Origin: Amanita rubescens
Taxonomy: Eukaryota > Basidiomycota > Agaricomycetes > Agaricales > Amanitaceae
Reading direction: 5' to 3'
Assembly: GCA_015039365.1 (NCBI GenBank)
Contig: WION01000182.1
Location: 1 to 64,000, forward strand
DNA length: 64,000 nucleotides
Both the position numbers and the translations under genes were made by a program. Positions 1 to 64,000 of this stretch are shown here, one piece after another (the first letter of the stretch is position 1; every line of letters starts with the position of its first letter). The notes below the pieces were generated by a model. The model had not been told where the DNA came from, made no database searches, and saw only the letters and a program-made list of their open reading frames with translations.

Positions 1-1083
1 AATATAAAAGACGAAGGAAACTCTGAGATGTCATTCACATACCAAGTTACTATGCAAAATGGAAACGACACCACCGACGCCGTTCAACACTTCCCCTGGT
101 CCGAATTTTATGCTGGAGAGACCATCGACACCCAATTCACCACTTCCACTGGACCCCACCGACCTCGACTCGTTCTTCATACCACCAACACCGACGAAGA
201 AGACGCTGACCCGAACGACTTCGTTGATGTTTCCCACAGATCTCCCGATCAAACCTCGTCTCAGACGATCCCGATCACTCCCACCGAAACCCAGGAAACC
301 CACCACGGAACATCGGAAACTCTGGCTGTACCTGGACAAATTACGGAAGATCGCAATAGCCGACCGATCCCACCTAGAAACGCTGAAGACATTAGCGTTA
401 CCTTACATAGAGAGACGGTACTTGCCAGTCACGCTTCGACTCAATCTCATAACAAACCTATTCGAGGCAACAACCAGAGTCACGGTACAGATGGGACTAA
501 CCGCGATATGGCTGGCTCCATCATACGAACCACCCCCGATCTCTATCTCAGTTATCACAGAATTACTACTTACACCAAGGTTAGAGACCGCGTCACTCTG
601 ATCTGTAACGCCGCTAGATTACAGGTCGACGCTTTTGACCAAGAAAGGATAGCTCGAGTCTGGCGACTCCTCATGGATTTCCGAACCGCCACTACCCTTG
701 CCGGTCAAGCCCGAGATCAGTACAACTATCACTGTGCCGATTTAATCGAAACGTTTGTGAACGTTACGTCATTATACTGGGAAGACGTTCATCCGAAAGG
801 AGGTAATCTAGATCAACTGGTGATAGATCTATTACGACGACTTCTCACAGCTGACGTCGAGCGCTATATCATCCTTGCTATAGAAAGCATCGACGATCAA
901 AGGTTTGGACTAAAAATACAGCCTCACGATCAGAATAACCGCATCGCTGTCAACCATTGGTTTCGCGCTACCGAAGCTACACCCGACCGACACCGAGCAA
1001 CTAGATGCATTATGGAGACAGATCGTAAATCAAGAGAAATCTGGTGCCTCACCGGAAAGATCCGAGATCTCTTGTCCAGTATC
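1..1083 (+). pseudogene. Ty3 family B: end of pol and downstream ORF (copy 1)
   Basis: The first ~30 bases match the last codons of the family B pol chromodomain (other copy near 52,711). A second ORF follows, starting at 59 with METTPPTPFNTSPG. Its frame runs to about 550. A GT-AG intron at 551-624 (74 nt) then joins it in phase to the frame that reads VDAFDQERIARVW from 625. The other copy (52,666 downward) has an intron of the same length at the same place. After about 960 the other copy continues in the first frame again (LPTDTEQLDALW), so another intron or a frameshift must lie there; I could not place it. The product is unrecognised: a proline-rich N-terminus, then a helix-rich segment (HLETLKTLALPYIER) and a second block (LIETFVNVTSLYWEDVHP). 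A single 352-aa frame at 28-1086 exists but mixes frames. The gene is cut at 1,084 by a hAT-like element. Confidence 0.55.
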
Positions 1084-2107
1084 TAGTGTTTTAAAGTCCG
1101 GTTTGGTCCGGTCTTTTTCCTATTTTGGCAAAGACCGGACCATGACCAGTTGTGACATTTATATAATTTTTGGCAACCGAAACCGAAACCGCATGCAACT
1201 GGTTGTGTCCGGTTGTGTCCACGGTTGCCTGCAGTTGCAACCGGTTTTTGATGGACCGGTTGTCAACCCATCCAAGACCGGTCACAACTGGTCACAACTG
1301 GTCTTGTACTGGTGTCATCCAAGTCTCCATCAGCGCATCCACCCCACCAATACCTCTCATCACACCATTAACCCTCAAATACATCTAAACATGCACCCAT
1401 GCACCCATCTAACCCATCATAATTAATAATTATATGTACTCCAACCCTTAGAATAATTTTAATGTAATTTTTCCATGACATATGTACTGTCAATGACATC
1501 CAAGTGTCCCAACCAACCAAAAAAATGTAAAAATACTCCGCTGATGATGATACTGTGATCGGCGGAGTTTTTTTCTATTTTTATCTAGGGCAACATCTTA
1601 CAACCAAAAAATACTCTGCTGATGATGGTACTGTGATTGGCGGAGCTTTTTCTATTTTATCAAGGGCAACATCTCACTGCTCACCCACCAATCCATCCAT
1701 AGACTGTAAAAATACTCCGCCTATGAAGGTATTGTGATCAGCGGAGCTTTTTTCTATTTTTATCATGGGTGACATCTGACTGCCCACCCACCAATCCATC
1801 CATAGACTGTAAAAATACTCCGCTGATGATGGTATTGTGATCAGCAGAGTTTTTTTCTATTTTTATCAAGGGTGACATCTGACTGCCCACCCACCAATCC
1901 ACCCCTCAACCCCTCTAAAAAGTTGCCACAAAAGACCGGTTGCAACCGGTCTTTAACCGGTTTTCAAAAACAGCCAGGGTGAGGCAACCGAAACCGAAAC
2001 TGGTTTCAATTGAAGGCAACCGCAACCGCGGTTCAGTTGCAACCGATCATCGGTCCGGTTCGGTTGCCGGTTTTTTTCCGGTCTGGCAACTGGACTTTTA
2101 AACACTA
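1084..2107. mobile_element. hAT-like non-autonomous element with tandem hairpins
   Basis: The ends are imperfect inverted repeats: TAGTGTTTTAAAGTCCGG at the left and, on the other strand at the right, TAGTGTTTAAAAGTCCAG. TAGNG termini are typical of hAT elements. Both subterminal regions (about 1,095-1,310 and 1,935-2,100) are filled with variants of ACCGGTC/GACCGGT in both orientations, probably transposase-binding repeats. The middle holds four tandem hairpin units (separate entry). No coding region is visible. The flanking 8-mers CCAGTATC and TTGGTTGG do not match, and the flanks belong to two different Ty3 families, so recombination between copies, not simple insertion, probably made this junction. 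Confidence 0.7.
1525..1895 (+). repeat. Four tandem hairpin units
   Basis: The unit is about 105 bp. Each contains a stem such as ACTCCGCTGAT (1,535-1,545) pairing with ATCGGCGGAGT (1,558-1,568) over a 12-nt loop, then a T-run and TTCTATTTTTAT. Further units lie near 1,610, 1,712 and 1,814. The stem changes between units while pairing is mostly kept. The same cassette occurs at 44,343-44,400 and three times at 60,355-60,640. Confidence 0.8.
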
Positions 2108-2914
2108 TTGGTTGGCAGTAGCCCAATTCTGTCATAACAATCAAGTACACTCGGCAACGGGATTCTCTCCCTTCTTCTTGAATAACGGATGAAATCCTAA
2201 CAAAGGACTTGAATTGACAATAGAACGGAAGGTGCAGGCGGTAGATGAATGGGTTGATCGACTGGTGGAAGCATGCGATCAAGCACGACGGGGACTGAAC
2301 AGAGCGGCAGAAAATATGCGAAAACAGTATGATAAAAAGAGACAACCAACACAGGATTATCGAACGGGAGATAAAGTATATATTAGTGCCCAAAACCTCC
2401 CTTCATTATGAGTGACAAAGAAGTTGGAAGGGAAGTTCGTAGGGCCTTACGAGGTGATAGAGAAAGTGGGATTAGCGGCTTATCGGGTTAAGATACCGGC
2501 ATCCTGGAAAATCTATAACGTCTTCAATGAAGTGTTATTGAAACCCCATACACCGGCCAAATTCCTGAAACAGAAGGCACAAGAAAGAGAATGGGATAGG
2601 AAGAAAGAAGAGGATCATACGAAAAGAGATGAGGAGTTTGAAGTAGAAGAAGTGATCGATAGTAGACAGAGGATGCAGAAAGGAAGTCGGATGGGGAGAT
2701 TGGAGTATTTAGTGAAATGGAGAGGATACCCAAATGAGGAGGCGACATGGGAACCGGCGGATAACCTCAAAAACGCCCATCGCAAGGTCCAGGCGTTTCA
2801 CAAGAAGAAGCCGAGTGCGCCGCGACCGCTAGCGATGCCTGCCAAGTTTTTCCAGAGGTATCACAACTATACCGATCCGCCAGTCCACCAACAACTATTT
2901 GGATGGGAAGATGG
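2108..2914 (+). pseudogene. Ty3 family C pol: integrase C-terminus and chromodomain
   Basis: This is the 3' part of a Ty3/chromovirus polyprotein. It begins inside the integrase (GWQ-like start, then WLAVAQFCHNN and HSATGFSPFFLNNG), continues through the integrase C-terminal module (GPYEVIEKVG, YRVKIPASW) and reaches a chromodomain with YLVKWRGYPNEEATWEP. Two in-frame TGA codons break it. One is after FFLNNG (TGG to TGA is plausible) and one is after NLPSL, where relatives usually have Arg (CGA to TGA). The last codons at 2,911-2,914 are interrupted by the LTR element at 2,915-10,816, and the frame resumes at 10,817. The 5' part of pol is missing, replaced by the hAT-like element. Chromodomain integrases target integration to modified histones; this copy is dead. 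Confidence 0.85.
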
Positions 2915-3210
2915 TGTAAAGTGGTTAAGATGATAGTGGTTATTCCTTATACAAACACCCGTTGCGCCAACAGTGTGCACTGGACCAAGATATATTCTTG
3001 AGACGTGCTATGTAGCGTAGGTGGGTAAAGTATAGGATGATTATGTAATGTGTCAATGCGTGAATATACAGTCACGCGTGACTTCAACTATATACAGTAT
3101 ATCTATGGGAGTTGTCCACAGCTCCCCGGTCTTCAGGCTTGGAGATCCTCTGGATCTCCGACATCATGAATATCCATATGGCTTCAGGCAGCTCTTGTAG
3201 CTACCTTACA
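2915..3210 (-). repeat. 3' LTR of element Y
   Basis: 296 bp, TG...CA (TGTAAAGTGG ... CTACCTTACA on the plus strand). It appears identical to 10,521-10,816. It contains a 14-bp perfect palindrome, AGTCACGCGTGACT (3,070-3,083), and an 8-bp hairpin at 3,141-3,159 (GGAGATCC, loop TCT, GGATCTCC). Confidence 0.95.
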
Positions 3211-3221
3211 CTCTCCCCCAC
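3211..3221 (-). promoter_or_regulatory. Polypurine tract of element Y
   Basis: On the minus strand this reads GTGGGGGAGAG directly against the LTR. This is the expected position and composition of the plus-strand primer of an LTR element. The other end of the internal region (10,505-10,520) is a much weaker candidate, which sets the element's orientation. Confidence 0.65.
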
Positions 3222-5700
3222 AAGATCATGTAATGATCTTAAATTGAAACAAAGATGCTAACGAAAATTCGGGCTTGAGGACATCATTTCATCTTGAGAA
3301 AATTCCCCAAGGTGATGGTGTAGGCCTCACATCCTCCCCCACTTGCCACAAGTTACGGGGCAAGGGTAGAAATTGAGGGGGAAAATATTTCCGTGCAAAA
3401 TTCAATGTAGGGGCACCATTTTCCATGGAGAGACAGTAAATCGTCATAGGAATTTACTTCTTCTATCCTCGGAGGTGTAGAGTAGTTATAGGCGCTTGTT
3501 CCTTTCGAAAGCGAACATTTCCGACGTGATGTGAGTGAGAACGAGTCTTCTGAACGTTTGACGAGGGTGCGCGTCGAAATTCGACGTTCCTTCCATGTTT
3601 GGAAGTTCGTGACTGGGTGTGACCGACCAGAATTCGAGAGAGAGGTTGCAGGCATTCTCAAGTGGCGTAGATGGGATTTCGACTCGTGAAGAGATGCCTT
3701 TGTATATAGACTTCACTCAGAGCAAGTTTGAAGTCTAGACATCGAAACGGTGGGTCGGTGTGAACGTTTGAAGCTTGGGCGCGTCAGCGTCGGTGTGACT
3801 TCCGAATAAGGAAGGTCGCGGGTCGCCTGGGTCTTCATGGTCGTAGTGTGCTGTACTTCAGCACAAGGTTGAGGGGGGTGTTGGGAGCTTCCCAATGTGA
3901 ACTTCTGGCAGCATCCAGCTGCCTGAGTGAGGTCCGAGCCTCACTAGATTGGGACGTGACGCGCGCGTCGGGATCTTGATGAGCCTTCCAGATTTGGAAG
4001 GTCGGTGGTCATGTGACACGCGCGACTTGTGCGTCAAGTCTGTTTATCGCTAGGGCTACCCAGCGATAACGATGAGAAGGGGAGCTCCTATCGACTGGAG
4101 CTCATCAAACAATATGGTGACGGCTACAAGAGCCATCTGGATCCCTTCTGCGCAGTAGAGAGGCAGGGAGAACGAGAGAGAGAGAAGGGGGGATGACAGC
4201 ATGTGGTTAAGAGGACGAGGTAAGTTCCTCGTTTCTTTCTTCTTCTTTCTTGCGACTGACTGACGTCGATGGTCGTGTTAGGAACTGTACGATGTCAACG
4301 TAATCGGGTACCGCGGTGGGAGGTGTGGATAAGATGGTATAGGCGCAATCTCGGGAACCACTCAATGGTGAGCAGTTGGGTGAATTCTCCCCCACAGCGC
4401 CTGTCCTGGGGAGAATGAGAGATGTTCTCGATACCAGGCGAGTACCCGGCATCGTTCTTGTTGAAACGGCTGACACGCATCTGTATTAGACGCATACTTC
4501 GACTCGACAACGAGGATCCAGTCTTGCGTGTCTCAGCAGGATGGGGACGGGATCAGGAGATGCCCATGCGATGTTGTCGATGGACGGTGAAGCGCGGGAG
4601 TGCTGAGAAGGATACAGGTGGCGAGACAGGACGAGGATGAGGATTTGGGGCACGGTATGCTTTCCTCATCTTTCCTCTTCCGTATTCTCGCTGACTGTTT
4701 CTCGTAGCGTTGTCGTACAGGTGCGGTAGACCTTGAACGGACCGACGTGAATGGGAAAACTCAAAGCTAGGATGTTTATTGCGCCTTGGAGAGTTCATCG
4801 AAACTCTCCTGCGCCTTTGGAGATACTAGGATCGACTTTGATTCGTTCGCGAGTCTCTTCCCCACAGAAGGAAAAAAAAAAAAAAAATTCGGCGGAGATA
4901 GTTATTGGGATTCTCGGGATAGCTTCCCAAGAGTACAAGCATAGTAGGTAAGTCCTACTACGTTCGTGGTGGCGTCTTTGTTGACGACGTTGAACCAGCG
5001 CCTCGTATGTGCATTATCCGGGTAAGCGGCCCACGAAATTGATAGTGAGGAGGGAGCGGGATGATTTCGAGACTAGGTAAGTCTCGTCTTTCCTGCTTTC
5101 CATCCTCGTATTGGCAGTTTGAAGAAACCGGCGTGGTTTCTCGGGTAGACGGATTGAAAGGGAGGACTAGCACTGGACCTCAAGAGTGTTTCCAAGGCCT
5201 GGACAGTATGTCGGCCTCGAGGTTAGGACTTAGCGTCGACCTCTCATTCGTCAGCATTAACAAGTTGACCAAATAGGGAGTCGCAAGCACAGGAGAAAGG
5301 GATCGGGTAAAGGACGGAGACTATCACTTGCGTATGTCTCTTTTTCCTTTCGGCTCTCCTGTACCTCCACTAACTGCGGCATGCGCTAGACGTGGTTTTC
5401 CTGAATACGCGAGTGTCCAATGGGTAGGTCAGAAGACTCAATAGTATCTTCCGTAAGTTTTCCGAGATTTAGCTTAGCTTTCGGTTGGTTTATTATTTCT
5501 TAGCGAATCGCGATTGACTCGCCGAGTCCCTTCCCCTTCAAACGAAGAGGAGCAAATTAAGTGTTCGGAGACTCTGGTGTGTCTCCGTGGTTGTAATTGA
5601 TTAAGTTGATTAATTAAGTGAGTCGTTAACTCGGATATAGTCGTTTTGCTGATAAATATCTTCATAATTTACAGGATTTACAAGCTTGAGGGACTCGGAA
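3222..5700 (-). other. Element Y 3' region, no recognisable gene
   Basis: About 2.5 kb between the ORF stop and the 3' LTR. Only ORFs of about 100 codons or less are present on either strand and none shows a known domain. Several GTAAGT strings look like splice donors on the plus strand, but most sit in hairpin loops (for example 4,215-4,232, 4,942-4,960 and 5,068-5,086), so I do not call introns. A 17-nt A-run lies near 4,869-4,886. Other perfect stems are at 3,222-3,240, 3,926-3,945, 4,044-4,069, 4,384-4,416, 4,788-4,809, 5,123-5,141 and 5,566-5,587. Confidence 0.7.
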
Positions 5701-8700
5701 TCACGGTGAAGCCAACACCGAACGACACGAACGAGAATATTGACAACGCGGAGATTCCGCGCAACGCTCGTGGGTCAGGGAGTGACCCGACTCAGTCGTT
5801 GTTTCGGCCTCAGGACCGGGATCATTTCCGAGTACGAAATTCATTGATTTGGGCGGCATCGTTTCCGCCCAGTGTAGATGTGAGTGATGTTCACTCATAA
5901 AGTTTGTTTTATTGACGACACTATAGTTTTGTCGTCTGTAGTTAACCGCTACGTCGGGCGGTTTATGACGGGTGCGCCAAATACGTTTGACGCACGTGGA
6001 ATCAGGAGTTTCCGCCCACCACGAAGGCTCGGGTGGAAGAGACGGTGGCGCGTTTGCTGCGGCCTTGGCGTCGACATAGGGATAAGAAGGAGGGGCTGAA
6101 GTGGGAGTCTTGTCGTCCTCGTGGATGATTGTGTACTCCGTCTCTTCAGCCTCGCGATTGTGGATTGCGCGGAAGGTAATGGCACTGAAGACCCACATCA
6201 TTCTCAACGACGTGCCAAGACTACAGCCAAGGTCAAAAGCGACGACTTGGCTAGCGCGTTTGAGTATAGGCGGTGTGAGCACCACCACGGGTTGAGGTGA
6301 GTACGCAGCGGCACTTGGGTTGAATAACTGGCTGATGACATTACAGGGATATCGTCGGAGCGAAAAGGACCAGTCGAGTTCGTTACTCGATTGCTTTGAA
6401 GATCCGACCAGTTGACGCAACGCACTATTCAAAATGTCTAGGATTTGTCGTTGGGATGAATCAAGACAGTCGGGGACACAGCCCAACTGTGTGGGGTGTT
6501 GGACCAGCTGATGCGATTCGAAGGAGATGTCCTTCAGCTGGTGTGGTGAAACGGCCTGCGTAGGAAGGGTAGCCATATGCGTGAGTGGAGCGAGGGCCAT
6601 ACAAGGACCAGGTGAGTGCAAGTTGCTACTCATTTCCTCGTTATTGAAAACATATGGGCCTCGTAGTCGCGTTTCTTCCTCGTTGGACAGCGCTAGGTCT
6701 TGAGGGGTGTCTTCAACACGTTCCTCGACGTTGACGGACTCCGGGAGTCTTTCCGCACGACTTTCCGAGACCTCAACATGGGAGATTCCCAATGTAGACT
6801 CAGGATGGTGCGAGACCGGGTTTGAACAAGTGGTAGAGAGCCCAATGGCTCTTGGGACGTAGAGCTGCTGAGGAGCAGCTTCGGGCTGAACCGGAGAGGA
6901 TTCGGGTTCTTCAGGTTCAAGCCTTGGTGAGCATGAGTCCACGCTCGCCTCTGTTTCTTTTCTAATAACAGACAGGGCTTGTCGTAGGGATGCGAACTCA
7001 GCTTCCGACTTATCGGGTGGACCCTTAGAAGCACGACGAACATTTCCGTCGTAATCAAGTGAGCGTCTGCGTTTGCGTTCTTGAACGTACGCTGCAGCGC
7101 TCGCTAAATGCCTTCCTTCTGAAACTTCAGAAGGATAGTTGTTGGGGTTAGACTGCCTTCGAACAGTCTGGGAGTTCCGTGAGTATACCTTACTCACTGT
7201 TGTTCTGTCATTGACAACATTTAGGCCATGTTGTCTAGATACTGCCTCAATAGGTGGCCTGTCCTCGTCTAGTGGGTGACGAGGAGCCTCTGCTTGGACG
7301 GAAGAGGTAGCGGGAGCAGGGACGGATGGCATGGACGCTACCGAGGCATTAGGTGAGGACATTTCCTCACTTATGTGCTGTATATTAACGACGGTGGTGT
7401 CGTAGATCCGCCGTTTCTCCCCCAATTCGATTGAAAGTAAAGAAGATTGGACCCGTATGTTAGAAGGTCCAGGAATTGACGTAGAGCGTTCGATTACGCT
7501 CTCTTTTGACGTTTCGAGAGGCGCAGGTGCGTTCCTCTCGACTTCAACAGTTCTTTTGAGCTGTTGCGGCTTTCTCGCAGAGGGAGCGAGTAAATTCTTA
7601 CCAGCCCGCACGTTTAAGGCTGGCTCAGGGACTCTAGAACGGACTTCATTCTTTTGGTGAGTGACTTTACTCACTACCAGTTTCTTGTTCGTAACGTGAA
7701 CCTCACGTCGTTTAGAAACACGAGGAGGTGAACGGATTAGCTCATTTTGGAGCTGTGAAGAGGGGATGGCCGGTGTAGGGGAGACTGGCGAAGGTTTTGG
7801 CACCAAGGAAGTTTCCTTGGCAAAGGGCATGTATTCTGTCCGACTTGCTAGCTTTCTTGTACTGACCGCTGTGTCTCCAATTCGAGACTTCGATTCGGAC
7901 ACAGTAGCAACTGTTCTGCTAGGTAGAACCTTCGGGATCCGACAAACGGAGTCGTTGAGGATAGAGGAGCGTCGAACTGTACGCTCCTGAACGTGTACCA
8001 CGGCTTTCACATGTGGTCTTCCTTCCGACACTTCGGAAGGAGTTTTCAAGAGTTCGGACTGCTTACGAGCGGTCCTAGGGTACGGTGAGTATACTTTACT
8101 CACTCTTGATGGCTTTGAGCTGCTAACGATGTTTGGATCATATTGTTGTGATACCACCTTAGCAGATGATTCATCCTCGTCTGCGGGTTCACCAGAGGGT
8201 TCGGCTTGAACAGAGAGGACGGGAAGGATGACGGGATTGGGAGCTGACAGTGTAGGGACTGCCACGTCATCAGTTGAGGAGGCTTCCTCACTTCCTCGAT
8301 GTGTACTGACAATGTCATAGTTACGTTGTCTCGGTAACACCTCAATAGGTGTTGTAACCTTGGGAGACCGACGAGGAGAAGTACCACGAGTAGGAGGGAC
8401 AGGTGAGGATCGGACTTCCTCGTCTACGTTGTCGTATATATTGACAATGTTCAGGCTGCATCGTCTCGATACCACCTCAGCCGGTGGTGAAGCCTCATCT
8501 GGAGATTGACGAGTAGGCATGTTACGTGCAGGGAGAGCAGGTGAGGAAACTTCCTCATCTTCGTTATTGTGTATACTAACGATGTTTAGGCTACATCGTA
8601 ATACTGGTACCACCTCAAAGGGTGGTAGTATAAGTCCGTTTGAAGGTGCGCGAGCAGGTGCAGTTGGGAATGCGGGAACAGTAGAGGCAACAGAAGAGGG

Positions 8701-10395
8701 GACTAGCGACGTGGAGTCTTCCGGGACCAGTGAGGATACTTCCTCACTTTCGACATTCTGTATACTGACAACGGCATCGCAAACTTGCCGTTTCTCCCCC
8801 ATTTCACCAGAAAAGGAAGAAATATAGCCGGGCGCGCTCACGAATCCAAGAGCATCAGGCGAGCGCGCGGGTATGTGCTCATTTGAGATTTCGGGAAGTA
8901 AGGGTGAGCTCCCCTCTACTTCTATAATTTGTTCGAGTTGAACTACCTCTCGTACAGCGGGAGGTTCGCTGATTGCTGACTTTGTGGTGACGACACGATC
9001 GCATCGTTTAGGAAGCCACGAAGGCGCGAGGGTTAGCTCATGTTTGAGCTGAGCTGAAGGATTGGCCCGTATAGAGGTGACGGGCAAAGATTCAGACAGC
9101 GAGAGGGCTGTCTCGGTTGAAGGTGCGTATTTGACTGCGCTCTCTTGTTCCTTCGTGCTAACCAACTTATATCCAATTCGAGACTTCGATTTGGACTCAG
9201 CGCGAGGGATAGGAGCACAACGTGCGACGGCGGCGACAACTTGATACTTTGACGAAGATCCGACAACTCTCGTACTTTTGTCTGGAAGTTTCCGGACAAA
9301 CACGGAGGGTTCCAACATTGGCGGCGGTATACGCTTATCACGCGTATTGGATTTCCGAGACGGTGTATGAGAGACGGACAATTCCGTCTTCTTAGACGAT
9401 TCCGAGGGAAGTTTCCCTCGTGAATCTAAACCACGAGCTATTGCTGGCTCGTTGGGCTTACTCGGTGAATTCCTTTGGAGTTCACGAGATGCGGGAGTGA
9501 GGTCCGGCTTCAACGAGCTCGGACGCTCTTGAGTACGAGTGACTTGAACTCGTCTCGGGGTATCTGGAGACTCAAGGGCCGAGTCTCTCTTTCCAGCATC
9601 GTACTTGACTCGTGGAGAGTCGTGTTTGCGTGGAACGGTTGAAGGACGGGGCTTGTCCTCCATAGGGAGAAGGGTGGTCCTACTCGGAGTTGAGACAGGA
9701 CGTGTTGGCGTTGACGCACTTCGGACGCGTTCTCGCTTGTCTACAGTCGTCTTTGAGATGATTCCGGGACTCTTCCTCGTTGTCTCGGCGGTTGCCAATA
9801 GTGGTGACAGCTTGTTACCGGGGTCTTGAGTCGGAGGTTGGCTATCCGAGTGGGTAAGGTCGTGAGTGAGCTGAATGCGTACACGTGAATCCCAGATTTC
9901 AGCAAGCTTCAGGAATGGCTTGGGTAACGTGTCCGAGGCATAAGAACCATTATGCAAGCATAGGTACGCGTTGCGGAAGTTGAGTTGAACGACGCGTGAA
10001 TGCTCGTTGAGTCTGAAGTGAGACTTCAAGTATGTCGCGATGAACACGTCAAACTCAGTTGCGTGATCGGATATGAGTTGAGAACACTGAAGATAATGTT
10101 CTCGTTTATGAGCGGGGAAGACTTTCCGCCAGCTCTTAAGGGTACTGGATATTATTTCCAGTTCACGAGACAATGTTGAGCTGAAGTTCAACTGAACTTC
10201 ATTGCGTATTTGCTCACTACGAGCCTCAAGCTCGTAGTACTTAGTTTTCATTCGTTTTCGTGAGGAATGATACCTCCTCTCCTTCTCGGGAAGGAGCAAT
10301 GAGGAGGTTTCCTCAATTGCGAGATTCAAACTTTCCCGAGGGTTCGTTTCCCTCGGGATATCCAGTGGAGGCTTCTTGGAGCCTCCTGGGGCCAT
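5701..10395 (-). CDS. 1,564-aa orphan protein of LTR element Y
   Basis: One uninterrupted reading frame starting MAPGGSKKPPLDIPRE, just inside the 5' LTR, where a Gag would start. I do not recognise any family. Residues ~1-190 are compact and charged (KYYELEARSEQIRNEV, LISDHATEFDVFIATYLK, WDSRVRIQLTH) and could form a helical, Gag-like domain; this is inference. Residues ~200-1,200 are low-complexity, rich in Ser, Pro, Arg and Glu, with diverged internal repeats: copies of a SLNIVSIHNNEDEEVSSP-type unit, and a larger module seen twice (VSKVYSPYPRTARKQSE and VSKVYSRNSQTVRRQSN, each followed by PSEVSEGR and VQER). A hydrophobic stretch lies near residues 1,384-1,410 and a PPSY motif near 1,435. 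There are no catalytic or zinc-knuckle motifs. The open frame over 4.7 kb and the young insertion suggest the protein was under selection until recently. Confidence 0.8.
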   Translation of the reverse strand: MAPGGSKKPPLDIPRETNPRESLNLAIEETSSLLLPEKERRYHSSRKRMKTKYYELEARSEQIRNEVQLNFSSTLSRELEIISSTLKSWRKVFPAHKREHYLQCSQLISDHATEFDVFIATYLKSHFRLNEHSRVVQLNFRNAYLCLHNGSYASDTLPKPFLKLAEIWDSRVRIQLTHDLTHSDSQPPTQDPGNKLSPLLATAETTRKSPGIISKTTVDKRERVRSASTPTRPVSTPSRTTLLPMEDKPRPSTVPRKHDSPRVKYDAGKRDSALESPDTPRRVQVTRTQERPSSLKPDLTPASRELQRNSPSKPNEPAIARGLDSRGKLPSESSKKTELSVSHTPSRKSNTRDKRIPPPMLEPSVFVRKLPDKSTRVVGSSSKYQVVAAVARCAPIPRAESKSKSRIGYKLVSTKEQESAVKYAPSTETALSLSESLPVTSIRANPSAQLKHELTLAPSWLPKRCDRVVTTKSAISEPPAVREVVQLEQIIEVEGSSPLLPEISNEHIPARSPDALGFVSAPGYISSFSGEMGEKRQVCDAVVSIQNVESEEVSSLVPEDSTSLVPSSVASTVPAFPTAPARAPSNGLILPPFEVVPVLRCSLNIVSIHNNEDEEVSSPALPARNMPTRQSPDEASPPAEVVSRRCSLNIVNIYDNVDEEVRSSPVPPTRGTSPRRSPKVTTPIEVLPRQRNYDIVSTHRGSEEASSTDDVAVPTLSAPNPVILPVLSVQAEPSGEPADEDESSAKVVSQQYDPNIVSSSKPSRVSKVYSPYPRTARKQSELLKTPSEVSEGRPHVKAVVHVQERTVRRSSILNDSVCRIPKVLPSRTVATVSESKSRIGDTAVSTRKLASRTEYMPFAKETSLVPKPSPVSPTPAIPSSQLQNELIRSPPRVSKRREVHVTNKKLVVSKVTHQKNEVRSRVPEPALNVRAGKNLLAPSARKPQQLKRTVEVERNAPAPLETSKESVIERSTSIPGPSNIRVQSSLLSIELGEKRRIYDTTVVNIQHISEEMSSPNASVASMPSVPAPATSSVQAEAPRHPLDEDRPPIEAVSRQHGLNVVNDRTTVSKVYSRNSQTVRRQSNPNNYPSEVSEGRHLASAAAYVQERKRRRSLDYDGNVRRASKGPPDKSEAEFASLRQALSVIRKETEASVDSCSPRLEPEEPESSPVQPEAAPQQLYVPRAIGLSTTCSNPVSHHPESTLGISHVEVSESRAERLPESVNVEERVEDTPQDLALSNEEETRLRGPYVFNNEEMSSNLHSPGPCMALAPLTHMATLPTQAVSPHQLKDISFESHQLVQHPTQLGCVPDCLDSSQRQILDILNSALRQLVGSSKQSSNELDWSFSLRRYPCNVISQLFNPSAAAYSPQPVVVLTPPILKRASQVVAFDLGCSLGTSLRMMWVFSAITFRAIHNREAEETEYTIIHEDDKTPTSAPPSYPYVDAKAAANAPPSLPPEPSWWAETPDSTCVKRIWRTRHKPPDVAVNYRRQNYSVVNKTNFMSEHHSHLHWAETMPPKSMNFVLGNDPGPEAETTTESGHSLTHERCAESPRCQYSRSCRSVLASP

Positions 10396-10520
10396 TAGGG
10401 TGATTCGGGTTCGCTCTATGTGGGTGTAGAACGAGTGGGTGTTGATCTTGAATATATTTGATGTTCAGCTTTCAAGTTTGAAAGCTATGAGGCACGTCTG
10501 CACAGGGTAGTGCAAAAAAG

Positions 10521-10816
10521 TGTAAAGTGGTTAAGATGATAGTGGTTATTCCTTATACAAACACCCGTTGCGCCAACAGTGTGCACTGGACCAAGATATA
10601 TTCTTGAGACGTGCTATGTAGCGTAGGTGGGTAAAGTATAGGATGATTATGTAATGTGTCAATGCGTGAATATACAGTCACGCGTGACTTCAACTATATA
10701 CAGTATATCTATGGGAGTTGTCCACAGCTCCCCGGTCTTCAGGCTTGGAGATCCTCTGGATCTCCGACATCATGAATATCCATATGGCTTCAGGCAGCTC
10801 TTGTAGCTACCTTACA
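10521..10816 (-). repeat. 5' LTR of element Y
   Basis: 296 bp, by eye identical to 2,915-3,210, followed by the target duplication GATGG. On the minus strand it precedes a 125-bp leader (10,396-10,520). That leader contains the hairpins 10,467-10,486 (AGCTTTCAA, loop GT, TTGAAAGCT) and 10,499-10,514. No tRNA primer-binding site is evident; self-priming is possible, as in some fungal Ty3 elements. Confidence 0.95.
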
Positions 10817-10939
10817 GATGGAAAGTTTGACGAAGGGTATCTGAAGAACATGAATAAGAAGTGGGCTGAGTGGAAACATATGCGGAAGATGGCGGACGAG
10901 GATGATGATTCTCGGGACGAGAATCTTGAAGAGGGGTGA
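10817..10939 (+). pseudogene. Ty3 family C pol: last codons after element Y
   Basis: This continues the interrupted integrase frame. FGWEDG before the insertion joins KFDEGYLKNMNKKWAEW here and ends at a TGA just before the LTR, after an acidic tail (DEDDDSRDENLEEG). The duplicated GATGG is the target site. Together with 2,108-2,914 it forms the pol 3' end. A purine-rich tract (GAAGAGGGG) immediately precedes the LTR at 10,940. Confidence 0.9.
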
Positions 10940-11198
10940 TGTAACGGTCAAGATTTCATTTACATTTCATTTCATTTTCTTTTCTTTTAGTTACAAGAAG
11001 TTCCCACACTTACCTAAGGATTCCGCAGAACGATGGCATGGGAGTGACGAGTCCGAGTATATATACCTGAACACTGTTTATGTGTCCCTTAGTCTTATGA
11101 TTGTTTCTGTCGTCCATAGACACAATCTTATTCTCATTTTCCATCCGCGTTTCTAGTCTTGAGTGTCCTAGTGGTTGTGTCGGGATCACCTCCTAACA
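10940..11198 (+). repeat. 3' LTR of Ty3 family C
   Basis: About 259 bp from TGTAACGGTC to CCTCCTAACA, directly after the pol stop and a purine tract. It contains TATATATA near 11,060 and a T-rich start. The 5' partner is not in the window, so the far boundary is taken from the TG...CA convention. Confidence 0.7.
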
Positions 11199-12130
11199 AT
11201 GATACAGAAACAGTGGCTGACAACTTGACATGTCAGGAAGAATGGGACATTCCACTTGATCTTGCCTGAGGATCCTCTGTTGAGACCCTCCCAATGTTTA
11301 TCTTTGTTATATGTGATTGCAAATCAAAAAAAGCGCCACAGGGAGATCTTGTTTTGGTGGAGATACAGCTGCTCATCATGGCAGACAGTGAGCACACCAA
11401 TTTCATATGTGACATGATTGGTACATACTATTTGTATTCTGACATGCCAAATACCTTCCTATATCCCTAATGGGGACATACCAAAAAAAGCGCCACAGAA
11501 ATAACCAGTATTGATGGAGATATTGTCATTTGTTGCTCCTCACTGTTGACAACAGTGAGCAAGACATGTTGCATTCTGACAGAAACCACTCGCATTTTTT
11601 ACATTCTAACATAGTGGATAGGTGCATATACATATAAGGAATATGTTCCAAAAAACGCGCCACAAAAACATTCAGTATTAAGGGAGATATTGTGATTTCT
11701 TTTTGCTCATCATGACCAACAGTGAGCAGATATGTCCCAAAATGGCAAGTCCGAAGTACGCTATTTCCATTTTTGGAAATGCGCCACTGGATCCTAAAGT
11801 GCACATTACATTATCAATTTCCTTTTTTAGAAATTTGACCCTGAAAAACAATTGGTGAATATCTCAATGAAATCATCACCAAATATTGTCATACAACCAC
11901 ATTTAGAAAGCCACTGACCAAGGCTACACAATTGAGATTATGTCATCATTTCCTTTTTAGGAAGTTTGACCCTGAAAATCAGTGGATATCTCAATGAAAT
12001 CAGCACCAAACACTGTCATACAACCACATTTAGAAAGCCACTGACCAAGGCTACACAATTGATTGACCCTGAAATTACATAAGCATTTCCTTTTTAGGAA
12101 GTTCGACCCTGAAAACAAGCGTGGGAATTT
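11199..12130 (+). repeat. Modular GCGCCAC repeat (single arm) plus 130-bp tandem repeat
   Basis: Related to the right arm of the inverted repeat at 46-47.3 kb. A motif AAAAAAGCGCCACAG, or a variant, begins modules near 11,326, 11,483, 11,650 and 11,778. Modules carry GCTCAC...GTGAGC mini-palindromes (for example 11,540-11,565). From 11,817 to about 12,120 a unit of about 130 bp (TTTCCTTTTTAGGAAGTTTGACCC, ending in AAGGCTACACAATTGA) is repeated roughly 2.3 times. No coding capacity was seen. The family C LTR lies directly at its left edge. Confidence 0.7.
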
Positions 12131-12588
12131 GGCCTTGCACTTGCTGCCACTATTACTTATTCCAATTTGGTTACCTTATTTGGAATCTGGATATCTTACT
12201 AAATAAGGAAATTATCTACTTGTGATTGCATTCCCATGTCATAATATGTACAAACACTCTCCCCCTCCTTCCAGAAATGGCAATAGAGCCTAGGTGTGGG
12301 AAAATGGACTTAGAACCTCAAACAGGGTTAACATATTGAGCACAATATCCAATGCAGCCCATTAGCTCAATATCTGCCTCTAACTAGGCCCGGACACTTG
12401 CGTGATGTCCAGCTCTAATTAGAATGTTTTGATGGGCTGATCAGGTGAGTAAAGTTTGTCTAAAGTTATATATAACATGTGAATTTTGAAAACATCTGTT
12501 GTTGCAACACTCCAGGTAAGGTATTCTGAAATTAACTAATCTAGGTATGCTCTAGTACATCCAATGGAACATAGTTGAATAGTGGGAG
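12131..12588. other. AT-rich stretch, no gene seen
   Basis: No ORF of note. It contains an inverted ATTCCAA...TTTGGAAT near 12,150-12,190. The phrase TTTTGATGGGCTGATCAGG near 12,427 recurs near 33,581, so part of it is repetitive. Confidence 0.5.
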
Positions 12589-12900
12589 GGTGAGGGTCAG
12601 CAACACTGGGCTTCATTCTCTCTTTGGTGATCTCTTTGGCAATCTCTTTGGCAATGTTTGGCAGTCTCCTGGCATCATTAAAAATGGTTTAATGTGGTTA
12701 TCTGGAGTGCAACTGGATGTGAGATGATGTGAGGGGGTGGAGTGGGGTCTAACGGGACAAGCTGAGCAGTGGGTGAGGGTCAGCAACACTGGGCTTCATT
12801 CTTTCTCTCTTTGGTGATCTCTTTGGCAATCTCTTTGGCAATGTTTGGCAGTCTCCTGGCATCATCAAAAATGGTTTTATGGAGTGCAGCTGGGTGTGAG
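12589..12900 (+). repeat. Direct repeat, two ~100-bp copies
   Basis: A segment beginning GTGAGGGTCAGCAACACTGG occurs at 12,589-12,686 and again at 12,772-12,874, about 183 bp apart and nearly identical. Inside it, TCTCTTTGGCAA is itself repeated. Function unknown. Confidence 0.75.
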
Positions 12901-13004
12901 AGGGTGTGAGAGGGTGAGGGTTAGGAACATATTGATATTTATGAAGTTTTGTAGTTTTAAATTGTTGTATGGGAGACACAGGGACATAGAAACTAATGTA
13001 AGGA

Positions 13005-13193
13005 TTGGTCTAGACCAGGACCAGTCCTGGACCGGTCTTAACCGGTCTTTTTTTTAAATTAAGACCGGTCTTGCAGTCTTAAGCAGTCCAGTTCCGGTCT
13101 TTTCAATATCAGGGACACCCTGAGACCGGTCCAGCTTCAGTCTTTCCAAAAAAGGAAAAAAAACCAGACTGGACTGGACCTTGAATCACTAAC
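13005..13193. mobile_element. Fragment of a hAT-like element (GACCGGT type)
   Basis: Dense ACCGGTC/GACCGGT-type motifs in both orientations. The right edge reads, on the minus strand, TAGTGATTCAAGGTCCAGTC, a TAGNG terminus. A matching left terminus is not clear. It abuts a broken Ty3 reverse transcriptase. Confidence 0.5.
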
Positions 13194-14298
13194 CGTTATG
13201 CTTTTTGGATATGCAATTCACTGTCAACATTCCAAACCATGATGAACAAATACTTCCAAGATATGATAGCTGAAGGATGGCTAGTCATTTATATTGACGA
13301 CATGTTGATTTATGGAACAAGTGAAGAAGAAACAAGGGAGCACACTAAACAAGTATTACAATGGCTAAAAGAAAATGATCTGTTCCTGAAACTGGAAAAA
13401 TGCGAATTTGTTGCCAAGGAAGTCAGGTTCCTTGGGATGATTGTCAAAGAAGGAAAGATCATGATGGACCCCATAAAACTCACTGGAATCAGCAAATGGC
13501 CTGAACCAAAAACCATTAAACAAATTCAGTCATTTCTAGGATTTGTGAATTTTTACAGGAAATTTATAGGAAATTATGCTGAAATAGTGGCTCCACTCAT
13601 GGAACTCATGAAGAAATCAGTTGTTTTCCAATGGGATGCAGAGTGTCAAAAAGCATTTGACACATTGAAGGAGAAATTCCTAGAAGAACTAGTTCTAGTC
13701 ATGCCAGATCTGATGAAACTGTTTTTATTAGAGACCAATGCATCAAATTGGGCGGTAGGTGCCATCCTGAAACAACAGGGATCTGATGGAGAACTGCACC
13801 CATGCGGATATATGTATTAGTCATCAGTTAAGTGATACTGAACAGAGATATCAAGTCTATGATTGCAAGTTATTAGCAATAAAGAAAGCATTCGAAACCT
13901 GGAAACACCTTCTTAAAGGAAGTCCGCACACGATAGTGATCCATTGTGATCGCAAGAATTTATCATATTACATACAAACATCCACAGAAAATGACCACCA
14001 GACAATCACGTTGGTGGCAGGAGATTACTGAATTTGATATCAAGTTGGAACATATCCGCCTGGATCAAAACTTATTCAGGCAGACTCTTTATTGAGATGC
14101 CCTGACCATATTTATGAAGAAGAAGCAAAAGCGAAGGAAATTCCGCAAACCATGATCACAAAAGACATGGTTATCACCGCAATCTACACGTCATGGGCAG
14201 ACAAAATCACCAAACTATTACCAGAAGATAAGTTCACAAACATCATCATTAACAGTCTTGAACACGGAAAACTACCAATCCGATCGAAGTTTAATGAC
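13194..14298 (+). pseudogene. Ty3 reverse transcriptase / RNase H fragment
   Basis: It starts within the palm domain (NSLSTFQTMMNKYF) and contains the catalytic YIDD box (LVIYIDDMLIYGTS), then the thumb (FLGFVNFYRKFIGNY) and the RNase H start (LLETNASNWAVGAILKQ, where the usual TDAS is TNAS, a lost Asp). RNase H continues in other frames (TEQRYQVYDCKLLAIKKAF, IHCDRKNLSYY) through stops and frameshifts up to MRCPDHIYEEEAK. The N-terminal part of pol and the integrase are absent; both sides are bounded by hAT-like pieces. It may derive from the same family as 2,108-2,914, but no overlap allows a test. Confidence 0.88.
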
Positions 14299-14490
14299 TA
14301 GTGTTTACAGGTCAGGTCACGGTGACTGGAAAATAACCGTAACCAGACTGAACTGCTACCGGTTATGACTGGACCATCGGTCATGGTTTTATGGTTGGTG
14401 CTTGGTTTCAGTTACGGTCATAGCCAATGTCCACTTTGTGTAACCAGTGGGTAACTGGTTATGACCAGTCATAACTGAAAACTTATGCCA
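14299..14490. mobile_element. Left end of a hAT-type MITE (AACTGGTTATGACCAGTT type)
   Basis: It begins TAGTGTTTACAGGTCAGGTCA, nearly identical to the first bases of the complete element at 60,004-61,513, and carries the same iterated CAGTTA/TAACTG motifs. The other terminus is not seen, so the copy is truncated near 14,490. Confidence 0.75.
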
Positions 14491-14589
14491 CAATAACTTA
14501 TACTAGTATTAGCATTTGTGTTAGTAGGGAATAAAGTGTATTGATATTTAAATAATACATAGACGTGATCTATATAATGGGTACTATGG

Positions 14590-14690
14590 TAGGTCCAGGT
14601 AGTGGTGGTGGAAATGACCTCATTGGAGGCTGCTGGTGAGCGCATGGTGGTGGAAATGGCCTCGTGGGAGGTCACTCCCAGTGAGAAATG
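14590..14690. repeat. Outlying copies of the 16-kb minisatellite unit
   Basis: Two units of the form GGTGGTGGAAATGACCTCATTGG...GGTGAGCGCATGG, the same family as the cluster at 16,087-16,460. Confidence 0.6.
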
Positions 14691-16086
14691 GAGCAGTGGC
14701 CAGCCGCAGGAAACCTCTGGCATCTGGCATAGCCTACTGCCAGCCACGTGCAGCTCCGTGACCTTTTCCTCTTACCTACCTCGTCGTCACCCAACCGCTC
14801 CCAGCTGCAGCACGCCTTCTTCGTACTTTTCACATGTGCTTTCAGCTTAGAAAATTTGATGAACTCGACATGTTTGCGTCTGGGATGCCAAGTCGAAATC
14901 AGCCAAATTAAATCAACTCCCCTTTCTCTCCACCCACCATGTGCTCATCCTATCATCTTCACCTTCCAAACCAACTCCAGAGCTATTAGCACCAAGGATC
15001 TCTACAACCCTCACACGACACAATGACGACACGATTCGGATGCTTTGACACCCCGCACGCGCTCTCTATCTGTCTATCTTGTCCAGCTGCCTATTCTTCC
15101 ACAGATTCTCTGCACAATCATGTGTAACTCGCCAGGGCTATCCAGTTGCCTCTTATGGACAACGAGGACGAGGAAGAACCAAATAGGAGCGACGTCGAAC
15201 CCTTGATTCTGATACGGCCCAGGCCGCCCAGCTGGACAATGTGGCTATTGTGGCACTCAGCCGCACACATATAGCCGTTCAGGTTCAGGTATAGCTCCAG
15301 GACCTGGGAATCCCCCACATAACGCTTCATTGAGGAGCACCAGCACTTCCATCATGTTAACAGGAGGCAGCGCAGACGATGACGAGCTTGTGGGCTTAGA
15401 TGGGTCCGTATATGCGTGCCCCGGTGAAGTTTGAACTGACTGTTGACCTCAGTTCTCGGAAGCTCATATGCTGAACACCAACATCAATGGGCATATCATA
15501 TCGTGCCCAGAGGATGGTCCCGTAAGTATGTGGTCACTCCCGCACGGAAATCAGCAGGTGCCAGGTCCATGAAAATCGGTCCAAGAATTGTCGCCTCTTT
15601 CTCCACCCCTTACTTATCCGTGGCGGAACAGGCCTCAAAGAAGCGTAATGCAGCACTTAAGGTGTCTCAAAGACTTAAAGTGTGCTCAAGAAGGGAAGGA
15701 TAGTTTCTCGGCGCTGAGCAAGAACTATTCAAGGCCACAGTGGCCACAGAGTGTCGTTGTCGACGTTTGAAAGGTTTGTGTTTCATTACAGTGGAAGGTG
15801 ATGAAAATGGTGGATGAGGAAGGTCACTAGAGGATGAGAGTGGTAGGAGGAGGATGGGAGTGGCGGAGGGGAATGAGGAACTGGAGAGGAAATCGGGAGC
15901 AGTTGAATGAGGATGAATGCGGTTTTTAACAGTTTGTAGCGGATAGAAAATGAGCAATAAAAATTCGTGTTTCTCCAACTTTTTGTTGAGTGCGGATATC
16001 CTCAAAACCAGACACTTTGGTGGATGGCAGCCTCACGAAGCCACGGTTGTGGCCAGGAGCGGCCACATTTCTCACTGGGGGTCACT
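14691..16086. other. No confident gene; possible degraded gene at 15.1-15.8 kb
   Basis: This stretch is less AT-rich than its surroundings. A plus-strand patch near 15,155-15,260 (LDNVAIVALSRTHIAVQVQ in one frame) and another near 15,580-15,770 (RCLKDLKCAQEGKDSFSALS) look vaguely protein-like but are in different frames with stops between. I recognise no domain. Confidence 0.35.
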
Positions 16087-16465
16087 GGTGGGTGCAGTGG
16101 TAGAAGCAACCTCGTTGGAGGTTGTTGGAGGCCGTTAGAGGCCGTTGGTGAGCAAAGGATGTGGGGTGGTGGGCGCAATCGCAAAACGACCTCATTGGAG
16201 GCCACTGGTGAGTGCAAAAGGTGATGTGGTGGTGGTGGAAACAACTTTGAGGGCACAGGTCACTGGTGGTGGAATCAACTTCATTGGAGGTCGTTAGTGG
16301 GCACAGGAGGCGAATGTAGTGGAAACGACTTTGTTGGGGGCCACTGGTGAGCAAAGGGTGTAGGTGGTGGGCATAACGGGGAAAACAACCTCGTTGGAGG
16401 TTGTTGGTGGGCATGGGAGGAAGCATGGTGGAAATGACCTTGTTGGAGGCCATTGGTGAGTAGGG
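16087..16465. repeat. Minisatellite (~60-bp unit)
   Basis: About seven imperfect units of GGTGGAAACGACCTCGTTGGAGGCCACTGGTGAGC type. Unit length varies (roughly 50-65 bp) and some units lack parts. It reads open in several frames for that reason only. Confidence 0.75.
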
Positions 16466-16595
16466 ATCAGCAGGGGTAATACTTATTGGGTTCTGGATGA
16501 TTTGTCATGCTCAGGTTGTTGGCAATGCCAGTTGCCAACAACTCTAACCCCTGAAACATATGGGGACTATGAGGAGTTGAAGTGGTAGAAAGCAC

Positions 16596-16792
16596 ACCTG
16601 GCCTGTTTGGTTCTATTTACTACCTATCCCATCAGGTGTGAGTTTAGGTGTCCACTATATCGTGTTTTGTCCAGACACAACCGCTACACCTATAAACTAG
16701 CTCATTATACACAAAATAAAGAATATAGTATTGTAAGACTAAATATAAAGCATTTGAGCGATATCTGATGTTTAATCACTCAATATTCAACA
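16596..16792 (-). repeat. Copia 3' LTR, truncated (LTR a)
   Basis: Matches the inner half of the ~375-bp copia LTR family (coding orientation TGTTGAATATTG ... TTTTTAACA). On the minus strand a polypurine tract GGGGGAAG (16,793-16,800) directly precedes it, so it is the 3' LTR of the copia element whose pol lies at 16,800-19,590. The distal part is missing. Confidence 0.8.
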
Positions 16793-17031
16793 CTTCCCCC
16801 TGATTATACATCACTCCACTCATCTAAGCTTCCCCCCAAACCTATCCATCCTTCACCTTCCCCCTAATCCTACTAGCCTTCATATCACAAGACCCATAAG
16901 TTTTTGAAGAAACATCACTTTGACTCTGGGCAATGCCTTTGTTAACAAGTCAGCTGGCATTTGATCTGTTTGCAAGTAGACAGGCTCAATGAATCCCTGC
17001 TCCACTTTATCTCAAAGCCAGTAGAAGCACA

Positions 17032-18745
17032 TGTTAAAAATGCACCAAGCGTTGTTGTGACTGACTACAAATGTTGTAGTAGTTGTCTAGCCCTCTGATA
17101 GACTTAATACATGCTTTAGACGTTCACAAATGTGGTCTATAATAGTTGATAGCAGTTATATCAAGTCTATATCCAAGTGTAGGTACTGTAGTTCCCTACA
17201 TGTAAGGAAACCTGGCCTGTTTGGTTCTATTTACTACCTATCCCATCAGGCGTGAGTTAGTGTTGCCATCGGCTAGGCTAGAAGCCATTAGTCAGCTTAG
17301 CCGAGCCGTTTAGTAGCCGAGCTGGAGTCTAAATTTAGCTCAGGGCTCATCCCCGGCTAAAGCTGGCTATAGCTGGTGTATAGGTGCCCTTCGACCAAGA
17401 GCAGCCCCAGCCCTCCCTAGCGAAAAATCCCACTCAGGAGGCTTACCCCTCACTCCCTCACCACCTTAGGATGGATGTGAAGCTGTTGTATGACTGGTGG
17501 AAGTGTAGTGGGTGTTATGGATGAGGTCAAGGACCAGGTGAGCTTGATAATGTTGTAACTCATCCATTTCTGCACTGATTTGCTTGAACCAGGTATCGAT
17601 AGAAAGTGCTCTCATAGATCTTTCTGTCAGTAACAGCCATTTGATGAGCGCCAGCCTCACTCCTTCGCAATTCCATGTTTTCTGTTGTTAGGACCAGTCT
17701 AGGAAGACTTGTCAAGCCATATCTCACCTGGCTATGGTCAGATTCCCTTCATTTATGCGTCAAGGTATACTATGTCCTCCCTCACTGCATCAACAGCTTA
17801 ACCAGTTCTACTCTTGTTCTTGCACAGGCAAGTCATCACCTCCACTGACCTTATCTGACCATATTTCATTCATTTCTCCTCAGATTTCTATTTGTATGAC
17901 ATCAAATTCAAGCCCCTCCCTCTACCACTCTTCCTCGTCGCCTTAACCGCTTATCAAACCGCTCCTTCAATCATCCATGCATGATTCAACAGACTTTCTG
18001 CAGACTTGGCAACAATGGCTCTTTAGCCATATCTCATCCATTTCTGGTCCATTCTACCTCAACCAGGCGTCGTCTTCAAGGGTTTTCATCGCTCTCACTC
18101 GTCGTGCTATCCATTTGACGAGTGGTGTGTCCATTCTTTCAGTATTCCTATTTCTTTGCTCAAGTGACCAATTTGGCCTCGCATTTTTCAGTCATTTCCC
18201 ATTCATTTCTGCCCAAACCATAATTAACCATACAGGAATCCATGAAAATACCATTTATGTCTTAGCTATGCATGACAATTAAGCTTTACATAGTTATTAC
18301 ATGAAATAAATGCGATTTGCCACTAAATGATAGGTCTGACTACCCCAGGTGCTTGCTAGGGTACCCAAAGCAACCATCTGAGCCCCACAGATTGTTTAAT
18401 TAAGTGTGCAAACATGGGTGCAGGCAGGGTGCAGTTGATGAGCCTCAATACCTTTCAACACTGGGTGTGCTGACAAATCAAGGGCTAAGCCAGCTATAGC
18501 CAGCTCCCTGATGCTGGGTGAGCCGAAAAATCGGCTCCAGTGACTTAGCTTAGCCGTAGCCAGCCTAGCCTAGCTTCGGCAACACTACATGAGTTTAGGT
18601 GTCCACTACATCGCGTTTTGTCCTCAGACACAACCACTACACCTATAAACTAACTCATTATACACAAAATAAAGAATATAGTATAGTAATACTAAATATA
18701 AAGCATTTGAGCGATATCTGATGTTTAATCACTCAATATTCAACA
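17032..18745 (-). repeat. Solo copia LTR (LTR b) split by a hAT-like element
   Basis: The LTR halves are 17,032-17,257 and 18,588-18,745, flanked by GCACA at 17,027-17,031 and 18,746-18,750. The perfect 5-bp duplication shows that an entire element inserted here and later recombined to a solo LTR. The interruption at 17,258-18,587 is a separate, younger event. Confidence 0.92.
17258..18587. mobile_element. hAT-like non-autonomous element (GGCTAG type)
   Basis: 1,330 bp. Inverted ends read TAGTGTTGCCATCGGCTAGG (left) and TAGTGTTGCCGAAGCTAGGC (right, minus strand). Subterminal regions (17,258-17,400 and 18,480-18,587) are rich in TTAGCC/GGCTA in both orientations. The target duplication is imperfect (GCGTGAGT and CATGAGTT, against LTR sequence GCGTGAGTTT). 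The middle has only short ORFs without known domains. Confidence 0.8.
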
Positions 18746-18996
18746 GCACAAGTCTAGATGCTTCATGTGCCCATGATGTTCTGGGTTCTTCACTACACTG
18801 ATAGCTGACTGATTGTCCATGAACAGCTTTGTAGGCTTAGGCACCATATATCCCATCTCTTCCAACAACTTCTGCATCCACCTGATTTCCTTCCCAGCCA
18901 CACATGCTGTGACATATTCAGCTTCCATTGTAGAGAGTGCCACAATAGGTTGCAACTTGCTACTCCAACTGACAGCTCCAGATCCCACTTTGATGA

Positions 18997-19370
18997 TGTT
19001 GAAGATTGAGTGATTAAACATCAGATATCACTCAAATGCTTTATATTTAGTGTTACAATACTATATTCTTTATTTTGTGTATAATGAGCTAGTTTATAGG
19101 TGTAGCAGTTGTGTCTGTGGACAAACTGCGATATAGTGGACACCTAAACTCACGCCTGATGGGATAGGTAGTAAATAGAACCAAACAGGCCAGGTTTCCT
19201 TACATGAGGGAACTACAGTACCTACACTTGGATATAGACTTAATATCACTGCTATCAATTGTTATAGACACATTTGTGAACGTCTAAAGCGTGTATCGAG
19301 TCTATCAGAGGGCTAGACAACTACTACAACAAATTAGTGAGTTGTAACTACACTTGGCGCATTTTTAACA
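18997..19370 (+). repeat. Solo copia LTR (LTR c)
   Basis: 374 bp, TGTTGAAGATTG ... TTTTTAACA, flanked by GATGA at 18,992-18,996 and 19,371-19,375. Inserted in the RNase H domain of the older copia element, opposite to that element's orientation. Confidence 0.95.
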
Positions 19371-19939
19371 GATGATATATCCAGTAGTGGACTTTCCATT
19401 GTCTTTCTTACCACCATGATCAGCATCAGCATATGCTCTGACGAGTTCGTTGCAATCAGGATCAGGCCCAAGCTCCAATTCCATTTCCAGTGTCCCAGCT
19501 AAGTATCTCAACAAGTGTTTGACTGCCTTCCAATGTGCCATTCCAGGATTATTGTTAAAGCGAGCCAAAACACTTGCAGGTTCCGCAATAGGGGAATACA
19601 AAGTTGACAAATCGACCGTTTTGGAATGGTCGATTCAAAAGTTGGCATGGTTCTCATGCTTAAGAATTATTGTAGCAAGTGTTGCGGCTGTAGCAGGCAA
19701 TGTCTGGTTGGAGTTTTAAAACATCCCAAAGTGCGCACATTCTCCACCCCACTGCATCTTTTTTTTTTTTTTTTTTTTTAATTATAAAGGTGATTTCATT
19801 TGAGCAAGAAGTAAACTAATACAAGTAAGCATTGTGACACAAGTCACATAGTGGGGTAATGCGCGTTTACGCGCATGTTAATGTGTTTAGTGGTATTTTT
19901 CTAGGTAGAAAAGAGGGAAACGAATAGAGGAAAAGAGAA

Positions 19940-22900
19940 CTATGGTACATCGAGGGGAAGATCAGTAAACGAAAATATAGTAGGATTTTCTTTGATGATT
20001 TTAGTAAGTGATACATCATTTTTCGGATCGTTAGTCCATTCGCGTAATGAAGGAAAAGAAAAGTGATACCTGCATCGTGTTAGGATGTGCTCGCGTGATT
20101 GGTAAGTCCCAGGTTGGCACGTTGGGCAATCTGTCGATTTGTCCGGGAACATTCGTTGGTTGTGTTCTCCTGTCGGTGCATGGTTGGTCATCGCATACGT
20201 AATTCTCGTCATCCTCTCTCTATCGTCATCCGCCATTTCAAAGAAGAATCTCTTTCTCTTCGTTGAAGAGCCTAGCATGGGTAGGAAGCGCTTTCGATTA
20301 TATTTGACAGCGAGCCATTGTCGGCCTCTGTAAGCTTGGGAACTGGCTCTGATTCTCCAGAGGTTGTTCATGCGGCACCTTTGCTCGTCGGTGAAGTGTT
20401 GTTTCAATATTAAGGGTCCCGTCGTAGCTGGGGGTGCGCGGGAAGCGAGTGAGTCCGCCTTCTCATTGCCTTCAATGCCTGAATGCGATGGGCAGTGTGC
20501 GAAATGAAGGGACCGAATGGTGTTGTCCGCAAAGAGGTCCAAGAGTAGGAGATTTATTCTGACGGACTCCATCTGATTGGTGTGTGCGTCCATGTTCAGG
20601 GCACCTTGAATGACGCTTTTGTTGTCAATAATGAACCAAAGGTTGGGTCTGATTCGTTCTTTGTTTGCAGCCGCCCACGCAACCGCCATCCCTAGGGCCA
20701 CTATTTCTGCATCGTAAGAGGAGCCTGCCGGGCAGTCGGCTGTGTCCGCAATGTCAAATAATCCATGGTCAGACAGGACGAAGGCAGCTCGTCCTCGCCT
20801 TTTGTCTTTCCAGTAACCGCCATCAGTGTAGATGACAGTGGCATCCTCATCGCTCTCCACCTCTCTGAGCCACGTTCGATACTCTCTCATCCACCCGCCA
20901 AACTCATCGCTGTTTTTCTTTGGAGCGTCCATCTTTGTGCGTTCGATGTTTTCTCCATACACATCTTCGACCCTGTGTCCCGGTCTGTTGACGGGGTGAT
21001 AGGTGTCGAATTGTTCTTTAATCTGTCCTCTAAAGGCTCTGAGCCTAGTGTTAGGGTTATCGCTTGGGAGATGACGTGGGCATCTTTTGGGCCTTATCCT
21101 CCTGGACGAGGGTTTAACCAGATCCGATGACCAGGCGATTTTAAGCAGGTGGTTGTTCGGGAGCGTGTGAATCCTGGCGGCGTAACCGTAGATGCATAGA
21201 TTGCACCATACATCCAGGGGGGGGATATGAGCGATCATTTCTAGCGCGCCCGATGGGGATCCTCTAAAAGCGCCTGTTATCCATCTCAGAGCGAAGTTAT
21301 GGACTCTCTTCATCTCCATCAACTGTTTCTTTGCTCCTCTGCCATCCTCCGCATACCAAAGTGCAAGACCGTATGTAAGCACCGGGAGAGTGATTGCCTT
21401 GTAAGCTAAAGCGCGGTTCCTGGGACTCAATCCTCGACGCGAGTTTCCTAACATTCCGCAGGCTCTAATAGTACTGAACGCTTTGTTAGTATAGTATTTG
21501 ACGTGATGATGAAATTTAAGAAAAGGATCGAAAAAGAAACCTAGATATCTCCACACGCCGATCGGTTTGATCGTAAACTCCCTTCCACCAACTACGTAAA
21601 CAAGGTTGGGTTGTCGTTTGTGTTTAAAGGTTCTCGGTCCTTTGCTGAGGTCGTATGCGGCGAAGTGCATGAGTTCTGTCTTGGTTTGTTCGATTTGTAT
21701 GCCTATTTTTGCAAATACGTCTGTCAGCCGTTCAATAGCCGCTTTTAAGGTTAGCATATTGTGATTCATTGTCAGGGACGACGCGCAGAGCGTGCCGTCG
21801 TCGACGAAAAAAAGGCAGTTAGTACTTAACTCAAGATCCCATTGGAAGTGGGACTTGAGGACGAGAGAGATATATAGCGCAGAGAGGACCGGCGACAAAC
21901 AGTCACCCTGTGGGGTGCCTAGGTCTGCGTCGAAAATGTGGGAGGTTTGTTTTCCCCATTTGTAAGCGGTGGTTCTATCTTTAAAGAAAGAGGCGATGAG
22001 ATTAGTAATTTTGTGACAGAATCCCTGTTTGGTTAGCAGCGTGACCATTACATCATGATTGATTGAAGGGAAAAACTGCGCGATATCTACCGCCAGAACC
22101 GAGGTGAAGAGGCCTCTGTCTCTTGCTTCTGAAATCATGTCCATTAAAACCACTCCCACATCCACCATCGAGTGTTTTTGAATACCTCTGAACTGCCCAG
22201 GATGGAAGAGGTCATTTGCGATGCCGTCAAATTGGAGCCTTTTGGCGAGCATTTTTGTTAAAAGTTTTCCCATTACCTTGAGGAGGGCTATGGGCCTATA
22301 CGCCTTGGGTACCGAATAGTCGTCCTTTTTTGGTTTGGGGATCACGACCGAGACTGCCTCCTTGAAGGATTTGGGCCAGTGGCTGGTGTTCAAAATGGCG
22401 TTGAAGATTTTTAGCAGAGCCGTATCGGCGCCAGGCGTCAGGAGGGCGAGCTTCAGATGCCTCCAGGTGATGTGGTCGACGCCAGGGGCGGATTTGTTCT
22501 TTGTGGTGGAGAGTGCGTCCCATAGTTCCTTCATTGAGAGGTCGGGTGAGTCCCGTGGTTCGGCGTCACAGAGACCGTTGATGTAAGTCCAGTCTATTGT
22601 ATTGGTAATGCTGGCTTTGTTGAACTGTTGGTGGAGTGATTCGAAGAGTTCGGTTTGGCTGGTGATCATGGAGCTGTCCGGCCGTTTGATCTGAGAGTAA
22701 GACGGGGGAGGGCGTGGTCGTATCCACTTGAGCGCCTCCCAGGGACTATTGGTGGCGGACATGGTTTTGAGCTTTTGTTCAAAGAAGGCGTTTCTGGCGT
22801 TCCTCGTTGTGGCTCTGTATTCTTTGAGGTTTGGGCGATTCCTCTCAGCCTCGTAAATTTCCTTCGCTATCTGACATTCCTCCGTCCACCACCTCGTGGG

Positions 22901-23905
22901 GTTGCCTCCTGCCTTACCCTTTCAGCAATTTCTAAGCCAGGCTCCGTGTATCTGGTTCTCCATGATATCGCATCCATTGTCCACATTCTCCTTCGTCATC
23001 CCTTCGTCCAGAGATCGTGCATATTCCAATACCGCAGCTGTCACTCCGTTGATAAAGGCTTCCTCTTCATCTGTGTCCTCAGGAATGTATTCACCAGCAT
23101 TGTCATCTTTGAAGTTGCCGAAACTCAGTCCTAAGAGCGAATGGTCCGATCCGCCTCGGGCTCTGGTCTCATTGGTGTGAATGAAGCGCTCGAAGTCCAT
23201 GTAGTCTCTCCTGAGGAAGATGAGGTCGAGGACAGAAGAGCGGCCGTCGGGGTGATGCCATGTGGGCGCGCCGTCGTCGTTTACCAGGTTGAGATCGTTT
23301 TCAGTCATCTCCTCAAGAAGTTCATTGGCTATGCTATCGTTGAGCCTCTCTCGTCGCGGTTCCCATTCGATGTGGTGTAGGTTAAAATCGCCTTGTATGA
23401 CGGTGGGCTCAAAGGCGGGGTCTCTGAGCTTGCGTATAAGGCAGCGGACCGCCAAGTTTCCTGTTTGTGGTCGATTATAGATGTTGATTAGAGTACAGGA
23501 GGCATTGTCGAAAGTCCTGGTGACGCTGATGGTTAGGACATTTTCGTGAGGTATGACGTGCGGGTCGAGGGAAATGGAGTGAGACGAGAGTATTCTTCGG
23601 TTGACGTATATTGTGACCTGCGTGTTGGGATAGGCGTCGTGCTTTTGGATGCATTCCCAGGCTTTGTGATGGACAGGGCCAATGACCGGGTCTCCATGCT
23701 CATCAGTGACACTGATGGTATTCCTTATGTGACTGAAGTTTGCTTCCTGAATAAAGATGAAGTCAGTACCTTCTGAGTAGTTCTCGAGTAAGTCGTGCGT
23801 CGTTTTACGGCTTTTATGTACATTTTGAAAGAGAAATTTAAAGTCAGAAATACGATTAAGAAGTGTCCGATTATAAATAGGTTGAGTATTGGGCATATCA
23901 ATCAT
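19940..23905 (-). pseudogene. LINE ORF2: endonuclease, reverse transcriptase, RNase H (one TGA)
   Basis: One frame of 1,321 codons broken only by a TGA at 22,924-22,922 (after AWLRNC). Residues ~1-240 are an APE-type endonuclease (FIFIQEANFSH, VIQGDFNLHHIEWEP, GGSDHSLLGLSF). After the stop come the linker (TRWWTEECQIAKEIYE) and the reverse transcriptase (VSVVIPKPKKDD, AVDIAQFFPSINHDV, GTPQGDCLSPVLSALYIS and the catalytic FFVDDGTLC). RNase H follows with its D-E-D-H set (IYTDGGYW, SYDAEIVALG, FIIDNKSVIQ, HCPSHSGIEGNEKADSLA). A C-terminal CPTCQ...REHILTRC zinc motif closes it, as in Tad-like elements. The TGA could come from CGA by one transition. Without it the element looks intact. Confidence 0.93.
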
Positions 23906-26900
23906 AGGGTAACGTTGAATTTATCAGAGGTTGAGGTCTTGGCCTTACCTTTGCCTTTGTCACCTTCTGCTGCCGCCAATTCACTATCCTCCACGTCATC
24001 GTCATCGATCCTGGCGAAAACTCGCTCCTCTGCATTGCTATCTTCTATCATATCGTCATCGTTTTTCACCGGGAAAACGAAAGCACTGCCTTTCGATGCC
24101 CTGAGCGCTCCACTACTCACGATTTGGAAACCGTCTTTGTCGAGGGTGGGTTTGCCGTTGCCGCTGCCGCTCGCTTTGGCGTTAATGCGTATGGGTCTAA
24201 ACTTTGTTGTTGTAATAGTGGCCGGAGCGAGGATAGAGACTGTGTTGCCCTTGGAGTTTGCCTTGGCTCCAGACAGACGATTGGCCTTGGATGTTTCCAT
24301 TCTTTCCTTCTTTAGTTTGAGATATAGCGCCTCTATGTCATTCCTGCTGTACCGTATGGCCCAGAAAGGACAGTTTTCTGAATCTGCAAAATGTGGGCCG
24401 TTGCAGTTGGCGCACATCGGGGCGCAGACGGTGCCTTTACCCTTCTTACATTTCTCACAGTTTTGTTCGTGCCTCCGCTCAACGTGTCCTCCTCCGCACT
24501 TTCTACATTTTCGTTCTCCCGTGTAGCATGCAAGCGTGCTATGGCCCCAGCGCAGACAGGTAGTGCAGCGTGGGACGTGGTTCTTTTGAATCCATCGTCT
24601 GCAGATTCTGCCCTCACCCCAGAAGTTTACTCTGGTGTTCATGAGTTTTTTGCCGATGCTACCCATGTTGTCATCCACGATAGTTACGATAAGAATGGTA
24701 GAATCCGGGAGGGGTTCGTCTTTCTTTCTAAGAAGACTGGCGCCTTTTCCCCAGAAGATAACATCTCGCCAGGCTGGGTGAAGCTGGATCTGCTGTTGGT
24801 AATCGCTTGGCGTGATCTCGCTGTCGTCTCCGTGTCTAGTTAAGACTGATAGGAACTTGAGGTCGGTGGTCGGGGGTTTATTTAGAACCGATGTGCCATG
24901 TTGGGAGTTGTCCGGTGTCCATTTATTGACAGCTGTTAGTAGGGCTAAAGCCATCTCGTCGGAGATGGCGCTATCGCAGGTGATGATGAGGTTGTTTCTG
25001 GTGGACCATCGTACGTCTTTGACCGGGTTTTCCTCAAACAACTTTTTCTCCTCCTCGTATAAATGAGGATTGACAGCTAGGGCTACCGCCTCTTGGAGAA
25101 CTTTGCCGTAGAGGGACCTTAGTCGATCAGCAACGACTGAAGCTTGTACCTGGAGATGGAGTTCTGTAAGTCTCATGCCGTTGGCCGTGGGTTTGGTAAC
25201 GAGGTTTCGGCGTGTTTGTAGCTGATTCCAAGTTGGTTTGGGTGCACGCGCGTTGGTGGTGACAGTGTTGTTGCTAACATTTTGTCCCACTTGGTTCATA
25301 CGCCTCATTAGTTCGCTTACATCTTCTAATGGTTTGGCGGCTGTTGCTGCATAGGTTTGTTTTCTGTTACGCCAGTCGGTTGGTTTTTCTCTGTGTTTGC
25401 CCGAGTCCGACGCAGCCGCGGTAGCAGGCTTGTTGTCTAAAAGTTTCGACGTGGCAATGAAGGCTTCAGCTGGCGATATGCCCGGGACGCTCATGATTTG
25501 AGACATGGTACGAGTGAAGGTGTCATTAATTTTGATGTTGCCGTTGGAGTTGTCGTTTTGTGGTGTGCGTGTAGAGCGAGCGGCAGTGGATCCTGACCTG
25601 TTTCTGAAGGAGCCGTCTTGAGTAGTACCAGGTAATGGGCGGCGTCCTCTTTGTGTTGTCGCTTCCTCTATTTCGACGTGGGCGGGAGTTGCGAGTGGGG
25701 CCGCAGTGGGAGCTTCCTCCACATTGGCATCCACTTCCATATTGGCGGGTTTGGCGGTAGAGTTACCTAAGACAGTGGCGAGTTGGGTTTTCAAGCCAGT
25801 TAACTGTTCTCGAAGAGCGCGGATCTCTACCTCAGCGTCGTCCGTCATCCTTTTACACTCAATCCTCATTCCCTCGATTTCCATCCTCGCTGCATTTTTG
25901 CCTCCTGTCATTTCGGTGACTTCGGACCTAAGTCGGCGGTTTTCATTCCTAAGGGCACCTATTTCATGGTTAGCACCTTTAACTTCAACCTCCTTACTTA
26001 ACACCCGTTCCTTAAGGTGTACTTCCCTGTCTTTGAGTGTGTTGAACCTGTTGTTAGCTTTCCGCAGTAAGTGATCAGAACCGGCCATGTTTTCTAGGAT
26101 TCCAGCGGCTGTGTCGTCGCCGGCCTTCGTGGCAAGCTCCGAAAGTTTGTACATAAACTGTATGAAGTCCATCTTGTCTCCTTCGACCTTGCAGGTTCCG
26201 AAAATATCGAAGATTAAATGTCCCAAAGTGCGCCAATTTAAGAAGTCAGATGAAAAGTATTTGACAAAGCCGCTGACGTTTTCAATATCAATGTCACCTC
26301 TCTGAAGGAAGCGGAAAGGGTTGGTGTCGTCCAGGGTTGCCTTTTGGCCCTCATGGATGAATCCTGGGATCGCGTTGGCGTTTGTTTCAAGGCCCAAGTC
26401 AAGGACGAATTGTTTGCCTCTGGCAAGTGTGACCGTATCATCTTCGTCGGAATCCATATCACTGTCACTGTCGTCATCGCTGCTGCTAGCGTTGTAAGCG
26501 CTATTGTTGCCGCTGGTGCTGTTATTGCGGTAAGATAGACGCGACGTTGTCCTTAAGGTCGGGTTGTGTTCCGAAAAGGGGTTATCGACAGGGTCACTGG
26601 GCTTGGACAGTAAGGGGTTAAATCTGGATTCGGATTTAGCCCTGCTTATGCGGCCGGTCTTAGGCGTTTTGGGTTCACACCAAATGTCAATTTCTTCCTC
26701 GTGTTCAGGGAAGGTGGAGGGGATAGGAGTAGGCGTAGGGATTCTGGACGGGGGATCAGATGGTGCTCCACCACGGAGGCGAGAAGCGGGTTGGGCATGT
26801 GGTTTAGTTTGTTCGACACTCATGGTCTGGAAGTGGGTGGTTATTATGTTGGTAATGCTGGGCATGATGGCGTTAATAAAATTTGCCAAGAAGTCAGGGT

Positions 26901-27225
26901 TGTGAGGAACAGCCAGAGCAACGTTGTTGGTGACGGGCGTGTGATACGGTGCAAGGGTGGAAGGAGGGACAGCCTGGGAAAAAACCTGTGGGAAAACCGT
27001 TGGTGATGTTGCCCTGTGCAACGAGGTGGGCACGTTTGCGTGTGCGTAGGAGGAGGGCGCAAAGCCTGTCTCCTCTGGGAGGGGCAAACCCTTTCCCTCT
27101 GTGGGTGTCATAGTTGAAGCAGGAAAGAAATTAACAACTCGCCTGGTAGTTGGCGAGGCGGATCTAGACCTTCGGTGACCGTCAAGACCAAGGTGGTCTA
27201 GCAGGGGGGGTTCCCCTGGAAGCAT
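23902..27225 (-). CDS. LINE ORF1 (Gag-like, zinc-knuckle protein)
   Basis: 1,107 aa, starting MLPGEPPLLDHLGLDG. It is the nucleic-acid-binding ORF1p that packages LINE RNA. Order: a low-complexity N-terminus with a Ser/Asp-rich acidic stretch (residues ~240-265); a central coiled-coil candidate with heptad-like Leu/Arg/Glu spacing (about residues 390-480, NRFNTLKDREVHLKERV); a structured region; then Cys/His clusters at about 885-955 (CTTCLRWGHSTLAC, CRKCGGGHVERRHEQNC, CANCNGPHFADSENC), the zinc knuckles typical of fungal Tad and insect I/Jockey ORF1. The C-terminal tail is basic and then acidic. The stop TGA overlaps the ORF2 start by one base (ATGA at 23,905-23,902), which suggests termination-reinitiation translation. 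The frame is fully open. Confidence 0.92.
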   Translation of the reverse strand: MLPGEPPLLDHLGLDGHRRSRSASPTTRRVVNFFPASTMTPTEGKGLPLPEETGFAPSSYAHANVPTSLHRATSPTVFPQVFSQAVPPSTLAPYHTPVTNNVALAVPHNPDFLANFINAIMPSITNIITTHFQTMSVEQTKPHAQPASRLRGGAPSDPPSRIPTPTPIPSTFPEHEEEIDIWCEPKTPKTGRISRAKSESRFNPLLSKPSDPVDNPFSEHNPTLRTTSRLSYRNNSTSGNNSAYNASSSDDDSDSDMDSDEDDTVTLARGKQFVLDLGLETNANAIPGFIHEGQKATLDDTNPFRFLQRGDIDIENVSGFVKYFSSDFLNWRTLGHLIFDIFGTCKVEGDKMDFIQFMYKLSELATKAGDDTAAGILENMAGSDHLLRKANNRFNTLKDREVHLKERVLSKEVEVKGANHEIGALRNENRRLRSEVTEMTGGKNAARMEIEGMRIECKRMTDDAEVEIRALREQLTGLKTQLATVLGNSTAKPANMEVDANVEEAPTAAPLATPAHVEIEEATTQRGRRPLPGTTQDGSFRNRSGSTAARSTRTPQNDNSNGNIKINDTFTRTMSQIMSVPGISPAEAFIATSKLLDNKPATAAASDSGKHREKPTDWRNRKQTYAATAAKPLEDVSELMRRMNQVGQNVSNNTVTTNARAPKPTWNQLQTRRNLVTKPTANGMRLTELHLQVQASVVADRLRSLYGKVLQEAVALAVNPHLYEEEKKLFEENPVKDVRWSTRNNLIITCDSAISDEMALALLTAVNKWTPDNSQHGTSVLNKPPTTDLKFLSVLTRHGDDSEITPSDYQQQIQLHPAWRDVIFWGKGASLLRKKDEPLPDSTILIVTIVDDNMGSIGKKLMNTRVNFWGEGRICRRWIQKNHVPRCTTCLRWGHSTLACYTGERKCRKCGGGHVERRHEQNCEKCKKGKGTVCAPMCANCNGPHFADSENCPFWAIRYSRNDIEALYLKLKKERMETSKANRLSGAKANSKGNTVSILAPATITTTKFRPIRINAKASGSGNGKPTLDKDGFQIVSSGALRASKGSAFVFPVKNDDDMIEDSNAEERVFARIDDDDVEDSELAAAEGDKGKGKAKTSTSDKFNVTL

Positions 27226-27458
27226 GAGGCCAGGAATAGGAAAATGGATGGAGGAATAGGACGATAGAAAGGATGAGGGGAAAAGGAGAAATGGGGGAAA
27301 GAAGTCTTAGAAAGCAAAGGGGGGGGCTTCTTGTGGACTGGCAGGAGAGAATAGCAGTAGGAGATGTGGAACGTGTTTAGACTCAAATAGGAAGGTGGTG
27401 GTAAAAGGTCAAGAAGCGCCGATGACCCCACTGCATCATCGTCTCTCTCTACTCTATT

Positions 27459-28819
27459 ATGGCCAGCAAGGCCACTCAGCAACCTCAAGGGGCCTCCACT
27501 GTGGTCCCTCCAACTCCCCATGAGGTTCTCGAAGCTCAGCTGTTGCTTGCATGGGCTAAAAAAGGAAAGCCAAGGAAGAAGCCTTTGAAGGCCTCTCACA
27601 CTGTCAGTACAGATGACGGCAATGCCTCAGACAAGGAGAATGAACCTGGGAACAATGATGAAGGAGGATGTCATTCAGTGTGTCATTATTCATTATTCAT
27701 TATTCATGTTTGTTTTATTGAACTCTGGCATAGCTGGCATGATCCTGCTTTTCATCACTACTCTGACACTCTCCTCACAATCATTGAGGACAGTATATGT
27801 TGCCGGAAGGCCTTTGGCTTCAAGGGAGGTGATGATCACTCCGTCACTAGTAGTGGCTTGAGTCTTATTCAGACTTGCCGCTTGATTGCTCTGCAACTCT
27901 TTCCCACTCACCCAGAGACAAACATGCAGAAACTTGCACATGCAGTTAAAAACCGTGTTTCAAAGTAAGTAACCCTTTCTTCTTTATCTTTTCTGGGCTT
28001 AGGTGCATCAGTTTGAAGAAGAAATACCAGGCTTTCCGAAAGGAGCTTGGTGAAACAGGTCAAGGCTTAGAGTTGAAGCTGACTGTGAGTTGGAGATCAC
28101 AGTTGGGACTCACTCCATTACACAACACTTGGGGTGAGTAATCAACTTCATTGATGATTGGACGTGTTTAACATGTATCAAAGAAAAAATCAAAGCCAAA
28201 TTCAAGTGGTACAAGCATTTACACCGCTTGTTGAGTCAATCCTGTCTATGATCGTTCAGCTTTGGCAAATAGTTCTTCCTCACTTGACTTGCAAGCTGTT
28301 GAGAATGTGGCAGAGCCAATGGTGAGTTGCTACATTTATTTCATGAACAAATGACTGATAATGTCAAGTCTGCATCTTGTCATTCTCCTGATTGGGATGA
28401 CTTTGGTGATGATGAGGATTCTGTGAAATCATCACCCTCTCCTGAGAACAGCCAAGCTCCACCTGCTGTTCTTGCACCACTGCATCCTCCTACTCCACAA
28501 AAAATCATTCCTCAGAAGTGCAAGTTGAGTGCCTTTGATCACCTTAAAGATGTCAGTGAACAAAACCAAAAGACACGCATCTCTGTGGCTCAAATCAAGG
28601 CTCAAACATAACTTGACAAGGAACAGCCTTGAAGCTGATTGAGAGAAGTGTGAACATGAGTTTAGGCTGGAGGAACGACGTGGCCAGCATGAGCTTGAGA
28701 TGATGAAACATACTTAGGAAATTGAGCGATTGAGGGCACAGGCTCACTTACGACCTGGAGCTCCTTCTAGTAATCCATCTCCCTTCCCTTCTATTGATCC
28801 TACTACCCTTTTCCGCTAA
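27459..28819 (+). pseudogene. PIF/Harbinger accessory (DNA-binding) protein gene
   Basis: Begins MASKATQQPQGASTV. The first exon runs to 27,964 (HSVTSSGLSLIQTC, THPETNMQKLAHAVKNRVS). A 38-nt intron, 27,965-28,002 (GTAAGT...TTAG), then leads to CISLKKKYQAFRKELGETG, the region matching the SANT/Myb-like accessory proteins of these elements. Later segments KIKAKFKWYKHLHRLL and NPVYDRSALANSSSSLDLQA need small frame corrections. The last exon reads SPDWDDFGDDEDSVKSS to KTRISVAQIK and, in another frame, HEFRLEERRGQHELEM to a stop at 28,817. Two stops there look like CGA to TGA and CAG to TAG. The protein would bind the element ends and import the transposase; this copy is dead. Confidence 0.7.
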
Positions 28820-29002
28820 TTACTTTACTAACTCTTTAGCTACTCAGCTTATACCCTGACACTCTTTTCACCTTTCCACTCTTTCAGCCTCCATTCCTTT
28901 TGATACTACTACTCAGCTAGTACTTAGCTAGATACCCTCCTACATTCCTTTTAATCACAGTCACTATGTGTTGCCAAGCAGCTGGATATAAATCATATAA
29001 AG
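28820..29002. other. Spacer between convergent Harbinger A genes
   Basis: About 180 bp, pyrimidine-rich (TACTAACTCTTTAGCTACTC), with no ORF. It probably holds the 3' ends of both genes. Confidence 0.5.
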
Positions 29003-30951
29003 TCATATATAAAATGCAGGATCACATTGTTGGCTCCAAATGAGAAAGAAAATAAAGCTTCCTTCATTCGGGGTTTCCCTCCTCAATTTCCCCTCAAGCA
29101 AGCTGACAGCCTCATCATCGTCCTCTACAGTGAACAATTGTTCAGCAAGCATACTCTGCCAATGCTCCACTGCAACCCTCTCTTGCTCCATCAACTGCAC
29201 CCCTCTGAGATAAAACTGGTCAGCCTCCATATCCATACCTTGTTCATGCATGAGTGTAAAGTTATACAGGTGGATACAACTGATGACCCATAGGGTGGCA
29301 AATGATTTGTCTTGAACAGAGTCAATTCGCACTCTAAGGCCACGGAGTGATGACCATCTGCCCTTCAAGAACCCAATGCAATGTTCTGAACAAATGCGGA
29401 TGCAAGATACATACATGGTAATTGTAGGTGGTGTTCTCTTGACTATTTTTTTCAGGCCTTGAACACAGATTAGGTATGTCCTAAGTTTTCAAAGACAGCC
29501 TCACTCTTTATAAGGTGCCTGGCACCACTTGTGCACTGGATATGCTGAATCAGCCCACACAAATTCTTCAGGACCCAACAGTTGATGATGTTCAGTGGGA
29601 AGACATGTTTCTTGCCATGCTGTGGAATCATGCTGACTCCCTGGCAGTCCTACTCCATAATCAACTATTTGTAATTGAGGAGTGGATATGATCTAGTCAT
29701 TCATTAATTTAAATGAATTGTACAGTGAATCATCACTCACCTGAACATTAAGTGAATAATTTGACTTTTGATCGAAATGCATTTCCAAAATCATGAGGGT
29801 GTTGAAAAATGGGAACAAGAGTCCCATCAATCATCAGCCAATCATTGCGCCATGCAGGACATGAGTTAGCTTCCACCCATGCCTTAGGCAGATTCAATCT
29901 CTGCCTCACTAGGCCATGGCATGGTAGCATGATGGAACCTTTCATCATAGATAGCAACCATGACACTAGCAGTGGCATTACGGACAGTGTCATCGCCAAC
30001 ACCAGCCCAGAGAGCCACTTCATTTGTACCTGCTGCATTCCCATAATGTCCAAAATGATACAAGGTGATAGCCAGTTGAATATCAACAGCCATCTGAGAG
30101 TTGTTGGAGTTGTTGTGGAAGATAGGATGATCAGAGATAGTGAGGAGGAGATCATCAAAGCAGGCAGGTGAAATGCGAAGGTAGGAGCAAAAGATATCAG
30201 GGAAATCTGTTTTGTATTGGTTGAGAAGCAGTTGGAGGTTGACATTAGTTTTAGGGATTGAGCGTTGCTCTACCTTGTAGTAATGGCAAGAAATCTCAGC
30301 CAAGGTACTGTTGAATATTGAGTGATTAAACATCAAATATCGCTCAAATGCATTTAGTGTTACAATACTATATTCTTTATTTTGTGTATAATGAGCTAGT
30401 TTATAGGTGTAGCAGTTGTGTCTGTGGACAAACCGCGATATAGTGGACACCTAAACTCACGCCTGATGGGATAGGTAGTAAATAGAACCAAACAGGCCAG
30501 GTTTCCTTGCATGTAGGGAACTACAGTACCTACACTTGGATATAGACTTAATATCACTGCTATCAATTGTTATAGACCACATTTGTGAACATCTAAAGCG
30601 TGTATTGAGTCTATCAGAGGGCTAGACAACTACTACAACATTTGTAGTGAGTTGTAACTACACTTGGCGCATTTTTAACAGGTACTTGATGACAGCAGAG
30701 GTAATGCCATCAGATCCAGAACTAGAGTCAGAAGAGCTATCCGAGGAGTCAGGGCCACTTGAGGAGGAATCCATCTCCACATTAGAGTCCAAGTCACTGC
30801 CACTGTCACTATCACTGTTATTAGAGATAATGAGCTGAGTGATGTAGGCCTCCTGGATGAGTTGCTTGATGAGTTGCTGGTGCTCAGATGTATGTGGCAT
30901 GGCCTGGGAGTGAGGAAGAGAGCTCTGTTCAATCCGATATCTCAAATTCAA
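29003..30951 (-). pseudogene. PIF/Harbinger DDE transposase (copy A)
   Basis: Exon 1 carries an acidic Ser-rich tract (SNNSDSDSGSDLDSNVEMDS) ending at AVIKYL. The solo LTR 30,309-30,680 intervenes, then the frame resumes: STLAEISCHYYKVEQRSIP, YKTDFPDIFCSYLRIS and LWAGVGDDTVRNAT. The catalytic residues of the DDE_4/HARBI1 fold are still visible: DGT in WLMIDGTLVPIFQ, D in FVWADSAYPVHKWC, and E in ICSEHCIGFLKGRW. A one-base insertion near 29,886, a second frame change near 29,760 (FDQKSNYSLNVQ is the expected reading) and at least one intron (GTGAGT about 29,740) separate them. It cuts and pastes the Harbinger element; inactive here. Confidence 0.85.
30309..30680 (+). repeat. Solo copia LTR (LTR e)
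   Basis: 372 bp, TGTTGAATATTG ... TTTTTAACA, flanked by GGTAC at 30,304-30,308 and 30,681-30,685. It sits inside the Harbinger A transposase coding region and therefore postdates that element's arrival. Confidence 0.95.
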
Positions 30952-31080
30952 ACTCAGCTGAAACTGAATTGGCTCGAAACTAATGTTACAAATCCAGTCA
31001 AAGTTGAATCAATTCACTTCACTTAAATCACAACTGAATCAACCGTTCCGAAATGGTCGATTCATCAACTTTGCATTCCC

Positions 31081-32560
31081 TTAATATCTGGTCTTGTCAT
31101 CATGGTCAAATACATGACTGAGCCCACTGCACTGATATAAGGAATGTCTTTCATTTCCTTCATCTCCTCATTGCTTTTAGGGCACTGATCTTCTTGTGAA
31201 AGCTTCAAACCAGGATTCATTGGTGTGTCCACTGTACTGCAATTCACCATGCCAAATTGCTTCAAGATGTCCATAATATAATGTACTGCTTTTGTGAAAG
31301 ATAGATCTTTCTGTTTGCTCTATCCGTCCTAATAGCAACTCCAAGCAAGTACAATGTCTCTCCCAAGTCCTTTAACTTGAAGTACTTGGACAAATCACTG
31401 ACTACCTTTTTCAAATTTCATTATAGACTTCGAGATATGTACATTAAACCCTCTATGTTGTGTAAGGTATAATAAGACAGAGAAAAGATTATTCTGTAAG
31501 TCTGGCACATGTAACACTCTAGCAAATTCAACCTCTCTAGCTGGTTTTCCATCTATAACTGGTTTAAATACAACAGACCCAACTCCCTCTGTATATATCA
31601 CAGTATGATGTACCAACCTAACCTGTTTTCGCATTTTGGTGTAGGTTTTGAACCAATGTCTATATGAGAAGTGGCCCCTGAGTCTGTATTCCAGTCAAAA
31701 CGTGTTAAAAATGCGCCAAGTGTTGTTGCAACTGACTACAAATGTTGTAGTAGTTGTCTAGCCCTCTGATAGACTTAATACACGCTTTAGACGTTCACAA
31801 ATGCGGTCTATAATAGTTGATAGCAGTTATATTAAGTCTATATCCAAGTGTAGGTACTGTAGTTCCCTATGTGTAAGGAAACCTGGCCTGTTTGGTTCTA
31901 TTTACTACCTATCCCATCAGGCATGAGTTTAGGTGTCCACTATATCGCATTTTGTCCACAGACACAACCACTACACCTATAAACTAACTCATTATACACA
32001 AAATAAAGAATATAGTATAGTAATACTAAATATAAAGGATTTGAGCGATATCTGATGTTTAATCACTCAATATTCAACAAAACGATGGTCAGCAGAAGTC
32101 CCAAATGCATTATAATGAACATGACTTGCATTTCCTGCCTTTTCAGCAGTCTCTGCCTCCTCCTCTGCCTTATTGGCACTAGGTGCATCCGTCACCTTGT
32201 TTTTCGGACATTTTGCCACCATATATGTCCTTCCTCTCCACATAAGAAGCATGTAAGCTTCGTTTTGAACCCATTATGGTGACCACCCCCTCTGCCACCT
32301 CTGCTACCACCTCTTCCACCTCTATAGCTTGATGTCCCTGCTCTATTGGCCCTCTCCCACAGCAGCTCGATGTTTTTGGTTTAATTCCTCCAATTTGAAG
32401 GCTTGGAGGATTACACTCTTGTCCAATTTATCCACCAATAACAAATTGGAAGTCAAATTGGCAAAGCTCTCTGGCAGAGCACGAATCATTGCCATACACA
32501 GCAATTCATCGTCCAATTTGTCCAATGTGAAGTCACTAGACTGTGAGTTGCACATTCATA
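31081..32560 (-). pseudogene. Ty1/copia polyprotein, N-terminal part (gag, protease, RT remnant)
   Basis: Upstream half of the copia element at 16.8-19.6 kb. Minus-strand order: Gag (DFTLDKLDDELLCMAMIRAL, ESFANLTSNLLLVDKLDKS), a zinc knuckle CFLCGEEGHI with the following AKCPKNK in a shifted frame, the solo LTR 31,703-32,079, then a protease with the TDSGATSHI active-site box, ARVLHVPDLQNNLFSV, and directly the end of the RT (VNCSTVDTPMNPGLKL, YISAVGSVMYLTMMTRPDI). Integrase and most of the RT are deleted between about 31,400 and 31,330. The Gag N-terminus is lost at about 32,560. At 31,081 the frame is cut by the Harbinger A terminus. Confidence 0.88.
31703..32079 (-). repeat. Solo copia LTR (LTR d)
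   Basis: 377 bp, TGTTAAAAATGCGCC ... ATATTCAACA on the plus strand, flanked by AAACG at 31,698-31,702 and 32,080-32,084. Inserted between the Gag zinc knuckle and the protease of the older copia element, in the same orientation. Confidence 0.95.
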
Positions 32561-32810
32561 ACACAAGTCACCCTTTATCTTATACTTATTACCCTTCCCC
32601 AGGTCCTAATATTGATACTCTCCCCACAATGCACACAGAATGTTTGTCTCTAATCACTGAAGGACTTAGTTGAGTGGCCATTATTATTTTTTGCCAGCTG
32701 TTGATTTCAATCTAGGGCTTATTTATCACTATGAATAAGAAGAAGATTATGATGAGTTATTCAAACTATGGTATATCAATCATTCAAAAGTATCACATCA
32801 AGCTTGACAG
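32561..32810. other. No gene seen
   Basis: AT-rich sequence between the truncated copia Gag and the next ORF. No feature recognised. Confidence 0.4.
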
Positions 32811-33197
32811 ATGGCCACCAAGCATCCCATTTGCTACCCTGCACTCTATCTGCAACATCAACTAGTCAAAAAACATTGCAAATGGGTTTGGCTCACTGAT
32901 GCCAAATTCAAGGAACATATGGATGCTTATGCAGCCAAGATCAAGAATGGAATTGTTGTAGGCTGTAAGTGGAAAGTTCATTCAGATAAGGGGAAGCTGA
33001 GAAAAAAGTGGGCCCCAGCCACCAAGGATGTTGAAGAAGTTGAACCTGAGGAAGAGAATGAAGGTGAAGAGGAAGACAGTCCCAGATGTAGTCATTGTCT
33101 GATGAAGGGAAAGTACAAGTCCACAGCATTCATTGATGATGAGGCTGAAGAATCGGATGGAGAAGGTGAGAGCAATGAGTATACCAATGATACCTAA
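32811..33197 (+). CDS. Hypothetical 128-aa acidic protein
   Basis: MATKHPICYPALYLQH...; not recognised. The N-terminal half has a compact pattern with aromatic and basic residues (KWVWLTDAKFKEHMDAYA, GCKWKVHSDKGKLRKKW). The C-terminal half is very acidic (EPEEENEGEEEDS, DDEAEESDGEGESNE) with one CSHC pair. Given its surroundings it is probably a fragment of a transposon-borne gene, possibly an accessory DNA-binding protein like those of Harbinger elements; this is a guess. No introns or partner gene are apparent. Confidence 0.35.
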   Translation: MATKHPICYPALYLQHQLVKKHCKWVWLTDAKFKEHMDAYAAKIKNGIVVGCKWKVHSDKGKLRKKWAPATKDVEEVEPEEENEGEEEDSPRCSHCLMKGKYKSTAFIDDEAEESDGEGESNEYTNDT

Positions 33198-34274
33198 GAT
33201 CTGGCATTGTTTTTTTCAACATTCCTTCATTTTCTCCAATGTTCTTTTATATCTACATACTCCTGCTAATCAATATTTGTTTGACAAGTTCTATGTGTGA
33301 GACAATGACAAGGCCAAGGTCTGGCAAACTTCCTTTTATGGAAGCTCAACCACCTTCCATAAGTAGCACCTCAGCAATTTGTGATAAGTCCTGACCACTG
33401 AGGGCCAAAAATGGTATATTATACAATGTACATAGGCCTTGGTGACATCTAGGTGCAGGAGGAAGGGAACAAGTCAAAATTTATTTATTTTAAGTCTGCA
33501 TTTCTTGACAAAGCCTATTAATTTGAAAATGACCTCTAACTAGTTATGGAGACACATGATCTGTCCCTGTCTGATTAGAGTTTTTTGATGGGCTGATCAG
33601 GCAGGTGGAACCCATAAATGGAACCTTCCATTTCATCAGCACAATGAGGAAGGCCTGCTAAAGCCAGAGGGAGGCTTTGTGGTGGGCTTTCATGAAACTG
33701 GCAGGCCAGGAGTCCAAGGATTCAAAGTGAATATAGGAACATGCAAGCCCCCTCAAGTGGCTGAGGCTTATGTCTTGCTGGTCTCTGGTGCACCTGCTAT
33801 TTTTTTCCCTGTATTTCCATTCCAGAGCTGGGTGCTGTGCCTCCACTTTGGTCCCTTTGTGCCTGGGAGTGAAATAGGCAGAGAAAAGAACAGAGCTCCA
33901 CTGTGACCAGTCACCACCAGTTACCTTCAGAGACTTGGTGGGTGCACCGGACTCTGAACTGGCAAAGTTTTGTTCAGAAGATTGGTTGAGGGGTGAAGAG
34001 GAAAAGAAACAGACCATTTTATGGCCTGGCTACTACCCTTGACTGAGTTAGCAGAACCTCCGCACTAAATAGTGGAGATGCCAGGAGAAGGCACAAAGCT
34101 ACTCAAGCCAGGCATGAGTTGTGAAGCTGGTTGCCTTGGTCTGGCACTGTCCATGAGAGTACTTGAAATGGAGAAAAACAAGCTGCACAGTACACATAAT
34201 ATTTGATCACAGCATAGCAATTACAATTAAAAGTCATCAGGCTCCACTGGCAGACTCAGTCCCTAATGAGTGCC
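33198..34274. other. No confident gene
   Basis: Short ORFs only (for example 33,658-34,017 on the minus strand), none with a recognisable domain. The phrase TTTTTTGATGGGCTGATCAGG near 33,578 is shared with 12,427, so part of this is an unclassified repeat. Confidence 0.4.
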
Positions 34275-34369
34275 ATTATACACAAAACAAAGAATATAAA
34301 TATAGTATTGTAACACTAAATATAAAGGATTTGAGCGATATCTGATGTTTAATCACTCAATATTCAACA
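34275..34369 (-). repeat. Copia LTR fragment (LTR f)
   Basis: The last ~95 bp of the LTR in plus-strand reading (ATTATACACAAAACAAAG ... ATATTCAACA). Truncated on the left; no target duplication can be assigned. It could be the remains of the 5' LTR of the large copia element, but that is not shown. Confidence 0.7.
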
Positions 34370-34974
34370 GGTGCACCCAACATTTTTTAACCACCTCTCC
34401 ATCCATGCTATTGCCAGCTGGCAAATTAACATTTGTGCTATGATATCACCCACTGACAGGGCAAAGATTAATGCTTCTTCTGCCAAGAAGATTGCTGACT
34501 TCATCATCATCGCAAATGTAAATTGTCTTTCTTCTATTTCTTTCATCACCTCATGTCATCTTCAGGGACAAGACTGTTGGAATTGAACTGGTGTGCACCA
34601 CACATATCAAATCTCATTAGAACAGTGCAAAAGACTTCAACTTCGACCTGGACTTTGCAAAAGGTGACAACCCTGGATCAAGATACCATGGACCAGGTAG
34701 AAGAAATCTTGAACATTCGACCTCAGGACAGGCTTGACTATGGCAACTCCTCTCAGGCAAGGTTGATTGAACTAGGCCTTCAAGTGGGTGTGAAGGTCAG
34801 TCACTGTCGACTATTGGGTGAATAAACCACTAATTACCTTCAAGCTGCCTAAACTGAAAGGTGACTGATTTGAAGCCATGCACAAATTGGTGCAGAAGCC
34901 ATGCTTGCTTTGGTTCTTGAGGGTCTCACCATGATCCATGGGAGCTCTTTACCCTCCCCCACGGATTCTGTGTG
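34370..34974 (+). other. Unassigned region with a possible exon pair
   Basis: A plus-strand frame PTFFNHLSIHAIASWQINI...KKIADFIIIA could be spliced at GTAAAT...CTTCAG (34,517-34,566) to GQDCW. I recognise no domain and cannot confirm it is a gene. Confidence 0.25.
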
Positions 34975-35174
34975 TGTTGGAAGTAACGGCGAGCATCGGC
35001 ATTGTCCGAGCTGTGAGTGAAATCAGTAGAACTTGTATAAATATGTAAATTTAGGCTGTGCAGCTAATAATAACGTGCTCACCCCCATCTAAGACATCAT
35101 GCTCGCTTACTCGTGCGCCCTCGTATATTAACTAATCAACTTATATTATCCGTAACCGTATCAATATCCCAACA
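34975..35174. repeat. Solo LTR of a second family (LTR g)
   Basis: 200 bp, TGTTGGAAGTAACGG ... AATATCCCAACA, flanked by GTGTG at 34,970-34,974 and 35,175-35,179. The TGTTGG...CCAACA ends resemble other fungal copia LTRs. It is unrelated to the other LTRs in the window. Confidence 0.9.
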
Positions 35175-35360
35175 GTGTGGAATCTGCGTGGATTCCAGGC
35201 ATTCCAGAGGGGGTTTGAGGACACTCAATCCTCTGCCAAAAAGGCACAAGGAATCCAGAAGGAATCTGTACAGATTCCAGGCAAATTCTGTGGATTGTAA
35301 GGAAATTCCATGGAATGACATTACCTGGATTCCACATGGATTCCATCCATGCAGAGATCA
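35175..35360. repeat. Iterated GGATTCCA/TGGAATCC element
   Basis: About 180 bp in which variants of TGGAATC and GATTCCA recur some ten times in both orientations, with a loose inverted symmetry between its ends (TGGAATCTGCGTGGATTCC at the left, GGATTCCACATGGATTCC at the right). It may be a small MITE of the iterated-motif type seen elsewhere here. No ORF. Confidence 0.5.
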
Positions 35361-35493
35361 CAATGGTTCGAACACTGCCCCAGTCTCACCACCCAAGAAC
35401 AGGAGTGGCCAAAAACAGACCATCTCCACCACATCAGACAAATTGGTTAAGTAGACAAGGAAGTGCCACAAGGACAAGGGAGAGACCCCCACA

Positions 35494-37027
35494 ATGACAG
35501 GTGTATGGTGTGTAACCCCTCCTTTCCCATTCTCACCTGCCCCTCACACTTCCTACGCACCTCCTCTGACACCTGTTCCAGCTCCATGTGCTAACCATGC
35601 CATACATTCCCCCAACTATGGTAATAACCACCCTATTGCACCTCTGTACTGCCCCTTCACACCTCCAATTGCCCCATTGCACCTCCAACTTGGTCCTAGC
35701 AATATAGGTGAGCACCTGGACCCGTTCCAGTTCCCCTGCAACCCCCAACTATCACCCCAACTACCTCATTACACTTCCAAACTACCCTGTAATGACTCCC
35801 AATGTGCCTCCAACAATATTTGTATTATTTTTGTGCACACGTATATCTATATGTACACTTATTTGCCATGTCTATAATATGCACAATTGTTCATCCATTT
35901 GTTGTATAGCTGAACTAGTTCTCAGTGCAAGTGGTGCTTCCTCCATAGCACCACCACCTGAGTGTTGAATATTGAGTGATTAAACATCAGATATCACTCA
36001 AATCCTTTATATTCAGTGTTACTATACTATATTCTTTATTTTGTGTAAAATGAGGTAGTTTATAGGTGTAGCAGTTGTGTTTGTGGACAAAACGCGATAT
36101 AGTGGACACCTAAACTCACACCTGATGGGATAGGTAGTAAATAGAACCAAACAGGCCAGGTTTCCTTACATGTAGGGAACTACAGTACCTACACTTGGAT
36201 ATAGGCTTGATATAACTGCTATCAACTGTTATAGACCGCATTTGTGAACGTCTAAAGCATGTATTGGGTCTATCAGAGGGACAGACAACTACTACAACAT
36301 TTGTAGTGAGTTGTAACAACACTTGGCGCATTTTTAACACTGAGCACCATCACTCACCAACAGTGAGCTTTGTGCCATCTCAACACATCAGGACCTCTGG
36401 ACATCTTTGGGTGGGTGATAAGGATGGAGAGGATAGTAGTGAAAGTAGTGAGTGATAAAGAGGGACTTAGCAAGATCTCAGACAACTCAGAAGCTTAGGA
36501 GGGCTATTGAACTTGTTGTGTGTCTTTAAATGAGTTAGAAGAGTCCAGTGATGCAGAAGAGGTAACAAGCAATCACTGAGGGATGAGGGCAGGATGAGAC
36601 TGGGACTGGTAGCAGTGATAGTGAAGAGCAGGAAAATAACAGAGTTGTAGAAGCCTGTTGAACAATGAGGTAGGTGTCAACTGGCTCAAGCCAGTCGTTG
36701 AGCAGTTGTGCTCGAGGGAAAAAGCAAAAGTCAGATCAGGGTGACAATCAACCTTTGAAACGACCTGATAAGGGTCTCATTCTCCTTCATAGTGTCCAGG
36801 GTTCCCTCAGTACAGTTGTTGATGCCATCTGAAACATTGGTTCCATGCCAGAGTCCAACATTGAGAAAGCTTTAGCGATACTTCAGTCTGAGACCAACAG
36901 CAACCTGAGTTCCAATGAGAAAGCAATCCTTATCAATTTGTTTACTGCGTTTTGTGCGTTGGCACCTGGGAATGATTGTGACTCATGGATTGCATTGGAG
37001 TTGGCTCAGCATAAATGTAAATTGTAG
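35494..37027 (+). pseudogene. Possible accessory gene of Harbinger B, split by LTR h
   Basis: A Pro/His-rich frame (FSPAPHTSYAPPLTPVPAP) runs from about 35,494. A frame ending LSASGASSIAPPPE before the LTR joins HHSPTVSFVPSQHIRTSG after it. Farther on, a short frame ends AILQSETNSNLSSNEKAIL...IALELAQHKCKL with a stop at 37,027. The gene is convergent with the Harbinger B transposase, exactly as the accessory gene is in Harbinger A. That position, more than sequence, suggests it is the partner gene. Exon structure could not be resolved and stops are present. Confidence 0.35.
35963..36339 (+). repeat. Solo copia LTR (LTR h)
   Basis: 377 bp, TGTTGAATATTG ... TTTTTAACA, flanked by CTGAG at 35,958-35,962 and 36,340-36,344. 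Confidence 0.95.
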
Positions 37028-37276
37028 TGTACAGGCAGACATGTTCACTTCATATTGTTATCCCCTTTTCATCTTGTTGAATATGATTATGTCTCTTCTT
37101 CCTCAATGTTGTCTTCATCATTGCTTTCTTCTGAGTCACTGCTACTTGTCTCATCCTCTAGCAACCCAGCCTGAGCTCTCTGTGCTAGTACCAGTGTGTA
37201 CTGCCTCCACATGTCATCTGCAATTTGATCTTGGTATCTGAATCTTCTTCATGCTCTGCATTACTTGCTCCTGGTA

Positions 37277-38469
37277 TTATTGAGTGGTCCCCTGCATACA
37301 ACCCACCAGGAGAGCATAATCAGGATTGATGTAATCAGGGTCCTTTTTGTGTGGATTATGAATCTGGATGAAATTATGGATTGCAACCAATGCAGGTGGA
37401 ATGCGTGACTGAATTTCAGCACTGTATTCTGATGCAAGAAGTAAAATCTGAAAGCGTTGCTTGAGCACACCAAAAATGCGTTCTATAACATTTCGTGCTT
37501 GTGCATGTCGAAGATTGAATAATTCAAATTTGTCTTTGGGCCTGGCTTAATTGATAAGTACAGATAACCAAAGTAAATTAAATTTACCTGAGTTTAACTC
37601 GCCCCCACTCTGCAAGATGGTATTGGACACCACGGTAGGGAACAATAAGCTGATCACAGTGAGGGAGACCAGCATCAGCAAGAAGATAGTACCATCCTGC
37701 TGGTATCACTAAATCTGTGTTGATTGCATCTTGATAAACCCTTGCATCTGCTGCAGATCCTTCCCATCCTGTAAGTGCATAGGTGAAGGTAAAGTTGAAT
37801 GTGCAGCCAAAGAGACAGTTTTGGGATAAAAACCCCTTCCTGTTTTGGTAGGCTACCTGGAAGAAGGCAGGTGGTGCAAAATGGATGTGACTACCATCAA
37901 TAGCACCCAGAGCCTGCTTAAAAAAGGGGTATAGTCTGGGGTTGTGACGTAGGGGATGTGATTCATTATTGTAAGTTGGCTGTTTGAGGTGTTTTGTGTA
38001 AAAGGGTGGCTCAGAAAAAACATGGACCATTTTTTTGAAGTATCTGATACAATTTCAAAAATAGGCCAACAAACACCAGTTGGAATTCAAGAACTCACTT
38101 TGAGATTGTTGCATTTGAACGTTGAAATCTCTCACCTTGGATGGTGAGGCCTGTGACACACATGTAGAGAAAAATAGCCAATTGTTCCTCCAATGATACA
38201 TATCTGGACCAACCATGGCCCATAGCATGTAGTTCTGCAATAAGCTGCTGAAACACATATGCAGTTACACCCAACTCACGCTGAATGCACTTTGGGTGAC
38301 CATTCAGGAGCTCCTGAACCCAGCCTTCACCTGAGAGAAGAGAGGTGTGGTAGGGCTGTTTAAAATAAAGAGCTTGGATAACCTGTAGCATAGTGGGAAC
38401 AATAATGGTGACAAGAAGGTTAACAAGATGGACAATAATCTTCCAGCGGACCCGGGGTAGGATGGGCAT
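37277..38469 (-). CDS. PIF/Harbinger DDE transposase (copy B), apparently intact
   Basis: Three exons can be read. Exon 1: MPILPRVRWKIIV...HTSLLSGEGWVQELLNGHP...QLAIFLYMCVTGLTIQ to SNATISK. A GT-AG intron follows (about 38,043-38,097). Exon 2: YFKKMVHVFSEPPFY, QALGAIDGSHIHFAPP (first Asp), RKGFLSQNCLFGC, LTGWEGSAADARVYQDA, YLLADAGLPHCDQLIVPYRG (second Asp). A second short intron (GTAAAT...ATTAAG, about 37,547-37,588) leads to exon 3, ARNVIERIFGVLKQRFQIL (catalytic Glu), ending VGCMQGTTQ. All three DDE residues and the N-terminal helical domain are present and I see no premature stop, so the protein may be functional. It belongs to the DDE_4/HARBI1 family but to a different lineage from copy A. 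Confidence 0.85.
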
Positions 38470-38608
38470 TGTTGCTGGACAAGATAAGGCCTGAGATAAG
38501 GCCTAGATAGTGCATCAGCATGCTGACACTTGAAATTCAAACTGCAACATGTTCTGTGGCTCATGGGAACATCATATTTGTGTCAGATCACGGTTGCTGA
38601 ACAGGCCC

Positions 38609-38809
38609 TAAATAGAACCAAACAGGCCAGGTTACATGTAGGGAACTATAGTACCTACACTTGGATATAGACTTGATATTACTGCTATCAACTATTATAG
38701 ACTGCATTTGTGAATGTCTAAAGTGTGTATTAAGTCTATCAGAGGGCTAGACAACTACTACAACATTTGTAGTCAGTTGCAACCTTGAACACTTGGCGCA
38801 TTTTTAACA
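38609..38809 (+). repeat. Copia LTR fragment (LTR i)
   Basis: Right half of the LTR (TAAATAGAACCAAACAGGCC ... TTTTTAACA), truncated on the left. It abuts and truncates Harbinger C. Confidence 0.8.
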
Positions 38810-39654
38810 AATTTCCATGCTGCCATTCATTGAGGTGGTATTGTTCACCATGATATGGAACCAATAACTCTTTGGTAAGTGCAAACCCTGCATCTGCAAG
38901 GTAAAATTTCCCAGGAGGAATGTGGAAGTCATGAAAGTGGGTGTCATTATAGATAGCTGCATCAGCAGCAGATCCCTCCCAACCACTGAGTACATAGAGG
39001 AAGTGCATATTGAAGGAGCAAGCCATGAGGCAATTCTGAGAAAGAAAGCCTTTGTGATTGCGACTTGTTGCTTGATTGGCTGCAGATGGGACACAGTTGA
39101 TGTGAGTGCCATCAATGGCACCTATCACATTGGAGAAATAGGGATAAAATTTGGGGTTGGAGGCTATCTCAGGAGGAGTTGGGTCATATTGTGCTTTGGA
39201 AGACTGACATATTTTGTATAGAATGGCACAGAAAATGCTGCTAAGCTGCATACAAATTAGATTAGAATCCTCTGCAAGAAGCATAATAAACATACTTTGA
39301 TATTGTCCCATTTGAGCATTGGAAATGCTTGCCAACATGTTGAATAGATAGGCCAGGCTGCTGACACAGGTGTGCAAAAAGATGGCAAGCTGCTCTGGCA
39401 GCTTGATGTGCTTTGAATCTTTAAGCCCCAGCTTCTGTAATGTACTGAGGAGTGCCTTGAAAATAGGGAGAGTAACACCAAGTGTGGTTTTGATACAACC
39501 TGGATGCCCTTCCATGAGTTCATCAACCCATGCCAGGCCAGAAAGAGATGATGTGTGATAAGGCTGTTTGTCAATGTATGATTCAGCCCACAGAGCAACA
39601 GCCTAGCTGACAAGATTGGCAATAGTCTGAACAATGAGTGTTTCATCAATCCCA
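38810..39654 (-). pseudogene. PIF/Harbinger DDE transposase (copy C), truncated
   Basis: Close relative of copy B. Reads HTSSLSGLAWVDELMEGHP, LPEQLAIFLHTCVSSLAYL, NVIGAIDGTHINCVPSA (first Asp), HKGFLSQNCLMACSFN, LSGWEGSAADAAIYNDTHF and FYLADAGFALTKELLVPYHG (second Asp), ending at NEWQHGN against LTR i. The exon with the catalytic Glu is missing. The 5' end is cut at 39,654 by another LTR fragment. The sequence is otherwise fairly open, so truncation, not decay, killed it. Confidence 0.85.
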
Positions 39655-39888
39655 ACACCTAAACTCGCGCCTGATGGGATAGGTATTAAATAGAACCAAA
39701 CAGGCCAGGTTTCCTTACATGTAGGGAAATACAGTACCTACACTTGGATATAGACTTGATATAACTGCTATCAACTGTTATAGACCTCATTTGTGAACGT
39801 CTAAAGCATGTATTAAGTTTAACAGAGGGCTAAACAACTATTACAACATTTGTAGTGAGTTGCAACAACACTTGGTGCATTTTTAACA
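39655..39888 (+). repeat. Copia LTR fragment (LTR j)
   Basis: ACACCTAAACTCGCGCC ... TTTTTAACA; lacks the first ~140 bp of the LTR. Same orientation as LTR i. The two fragments bracket Harbinger C. Confidence 0.8.
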
Positions 39889-40319
39889 GGGGGGAGTGTA
39901 AAGTACTGTCATTATCGCAGTTGACTTCAATCTCCAATTCTTGCCCCAGTCTATCCCATGGGTCCAACTCAGCAAGTTCTTGAAGAGGTTATGAAAAACT
40001 GGGCCATCAAGAGGATCTGTGGATTTCCAAGTGCACAGACTGCAACATTTCCCCATTATGATGTTGCAAATCTTTCTCATTCATGGTGCTCAATAACAAC
40101 AGCCAAGGCTTGGAGAATTCAATGCACAGGAGGGAGGACACCTAGCACTCTGGGATTTGGGGATCTATACTGATTTTCTGGCTGGATCAACCATACTCAT
40201 TCCCTCATCTATCATGTTTTTGAGTGGGGAAAGAATGTGCATAATGAGGAATTTGGCAGATTTTCATTACTTTACACTACCCCCCAGTATGATAAGAGTC
40301 CTATAGGAAGGGATTCCTA
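39889..40319. other. Unassigned
   Basis: A 71-codon plus-strand frame (MGPTQQVLEEVMKNWAIKR) starts at 39,958 but has no recognisable domain and no supporting context. Confidence 0.3.
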
Positions 40320-40790
40320 GGGATATTCTGATAACAATCTTGAAAAATGCTAAAAATGTTCCCAAAGTAGATATTTGCATTTGTTTATGTTTGCTTGCAC
40401 AAAATAAACAATATGGGCATCATTTGACAGCATTTTTGGAGGGGCTGTGGATGGTTGTTTGGTATTGGTTGGTGTTATTTATGCTTGCAATAAAATCTCA
40501 AAAATACTTTTAAATGCAGAAAAATCCTGTGATCTAGGGCATGTAGGGATTTGGGGACCAAATAAAGCCAAACTTGAGATATTTGCAAAATACTTTTTTC
40601 AGGCACAAGTCTGAGAAAATTGACAAGTCTGCAAAAAAAAAATAATTAAAAATGCCAAAACTCATTTCACCAACAACATGCAAGAATTATGATAAGCCAA
40701 AGTGCTTTTTGTCTTCTGGTGTCACCATCACCATTCCATGTGCCATGACCACTTGTCACTTGCAGTGACTTGTGCAACAGTGAGTAATTG
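40320..40790 (+). repeat. Dispersed AT-rich repeat, family R1 (copy 1)
   Basis: From GATAACAATCTTGAAAAATG to TTGCAGTGACTTGTGCAA. It is repeated in the same orientation at 44,757-45,325, and parts recur at 57,690-58,090 and 58,440-58,700. Key shared phrases are ATGCTTGCAATAAAA, TTGAGATATTTGCAAAA and CACTTGCAGTGACTTGTGCA. Non-coding. Confidence 0.75.
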
Positions 40791-43700
40791 CTTCAGAGGT
40801 CAGTAGTGAATGTAGTCACCTATGGGTCAAGGCCAACATGATCAACTCTGCCTGCATGCCAAAAGTGGGCTCTGTGCAGTTGCAGTGTAGAGATTGCCAC
40901 TTAGTATGACTTACTGTAGATCCAGTGGTTGTGTCATGATCAATTTCCATAATGTGGCCACTGTTGTTGCTGGCAATAGTGGCCATCAATCACCTATGGC
41001 ATTGCAGAGAGTTGTCAGAGGTCATGCACAAATGTGAGAAGGTTGAGGTTATGAGGATTTGGTATTATGTACATATGTATTGAAGTCAAGTTTCAACTAG
41101 GGGAGGACTCAGAACTGGGAGCAGAGATGAGTTGTTGGTTATGTTGGTTAGTTATCTGGTGATCACATGGTGGTGAGTAGTTGTTAGCAGCATAATGACA
41201 GCCAGCCTACTAAACATCCACACTAAAAGCATGTGGCAAAGTAAACTCACATATATAACTCCATAATCAAGAGAACAATGACATACTGAATTAGTCAACC
41301 ATACATATAGTAAAATGAGTAAGTAGAAAAACAAGTGGGCCTGTCCAAGCATAATTTGGGAGTCCATACCATAAATAGATCAGTGACTTAATGGTGGCTG
41401 ACATGGTAATTGTCAACTTCCACCTCTCATCAATTGTCTACAATTTAGTAAACATGCCCAGTTAAATGGGAGAAACAACTAATTTGGAGGCTATGGGCCA
41501 CAAAGTGGCAAATCCAACTCAAGGACAACCAGGATTATGTGACTAGGATCAGAGCCATCACATGTTTCCTTTACTTCTCACAGCATGGTCCACCTTGCTT
41601 GCCACTGCAGTGGTGTTAAAGTTTTGTTAAAAACTCAGCCTCATTACATTTAACCTTGGAATAATAACTATGTATCTCAAAGTGAAGCTCATGTTCACAA
41701 GTATAGGCTATATAAATACATACCAGCAGTGTTGCCAGAGATACTAGTTTTCTCACAATTTAGGTGTCAAGTGGAAATGTGACAATGGCAAAGTGGCCAC
41801 TGATAATGCTGGCTTCTGCATAGCATTGGTTATATACATACATATATGTATGAGCCTAATCACATTGATTTTTCCACATATTTTATTTAAGACTTTTCAA
41901 ATTTAGTCTTGTTTGGCATGTTCATTCTTGCACATTTGAGAGGCCACAATTTTTTAGGCTTTTTTTGCAGATTGTTTGAGGCATGTCACAAACATGTCAC
42001 ACACCCCTGTCACACATGTCCATTCTCAAACATCCCAACAAATGTGGTGAAACAAGCTGCATATTGTCCATTTTCCACCAAACATACAAACAAATATAAG
42101 CAAACACAAATATTAGCATTACATAATTTTGGGGTATTTTTCAACATTTTTTTAGATTTTTAGGAGGGTTTTGGTGCTTTCAGCACTGTTTCTGGAGGTA
42201 TGTAAACATCAGAAGTGGAACCCACGGCACCTACCACTTTCAAATATATGTAAATATATACAAACAAGCTCAAAATAGCAATACTACATGTTAATGTAGT
42301 CCTATTAACTCCTATTAAAGTCCAATAACTCCAATAGGACTCTCATTGGAATGAAGTAGGATTTATCAGCCAAAATGGCTGACAACCATATGTATTGGAA
42401 TCCATTTCCATCCTTATCCTTATGATGGGTGAATCATGTATAATACCAGCACCATCATGTCAACTGGGATGTGTTCTTGGGTGAATTGAAATACCAGAAA
42501 TTGGTGCACAAACTGTAGCAGCTTGCTATTGGGAACAGTAGATTTACTTTGCTGAATCCAATTGAAAAGAGATACAATAAGATTCTAAGCTTCTCATCCT
42601 CAATATCATGGCATAGCCATCTAAGGGGAAGAGCAGCAATGCAGGAGATTATTTGGATATATTATGCCACAGTAGTTAGTAACCAACATCAGCAAACCCA
42701 CAAAAAATACCAGAAAATTCATATTATTGGCAGAGATTTTATAACATACAAATATAGTAAAAGAAAAGCATGTGAAAACATTAACATATGATAAAGGATA
42801 ACATGTGAAAAAGAATGTGAATATGGGGGGAGAGTCCCCATGAGGTGTTCCCAGGGCAGGGGGCAGAGCTACATATGCCCAGTTGTAAAACATCATTTAA
42901 AGGGAATATACATGTATGTATAGGCATTTGAAAGCTCTCTTCTTGCTTGTTTTGATCCTGATGATCTACTGTTTGTACATGTAGTACACATCTAAAAATA
43001 GGCTTGTAATTAATGTATATGCATCTGAAAGCTATTTTCTTACTTGTTTCAACCATGATGGTTATTTGTCATTGTTTGTACTTGTATTGCATATTGTAAG
43101 AATACTCTCCAATGATGAATTGATGATGGAAACATCATGAGAACAAGACATAGATGGGTAAGCTTAATAACTACACATTTGCATGGTTACTTGCCTCCAC
43201 CTTGTAAGACCTCCTAGTCTCCACTACCATCACTACCCTTTCAAACTCCCTTGCCTTATACTATTCATCAGGACCTCTGTGTGAGCACTGGTAGAGAGAT
43301 ACATATGATAGAATATAATTTTTTTTGCATGCCAATACCATGTCATTGTAAGGGCCATTTTATAAATGTTTGCAAACAAAAGAAAGTGCCAAAGAGAGCC
43401 TTCTAAGAGTTGCAAGGGTAGCACCAAAGAGAGTGCATCAATCAAATGCAGGGAACCCTGGACTGTGTTGATGCTTGACTAGAGAATGCAAGGATTGTGA
43501 GAGCAAATAATATGGAGCTGAAGCACAACACTGGTGTAAGCATATACCAAGCCAAGCAAAAGGAGGTAAGAATGGTGATCTCACTTTCCCACTAGATCAT
43601 CATAAAGAGCTTGCTGATACTCTCCTAACTGGAGGTGCAGCACCTTTAGTACCCCTACCAGGAGCTCCCAAGATTGGGGCTTCCATTGAAAAGAGAGTGC

Positions 43701-44069
43701 CCAAAGAGATGTGAATTCTAAAGTAGCCGAGTCACGAGGTGTATGTAGAATGTAGTCTACACAGGTGAAGTGAGGTGGCTGTGCTCCACCTCTTCTTCCT
43801 AGCCACTTCCTAGCCACCTTGCTGCCCAGTCAGTTCCAGATAGTGTCTCCACTATCCTCATTCTATTGCTTTAGATCCCTTTCATTCTAGACAACTACAT
43901 GCATAATTTCACATGTTTCACTACCTGTATCCAATGAACAACAATAACCCATACATAGCATATTGAATGTCAGCTAGAGCCACAGTTTCTTCATCATTAA
44001 TTTCTACTAATGTTGTCAATGTCAAATCCTATAAAGATAGGAGTACTTTACACATTGCCACTGATTGCA
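40791..44069. other. AT-rich gene-poor region
   Basis: About 3.3 kb without a credible ORF on either strand. It contains short iterated CCTATTAA/CCAATAGG motifs at 42,295-42,370 and palindromic ATGTATATACAT-like strings. Presumably old, unclassified repeats. Confidence 0.5.
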
Positions 44070-44345
44070 TGTGGAATGTCCTAGCATTCCTAGGAACCAT
44101 TCCTAGATTCCTAGCTGGACAAAACATGTTTTCTACTGTGTGAATTGGCTGTAATATTCCTAGAGCTTTCCTAGAGCTTTCCTAATGGATTCCTAATCAT
44201 TTTGCTAGGAATGCTAGGAGTTTCCTTGGAATATTCCTTGTGTGGTCATGTGACATGACCAGATGGTCTGTGCACAGGCCCACAGGTATATAAGGAGGGG
44301 GCATCTACTGTAGTGAAAAAGAGGACACTCATAATAACCCTTAAA
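44070..44345 (+). repeat. Iterated CCTAGGAAT array with a TATA-bearing core
   Basis: 44,076-44,236 is filled with AGGAAT/ATTCCT and CTAGG variants in both orientations. It is followed by a 65-bp core, 44,242-44,306, containing TCATGTGACATGA (a near-palindrome), GGTCTGTGCACAGGCCC and TATATAAGGAGGGGG. The core recurs almost exactly, inverted, at 58,862-58,927, beside a different iterated array. Confidence 0.65.
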
Positions 44346-44400
44346 ATACTCTGCCCATTGCAGTGTTGCGATGAGCAGAGTATTTTTCTATTTTTTTGAG
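44343..44400 (+). repeat. Single hairpin cassette unit
   Basis: AAAATACTCTGC...GCAGAGTATTTT forms a perfect 12-bp stem over a loop of about 17 nt, followed by CTATTTTTTT. It is the same cassette as 1,525-1,895 and 60,355-60,640. Confidence 0.75.
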
Positions 44401-44756
44401 GATTGTGATAGTGAATACATCTCACACTATTTAGATACATCATACATGAGGCCACACACACCACATGCAGTGGTGACACCAGTGCATTCCATATGCTTTG
44501 GTGGACACTTTTACAGTACTGGGGCATTAAAGGATACATGCCATGGAATCCTTCACACATTGGTTGGTTCTGCCCAACTAACAAATGCAGACTGTAGGTC
44601 CAGCTGGGAGCTACTACACAGATTGGTGGTTTTCTATCACCAAGAGTTGGTGGAAAATAGAGATGACCCAGGTAATTTTCACTATAAGTTGGTTTGCCTC
44701 ATAATAATTGGTCACAGATGTGGACAGGGCTCACTTGCCAAATGTGTTAGTTTTAT
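44401..44756. other. Unassigned
   Basis: An open frame of 136 codons (44,371-44,781, plus) covers this stretch but starts inside the hairpin and has no recognisable domain. I do not call a gene. Confidence 0.3.
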
Positions 44757-45325
44757 TGATAACAATCTGATAAAATTTTGAAAAATGCTAAAAATGCTCT
44801 CAAAGTAAATATTTGCATTTGTTTATGTTTGTTTACACAAATAAACAATATGGGCATCATTTGACAGCATTTTTTGAAGGTATGAGTTTGGAGGGGCTGT
44901 GGATGGTTGTTTGGTATTGTTTAATATTGTATGGTGTTATCTATGCTTGCAATAAAATCTCAAAAAAATACTTTAAAATGCAGAAAAGTCATGTGATCTA
45001 GGACATATAGGGATTGGGACCAAACTTGAGATATTTGCAAAATACTTTTTTTGGACACAAGTTGGCAAAATAATAATAATTCAAAATGCCAAAACTCATT
45101 TGATCAAGAATTATTGGATAAGCCAAACTTCCAAAAAGTACTTTTTGTCTTCTGGTGTCACCATCACCATTCCATGTGCCATGATCACTGCAAAGCCACA
45201 ACCCAACACAATTCAGTCAGGGGTTTCTGGTGATAGTCAGTATAGTTTGGTCTGTTTTAGGAAGTTGGGGTTGCTGGTGGTTCAGTAGCAGAAGTCAGTC
45301 ACTTGCAGTGACTTGTGCACATGTT
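44757..45325 (+). repeat. Dispersed repeat R1 (copy 2)
   Basis: Parallel to 40,320-40,790 through most of its length, with small insertions (for example GAAGGTATGAGTTT near 44,877). Confidence 0.75.
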
Positions 45326-46019
45326 TTTACTTACTACATTTGCATATGTAACTTGTACTATAAAAACCACACAAATATATGACTAGACCTCAGTCTAGTT
45401 TTAACAGTCAAACTGTTTCATTATCACCTAAGATCCCTTGAGGATTTAATTGATAACACCCCCATAGTTTCTCCCATGTGCAGTATTGGCTGCTGGTGAC
45501 ATTTTGAAGATGCTCAACAGCATAATGGTGTCTTGATGTGTGTGAAGTTGCATGTTGGCATTGTTTGTCAAGTAAAACAGCAGATTCCAGATGATTCTGC
45601 AGTGGCTTGAAGAATCTTGATGTCATTTGTGACAAAGAAGACAAGTGCATGCAAGTGTGTGTCCACAGCATGAGCAGGTATGATAGCTTACCTATTGTGA
45701 TATGGTCTTAGCACTACCCTTTGGTGTAGTAGTGGTGGAGAGAGGAAGAGAATGGATTGTCCTATTCTACAATACAGGACAGGTTTATATACTAAGAGAT
45801 AACAAATATGTACATACATATATGTAAGCATATAGTATAGATGGGAAGGTATGGCATGCTAAGCACACCATAAGGTGTGATCATGAGTCTATCATGATGT
45901 CATTATGATGTGAGTGATATGATTAATAGACACTTTATACTGGGAGGTCAGATTGAACAAAGCAACACCATGTGAAAAATATGCATGATAAGGAAGAGGA
46001 GGACAAAAAACTACAAAAA
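45326..46019. other. No gene seen
   Basis: AT-rich. It contains TATAAAAACCACAC near 45,360, which could be a promoter-like string of a repeat, but nothing coding follows. Confidence 0.4.
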
Positions 46020-47330
46020 TCATGAGTAATATGATGTTTATTTGCTAATTGATTTTCAGGGTCAATCAATTCTGTAGCCTTGGTCAGTGGCTTTCTAAAT
46101 GTGGTTGTATGATAGTGTTTGGTGCTGATTTCATTGAGATATTTGCTAATTGATTTTCAGGGTCAAATTTCTAAAAAAGGAAATTGATAATTTAATGTGT
46201 ACTTTAGGGTCCAGTGGTAATTTCCTAAAATAGAAATAGTGCCCTTTGGCCTTGCCATTTTGGGAAATATCTGCTCACTGTCAGTGGTGATGAGCAGCAA
46301 GAAATGGCAGTACATGTATCTCCCTTAATACTGAATACTTTTGTGGTGTGTTTTTTGGAACATATTCCTTATATGTATATGCACTTATCCACTATGTTAG
46401 AATGTAAAAAATGCAAATGGTTTCTGTCAGAATGCAACATGTCTTGCTCACTGTTGACAACAGTGAGGAGCCACAAATGACAATATCTCCATCAATACTG
46501 GTTATTTCTGTGGCGCTTTTTTTGGTATACCCTTATTAGGCATATAACAGGGTATTTGGAATGTTAGAATGCAAATAGTATGCACAAATCATGCACAAAT
46601 AAAATTGGTGTGCTCACTGTCTGTCACAATGAGCAGCCATATCTCCACCAAAACAAGATCTTTCTGTGGCGCTTTTTTGGACTTTGATTTCTTATGATAA
46701 CAGAGTGTCATTCAGGGTGTCTGGAAGCAGATTGCCCTGCCAATTAATGTGTAACTTTTAATTTCATGATAAGAGTCTGAACTTCAGATTGAGTGGCTGA
46801 CAAGTTCACATATCAGGATAAATGGGACATTTCACTTGATCTTGCCTAGGGATCCTCTATTGAGACCTTCCTAATGTTTATCTTTGCTAGGTATGATCCC
46901 AAATCCAAAAAAGCGCCACAGGAAGATCTTGTTTTGGTGGAGATATGACTGCTCATTGTGGCAGACAGTGAGCACACCAATTTTATTTGTGGCATGATTG
47001 GTGCATACTATTTGCATTCTAACATTCAAACACCTTCCTATATACCTAATAAGGGTATACCAAAAAAAGCGCCACAGAAATAACCAGTATTGATGGAGAT
47101 ATTGTCATTTCGCATTTTTTACATTCTAACATAGTGGATAAGTGCATATACATATAAGGAATATGTTCCAAAAAATGTGCCACAAAAGTATTCAGTATTA
47201 AGGGAGATACTGCCATTTCTTGCTGCTCATCACCACTGACAGTGAGCAGATATTTCCCAAAATGGCAAGGCTGAAGGGCACTATTTCTATTTTAGGAAAT
47301 GTGCCACTGGACCCTAAAGCACACATTATT
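46020..47330. mobile_element. Large inverted repeat (fold-back-like element)
   Basis: The left arm, 46,190-46,680, is the reverse complement of the right arm, 46,905-47,320, across a ~225-bp spacer. Each arm is built of modules that start with AAAAAAGCGCCACAG or a variant (right arm near 46,906, 47,063, 47,170 and 47,297) and carry GCTCACTGT...ACAGTGAGC mini-palindromes. The right arm lacks about 60 bp present in the left. Outside the left arm, 46,020-46,187 carries the 130-bp tandem unit also seen at 11,817-12,120. It has no ORF. Confidence 0.75.
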
Positions 47331-47799
47331 GTGTTTTGCACATGACGTTGTGGTCACATAGTCACACATATGTTTTCTGCATCCAGGCTTTGAAAAATTA
47401 TAACAAATCAACCACTTATCCATTCACTTCACCGTTGTATTTCTGAGATGTTAGGGTTATTAGCTAGGTGTTGGTCAAGTTTTTAGGCTGAAAAACTTAG
47501 TTTGGATAATACGTGTATGCTGGCAGTGTTATAAATTTCAAATTGAAATTCCTACAAGTGTAAAAAGAGGCAGACGTTAGTGAATGGACTATAGAACCTC
47601 TACTTAGTAAGTCTGCAATATCTCAAGGGTGCACATGGCATTGAGAACCCATGAATGTGTGGCAATGAACAATTTTTATTTGAGCTATCTACAAGTAACT
47701 AGTGGTGGTAACTATGCTATACTACGAATTGATGACGTGTCATATGGGTCATGATATGGGTCATACAGGTCATAACAAAGAGGTAGTCCATGTTCCTAA
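47331..47799. other. No gene seen
   Basis: AT-rich flank. Possibly the 3' region of the hypothetical gene that ends near 47,800. Confidence 0.4.
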
Positions 47800-49804
47800 T
47801 TACTATCATTCAAATTCAACTTGCCAGCCTTGACGAGGCTGACATCGATCTCGGCATACCTCAAGATTAGATCTGCCATTCCTTTCCTTATTCCTAACCA
47901 CCCAGAGAGTTTCTCGATGTTGATGCATGGACCTACAAGTTGGTCAATGGTGACAAAGCCCTCACCATCAAAAACTGCTGCATATCTGCTGAGATCCTGA
48001 CCTCCTCAACAGGTGTGTTGATCACAGTAGCTAAGCCATTTTGTGTGATCAACGGATAATCAAGGTTGGCTGCTTCAACGTCTACAGGCTGTGGCCCGGC
48101 GTTTGTCTGCATAGCAAGCCAGTCACTGGTGGGAGGTACGGGCATTGAGTATGCTTGCATGGGGTATGGAAATGGTGCTGGTGGCAGTGAGCTGTAGTAC
48201 AGGTGGTAGTAATTCATTCCCATCCCAATTGATGGAACATTGGAGGCTGGAGGCTGGAGTTTGGCAGGTGCCCTTGTGCATGGTCCATTTTGATGTGGAT
48301 TAACCTCAGGCGGCATTTTGGATACATAATACTTGTCTGGGTGTTGTGTCTGCTGAATGCATGAGCGACAAATCTCTGAGATGCTGAGAAATAGGAATAC
48401 GCACAGCCATGTTTGCCCACAAGTTCAAATTACTCTCGGTAACCGGGTAGCAAATCCCATGTTCGTCCTTCCAGAAAATGGCCTTCTTGTCAGGGTGACT
48501 GTGTGTCTTGCAGGAATGGAGTTCTATGATTGTTTCCCAGTTCTTACAGCACATAGCAAAGTTGGTGTCAGGCACTCCACCGAGTGAAGGCTCTGAAGGC
48601 CCTGGAGACTTGGTGGAGTTTGGCAATCTCTTAGATTTCTGCCCAGAAGTGTTCTATCAATGTGCAATCAAATTAGTAACAAATGTATGCCAAAATCCAC
48701 ATTCCTCACCTTTCCAGCAATTCCGCCCATCTGGGAAGCTTTGGGGGCATGCTTATTGAATAGATTGACAACTACCTTCTTCGCATTGCCTCACCGCAGC
48801 CTTATAAAATTGAGCAACATGTCCAATTGTCATTGAGATGTAAGATTGGCAGGCAAAGCACCTTTTTGCTCAGTGCTGAGCTGGTATTGAATGCAAAGTT
48901 TTGATGAATGTACATTGAATGTTACGGATAGGAGTTCTTGCAATTCAGGCCATGGCATCAACGACTTTATGATTTCAGGAATACACGTGCCATTCACAGT
49001 GTCGTTGACTCAAATATTGATGTCAAAGATGGGGGGTCTCTATCAAGGATATGCATTAGAACTAGTAGTTGCTCATGATTGCTCAAACGTGACTCACCAT
49101 CATTGTCGTTGTCATCAATATCATCAGCTGCCTTCTTTCGTGAAGCTTTGGACTTCTTTGAGACACATGTGGACTTTGGTTTAGTTTTCGCCTTCCGCAC
49201 CACGGGCAAAAGATCATCAGAATCCATGTTGTCCTCAATTTCAACCGAATCACTGGTTCCTTCTCCATCATCTTCATCGATGCCAGCACCATCACTATTG
49301 ATGATATGCTGAAACACAGTTTCAACAGGGGCCAGTCCGTTGTGCCTTCCAAGTCCTGATGCATCTGATGCATAACCTGAATGGAACTTGGAGTGGTGAT
49401 ATCTGTCGAGTGAGAACTGCGCCGTAACGGGATGACTGCAGCATGTACAGATGGCCTTGCTGCCACAGACTCTTGCTTCCAAGGACAACCTCTACCCCTT
49501 TTTGGAATGGAAAGGGAGTTGGGTGCATCTGGAACACCAGCAGATGGTGCAACAGGCTGGAAATCAGGTGTGGCAGGAGTAATAGACAAGGCAGCTAACT
49601 GCTGCTGCTGCTTCAGTTTTGCTGCCTCTGTACGCTTCTTAACTGCACCACATCTCATGTATGTGCCAGCATAAGCCTGAGGAATAGAATGGGGTGAGCC
49701 ATTGGGTGTGTAGACAGCAAGGGAGATATAACATGGGTGCTGGTACTCACAGGAATGCTGCTCATAGATGACCCTAGCCTTGTACAGCGCTCAATTGGTG
49801 ACAT
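47800..49804 (-). CDS. Hypothetical multi-exon gene with AT-hook-like motif
   Basis: Start chosen at 49,804: MSPIERCTRLGSSMSSIP is followed by a clean intron (GTGAGTACCAG...TTCCTCAG, about 49,680-49,750) and AYAGTYMRCGAVKKRTEAAK. Then come a Gln run, IPKRGRGCPWKQ (AT-hook-like, with Cys where Arg-Pro is usual), a segment needing a one-base shift (HPVTAQFSLDRYHH), an acidic and Lys-rich region (KAKTKPKSTCVSKKSKASRKK), a Cys/His-containing block (FAMCCKNWETIIELHSCKTH, FWKDEHGICYPVTESN), a Pro/Tyr-rich block and a C-terminus GFVTIDQLVGPC, KLSGWLGIRKGMADLILRYA, stopping after NLNDSN near 47,800. I do not recognise the family. It is the best candidate for a non-transposon gene here, though it may be a transposon passenger. 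At least one frameshift may make it a pseudogene. Confidence 0.5.
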
Positions 49805-50267
49805 ATTGAACTCTTGAATGCAAATGTGTAATCCTCATGCATTCGTGTCTTCCGAGCCTTTGACTGAATGTGCACAGCCAACAATAATTTCCGTGTATCA
49901 GGGTATCTAGAGAGTATCAAATTGCATAATCAATTGTGCAAGGGTGGTGCATCACTCACAATGGTTTTCAAGTGTCTTGAGGATGACAATAGCCATGGAT
50001 GAATCACAATCGATCTCGGAGATCGATGAGAGGCAGTGATAATGTCACATCATTGTGACTATCTCACTTATCTGATCTCTGCATCATGACCGACCGGCTG
50101 TGTGCTACAGAACTGTGGCCCAGGGATCAATGTAAGTGACCAATCTATCCCTGTTGAATGTGTAAACTTGCCTGTACAATGTGTACAGGAGTGGTGCTCA
50201 CCCAAAGAAATCTGCCCCTACCACCTTCCAACAATGTCCATATTCTCAAATTTTGCTGTGCCATCAT
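49805..50267. other. Upstream region of the hypothetical gene
   Basis: No clear coding sequence. It may hold the promoter of the minus-strand gene starting at 49,804. No TATA box stands out. Confidence 0.35.
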
Positions 50268-50460
50268 TAGTGTTTAAAAGTCTGGTCTGGTCCAGTCTTT
50301 TGCATCATTTTTGGTGCAACTGGACCTGGACCGGTCTTTTTAATTTTGCTATTTCAGGCAACTGGACCAAAACTGGTATGGACTGGTTGCCAACAGTTGT
50401 GAGTGAAATGGCAACCAGTTCAGGACCAGTCTTTATTCGGACTGGTCCAGAACTGGTGGT
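50268..50460. mobile_element. Left part of a hAT-like element (GGTCCAGT type)
   Basis: Begins TAGTGTTTAAAAGTCTGGTC, matching the right terminus of the element at 1,084-2,107, with many CTGGTCC/GGACCAG motifs in both orientations. Cut at 50,460 by the Ty3 family B LTR. Its other end is not identified. Confidence 0.75.
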
Positions 50461-50914
50461 TGTTACGAACTCATTAATCTCAACCTAAGTTGCAATAGCA
50501 ACTTTAGTCACAATTACAAATCTAAGTCAAACATTGATTAAGATCACAAGTTCAATACTAAGTTAAGTCGTTAACTTAGTATCTGAGGACGATTGTGGTT
50601 GACGAGTAAAGAGTAAGGTTATATTGCCAGATGACAATAAACAGCTAAGTCGAACTTAGGGTTCGACTCTAAAGTACAGGTGGTCTTTATACTAGCAAGT
50701 ACAATGAGACATACTAATTAGTGTATAAGCATAAGTATGAAAGTAAGTATAAGGACGGCATCATATGTGGAACAAAGAATGGTATCGATAAGTGAACGAG
50801 TTAGTCCATATGAATCAAGCATAAAGGGGATGACGAGTAAGGTAGGCATAAAGAAATAAACATGTCCGACATGTCATGTAAGCATAATGTGGGAGTCTGT
50901 ACCATGTTGTAACA
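50461..50914 (-). repeat. 3' LTR of Ty3 family B
   Basis: 454 bp, TGTTAC ... GTAACA at both ends, so nearly symmetric termini. On the minus strand a purine-rich AGGGGAGAG tract (50,915-50,930) precedes it, the expected polypurine tract. It is similar throughout to the solo LTR at 56,964-57,419. No target duplication is visible because the 5' end of the element is lost. Confidence 0.85.
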
Positions 50915-50930
50915 CTAGCTCTCCCCTATG

Positions 50931-52666
50931 TTGTTGACTGCAACAACAGAACGTTCAGGTGTTCATGTTGTGCTCGGCATTGTCATTGTAGTTGTAGCCA
51001 TAATCGCCATAGTCGTAGCAGGCATCATCATCAGCTCCATCGCACTGTCATCTGTTGACGCATCGCTGACACTGTGACATGTGATGCGCCTTCTTCTTTC
51101 CCTTCTTCTTCGGCTGGCGAGGGCGGCGGCGAGTGGTAGCTGAGGTAGTTCAAGGATGTCCTTGCATCTGAGTGGAAGGACCGGGTGTTGGATTGCGTTG
51201 GCGCATGGGAGTGCGTGTAGATATAGTAGGCAGAGGAGGAATTGCAATAGCAAGATGATGATCCTCAGAGGCATGCTTGCCTCGGCAGTGAATGCAGTGG
51301 TTGTAGCGGTGGGGGCGCTGGTTGGTGGCATTAGTCATACTGCAGGTCGTAGGTCATTGAGGAGGCGAAGGGTCATTTCGTCGAGTAGTGGGGACAGGAA
51401 TATTCCAGACTCCATGGTGAATAACGGTGGTGGTGGGGGATGGTGCGGATCGATGAGGAGGAGGAGTCTTCTTATCTCGTTTTGGTTCTTCCATAATGGG
51501 ATCGCTTGTTGTACGGATTCGGTGATGAAGATCGAGATCACTGATTGCATTATTGATCTGCAAAATGTGGTCGCTAGTGAGTTGATGCAGGGGAACTCCA
51601 TCTGCAAATTCATTTGTAGTCCATTCTGTGTCTCCTTGGATACTGGACAGGAGGTCTCAGATCTTTCCGGTGAGGCACCAGATTTCTCTTGATTTACAAT
51701 CTGTCTCCATAATGCATCTAGTTGCTCGGTGTCGGTCGGGAGTGGCTTCGGTAGCACGAAACCAATGGTTGATGAGGATGCAGTTATTTTTGTCTCGAGG
51801 CTGTATCTTTATTCCAAACCTTTGGTCCTTGATGCTTTCTATAGCAAGGATGATATAGTGCTCGATGTTGGCTGTGAGAAGTCATTGTAATAGATCTATC
51901 GCCAGTTGATCTAGATTTCCTCCTTTTGGGTGGACATCTTCCCAGTAGAGTGATGTAACATTCAAAAACATTTCGATTAAATCGGCACAATGGTAGTTGT
52001 ACTGATCTTGGGCTTGACTGGCGAGGGTGGTGGCAGTTCGATAATCCATGAGAAGTTGCCAGACTTGGGCTATCCTTTCTTGGTCATAGTAATCAATCTG
52101 TAATCCAGCGGTCTCACAGATTAGACTGACTCGGTCTCTAACCTTGGTGTAAGTAGTAACTCCATGATAACTGAGATAGCGATTGGGGGTGGTTCATATG
52201 ATGGAGCTAGCCATATCGCGGTGAGTCCCATCTGTACTGTGACCCTGGTCGTGGCTTCGAACAGGTTCATTATGAGATTGAGTCGGAGTGTGACCGGCAA
52301 GTACTGTCTCTCTATGTAGGGTAATGCCAATGTCTTCAGCGTTTCTAGGTGGGATTGGTTGGCTAGTGCAACTTTTTTCAATTCGTCCAGGTACAGCCAG
52401 AGCTTCTGATGTTCTGTCTTGGGTTTCCTGGGCTTCAGTGGGAGTGATTGGGATCGTCTGAGACGACATTTGATCAGGAAGATCTGTGGGAAACATCAAT
52501 GAAGTTGTTCAGGGTCAACGTCTTCTTTGTCAGGTGTCGGTGGTATGAAGAACGAGTCAGAGTTGGTGGGAGTCAGAGGAAGTGGTGAGTTGGGCGTCAG
52601 TGGTCTCCCCAGCATAAAATTCGGACCAGGGGAAGTGTTGAACGGCATTGGTAGTGTCGTTTCCAT
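50931..52666 (-). pseudogene. Ty3 family B: extra ORF downstream of pol (copy 2)
   Basis: Starts METT... at 52,666, 45 nt after the pol stop and on the same strand. It shares sequence with 59-1,083: LYLDELKKVALANQ, HLETLKTLALPYIER, a 74-nt intron (52,171-52,098), then DQERIAQVWQLLMDYRTATT and FLNVTSLYWEDVHP. It continues as LPTDTEQLDALWRQIV. Farther on, in another frame, come EEPKRDKKTPPPHRSAP and a zinc-knuckle-like CIHCRGKHASEDH, ending TPGPSTQMQGHP near 51,150. Stops include CAA-TGA where copy 1 reads CGA-CGA. The function is unknown. The position after pol is that of an env or accessory gene, but a Cys/His motif points to nucleic-acid binding instead. Confidence 0.6.
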
Positions 52667-52710
52667 TTTGCATAGTTATGTGGTGTGTGAATGATGTTTC
52701 AAAGTTTCCT

Positions 52711-55700
52711 TCATCTTTTATATTCTAGAAGGAGGTCTTCCATATGCGTCAAATTGTTTTCTGGTTCCCATGTGTTTTTGCTTATGTCATAGCCTTTCCA
52801 CTTTACAAGGAATTGTAATTTTCCTCTGAACTTGTGGTGTGCAAGTAGCGCTTCTACTTCGTATTCTTGTTCTCCTTCGATCAGATTGGGAGGGGGCCTT
52901 GTTTCTGTTGTTCCATGAAAGGAAGTTTCTTTGAACGGTGTTAGTAAGGCGGCGTGGAATACGTTATGGATTTTCCATTGTCTTGGTAGCATGAGATGAT
53001 ATGTCACTGGTCCTAAGACTTCTTTGATGGAAAAGGGTCCTTCTCATTTAGGTGCGAGCTTTCTGCTCTGATAAGGAATCTTCAGGTTCCTGGACTCTAA
53101 CCATACTTTGTCATTGACTTTGAACAGTTTAGTCTTTCTCAGTTGTTCTCTCCATCATCTTAGCGCATGCTAGATTGTGTGCGGTGAGTGCTTCTTCTCG
53201 TGCATGGAACAAAGAGTTGATGCGATTATCAGCAGTTGGTGTGTTCATCTTATTCGAGACAAGGGGAAGTGCAACCAGGGATGTTCCATACATCAATTGA
53301 AAGGGCGATTGTTTCAACGCTTCATGAGTGTGTGAATTGTGTGCGAATTGTGCTATTGGTATCATCTTGTTCCAAGTATCTGGTTCATAGGCACAGAATA
53401 TTTGGAGATAAGCTTCTAATTTGGTGTTATATTGTTCCGTTTGTCCATCAGTTTGTGGATGGAATGTGGTACTCATTTTGTGTTTGATCTTTAATGAGTC
53501 CATTATGCCATTGAAGACATGTGATGCAAACTGTGGTCCTCGATCGGAGATCATGACGTCGGGTAAACCAAAGTTTTTGAATACATTCCGAATGTAGAGG
53601 TTGGCAGTTTCGTCGGCGGTGATAGTTTTATTACAAGGCATGAGAATTACTCCCTTTGTAAGTCCTTGATCATCCACGATAAAGATAGAATCAAAACTGT
53701 CACTTGTGGGTAAATCAGTTATGAAATCCATGGTTATTTGTTGAAAGGGTCAGTGTGCATGTGACTTGATTGGCATCAAGGGTGCGGTGGTAGGGTGAGT
53801 ATTCGATTTCATTTGTTGACATGCAGTGCATCCGTCAATGAACTGTTTAACCATTTTAGACATCAATGGCCACCAGTAATATTCCTTTAATAGGGCAAGT
53901 GTTTTGAAGAAACCGGGGTGTCCGCTTGTTGGTGATTCATGAAAATCTCTAATAATATCTCGGCGAAGGTCGGCGTCAGGAGGGATAAAGGATTTCCCTT
54001 TGTACAGGATTAATTCATCATCAAGGGTCCAATCAGAAAGGGCTGTGCGTAAAGGTGGTGTTCCTTTTTCTTTTAGGCATTTCTTGATTGATTGAGCGAA
54101 TTCGTCTTTGACAGTTATTTCTATTGCTCTGTCACGGAGATCTTCAGCAATCGTGCAAACAAAAAGTTCATTTGGGAGCACCGTTATTAACTCTTCTGGT
54201 TCGTCTTTTGTCATATGATCGGGTCGGCAGGATAAGGTGTCTGCTATTATTAGTTTTGCTCCGGGAACATGGGTTAACTTAATATTAAATTGAGATAACT
54301 CATTCCACCATCGTGCTTGGTGGTTTGTAAGACATTGTGGTTCTCGATAATAGAGTAGATTCTTATGGTCGCAATGGATAATGACAGGGTGTTCTGCTCC
54401 TTCAAGCAGGTATCTCCATTCGTTGTAAAGAGCGTAGTAGATGGTGAATAGTTCTCAGTCATAGATTTGCCATCGTGTTTCAGTCGGTGTCAAAGCATGG
54501 GATAGGTATCCGCATGGGTGTAAGTCACCATTGTCATCTTTCTGCATGAGAACTGCTCCTATGGCGCAGTCTGATGCGTCCGTTTGTAGAATAAAGGGTT
54601 TGTTAACATTGGGCATCATTAAAACAGGTGTGGATGTGAAGCGTTCTTTTAATAGATCAAATGCAACTTGGCATTCTGCGGTCCATGTCCATAATTTGTT
54701 TTTCTTCGTTAGGTCGTGCAAGGGTCGTGCAAGGTGGGTGAATCCGAAAATAAACCTTCAATAGTAATTTCTGAATCCTAGGAAGGATCTAACTTGTTTA
54801 ACGGTAGTAGGGGTTGGCCAGTCCCTGATTCCGGCAAGTTTGATTGGGTCCATTTTTATTGTATTTTTGGATATGATGGTGCCTAGAAAATCAACTTCTT
54901 TGGCAGCGAATTTACACTTTTCAAGCTTGAGGTAAAGATTGTGTTTCTGTAATCGTTCAAGTACTTGTTTTGTTCAAATCTCGAGTTCTTCTTTAGTGCA
55001 CAGATGTATTAGCATGTCATCCATGTAGACAACGAGCCATCCTTTTTCTGTAAGATCCCTCAAATAATCGTCCATCATGGCTTGAAATGTTGCTGGTGAA
55101 TTTCGTAATCCAAAGAACATGACGTTAGGTTCAAATAAACCTCAATTGGTAATAAAGGTGGCTTTCCATCTGTCAGATTCCTTGATTTGAACGTTATTAT
55201 ATCCCCAACAAATATCCAATTTCGTAAAGTATTCCGAGTCTTTGAGTTTGATCATTAGATCGGAGATAAGGGGTAATGGATATGCGTTTGGTTTAGTATA
55301 CTTGTTCAAATATCGATAATCTTGGCAGGGTCATAATTTTTGAGCTTCTTTCTTTTCTACAAAGAAGAAAGGTGATGCCTGCGGCAATTTTGATGGTCTG
55401 ATGTAGCCTTTTTCGACGTGTTCTTTAATCCATTCATCCAGTGTGTTCTGCTGTTTCGGAGATAAGGGATAGATTTTTCCTCTTTTTGGTATGAAATCAT
55501 TGCGAAGTTCTATCTGGTGATCCCAGGATCGGCTTTCTGGGAACTGTTCACTTGCTTTTTTCTCGAATACATCTTTCCATGCCAAGTATTCAGGAGGGAG
55601 CGTGTAAACCTCCTCTGTTTGATGGTACTTGTGTTCCATTTTTGAGCTGGTGTACGTATATTGTGCAATAGTTACTCGATCATATTTGTCTTCTGACCAG

Positions 55701-56761
55701 CTTCCTATGTCCTCAAATGTGCGTGTGTTCCATCCATGATCTGTCATCTGTGATCCTTTGTGTGACATCAAATATCCGATGACGAGATCTTCTTCCCATT
55801 CAGGCATAGCTATTCTGTCAATCCATTGACAGATGCTCCAAAGTGATGCCTTGATCTTGTCCTGTTCAGAGTCTCAGAACTCTAGAGTCTTTTCTTTCCA
55901 ATTTACATCTGGGTTATGCTTCTCTAGCCAAGGGAGCCCCAGTATAATCATTTGTTTTCCTATTGCTGATACGTAAAACCATTCGGTCATGCATTTTCCG
56001 TTCATTTTGAAGGTGATTAGACATTGTTCATCAATCTCTCCTTCTTTGTTTATGGTGCCATCGACGTTATAAACTCTGATTGGTCGTGAAGTTTTTCGTT
56101 TTCTCCATTTATGTGCTATCCTTTTGTCAACAAATATCCCTTTGGCTCCGCAGTCGATAAGGGCGATGAGGTTTTCAGTGTTATTTTCAGTTTCAACTTT
56201 GATAGGGACAGATAATCTTCGTTTTGAAATAGATTGTACTGTTACATGAGATATATCGAGAGTTGAATCTGATAATTCTGGAACTTCATCCACTGTCATG
56301 AGTCCCACTGTTGAAAATCCTCAGTTTCATCAGCAAGGGATAGTAATAGATCATTCTTTTTGTCATGTGACATTCCTTTCATCAGCGCTTGGATGTTCTT
56401 GGTGTAATTCGGTTTAGACTCTTGGACTTTCTTCTTCCCAGTTTTCATCACCATCATTTGATGTGGCTTGAATGTGATGTCCGGGTGCGAATCTTCTTTT
56501 CTTTCCTCCTTTGAATTGGCTTTTCCCTTTCTTCTTCTTTTTCAGGTATTGCCCTGACATGTGTCCTTTGATTCCGCAGATGAAACATAAACTGTCTCTG
56601 ATATAGTGTTCTCTTTCTTCTTTGGACATAGATCTGATCGCAAGTTCTAAATCTTCGTTGATGTCTTGTTCTAGATATTTGTGATCAATCTGCATTGCCC
56701 ATGATTCATTGTTATGAGAGGATGATGAGTGACCATTTACAGATTGGGGTGGATATAGCAT
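52711..56761 (-). pseudogene. Ty3 family B gag end and pol (chromovirus)
   Basis: Minus-strand order: Gag C-terminus with a zinc knuckle lacking its last Cys (CFICGIKGHMSGQY); protease (LIALIDCGAKGIFVD, usual DSG is DCG); RT with [35 protein letters not shown] and the catalytic YMDD in LVVYMDDMLIH; RNase H (LQTDASDCAIGAVLMQ, IHCDHKNLLYY); integrase with HHCC-like part (SGHPGFFKTLALLKEYYWW, CTACQQMK) and core (MDFITDLPTSDSF, VMISDRGPQFASH, HPQTDGQTE); and the chromodomain (LQFLVKWKGYDISKNTWEP). At least six in-frame stops are TGA at positions where Arg is usual. The N-terminal Gag and the 5' LTR are missing beyond 56,761. Confidence 0.93.
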
Positions 56762-56963
56762 TCGGAGGTCCAGTCACAGGACCGTGACTGGACCAAATTG
56801 TGACCAGTCTTTTTTGTAACAGTGAATCTAAATAACTACAAAACCATTTAAAAACATCATCTGCACCAATCAATACCAACACCATCACCACCAATATCAT
56901 CATCACCATCCACCTGTGGCCCACTTTTTCCTGCTCTGATTGTTTGTTGATGTAGTATGCAGG
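56762..56963. other. Remnant with hAT-like motifs
   Basis: Starts with GGTCCAGTCACAGGACCGTG-type motifs, like the subterminal repeats of the GACCGGT-type hAT elements, then simple CACCATCACCACC-like sequence. Truncated on both sides. Confidence 0.4.
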
Positions 56964-57419
56964 TGTTACAAACTCATTAATCTCAACCTGAGTTGCAATA
57001 GCAACTCTAGTCACAATCACAAGTCTAATGTCGATTGAGATGCAAGTTCAATACTAAGTTAATGACTTAACTTAGTATCTGAGGACAATTGTGGTTGATG
57101 AGTTAAAGAGTAAGATTTAGATTGCCAGATGACAATCAACAGCTAAGTTGAACTTAGGGTTCAACTCTAAGAGTACAGGTGGTAGTATATATACTTGTGA
57201 GCACAAGGAATGTATGTATTAGTGAACAACAATGAAGACAAGAGTAAGTACTATAAGGACAGCATCATATGTAAAACAAGGAAATGGTATAGTAAAGGAA
57301 CGAGCTTGTCTGTATGAATTGAGCATAAGGGTGACAACGAGTAAGGTAGGCATAAAGAAAATTAACATGTCCGATGTGTCATGTATGCATAATGCAGGAG
57401 TCCATACTGTGTTGTAACA
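56964..57419. repeat. Solo LTR of Ty3 family B
   Basis: 456 bp, TGTTACAAAC ... TTGTAACA, flanked on both sides by GCAGG (56,959-56,963 and 57,420-57,424). The matching 5-bp repeats mean it is an independent solo LTR, not the 5' LTR of the neighbouring pol, although the families are the same. Confidence 0.8.
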
Positions 57420-57424
57420 GCAGG

Positions 57425-58840
57425 AACCAGTTAAAATTGCTGCTAATCATCCTTTTCAGTATTTTCTCATAACCACCTAGTCACCTAGGCGTTCAATGTT
57501 CACATGCCTGTGTATTGAAGGCACACATGTAACTGAGTCACATCTTCATGGAAACTTAATCCATCAGGATTCCTACTCATTCCAGCCATTCCTATTGCAT
57601 CCTACAGTATGTACGTAGACTGACATCACCAGTACTTTACACTCATGTGCAATTTCATGCTGCTTTCCAAATTTCAGGCAGGCATGCATGTTGTTTGGCA
57701 ATGTTTATACTTGCAATAAAAACCTGAAAATTCATATGATCCAGGTCATATAGGACTTATTGTAAAACCAAATAATGCCAAGTACTTGAAATATTTGCAA
57801 AAGACCTTTTCAGATGTGAGTGTGAGGGAATTGTAAAGTTTGAAAATAATCTTGAAAATGTCCCATTTGATCAAGGACATGCAAGTGATGCCAAACTAAA
57901 TAAGCTAAAATGTGAATGCAAAAAGTCTGTTTGTTGCCATGAGTCCATGTCACTGTGACCACCTGCAAAGTCAATTTAGGAGGGGTGTCTGGTGATGATC
58001 AAGTTTGGTCAGTTTTAGGAAGTTGGGGTTGCTGGTGGTTATGAGTGACTGGAAGTGCTGGAAGTCAGTTGCAGTGACTTGTGCAATGGTGAGTAGCATC
58101 AGAAAACATGCCAAAAATCTGACATCTGATGGTGTCTGATTCCTGATTGCCTGACTGGTGCTGGGACACTTGGAGGGTATGGGATGCAAAGCAGCAAATC
58201 CAAGGCCCATTCTTCCTGATCATCTTTGTTATGTGCATGGTGTTTCTACATGGAAATTGCTGCCATCTTAAAGTTGTGTTACAAAACATCACAGGGCTCA
58301 GCTCTTATATGTAAGATGGAGCCTCATTTCATTCAGCCTTGGAACTGGTTGTTTGATTGTCTGACAACAATCAGATGTCATCAGTTAATATCAGACAACA
58401 GACAACCAGTGTTCCAGCACAAGTCAGGCAATCAGACAATCAGATCAGGTTCAAAAGACAGGTGTTCAAAACAGTACTTTGCAAATATCTTGAGTTTGGC
58501 AGCATTTGGCACTGCAATTCTTGCACAGATGTGATCACATGATTTTTTGGTATTTTTTTTGATTTCTTTTGATTTTTTTCAAAGCTATGTTTGAAAATGT
58601 ATTTTGCAAATATCTCATGTTTGACTTTATCTGGCATTATCATTGTTGCATATTCTGAATCACAAAAGCTAGGCACATCTTTTTTTGTCATAGTCACACA
58701 TTACATAATGACACACCTCTATAAAAGGCAATTTTCAATTTTGTTATGTTTTATCTTATCTTATCTAGGCCATCATATTACTTAAGCTGCTATCTATCTA
58801 TCTATCTAATCTTATCTCCACTGCCCCCCCTTTTTCCGAG
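57425..58840. repeat. R1-type repeats and gene-poor sequence
   Basis: 57,690-58,090 and 58,440-58,700 resemble parts of R1 (TTGCAGTGACTTGTGCAA near 58,067; TTTGCAAATATCTTGAG near 58,480). A dense CAGACAATCAGA/TGTCTGATTG patch lies at 58,340-58,450 and 58,120-58,160. A TATC microsatellite lies at about 58,787-58,812. No credible ORF. Confidence 0.5.
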
Positions 58841-58845
58841 GGGGT

Positions 58846-59010
58846 GCTGGGGGATATGTGCCAGATGCCCCCTCCTTATATACCTGTGGGCCTGCGCACA
58901 GACCAACTGGTCATGTCACATGACCACATAAACAGGAATGAAACAAGGAGTCCTTACACTCCTTGTGGACTCCTCATACAGGGAGTCCAGAGGAGTCCTG
59001 GGAGTCTACC
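58846..59010 (-). repeat. TATA-bearing core (inverted copy) with GGAGTCC array
   Basis: 58,862-58,927 is the reverse complement of 44,242-44,306 with two differences noted. The flank 58,935-59,010 consists of AGGAGTCC/GGACTCCT variants in both orientations, different from the array beside the other copy. Confidence 0.65.
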
Positions 59011-60003
59011 AGGAGTAGAGATCTGCACGGGTAAACCCGCAGGTGTGGGCAGGTGGACCCGCACCCGCACCCATGGCCGGGTTATACCTGCCAAGGCATG
59101 GGTACACCCTCTCAACGGGTAAGCTTTTACGGGTTACGGGTATAAACCGGTGATGGGTTAACCCTCTATTCTTGGCACATAGTAGCTACTAGTAGTTGGT
59201 AACGACTCTAAATATCATCCCACCCCTCTGGCATGACTTCAGTTTGTTGAATGTCCTGCATGGCAGCCACGGCCTTGAGATCATCATTCTTGATCATCCC
59301 TAACAAACTCCAGTCTCTGAGGCAAGGATAGCGTGCTCAGTCTGAGCTGCCAAACAGTTTCGAGTGTGGGATATAAGATTACGGCCACGGCTGAAAAGTC
59401 GCTCAAAGTCAACGGACATAGCTATTCAATTCATTTATTAAAGTGGTTGTATAGAATAAGTCAATTTGAACTTACCAGGGACCGACAAATAATCCAGCGC
59501 CATACATGAGAGTCGTGGATAGACGGAACAGCATTTGTTCCACCATGCAATTGGGTCATCCACCTCTTCTATATTGGTTGCGAGATAGTTTCCAAGTTCA
59601 TCGCGGAGGCGCGACATTTTGGGCTTGGTGAGCGATGGCAAATTATCGAATATGTTCACTTTTTCTTCCTGATGAGGCATAGAAAACTGAGCTCCTCTCT
59701 CATAGTACTAAATGGCAGTCTCACCTTCTGTTTAGATGCCTTACTATTCTCTTTCGCCTTGCCCTTTTCTTTGGCCTGCTTGTCGGCATTTGGAATGACG
59801 CAATCCGCATATGAGTACTCATAGGCTGAGCGCAAAAGTTCCCGCGCAGTCGCGATCCAATTCTCCAACCATTTAGCGTGCTTGAAGTATTCCAGTTTGT
59901 GTTGAGGGTGAAGCATTGCGGTTATTGAGTTAATTCTTGTGGAGGAATAGAGAATAAATTATAAGCACGTACTCATAGCAATTCTGTACAAGTCCGACAT
60001 ATC

Positions 60004-61513
60004 TAGTGTTTACAGGTCAGGTCACAATAACTGGAAAATAACTGTAACCTGACCTAACCGCTACCAGTTATAACCTGACCATCGGTCACAGTTATACCGG
60101 TCAGTGATCAGTTACAGTTACAGTTATGGCAAATGGCCCAATTGGTATAACTGGTCTATAACTGGTCATGACCAGTTATGATGACCAACTTGAAATGGGT
60201 TATTTGTTGTGAACTACACTGTCTATATTATCTTGAATTACCCTATGTCTTGAGCTCTAAAAGTGATACACCCATGAATTTAAAAAGAAATTTTGAAAAA
60301 GATGACTACATGACCACTATACCTCCCAATTCTCTACCTCACAATCTTCAGAGAAATAGCAAAATACTCTGCCAATAATGACACTGCAATTGGCAGAGCA
60401 TTTTCTATTTTTATTTTGCAGATTATCATATACATGCCACCACCAAGTTCCAACCATCAGAAAAAATAGCAAAATACTCTGCCAATGACAACACTGCAAT
60501 TAGTGGAGGATTTTCTATGTCTATTTGCAAATTATCCTATACATACATGCCACTAACCCTCAGAAAGAATAGCAAAATACTCCACTGGTGATGGGACTGA
60601 AATTGGTGGAGCATTTTCAATTTCTATTTGCAGATTTTTAACTGGTCATAACTGGTTATGCAAGGTTAACCTTGTTGAACTTATAATATACGATATACAT
60701 ACAGTATATAGTAAATATAAGTGATATCATTAGTTTACACTAACTAATGTAATAACGCTCAGTTACTTACTCGTCTCTCAACCAATCATAATTGTGGATG
60801 ATTGAGTGTGAGATAATATATTGACATGAGAATATATTCGACATATTCTCATACTCATCTACCAATCATAATAGTGGATGATTGATGATGAGAACATATT
60901 CTGACATGAGAATATCCTAGAGATATTCTCATAAGATCATCCAATCATAATAGTGGAACTATTGATGATGTGAATATATGTTGACATGAGAATAGAAGAC
61001 ATATATACGTTATGGTTATCAACCTATCACATTGAAGATTGATAATGTGATGAGTCAGTCAATATAATTGATGAGTCAAGTGCTGCGCAAAGCTATGCAT
61101 TGCTGTACAATAGCTGTGCATTGCTGTGGAATGACGCCTTATGAGTCAAATACCTTTGACTCATACTGATAAGACTCTTTGTACTTATTTGTAGTTTAGT
61201 AGTATATAAACTGTACTCTAGTAGCGTCAATCCTCATCCTATTATCCTCTCTACTGTCTACTGTTGAGCCCCAGCTCCAGTAAGCTCTTAACAACTCCAC
61301 ACCACACTCGGTAAGTAGTACATTCCATGTACTAGACTGCGCTGCTCGCTAGGGACTTGTTACCCCTAGTTTCAACAAACCTGACCAGTTGTGACCGGTT
61401 ACAACTGGTCAGGTTACAGTTACTAGGTTTAGGGGTCATTCAATAACCGGTTACAGTCACAGTTATTCAAAATTTGGGCAAATAACCTAACCTGACCTGA
61501 CCTGTAAACACTA
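60004..61513. mobile_element. Complete hAT-type MITE with 8-bp target duplication
   Basis: 1,510 bp. Both ends read TAGTGTTTACAGGTCAGGTCA inward. Perfect 8-bp duplications GACATATC lie at 59,996-60,003 and 61,514-61,521, the hallmark size for hAT. Subterminal zones are filled with CAGTTA/TAACTG and AACTGGT variants. The interior has three hairpin cassettes (60,355-60,640) and diverged ATTGATGATGAGAATATATTCGAC-type repeats (60,780-61,010). It interrupts the transposase frame (MDMS / DLYRIAM) and encodes nothing. Confidence 0.95.
60355..60640 (+). repeat. Three tandem hairpin units
   Basis: Stems: CTCTGCCAAT with ATTGGCAGAG (60,368-60,400), CTCTGCCAAT with ATTAGTGGAG (60,478-60,510) and CTCCACTGGT with ATTGGTGGAG (60,580-60,612). 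Outer AAATAG...CTATTT pairs extend the first. Same cassette as 1,525-1,895, with different but still pairing bases. Confidence 0.8.
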
Positions 61514-63184
61514 GACATATCCATCTTACTGTAATATCAGTTGAGCATCTTTTTAGTGAGGCCGATTGCGGCGCAGATAGCTGGATCCAATCTTCTCTCA
61601 TTTAACAATCCTGTGGTGAATATCTCGTCAATGTAATCCATAGCGGGGATTACCATCACGAGATTAGGCTTCGATTGAGAGAAGTAAAGCATTGCCTCTT
61701 TCAGGACCTGTACGCATGGAATGGGTTTTGGTGTGTGGGTAGGGCATGCGCAGGGCAAGGGTTCAGGCAATGGGACATGAGGCCGAGTGGGACCGTGGGT
61801 GAGAATAGCAGTGGATGTAGAGCAGAACGTCAGTCATTGCTTGTGACGTGGCAGAGTGTAGAGTCTCACCTGCAAAATGTCTTGCAACTGCTCCACAAGC
61901 TTCCAATCTGCTTCACTCAAGCCCAACTTGTCAATGCCTAGTCGTACCTTGTCCGTGATGGCGTCAATCCCCTCTCGGTATTCCAAGGCGAAGTGGAGCA
62001 TATCATACGTTGAGTTCCACTGGGTTCGTACATCACGTGGCATGCATCTGACATCCAGACTGGCATCTTTTAATGCAGATTCCCATGCAGGAAGCAAGCT
62101 AGTGGGCGAGTTTATCATTTTGAAGCTCAGTTTACGAAGCTGATCAGGTCGAGTCAGACTTCACTATTGTGAACCACAGCACATTATCATACCTTTAGAA
62201 GAATCAATCATATAGGCCTTATTGAGGCCTCAACTTTGGCGCTGCTGAGCCGTCATCAGAATGAGCCCATCAACAATACTGTCCTCATCATCCAAACTAT
62301 TTTCCTCCTCATCCTCGTCATTCTGGGGCCCATGCGTCACCATATCCGCAGCTATGGCAATACCCTGTGCTTCCATTTTATCGACTTCATCTTGATTAAA
62401 ATGACTAGCATTGAATTGATTTATCAAGCATTTCACGACTAAATTAGTAACATGCAAGAAGCAGTGAGCACGTGCAGCTGAGCCATTGAACTCCAGTACG
62501 ATTTCTTCAAGCTCATCGATCATAGTATCATTATTTGATGCGTTATCGCCAGTGATCGCCAGAATTTTGTCAGAGATACCAAAACTGTTGAGAACACGCG
62601 CAAACACCTGCGCAAGCACAATGCCAGTGTGATGCTGTAAGATGGACTCAGATGCTTGCCGTGGTGAGTTCAGTTCATAACTTACCTCTGCCACTTCTAT
62701 CACGTCAAGAACCATTGCTAACGGCGATCCATTATGTTCAAAATGAACAATGATTGCGACAAACAAACGATGACTGGCCTCAGATGTCCAGGCATCGGTG
62801 GAGAAGCTCAGGGCACCTTCATATGCCTGCAGCATCTCGGCGATCCTCTTGCGGGTGCGTCTGAATACTAATCGAACATCGCATGACACGGTTGACGGAT
62901 GGGGCAGGTAGAACTCTGGGCGACCTGTCTTCATAAGGGTTTTGAATCTGTGATCCGCGACAACTTCAAATGGGCGCAAGCTTTCGACAACCCACCGCAC
63001 TATTTCAGCCCTGTTTCCGAATTAATCCAATCCTTTGGACACAATTCTACCACGACTTACTTAATTTCAAGCTTGGTCATTGGACACGAGGAATAGGTAT
63101 GAGTAAGCTGGCCTTTTCCGAACGCAGCTGAAATAGATCCATTCGCTAGGTATCCTTTCACACCAGCATGAGCAGCGTCAATGC

Positions 63185-63325
63185 TAGTGATGGGAGGTTA
63201 AGTTATGTAACCGCAATTAACCGTAACTTAACTGAACCTAACTGCTCGACCAGTTAATTATCAGTTAAGGTTAGGCCCTTTCCCTAACCTTAACCAGACT
63301 GGTTATGACCAGTTAAATTGTGCAA
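63185..63325. mobile_element. Fragment of a hAT-like element (GTTAAG/CAGTTA type)
   Basis: Begins TAGTGATGGGAGGTTAAG and is rich in GTTAA, TAACTG and CCAGTTA motifs in both orientations. Its right end is not found, so it is probably truncated near 63,320. It severs the 5' part of the hAT transposase gene. Confidence 0.65.
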
Positions 63326-63617
63326 CCTTGTAGAGCTGGTCCTTAGCTTCATTTTGAGCCCTTATTCATGTAATTTGGCCCAGTGGTTCATGAGATATGA
63401 AGTATTTTGTGAAGGGATGTCAAAATTATTGTGTTTCTCATTAGCAATGTGGTCCATGACATGCAAAAAGCAATATACAATTAGTTTCTCATGTTCAATC
63501 TGCTAGCTATTTCCCTCACCACACTCAGAAACATAGTTCTCTGGGATGCTGATGAGGAGCAATGTTTTGCATGGCTGTTGTGAGGCTCTAATTTGTATGC
63601 AATTTTCATTATGTTTA
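63326..63617. other. No gene seen
   Basis: AT-rich, without a credible ORF or known repeat. Confidence 0.4.
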
Positions 63618-63955
63618 TTCCGAGGCCGAACGAAGTGAAGGACTCGGTCTTATACCGTTTTTGTGATGGCCCAAATCGCGTTTTTTTCCTTTTTTGGATA
63701 AGGTTTAAACGCCGGTAAGTCCCGAAATGCTAGCTGTCCGGTCTTTTAACCAACTTAAACTCATTCAGTGAATTTTTAACAAGTAATGTTTTTTATTAGT
63801 CTATGCATGGTGATATCTCTTTCTCAATTTGTCATTTTCAGCAAACGTCCTCTGACAAAATGCTAACTTGGTACGTCGGAGTTCGAACCTATTAGTCATT
63901 CTTTGATTACACGACTCTACTGCCACTAAACCTGAACCGCTCGACGACGACTATC
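63618..63955 (-). mobile_element. tRNA-derived SINE
   Basis: On the minus strand the head has an A-box-like TTTAGTGGCAGTAGAG (63,930-63,915) and a B box GGTTCGAACTCC (63,889-63,878), spaced as in tRNA genes. These are RNA polymerase III internal promoters. The cloverleaf is degenerate (poor T and anticodon stems), so it is not a functional tRNA gene. A ~230-bp body follows, ending in a hairpin CCGAGTCC...TTCGGCCTCGG (63,620-63,646). SINEs are mobilised by LINEs; no tail shared with the LINE in this window was seen. Confidence 0.55.
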
Positions 63956-64000
63956 TATTCCAGATGCAAGACAGTATACTGGAATTTTACCATACATACG

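Follow-up and report, generated by a model that had tools for sequence, protein, structure and literature searches.

An LTR retroelement family of Amanita rubescens is saturated with short hairpins, probably through selection on the folding of its transcript

Element Y, an LTR element of Amanita rubescens, carries a large excess of short perfect hairpins along its whole length. The excess recurs throughout its family and in a distant relative, the two arms of the hairpins change in a coupled manner, and the loops evolve faster and the stems more slowly. Y probably represents a non-autonomous LTR family whose transcript has been selected to fold into short local stem-loops over its full length, in a manner resembling the genome-scale ordered RNA structure (GORS) of some RNA viruses, with escape from silencing as the inferred gain.

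Y lies at 2915-10816 of the window, the whole 64,000-nucleotide stretch of contig WION01000182.1 that was analysed, and its features are listed in Table 1. The two LTRs are 296 bp each, 100% identical and have TG..CA ends, and a 5-bp target-site duplication, GATGG, flanks the element on both sides. The polypurine tract on the minus strand, GTGGGGGAGAG, is common to other elements. Inspection by eye of the region 3' of the 5' LTR showed no TGG-type tRNA primer-binding site. The only ORF of at least 200 aa is that at 5701-10395, for which a Pfam search gave no match, and the pol functions of an autonomous element (protease, reverse transcriptase and integrase) were not found among the Y ORFs of at least 200 aa. 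Since reverse transcriptase was not found, Y looks like a non-autonomous LTR retrotransposon on the minus strand. The N-terminus of the family ORF is helical and conserved, and the dN/dS of the ORF is 0.56-0.66 among intact copies. The PDB fold matches of this N-terminus were generic coiled coils only. Non-autonomous LTR retrotransposons of plants, TR-GAG among them, have LTRs and one ORF in the gag position and are devoid of pol. Y is like them in its LTRs, its single gag-position ORF and the lack of a detected pol; it differs in its fungal host, its hairpin saturation and an ORF with no Pfam Gag match. By eye, the frame 2412-2933, which runs up to the left LTR, resembles an integrase end and a chromodomain, so that Y is seemingly nested in a Ty3-type element. 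Elsewhere in the window, an 841-nt stretch (243-1083) recurs inverted 50 kb away at 51639-52479 with 87% identity, and 1-192 and 52533-52724 likewise form an inverted repeat pair (86%).

Table 1. Coordinates in the window of element Y, its borders and individual hairpins.
Feature	Position	Strand	Basis
Target-site duplication GATGG, left copy	2910..2914	.	sequence
3' LTR, minus-strand reading; same as the other LTR; includes hairpin 3141-3159	2915..3210	-	
Polypurine tract GTGGGGGAGAG, adjoining the 3' LTR	3211..3221	-	
Hairpin-rich non-coding 3' part	3222..5700	-	12 vs 1.1 hairpins in 3211-5700
1564-aa ORF in gag position, hairpin-rich, without Pfam match	5701..10395	-	
5' LTR, minus-strand reading	10521..10816	-	
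Target-site duplication GATGG, right copy	10817..10821	.	sequence
Hairpin, 8 bp, loop 3, in LTR; second copy at 10747-10765	3141..3159		
Hairpin, 8 bp, loop 3	3222..3240		
Hairpin, 10 bp, loop 2, longest of Y	7114..7135		
Hairpin, 9 bp, loop 4	8020..8041		
Hairpin, 9 bp, loop 2, absent from the earlier note's list	10182..10201		
Hairpin, 9 bp, loop 7	10334..10358		
Hairpin, 9 bp, loop 2, in 5' leader ahead of the ORF	10467..10486		

An earlier note, made by reading the window by eye, had claimed more than 30 hairpins in Y, where about five would be expected by chance, and had listed 18 of them. All 18 positions are perfect inverted repeats with stems of at least 7 bp; two of the listed stems are longer than had been given (10 bp at 7114-7135 and 9 bp at 8020-8041). 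Counting perfect inverted repeats with a stem of at least 7 and a loop of 2-12 gave 46 hairpins in Y compared to 4.35 ± 2.06 (maximum 11) in 100 dinucleotide shuffles, a stronger excess than had been claimed. For stems of at least 8 the counts were 18 compared to 1.03, and for stems of at least 9 they were 6 compared to 0.27. Hairpins had been said to run through coding and non-coding parts alike, and this was also observed: the ORF has 31 compared to 3.8 ± 1.9 (maximum 9) in 300 synonymous-codon shuffles, and the non-coding part at 3211-5700 has 12 compared to 1.1. The density is well above both the dinucleotide and the synonymous-codon shuffles; dinucleotide- and codon-preserving shuffles were the check that the note had proposed. 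The hairpins are spread evenly along Y and are not clustered at its ends. In six copies, the strong excess is a feature of short-loop inverted repeats alone, reaching some tenfold or higher for loops of 2-8 and fading almost to the expected level by 17-24. Mirror and complement repeats occur at about chance, and direct repeats are enriched to a lesser degree. Even loop lengths outnumber odd ones in Y (29/17), in the family copy L037 (40/24) and in L050 (35/20), a locus of the second family described below.

In the 75.7 Mb of the surveyed A. rubescens genome (786 contigs), twelve long copies were examined, namely Y, L031-L039, L042, which is truncated at the end of a contig, and L045. All twelve are hairpin-rich, with 38-64 hairpins each compared to 3-8 in shuffles. 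Pairwise identity among seven aligned long copies is 75-90%. The ORF is open over at least 1394 aa in Y, L031, L032, L033, L034, L037 and L038 and broken in L035, L036, L039 and L045; L038 and L039 bear nested insertions. At L040, L041, L043 and L044 only ~0.4-3 kb of the element is present. For L033, identity to Y is 97% across 4.1 kb and 77% across 3.0 kb, and for L032 it is 98% in one part and 76-91% elsewhere; such mosaic copies are what would be expected from recombination between subfamilies.

The junction of LTR end and polypurine tract was found with at most one mismatch at 60 places in the genome, compared to 2 for a reversed control, and 15 of the 60 belong to the Y family. Seven places outside the family were fetched (L046-L052), five with the exact pattern and two with one mismatch. 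Two of these loci, L049 and L050, constitute a second family, whose protein aligns piecewise to the Y ORF at ~26-35% identity (best E 5e-18); nucleotide similarity to Y is limited to short stretches of up to 79 nt. Both are hairpin-rich (L050, 59 compared to 4.9; L049, 45 compared to 5.2), and two ORFs of L050 have 19 compared to 2.5 and 11 compared to 1.9 hairpins in synonymous shuffles. A search with P0008, one of the relatives P0008-P0012, as the query revealed no relative in viral contigs. Another of the fetched loci, L052 (7501 bases), is a Ty3/Gypsy element with matches to protease, reverse transcriptase, RNase H and integrase zinc-binding domains. Its junction is nearly identical to that of Y and its hairpin excess is milder (21 compared to 3.9; 7 compared to 1.4 in the reverse transcriptase frame, synonymous shuffles). 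In contrast to Y, in which no pol was found, L052 encodes pol functions. The shared junction suggests that Y may be mobilised by a helper of the Ty3 type, for which L052 represents a candidate class.

The neighbours of Y had been described as unlike it. This holds for the LINE, which is at chance (5 compared to 3.5), and does not hold for the other regions, which show a milder excess. Within the window, the counts were 18 compared to 4.2 at 10817-16600, 23 compared to 7.7 at 40001-48000, 10 compared to 3.5 at 50000-56000 and 26 compared to 6.0 at 56001-64000; everything to the right of Y has 110 hairpins compared to 34. Among sequences beside or within the copies, the Copia part of L044 has 2 compared to 3.8, the Ty3 part of L043 has 7 compared to 3.0, the remainders of L040 and L041 have 9 compared to 5.8 and 3 compared to 2.6, and the nested insertions in L038 and L039 have 9 compared to 2.1, 4 compared to 0.5 and 3 compared to 0.8. 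Further junction loci gave 14 compared to 5.8 (L046), 10 compared to 5.8 (L047), 6 compared to 0.4 in 663 bases (L048) and 10 compared to 3.6 (L051). A total of 45 hairpins compared to 11.0 was counted in eleven 1.4-kb pieces situated to the left of LTR matches, and the nine that remain without one Y-family and one partly second-family piece have 24 compared to 8.9. In this background, which is made up of the window, stretches beside copies and other elements rather than a random genome sample, most sequence shows a 1-5x excess, the LINE and Copia are at chance and a small number of short pieces have high counts. A mild excess is thus frequent in the sequence examined, and a roughly tenfold saturation across 8 kb was observed only in the Y family and in the second, distantly related family. 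The window also has a second dense cluster at 60158-61653 (16 compared to 1.3 in 60001-62000), with a 15-bp stem at 61378-61415; part of this cluster is a tandem array (60778-60994).

Predicted RNA folding of Y in 200-nt windows gave a mean z of -2.46 for the sense and -1.89 for the antisense strand, compared to 0.0 for the LINE. In 350-nt fragments of six elements, the folding-energy excess was 21.1-24.9% sense and 11.4-16.5% antisense, and hairpins of at least 6 bp account for 0.66-0.77 of the sense excess. In 240-nt fragments, the excess was 23.7% for both Y and L050, 10.7% for L052, again milder, and -1.1% for L051. The LINE (-5.1%) and Copia (L044, nested, 1300-8000; -13.3%) fold less than their shuffles in such fragments, the opposite of Y. 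Over synonymous shuffles, the Y ORF has an excess of 22.7%. Among the values that we draw from a viral folding-energy survey, SARS-CoV-2 is at ~15%, HCV at 7.5-10.7%, unstructured viruses at 1.1% and the highest at 23.4% (PMC7642675). The Y-type excess is level with this highest value, a comparison of size that is approximate as the shuffling methods of the survey and of this study differ slightly.

The alignment of other copies and the search for compensatory changes that the earlier note had called for revealed a large excess of pair-restoring double changes. In eight aligned copies (Y, L032-L037 and L045), each perfect hairpin was compared to its own surroundings, and the stem and loop comparison was limited to hairpins with ungapped stems and at least 60 background sites. 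Over six bins of background divergence (0.007, 0.037, 0.093, 0.158, 0.248 and 0.409), the ratio of stem to background divergence was 0.81, 0.53, 0.42, 0.39, 0.47 and 0.73, a ratio that carries a selection bias from choosing hairpins as perfect in one copy. Its fall from 0.81 in the youngest bin is expected if selection purges changes over time. Loop divergence (0.005, 0.020, 0.106, 0.188, 0.268 and 0.442) is close to the background in every bin except the second. Double changes numbered 0, 9, 33, 43, 211 and 535, compared to 0.1, 0.8, 3.7, 12.9, 61.5 and 324 if the two arms changed independently at the stem rate. Of the observed doubles, 0, 6, 33, 31, 156 and 278 were Watson-Crick; these counts cover every ordered copy pair and are hence non-independent. 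At fourfold sites, 123 of 1008 positions differ in stems compared to 837 of 4961 outside (ten pairs of five intact copies), and stem divergence was lower in all ten pairs, one of them near-equal (0.126 and 0.128). An ancestor that was perfect at one time and then decayed neutrally would likewise account for a ratio of ~0.5, but not for the pair-restoring doubles. Collectively, loops near the background rate, stems at about half of it, mostly pair-restoring doubles and more conserved stem fourfold sites support selection on pairing, which the earlier note had offered as one of two explanations.

These patterns resemble those of GORS. In the parts of the GORS literature used here (PMC7642675, PMC7566573), folding energy exceeds dinucleotide shuffles throughout, coding sequence included, with many consecutive stem-loops, and Y is alike, with an excess throughout six elements and structure all through the coding sequence. 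The viral survey, in the portion drawn on here, describes sites of single change as equally common at paired and unpaired positions and repeated changes as avoiding paired sites (PMC7642675); in Y, too, young changes hit paired about as often as unpaired sites and older ones avoid paired sites. Y differs in that short perfect stems give most of the signal and G-U pairs are not favoured, and in being a fungal LTR retroelement, not a positive-strand RNA virus. Because Y is an LTR element, we describe it as working like GORS rather than as a member. A nearer comparison by element type is Ty1 of yeast, also an LTR-retrotransposon RNA, whose fold was probed where that of Y is predicted. According to the sections of the Ty1 study used here, nuclear Ty1 RNA is less structured and has 11 well-structured regions (~19%), and these sections describe no element-wide saturation (PMC9503155). 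A search of the open literature, with subscription journals outside its scope, found nothing on a Y-type element or on hairpin-saturated LTR elements.

The folding molecule would be the element RNA, both genomic RNA and mRNA. A compact transcript would be a poor pairing partner for antisense or small RNAs and may thereby escape silencing; it would perhaps also aid packaging. We think that silencing escape would be the likeliest benefit and packaging its main rival, because the constraint is diffuse, has no common motif and extends over coding and non-coding parts. If packaging were the cause, either the protein encoded by the ORF of the element or the Gag of a helper would bind the hairpins as many weak sites, and the RNA would be concentrated and packaged in this way. 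The single gag-position ORF with its conserved helical N-terminus and the presence of hairpins all along the RNA are consistent with this. In contrast, classical packaging signals would be expected to have a common loop motif or regular spacing, whereas no such motif was found in 189 distinct hairpins from seven copies and the spacing is irregular (gap CV 1.16 compared to 0.99 ± 0.09 at random), and we regard packaging as a fairly unlikely cause.

The second explanation in the earlier note was a copying mechanism, in which fold-back or template switching of reverse transcription in near-palindromes copies one arm to the other, and no benefit is needed. Mismatches are strand-symmetric, neighbouring pairs changed jointly in some lineages and other LTR sequence has a mild hairpin excess, all of which such copying would accommodate. 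Arm copying alone predicts stems that diverge at the background rate with many doubles, but the observed stem rate is 0.4-0.5 of the background. When a pair-state model was fitted without the lowest and highest bins, to the four in between, the -lnL values were 7656 for neutral change, 7108 for arm copying and 6377 for selection, so that arm copying fits far worse, by ~730 log units. In addition, the LINE and Copia are likewise reverse-transcribed and have no excess. As the sole cause, arm copying is therefore unlikely. In two bins, 33 and 156 pair-restoring doubles were seen compared to 8.5 and 120 expected under the selection model, and because the model falls short here, a share of arm copying on top of selection is possible.

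If selection on pairing is at work, the strand on which it acts bears on a further alternative, a DNA-level role, in which the hairpins would serve a function such as strand transfer or inter-copy recombination, either in the single-stranded cDNA or in DNA that is double-stranded. G-U occurs in 123 and A-C in 172 of 884 pair columns, and the fitted costs are 1.47 for G-U, 1.32 for A-C and 2.63 for other mismatches. Pair-breaking polarised singletons comprise 49 G-U, 54 A-C and 58 other changes, and unpaired sites show a strand-symmetric mutation spectrum. One-mismatch hairpins in seven copies (28 G-U, 34 A-C and 38 other) gave no clear strand signal. Selection on the sense RNA only is disfavoured, since G-U would then be tolerated better than A-C, yet it is not. 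This symmetry of tolerated mismatches, together with the mosaic structure of the copies, would suit a DNA-level role. However, when hairpins of at least 6 bp were kept and the rest was shuffled, the leftover folding excess was greater on the sense strand in all six elements (104-173 kcal/mol compared to 39-70 antisense), and the even spread of hairpins, not gathered at the ends, also speaks against such a role, which we consider quite improbable. RNAalifold gave a z of -3.57 for sense and -2.42 for antisense, a strand comparison that base composition confounds and to which we give no weight. We lean towards folding on the sense strand or on both.

Protein motifs, internal repeats or base composition are scarcely credible as the source of the hairpins: some coding hairpins lie, by eye, on a recurrent EExSS motif and Y has diverged internal repeats, but no shuffle type reaches the observed count, which excludes such an origin for most of the hairpins, the non-coding part is equally enriched and the arms co-vary. 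Chance and composition are ruled out as the cause by dinucleotide, synonymous and codon-order shuffles, and a tandem-repeat scan found no array inside Y that could be the source.

Genome-wide RNA structure is known from RNA viruses, where its role is still debated. The fungal retroelement family adds an independent case in many copies, with an excess at the upper limit of the survey values. The same genome offers a less structured autonomous relative together with unstructured LINE and Copia controls, which makes the cause (silencing, packaging or copying) testable. We tentatively propose, as a real possibility, that a fungal LTR lineage has evolved one of the densest structured RNA genomes on record, that this is adaptive and probably anti-silencing, and that the density has been kept while the sequence turned over beyond nucleotide recognition. 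GORS would then not be confined to RNA viruses.
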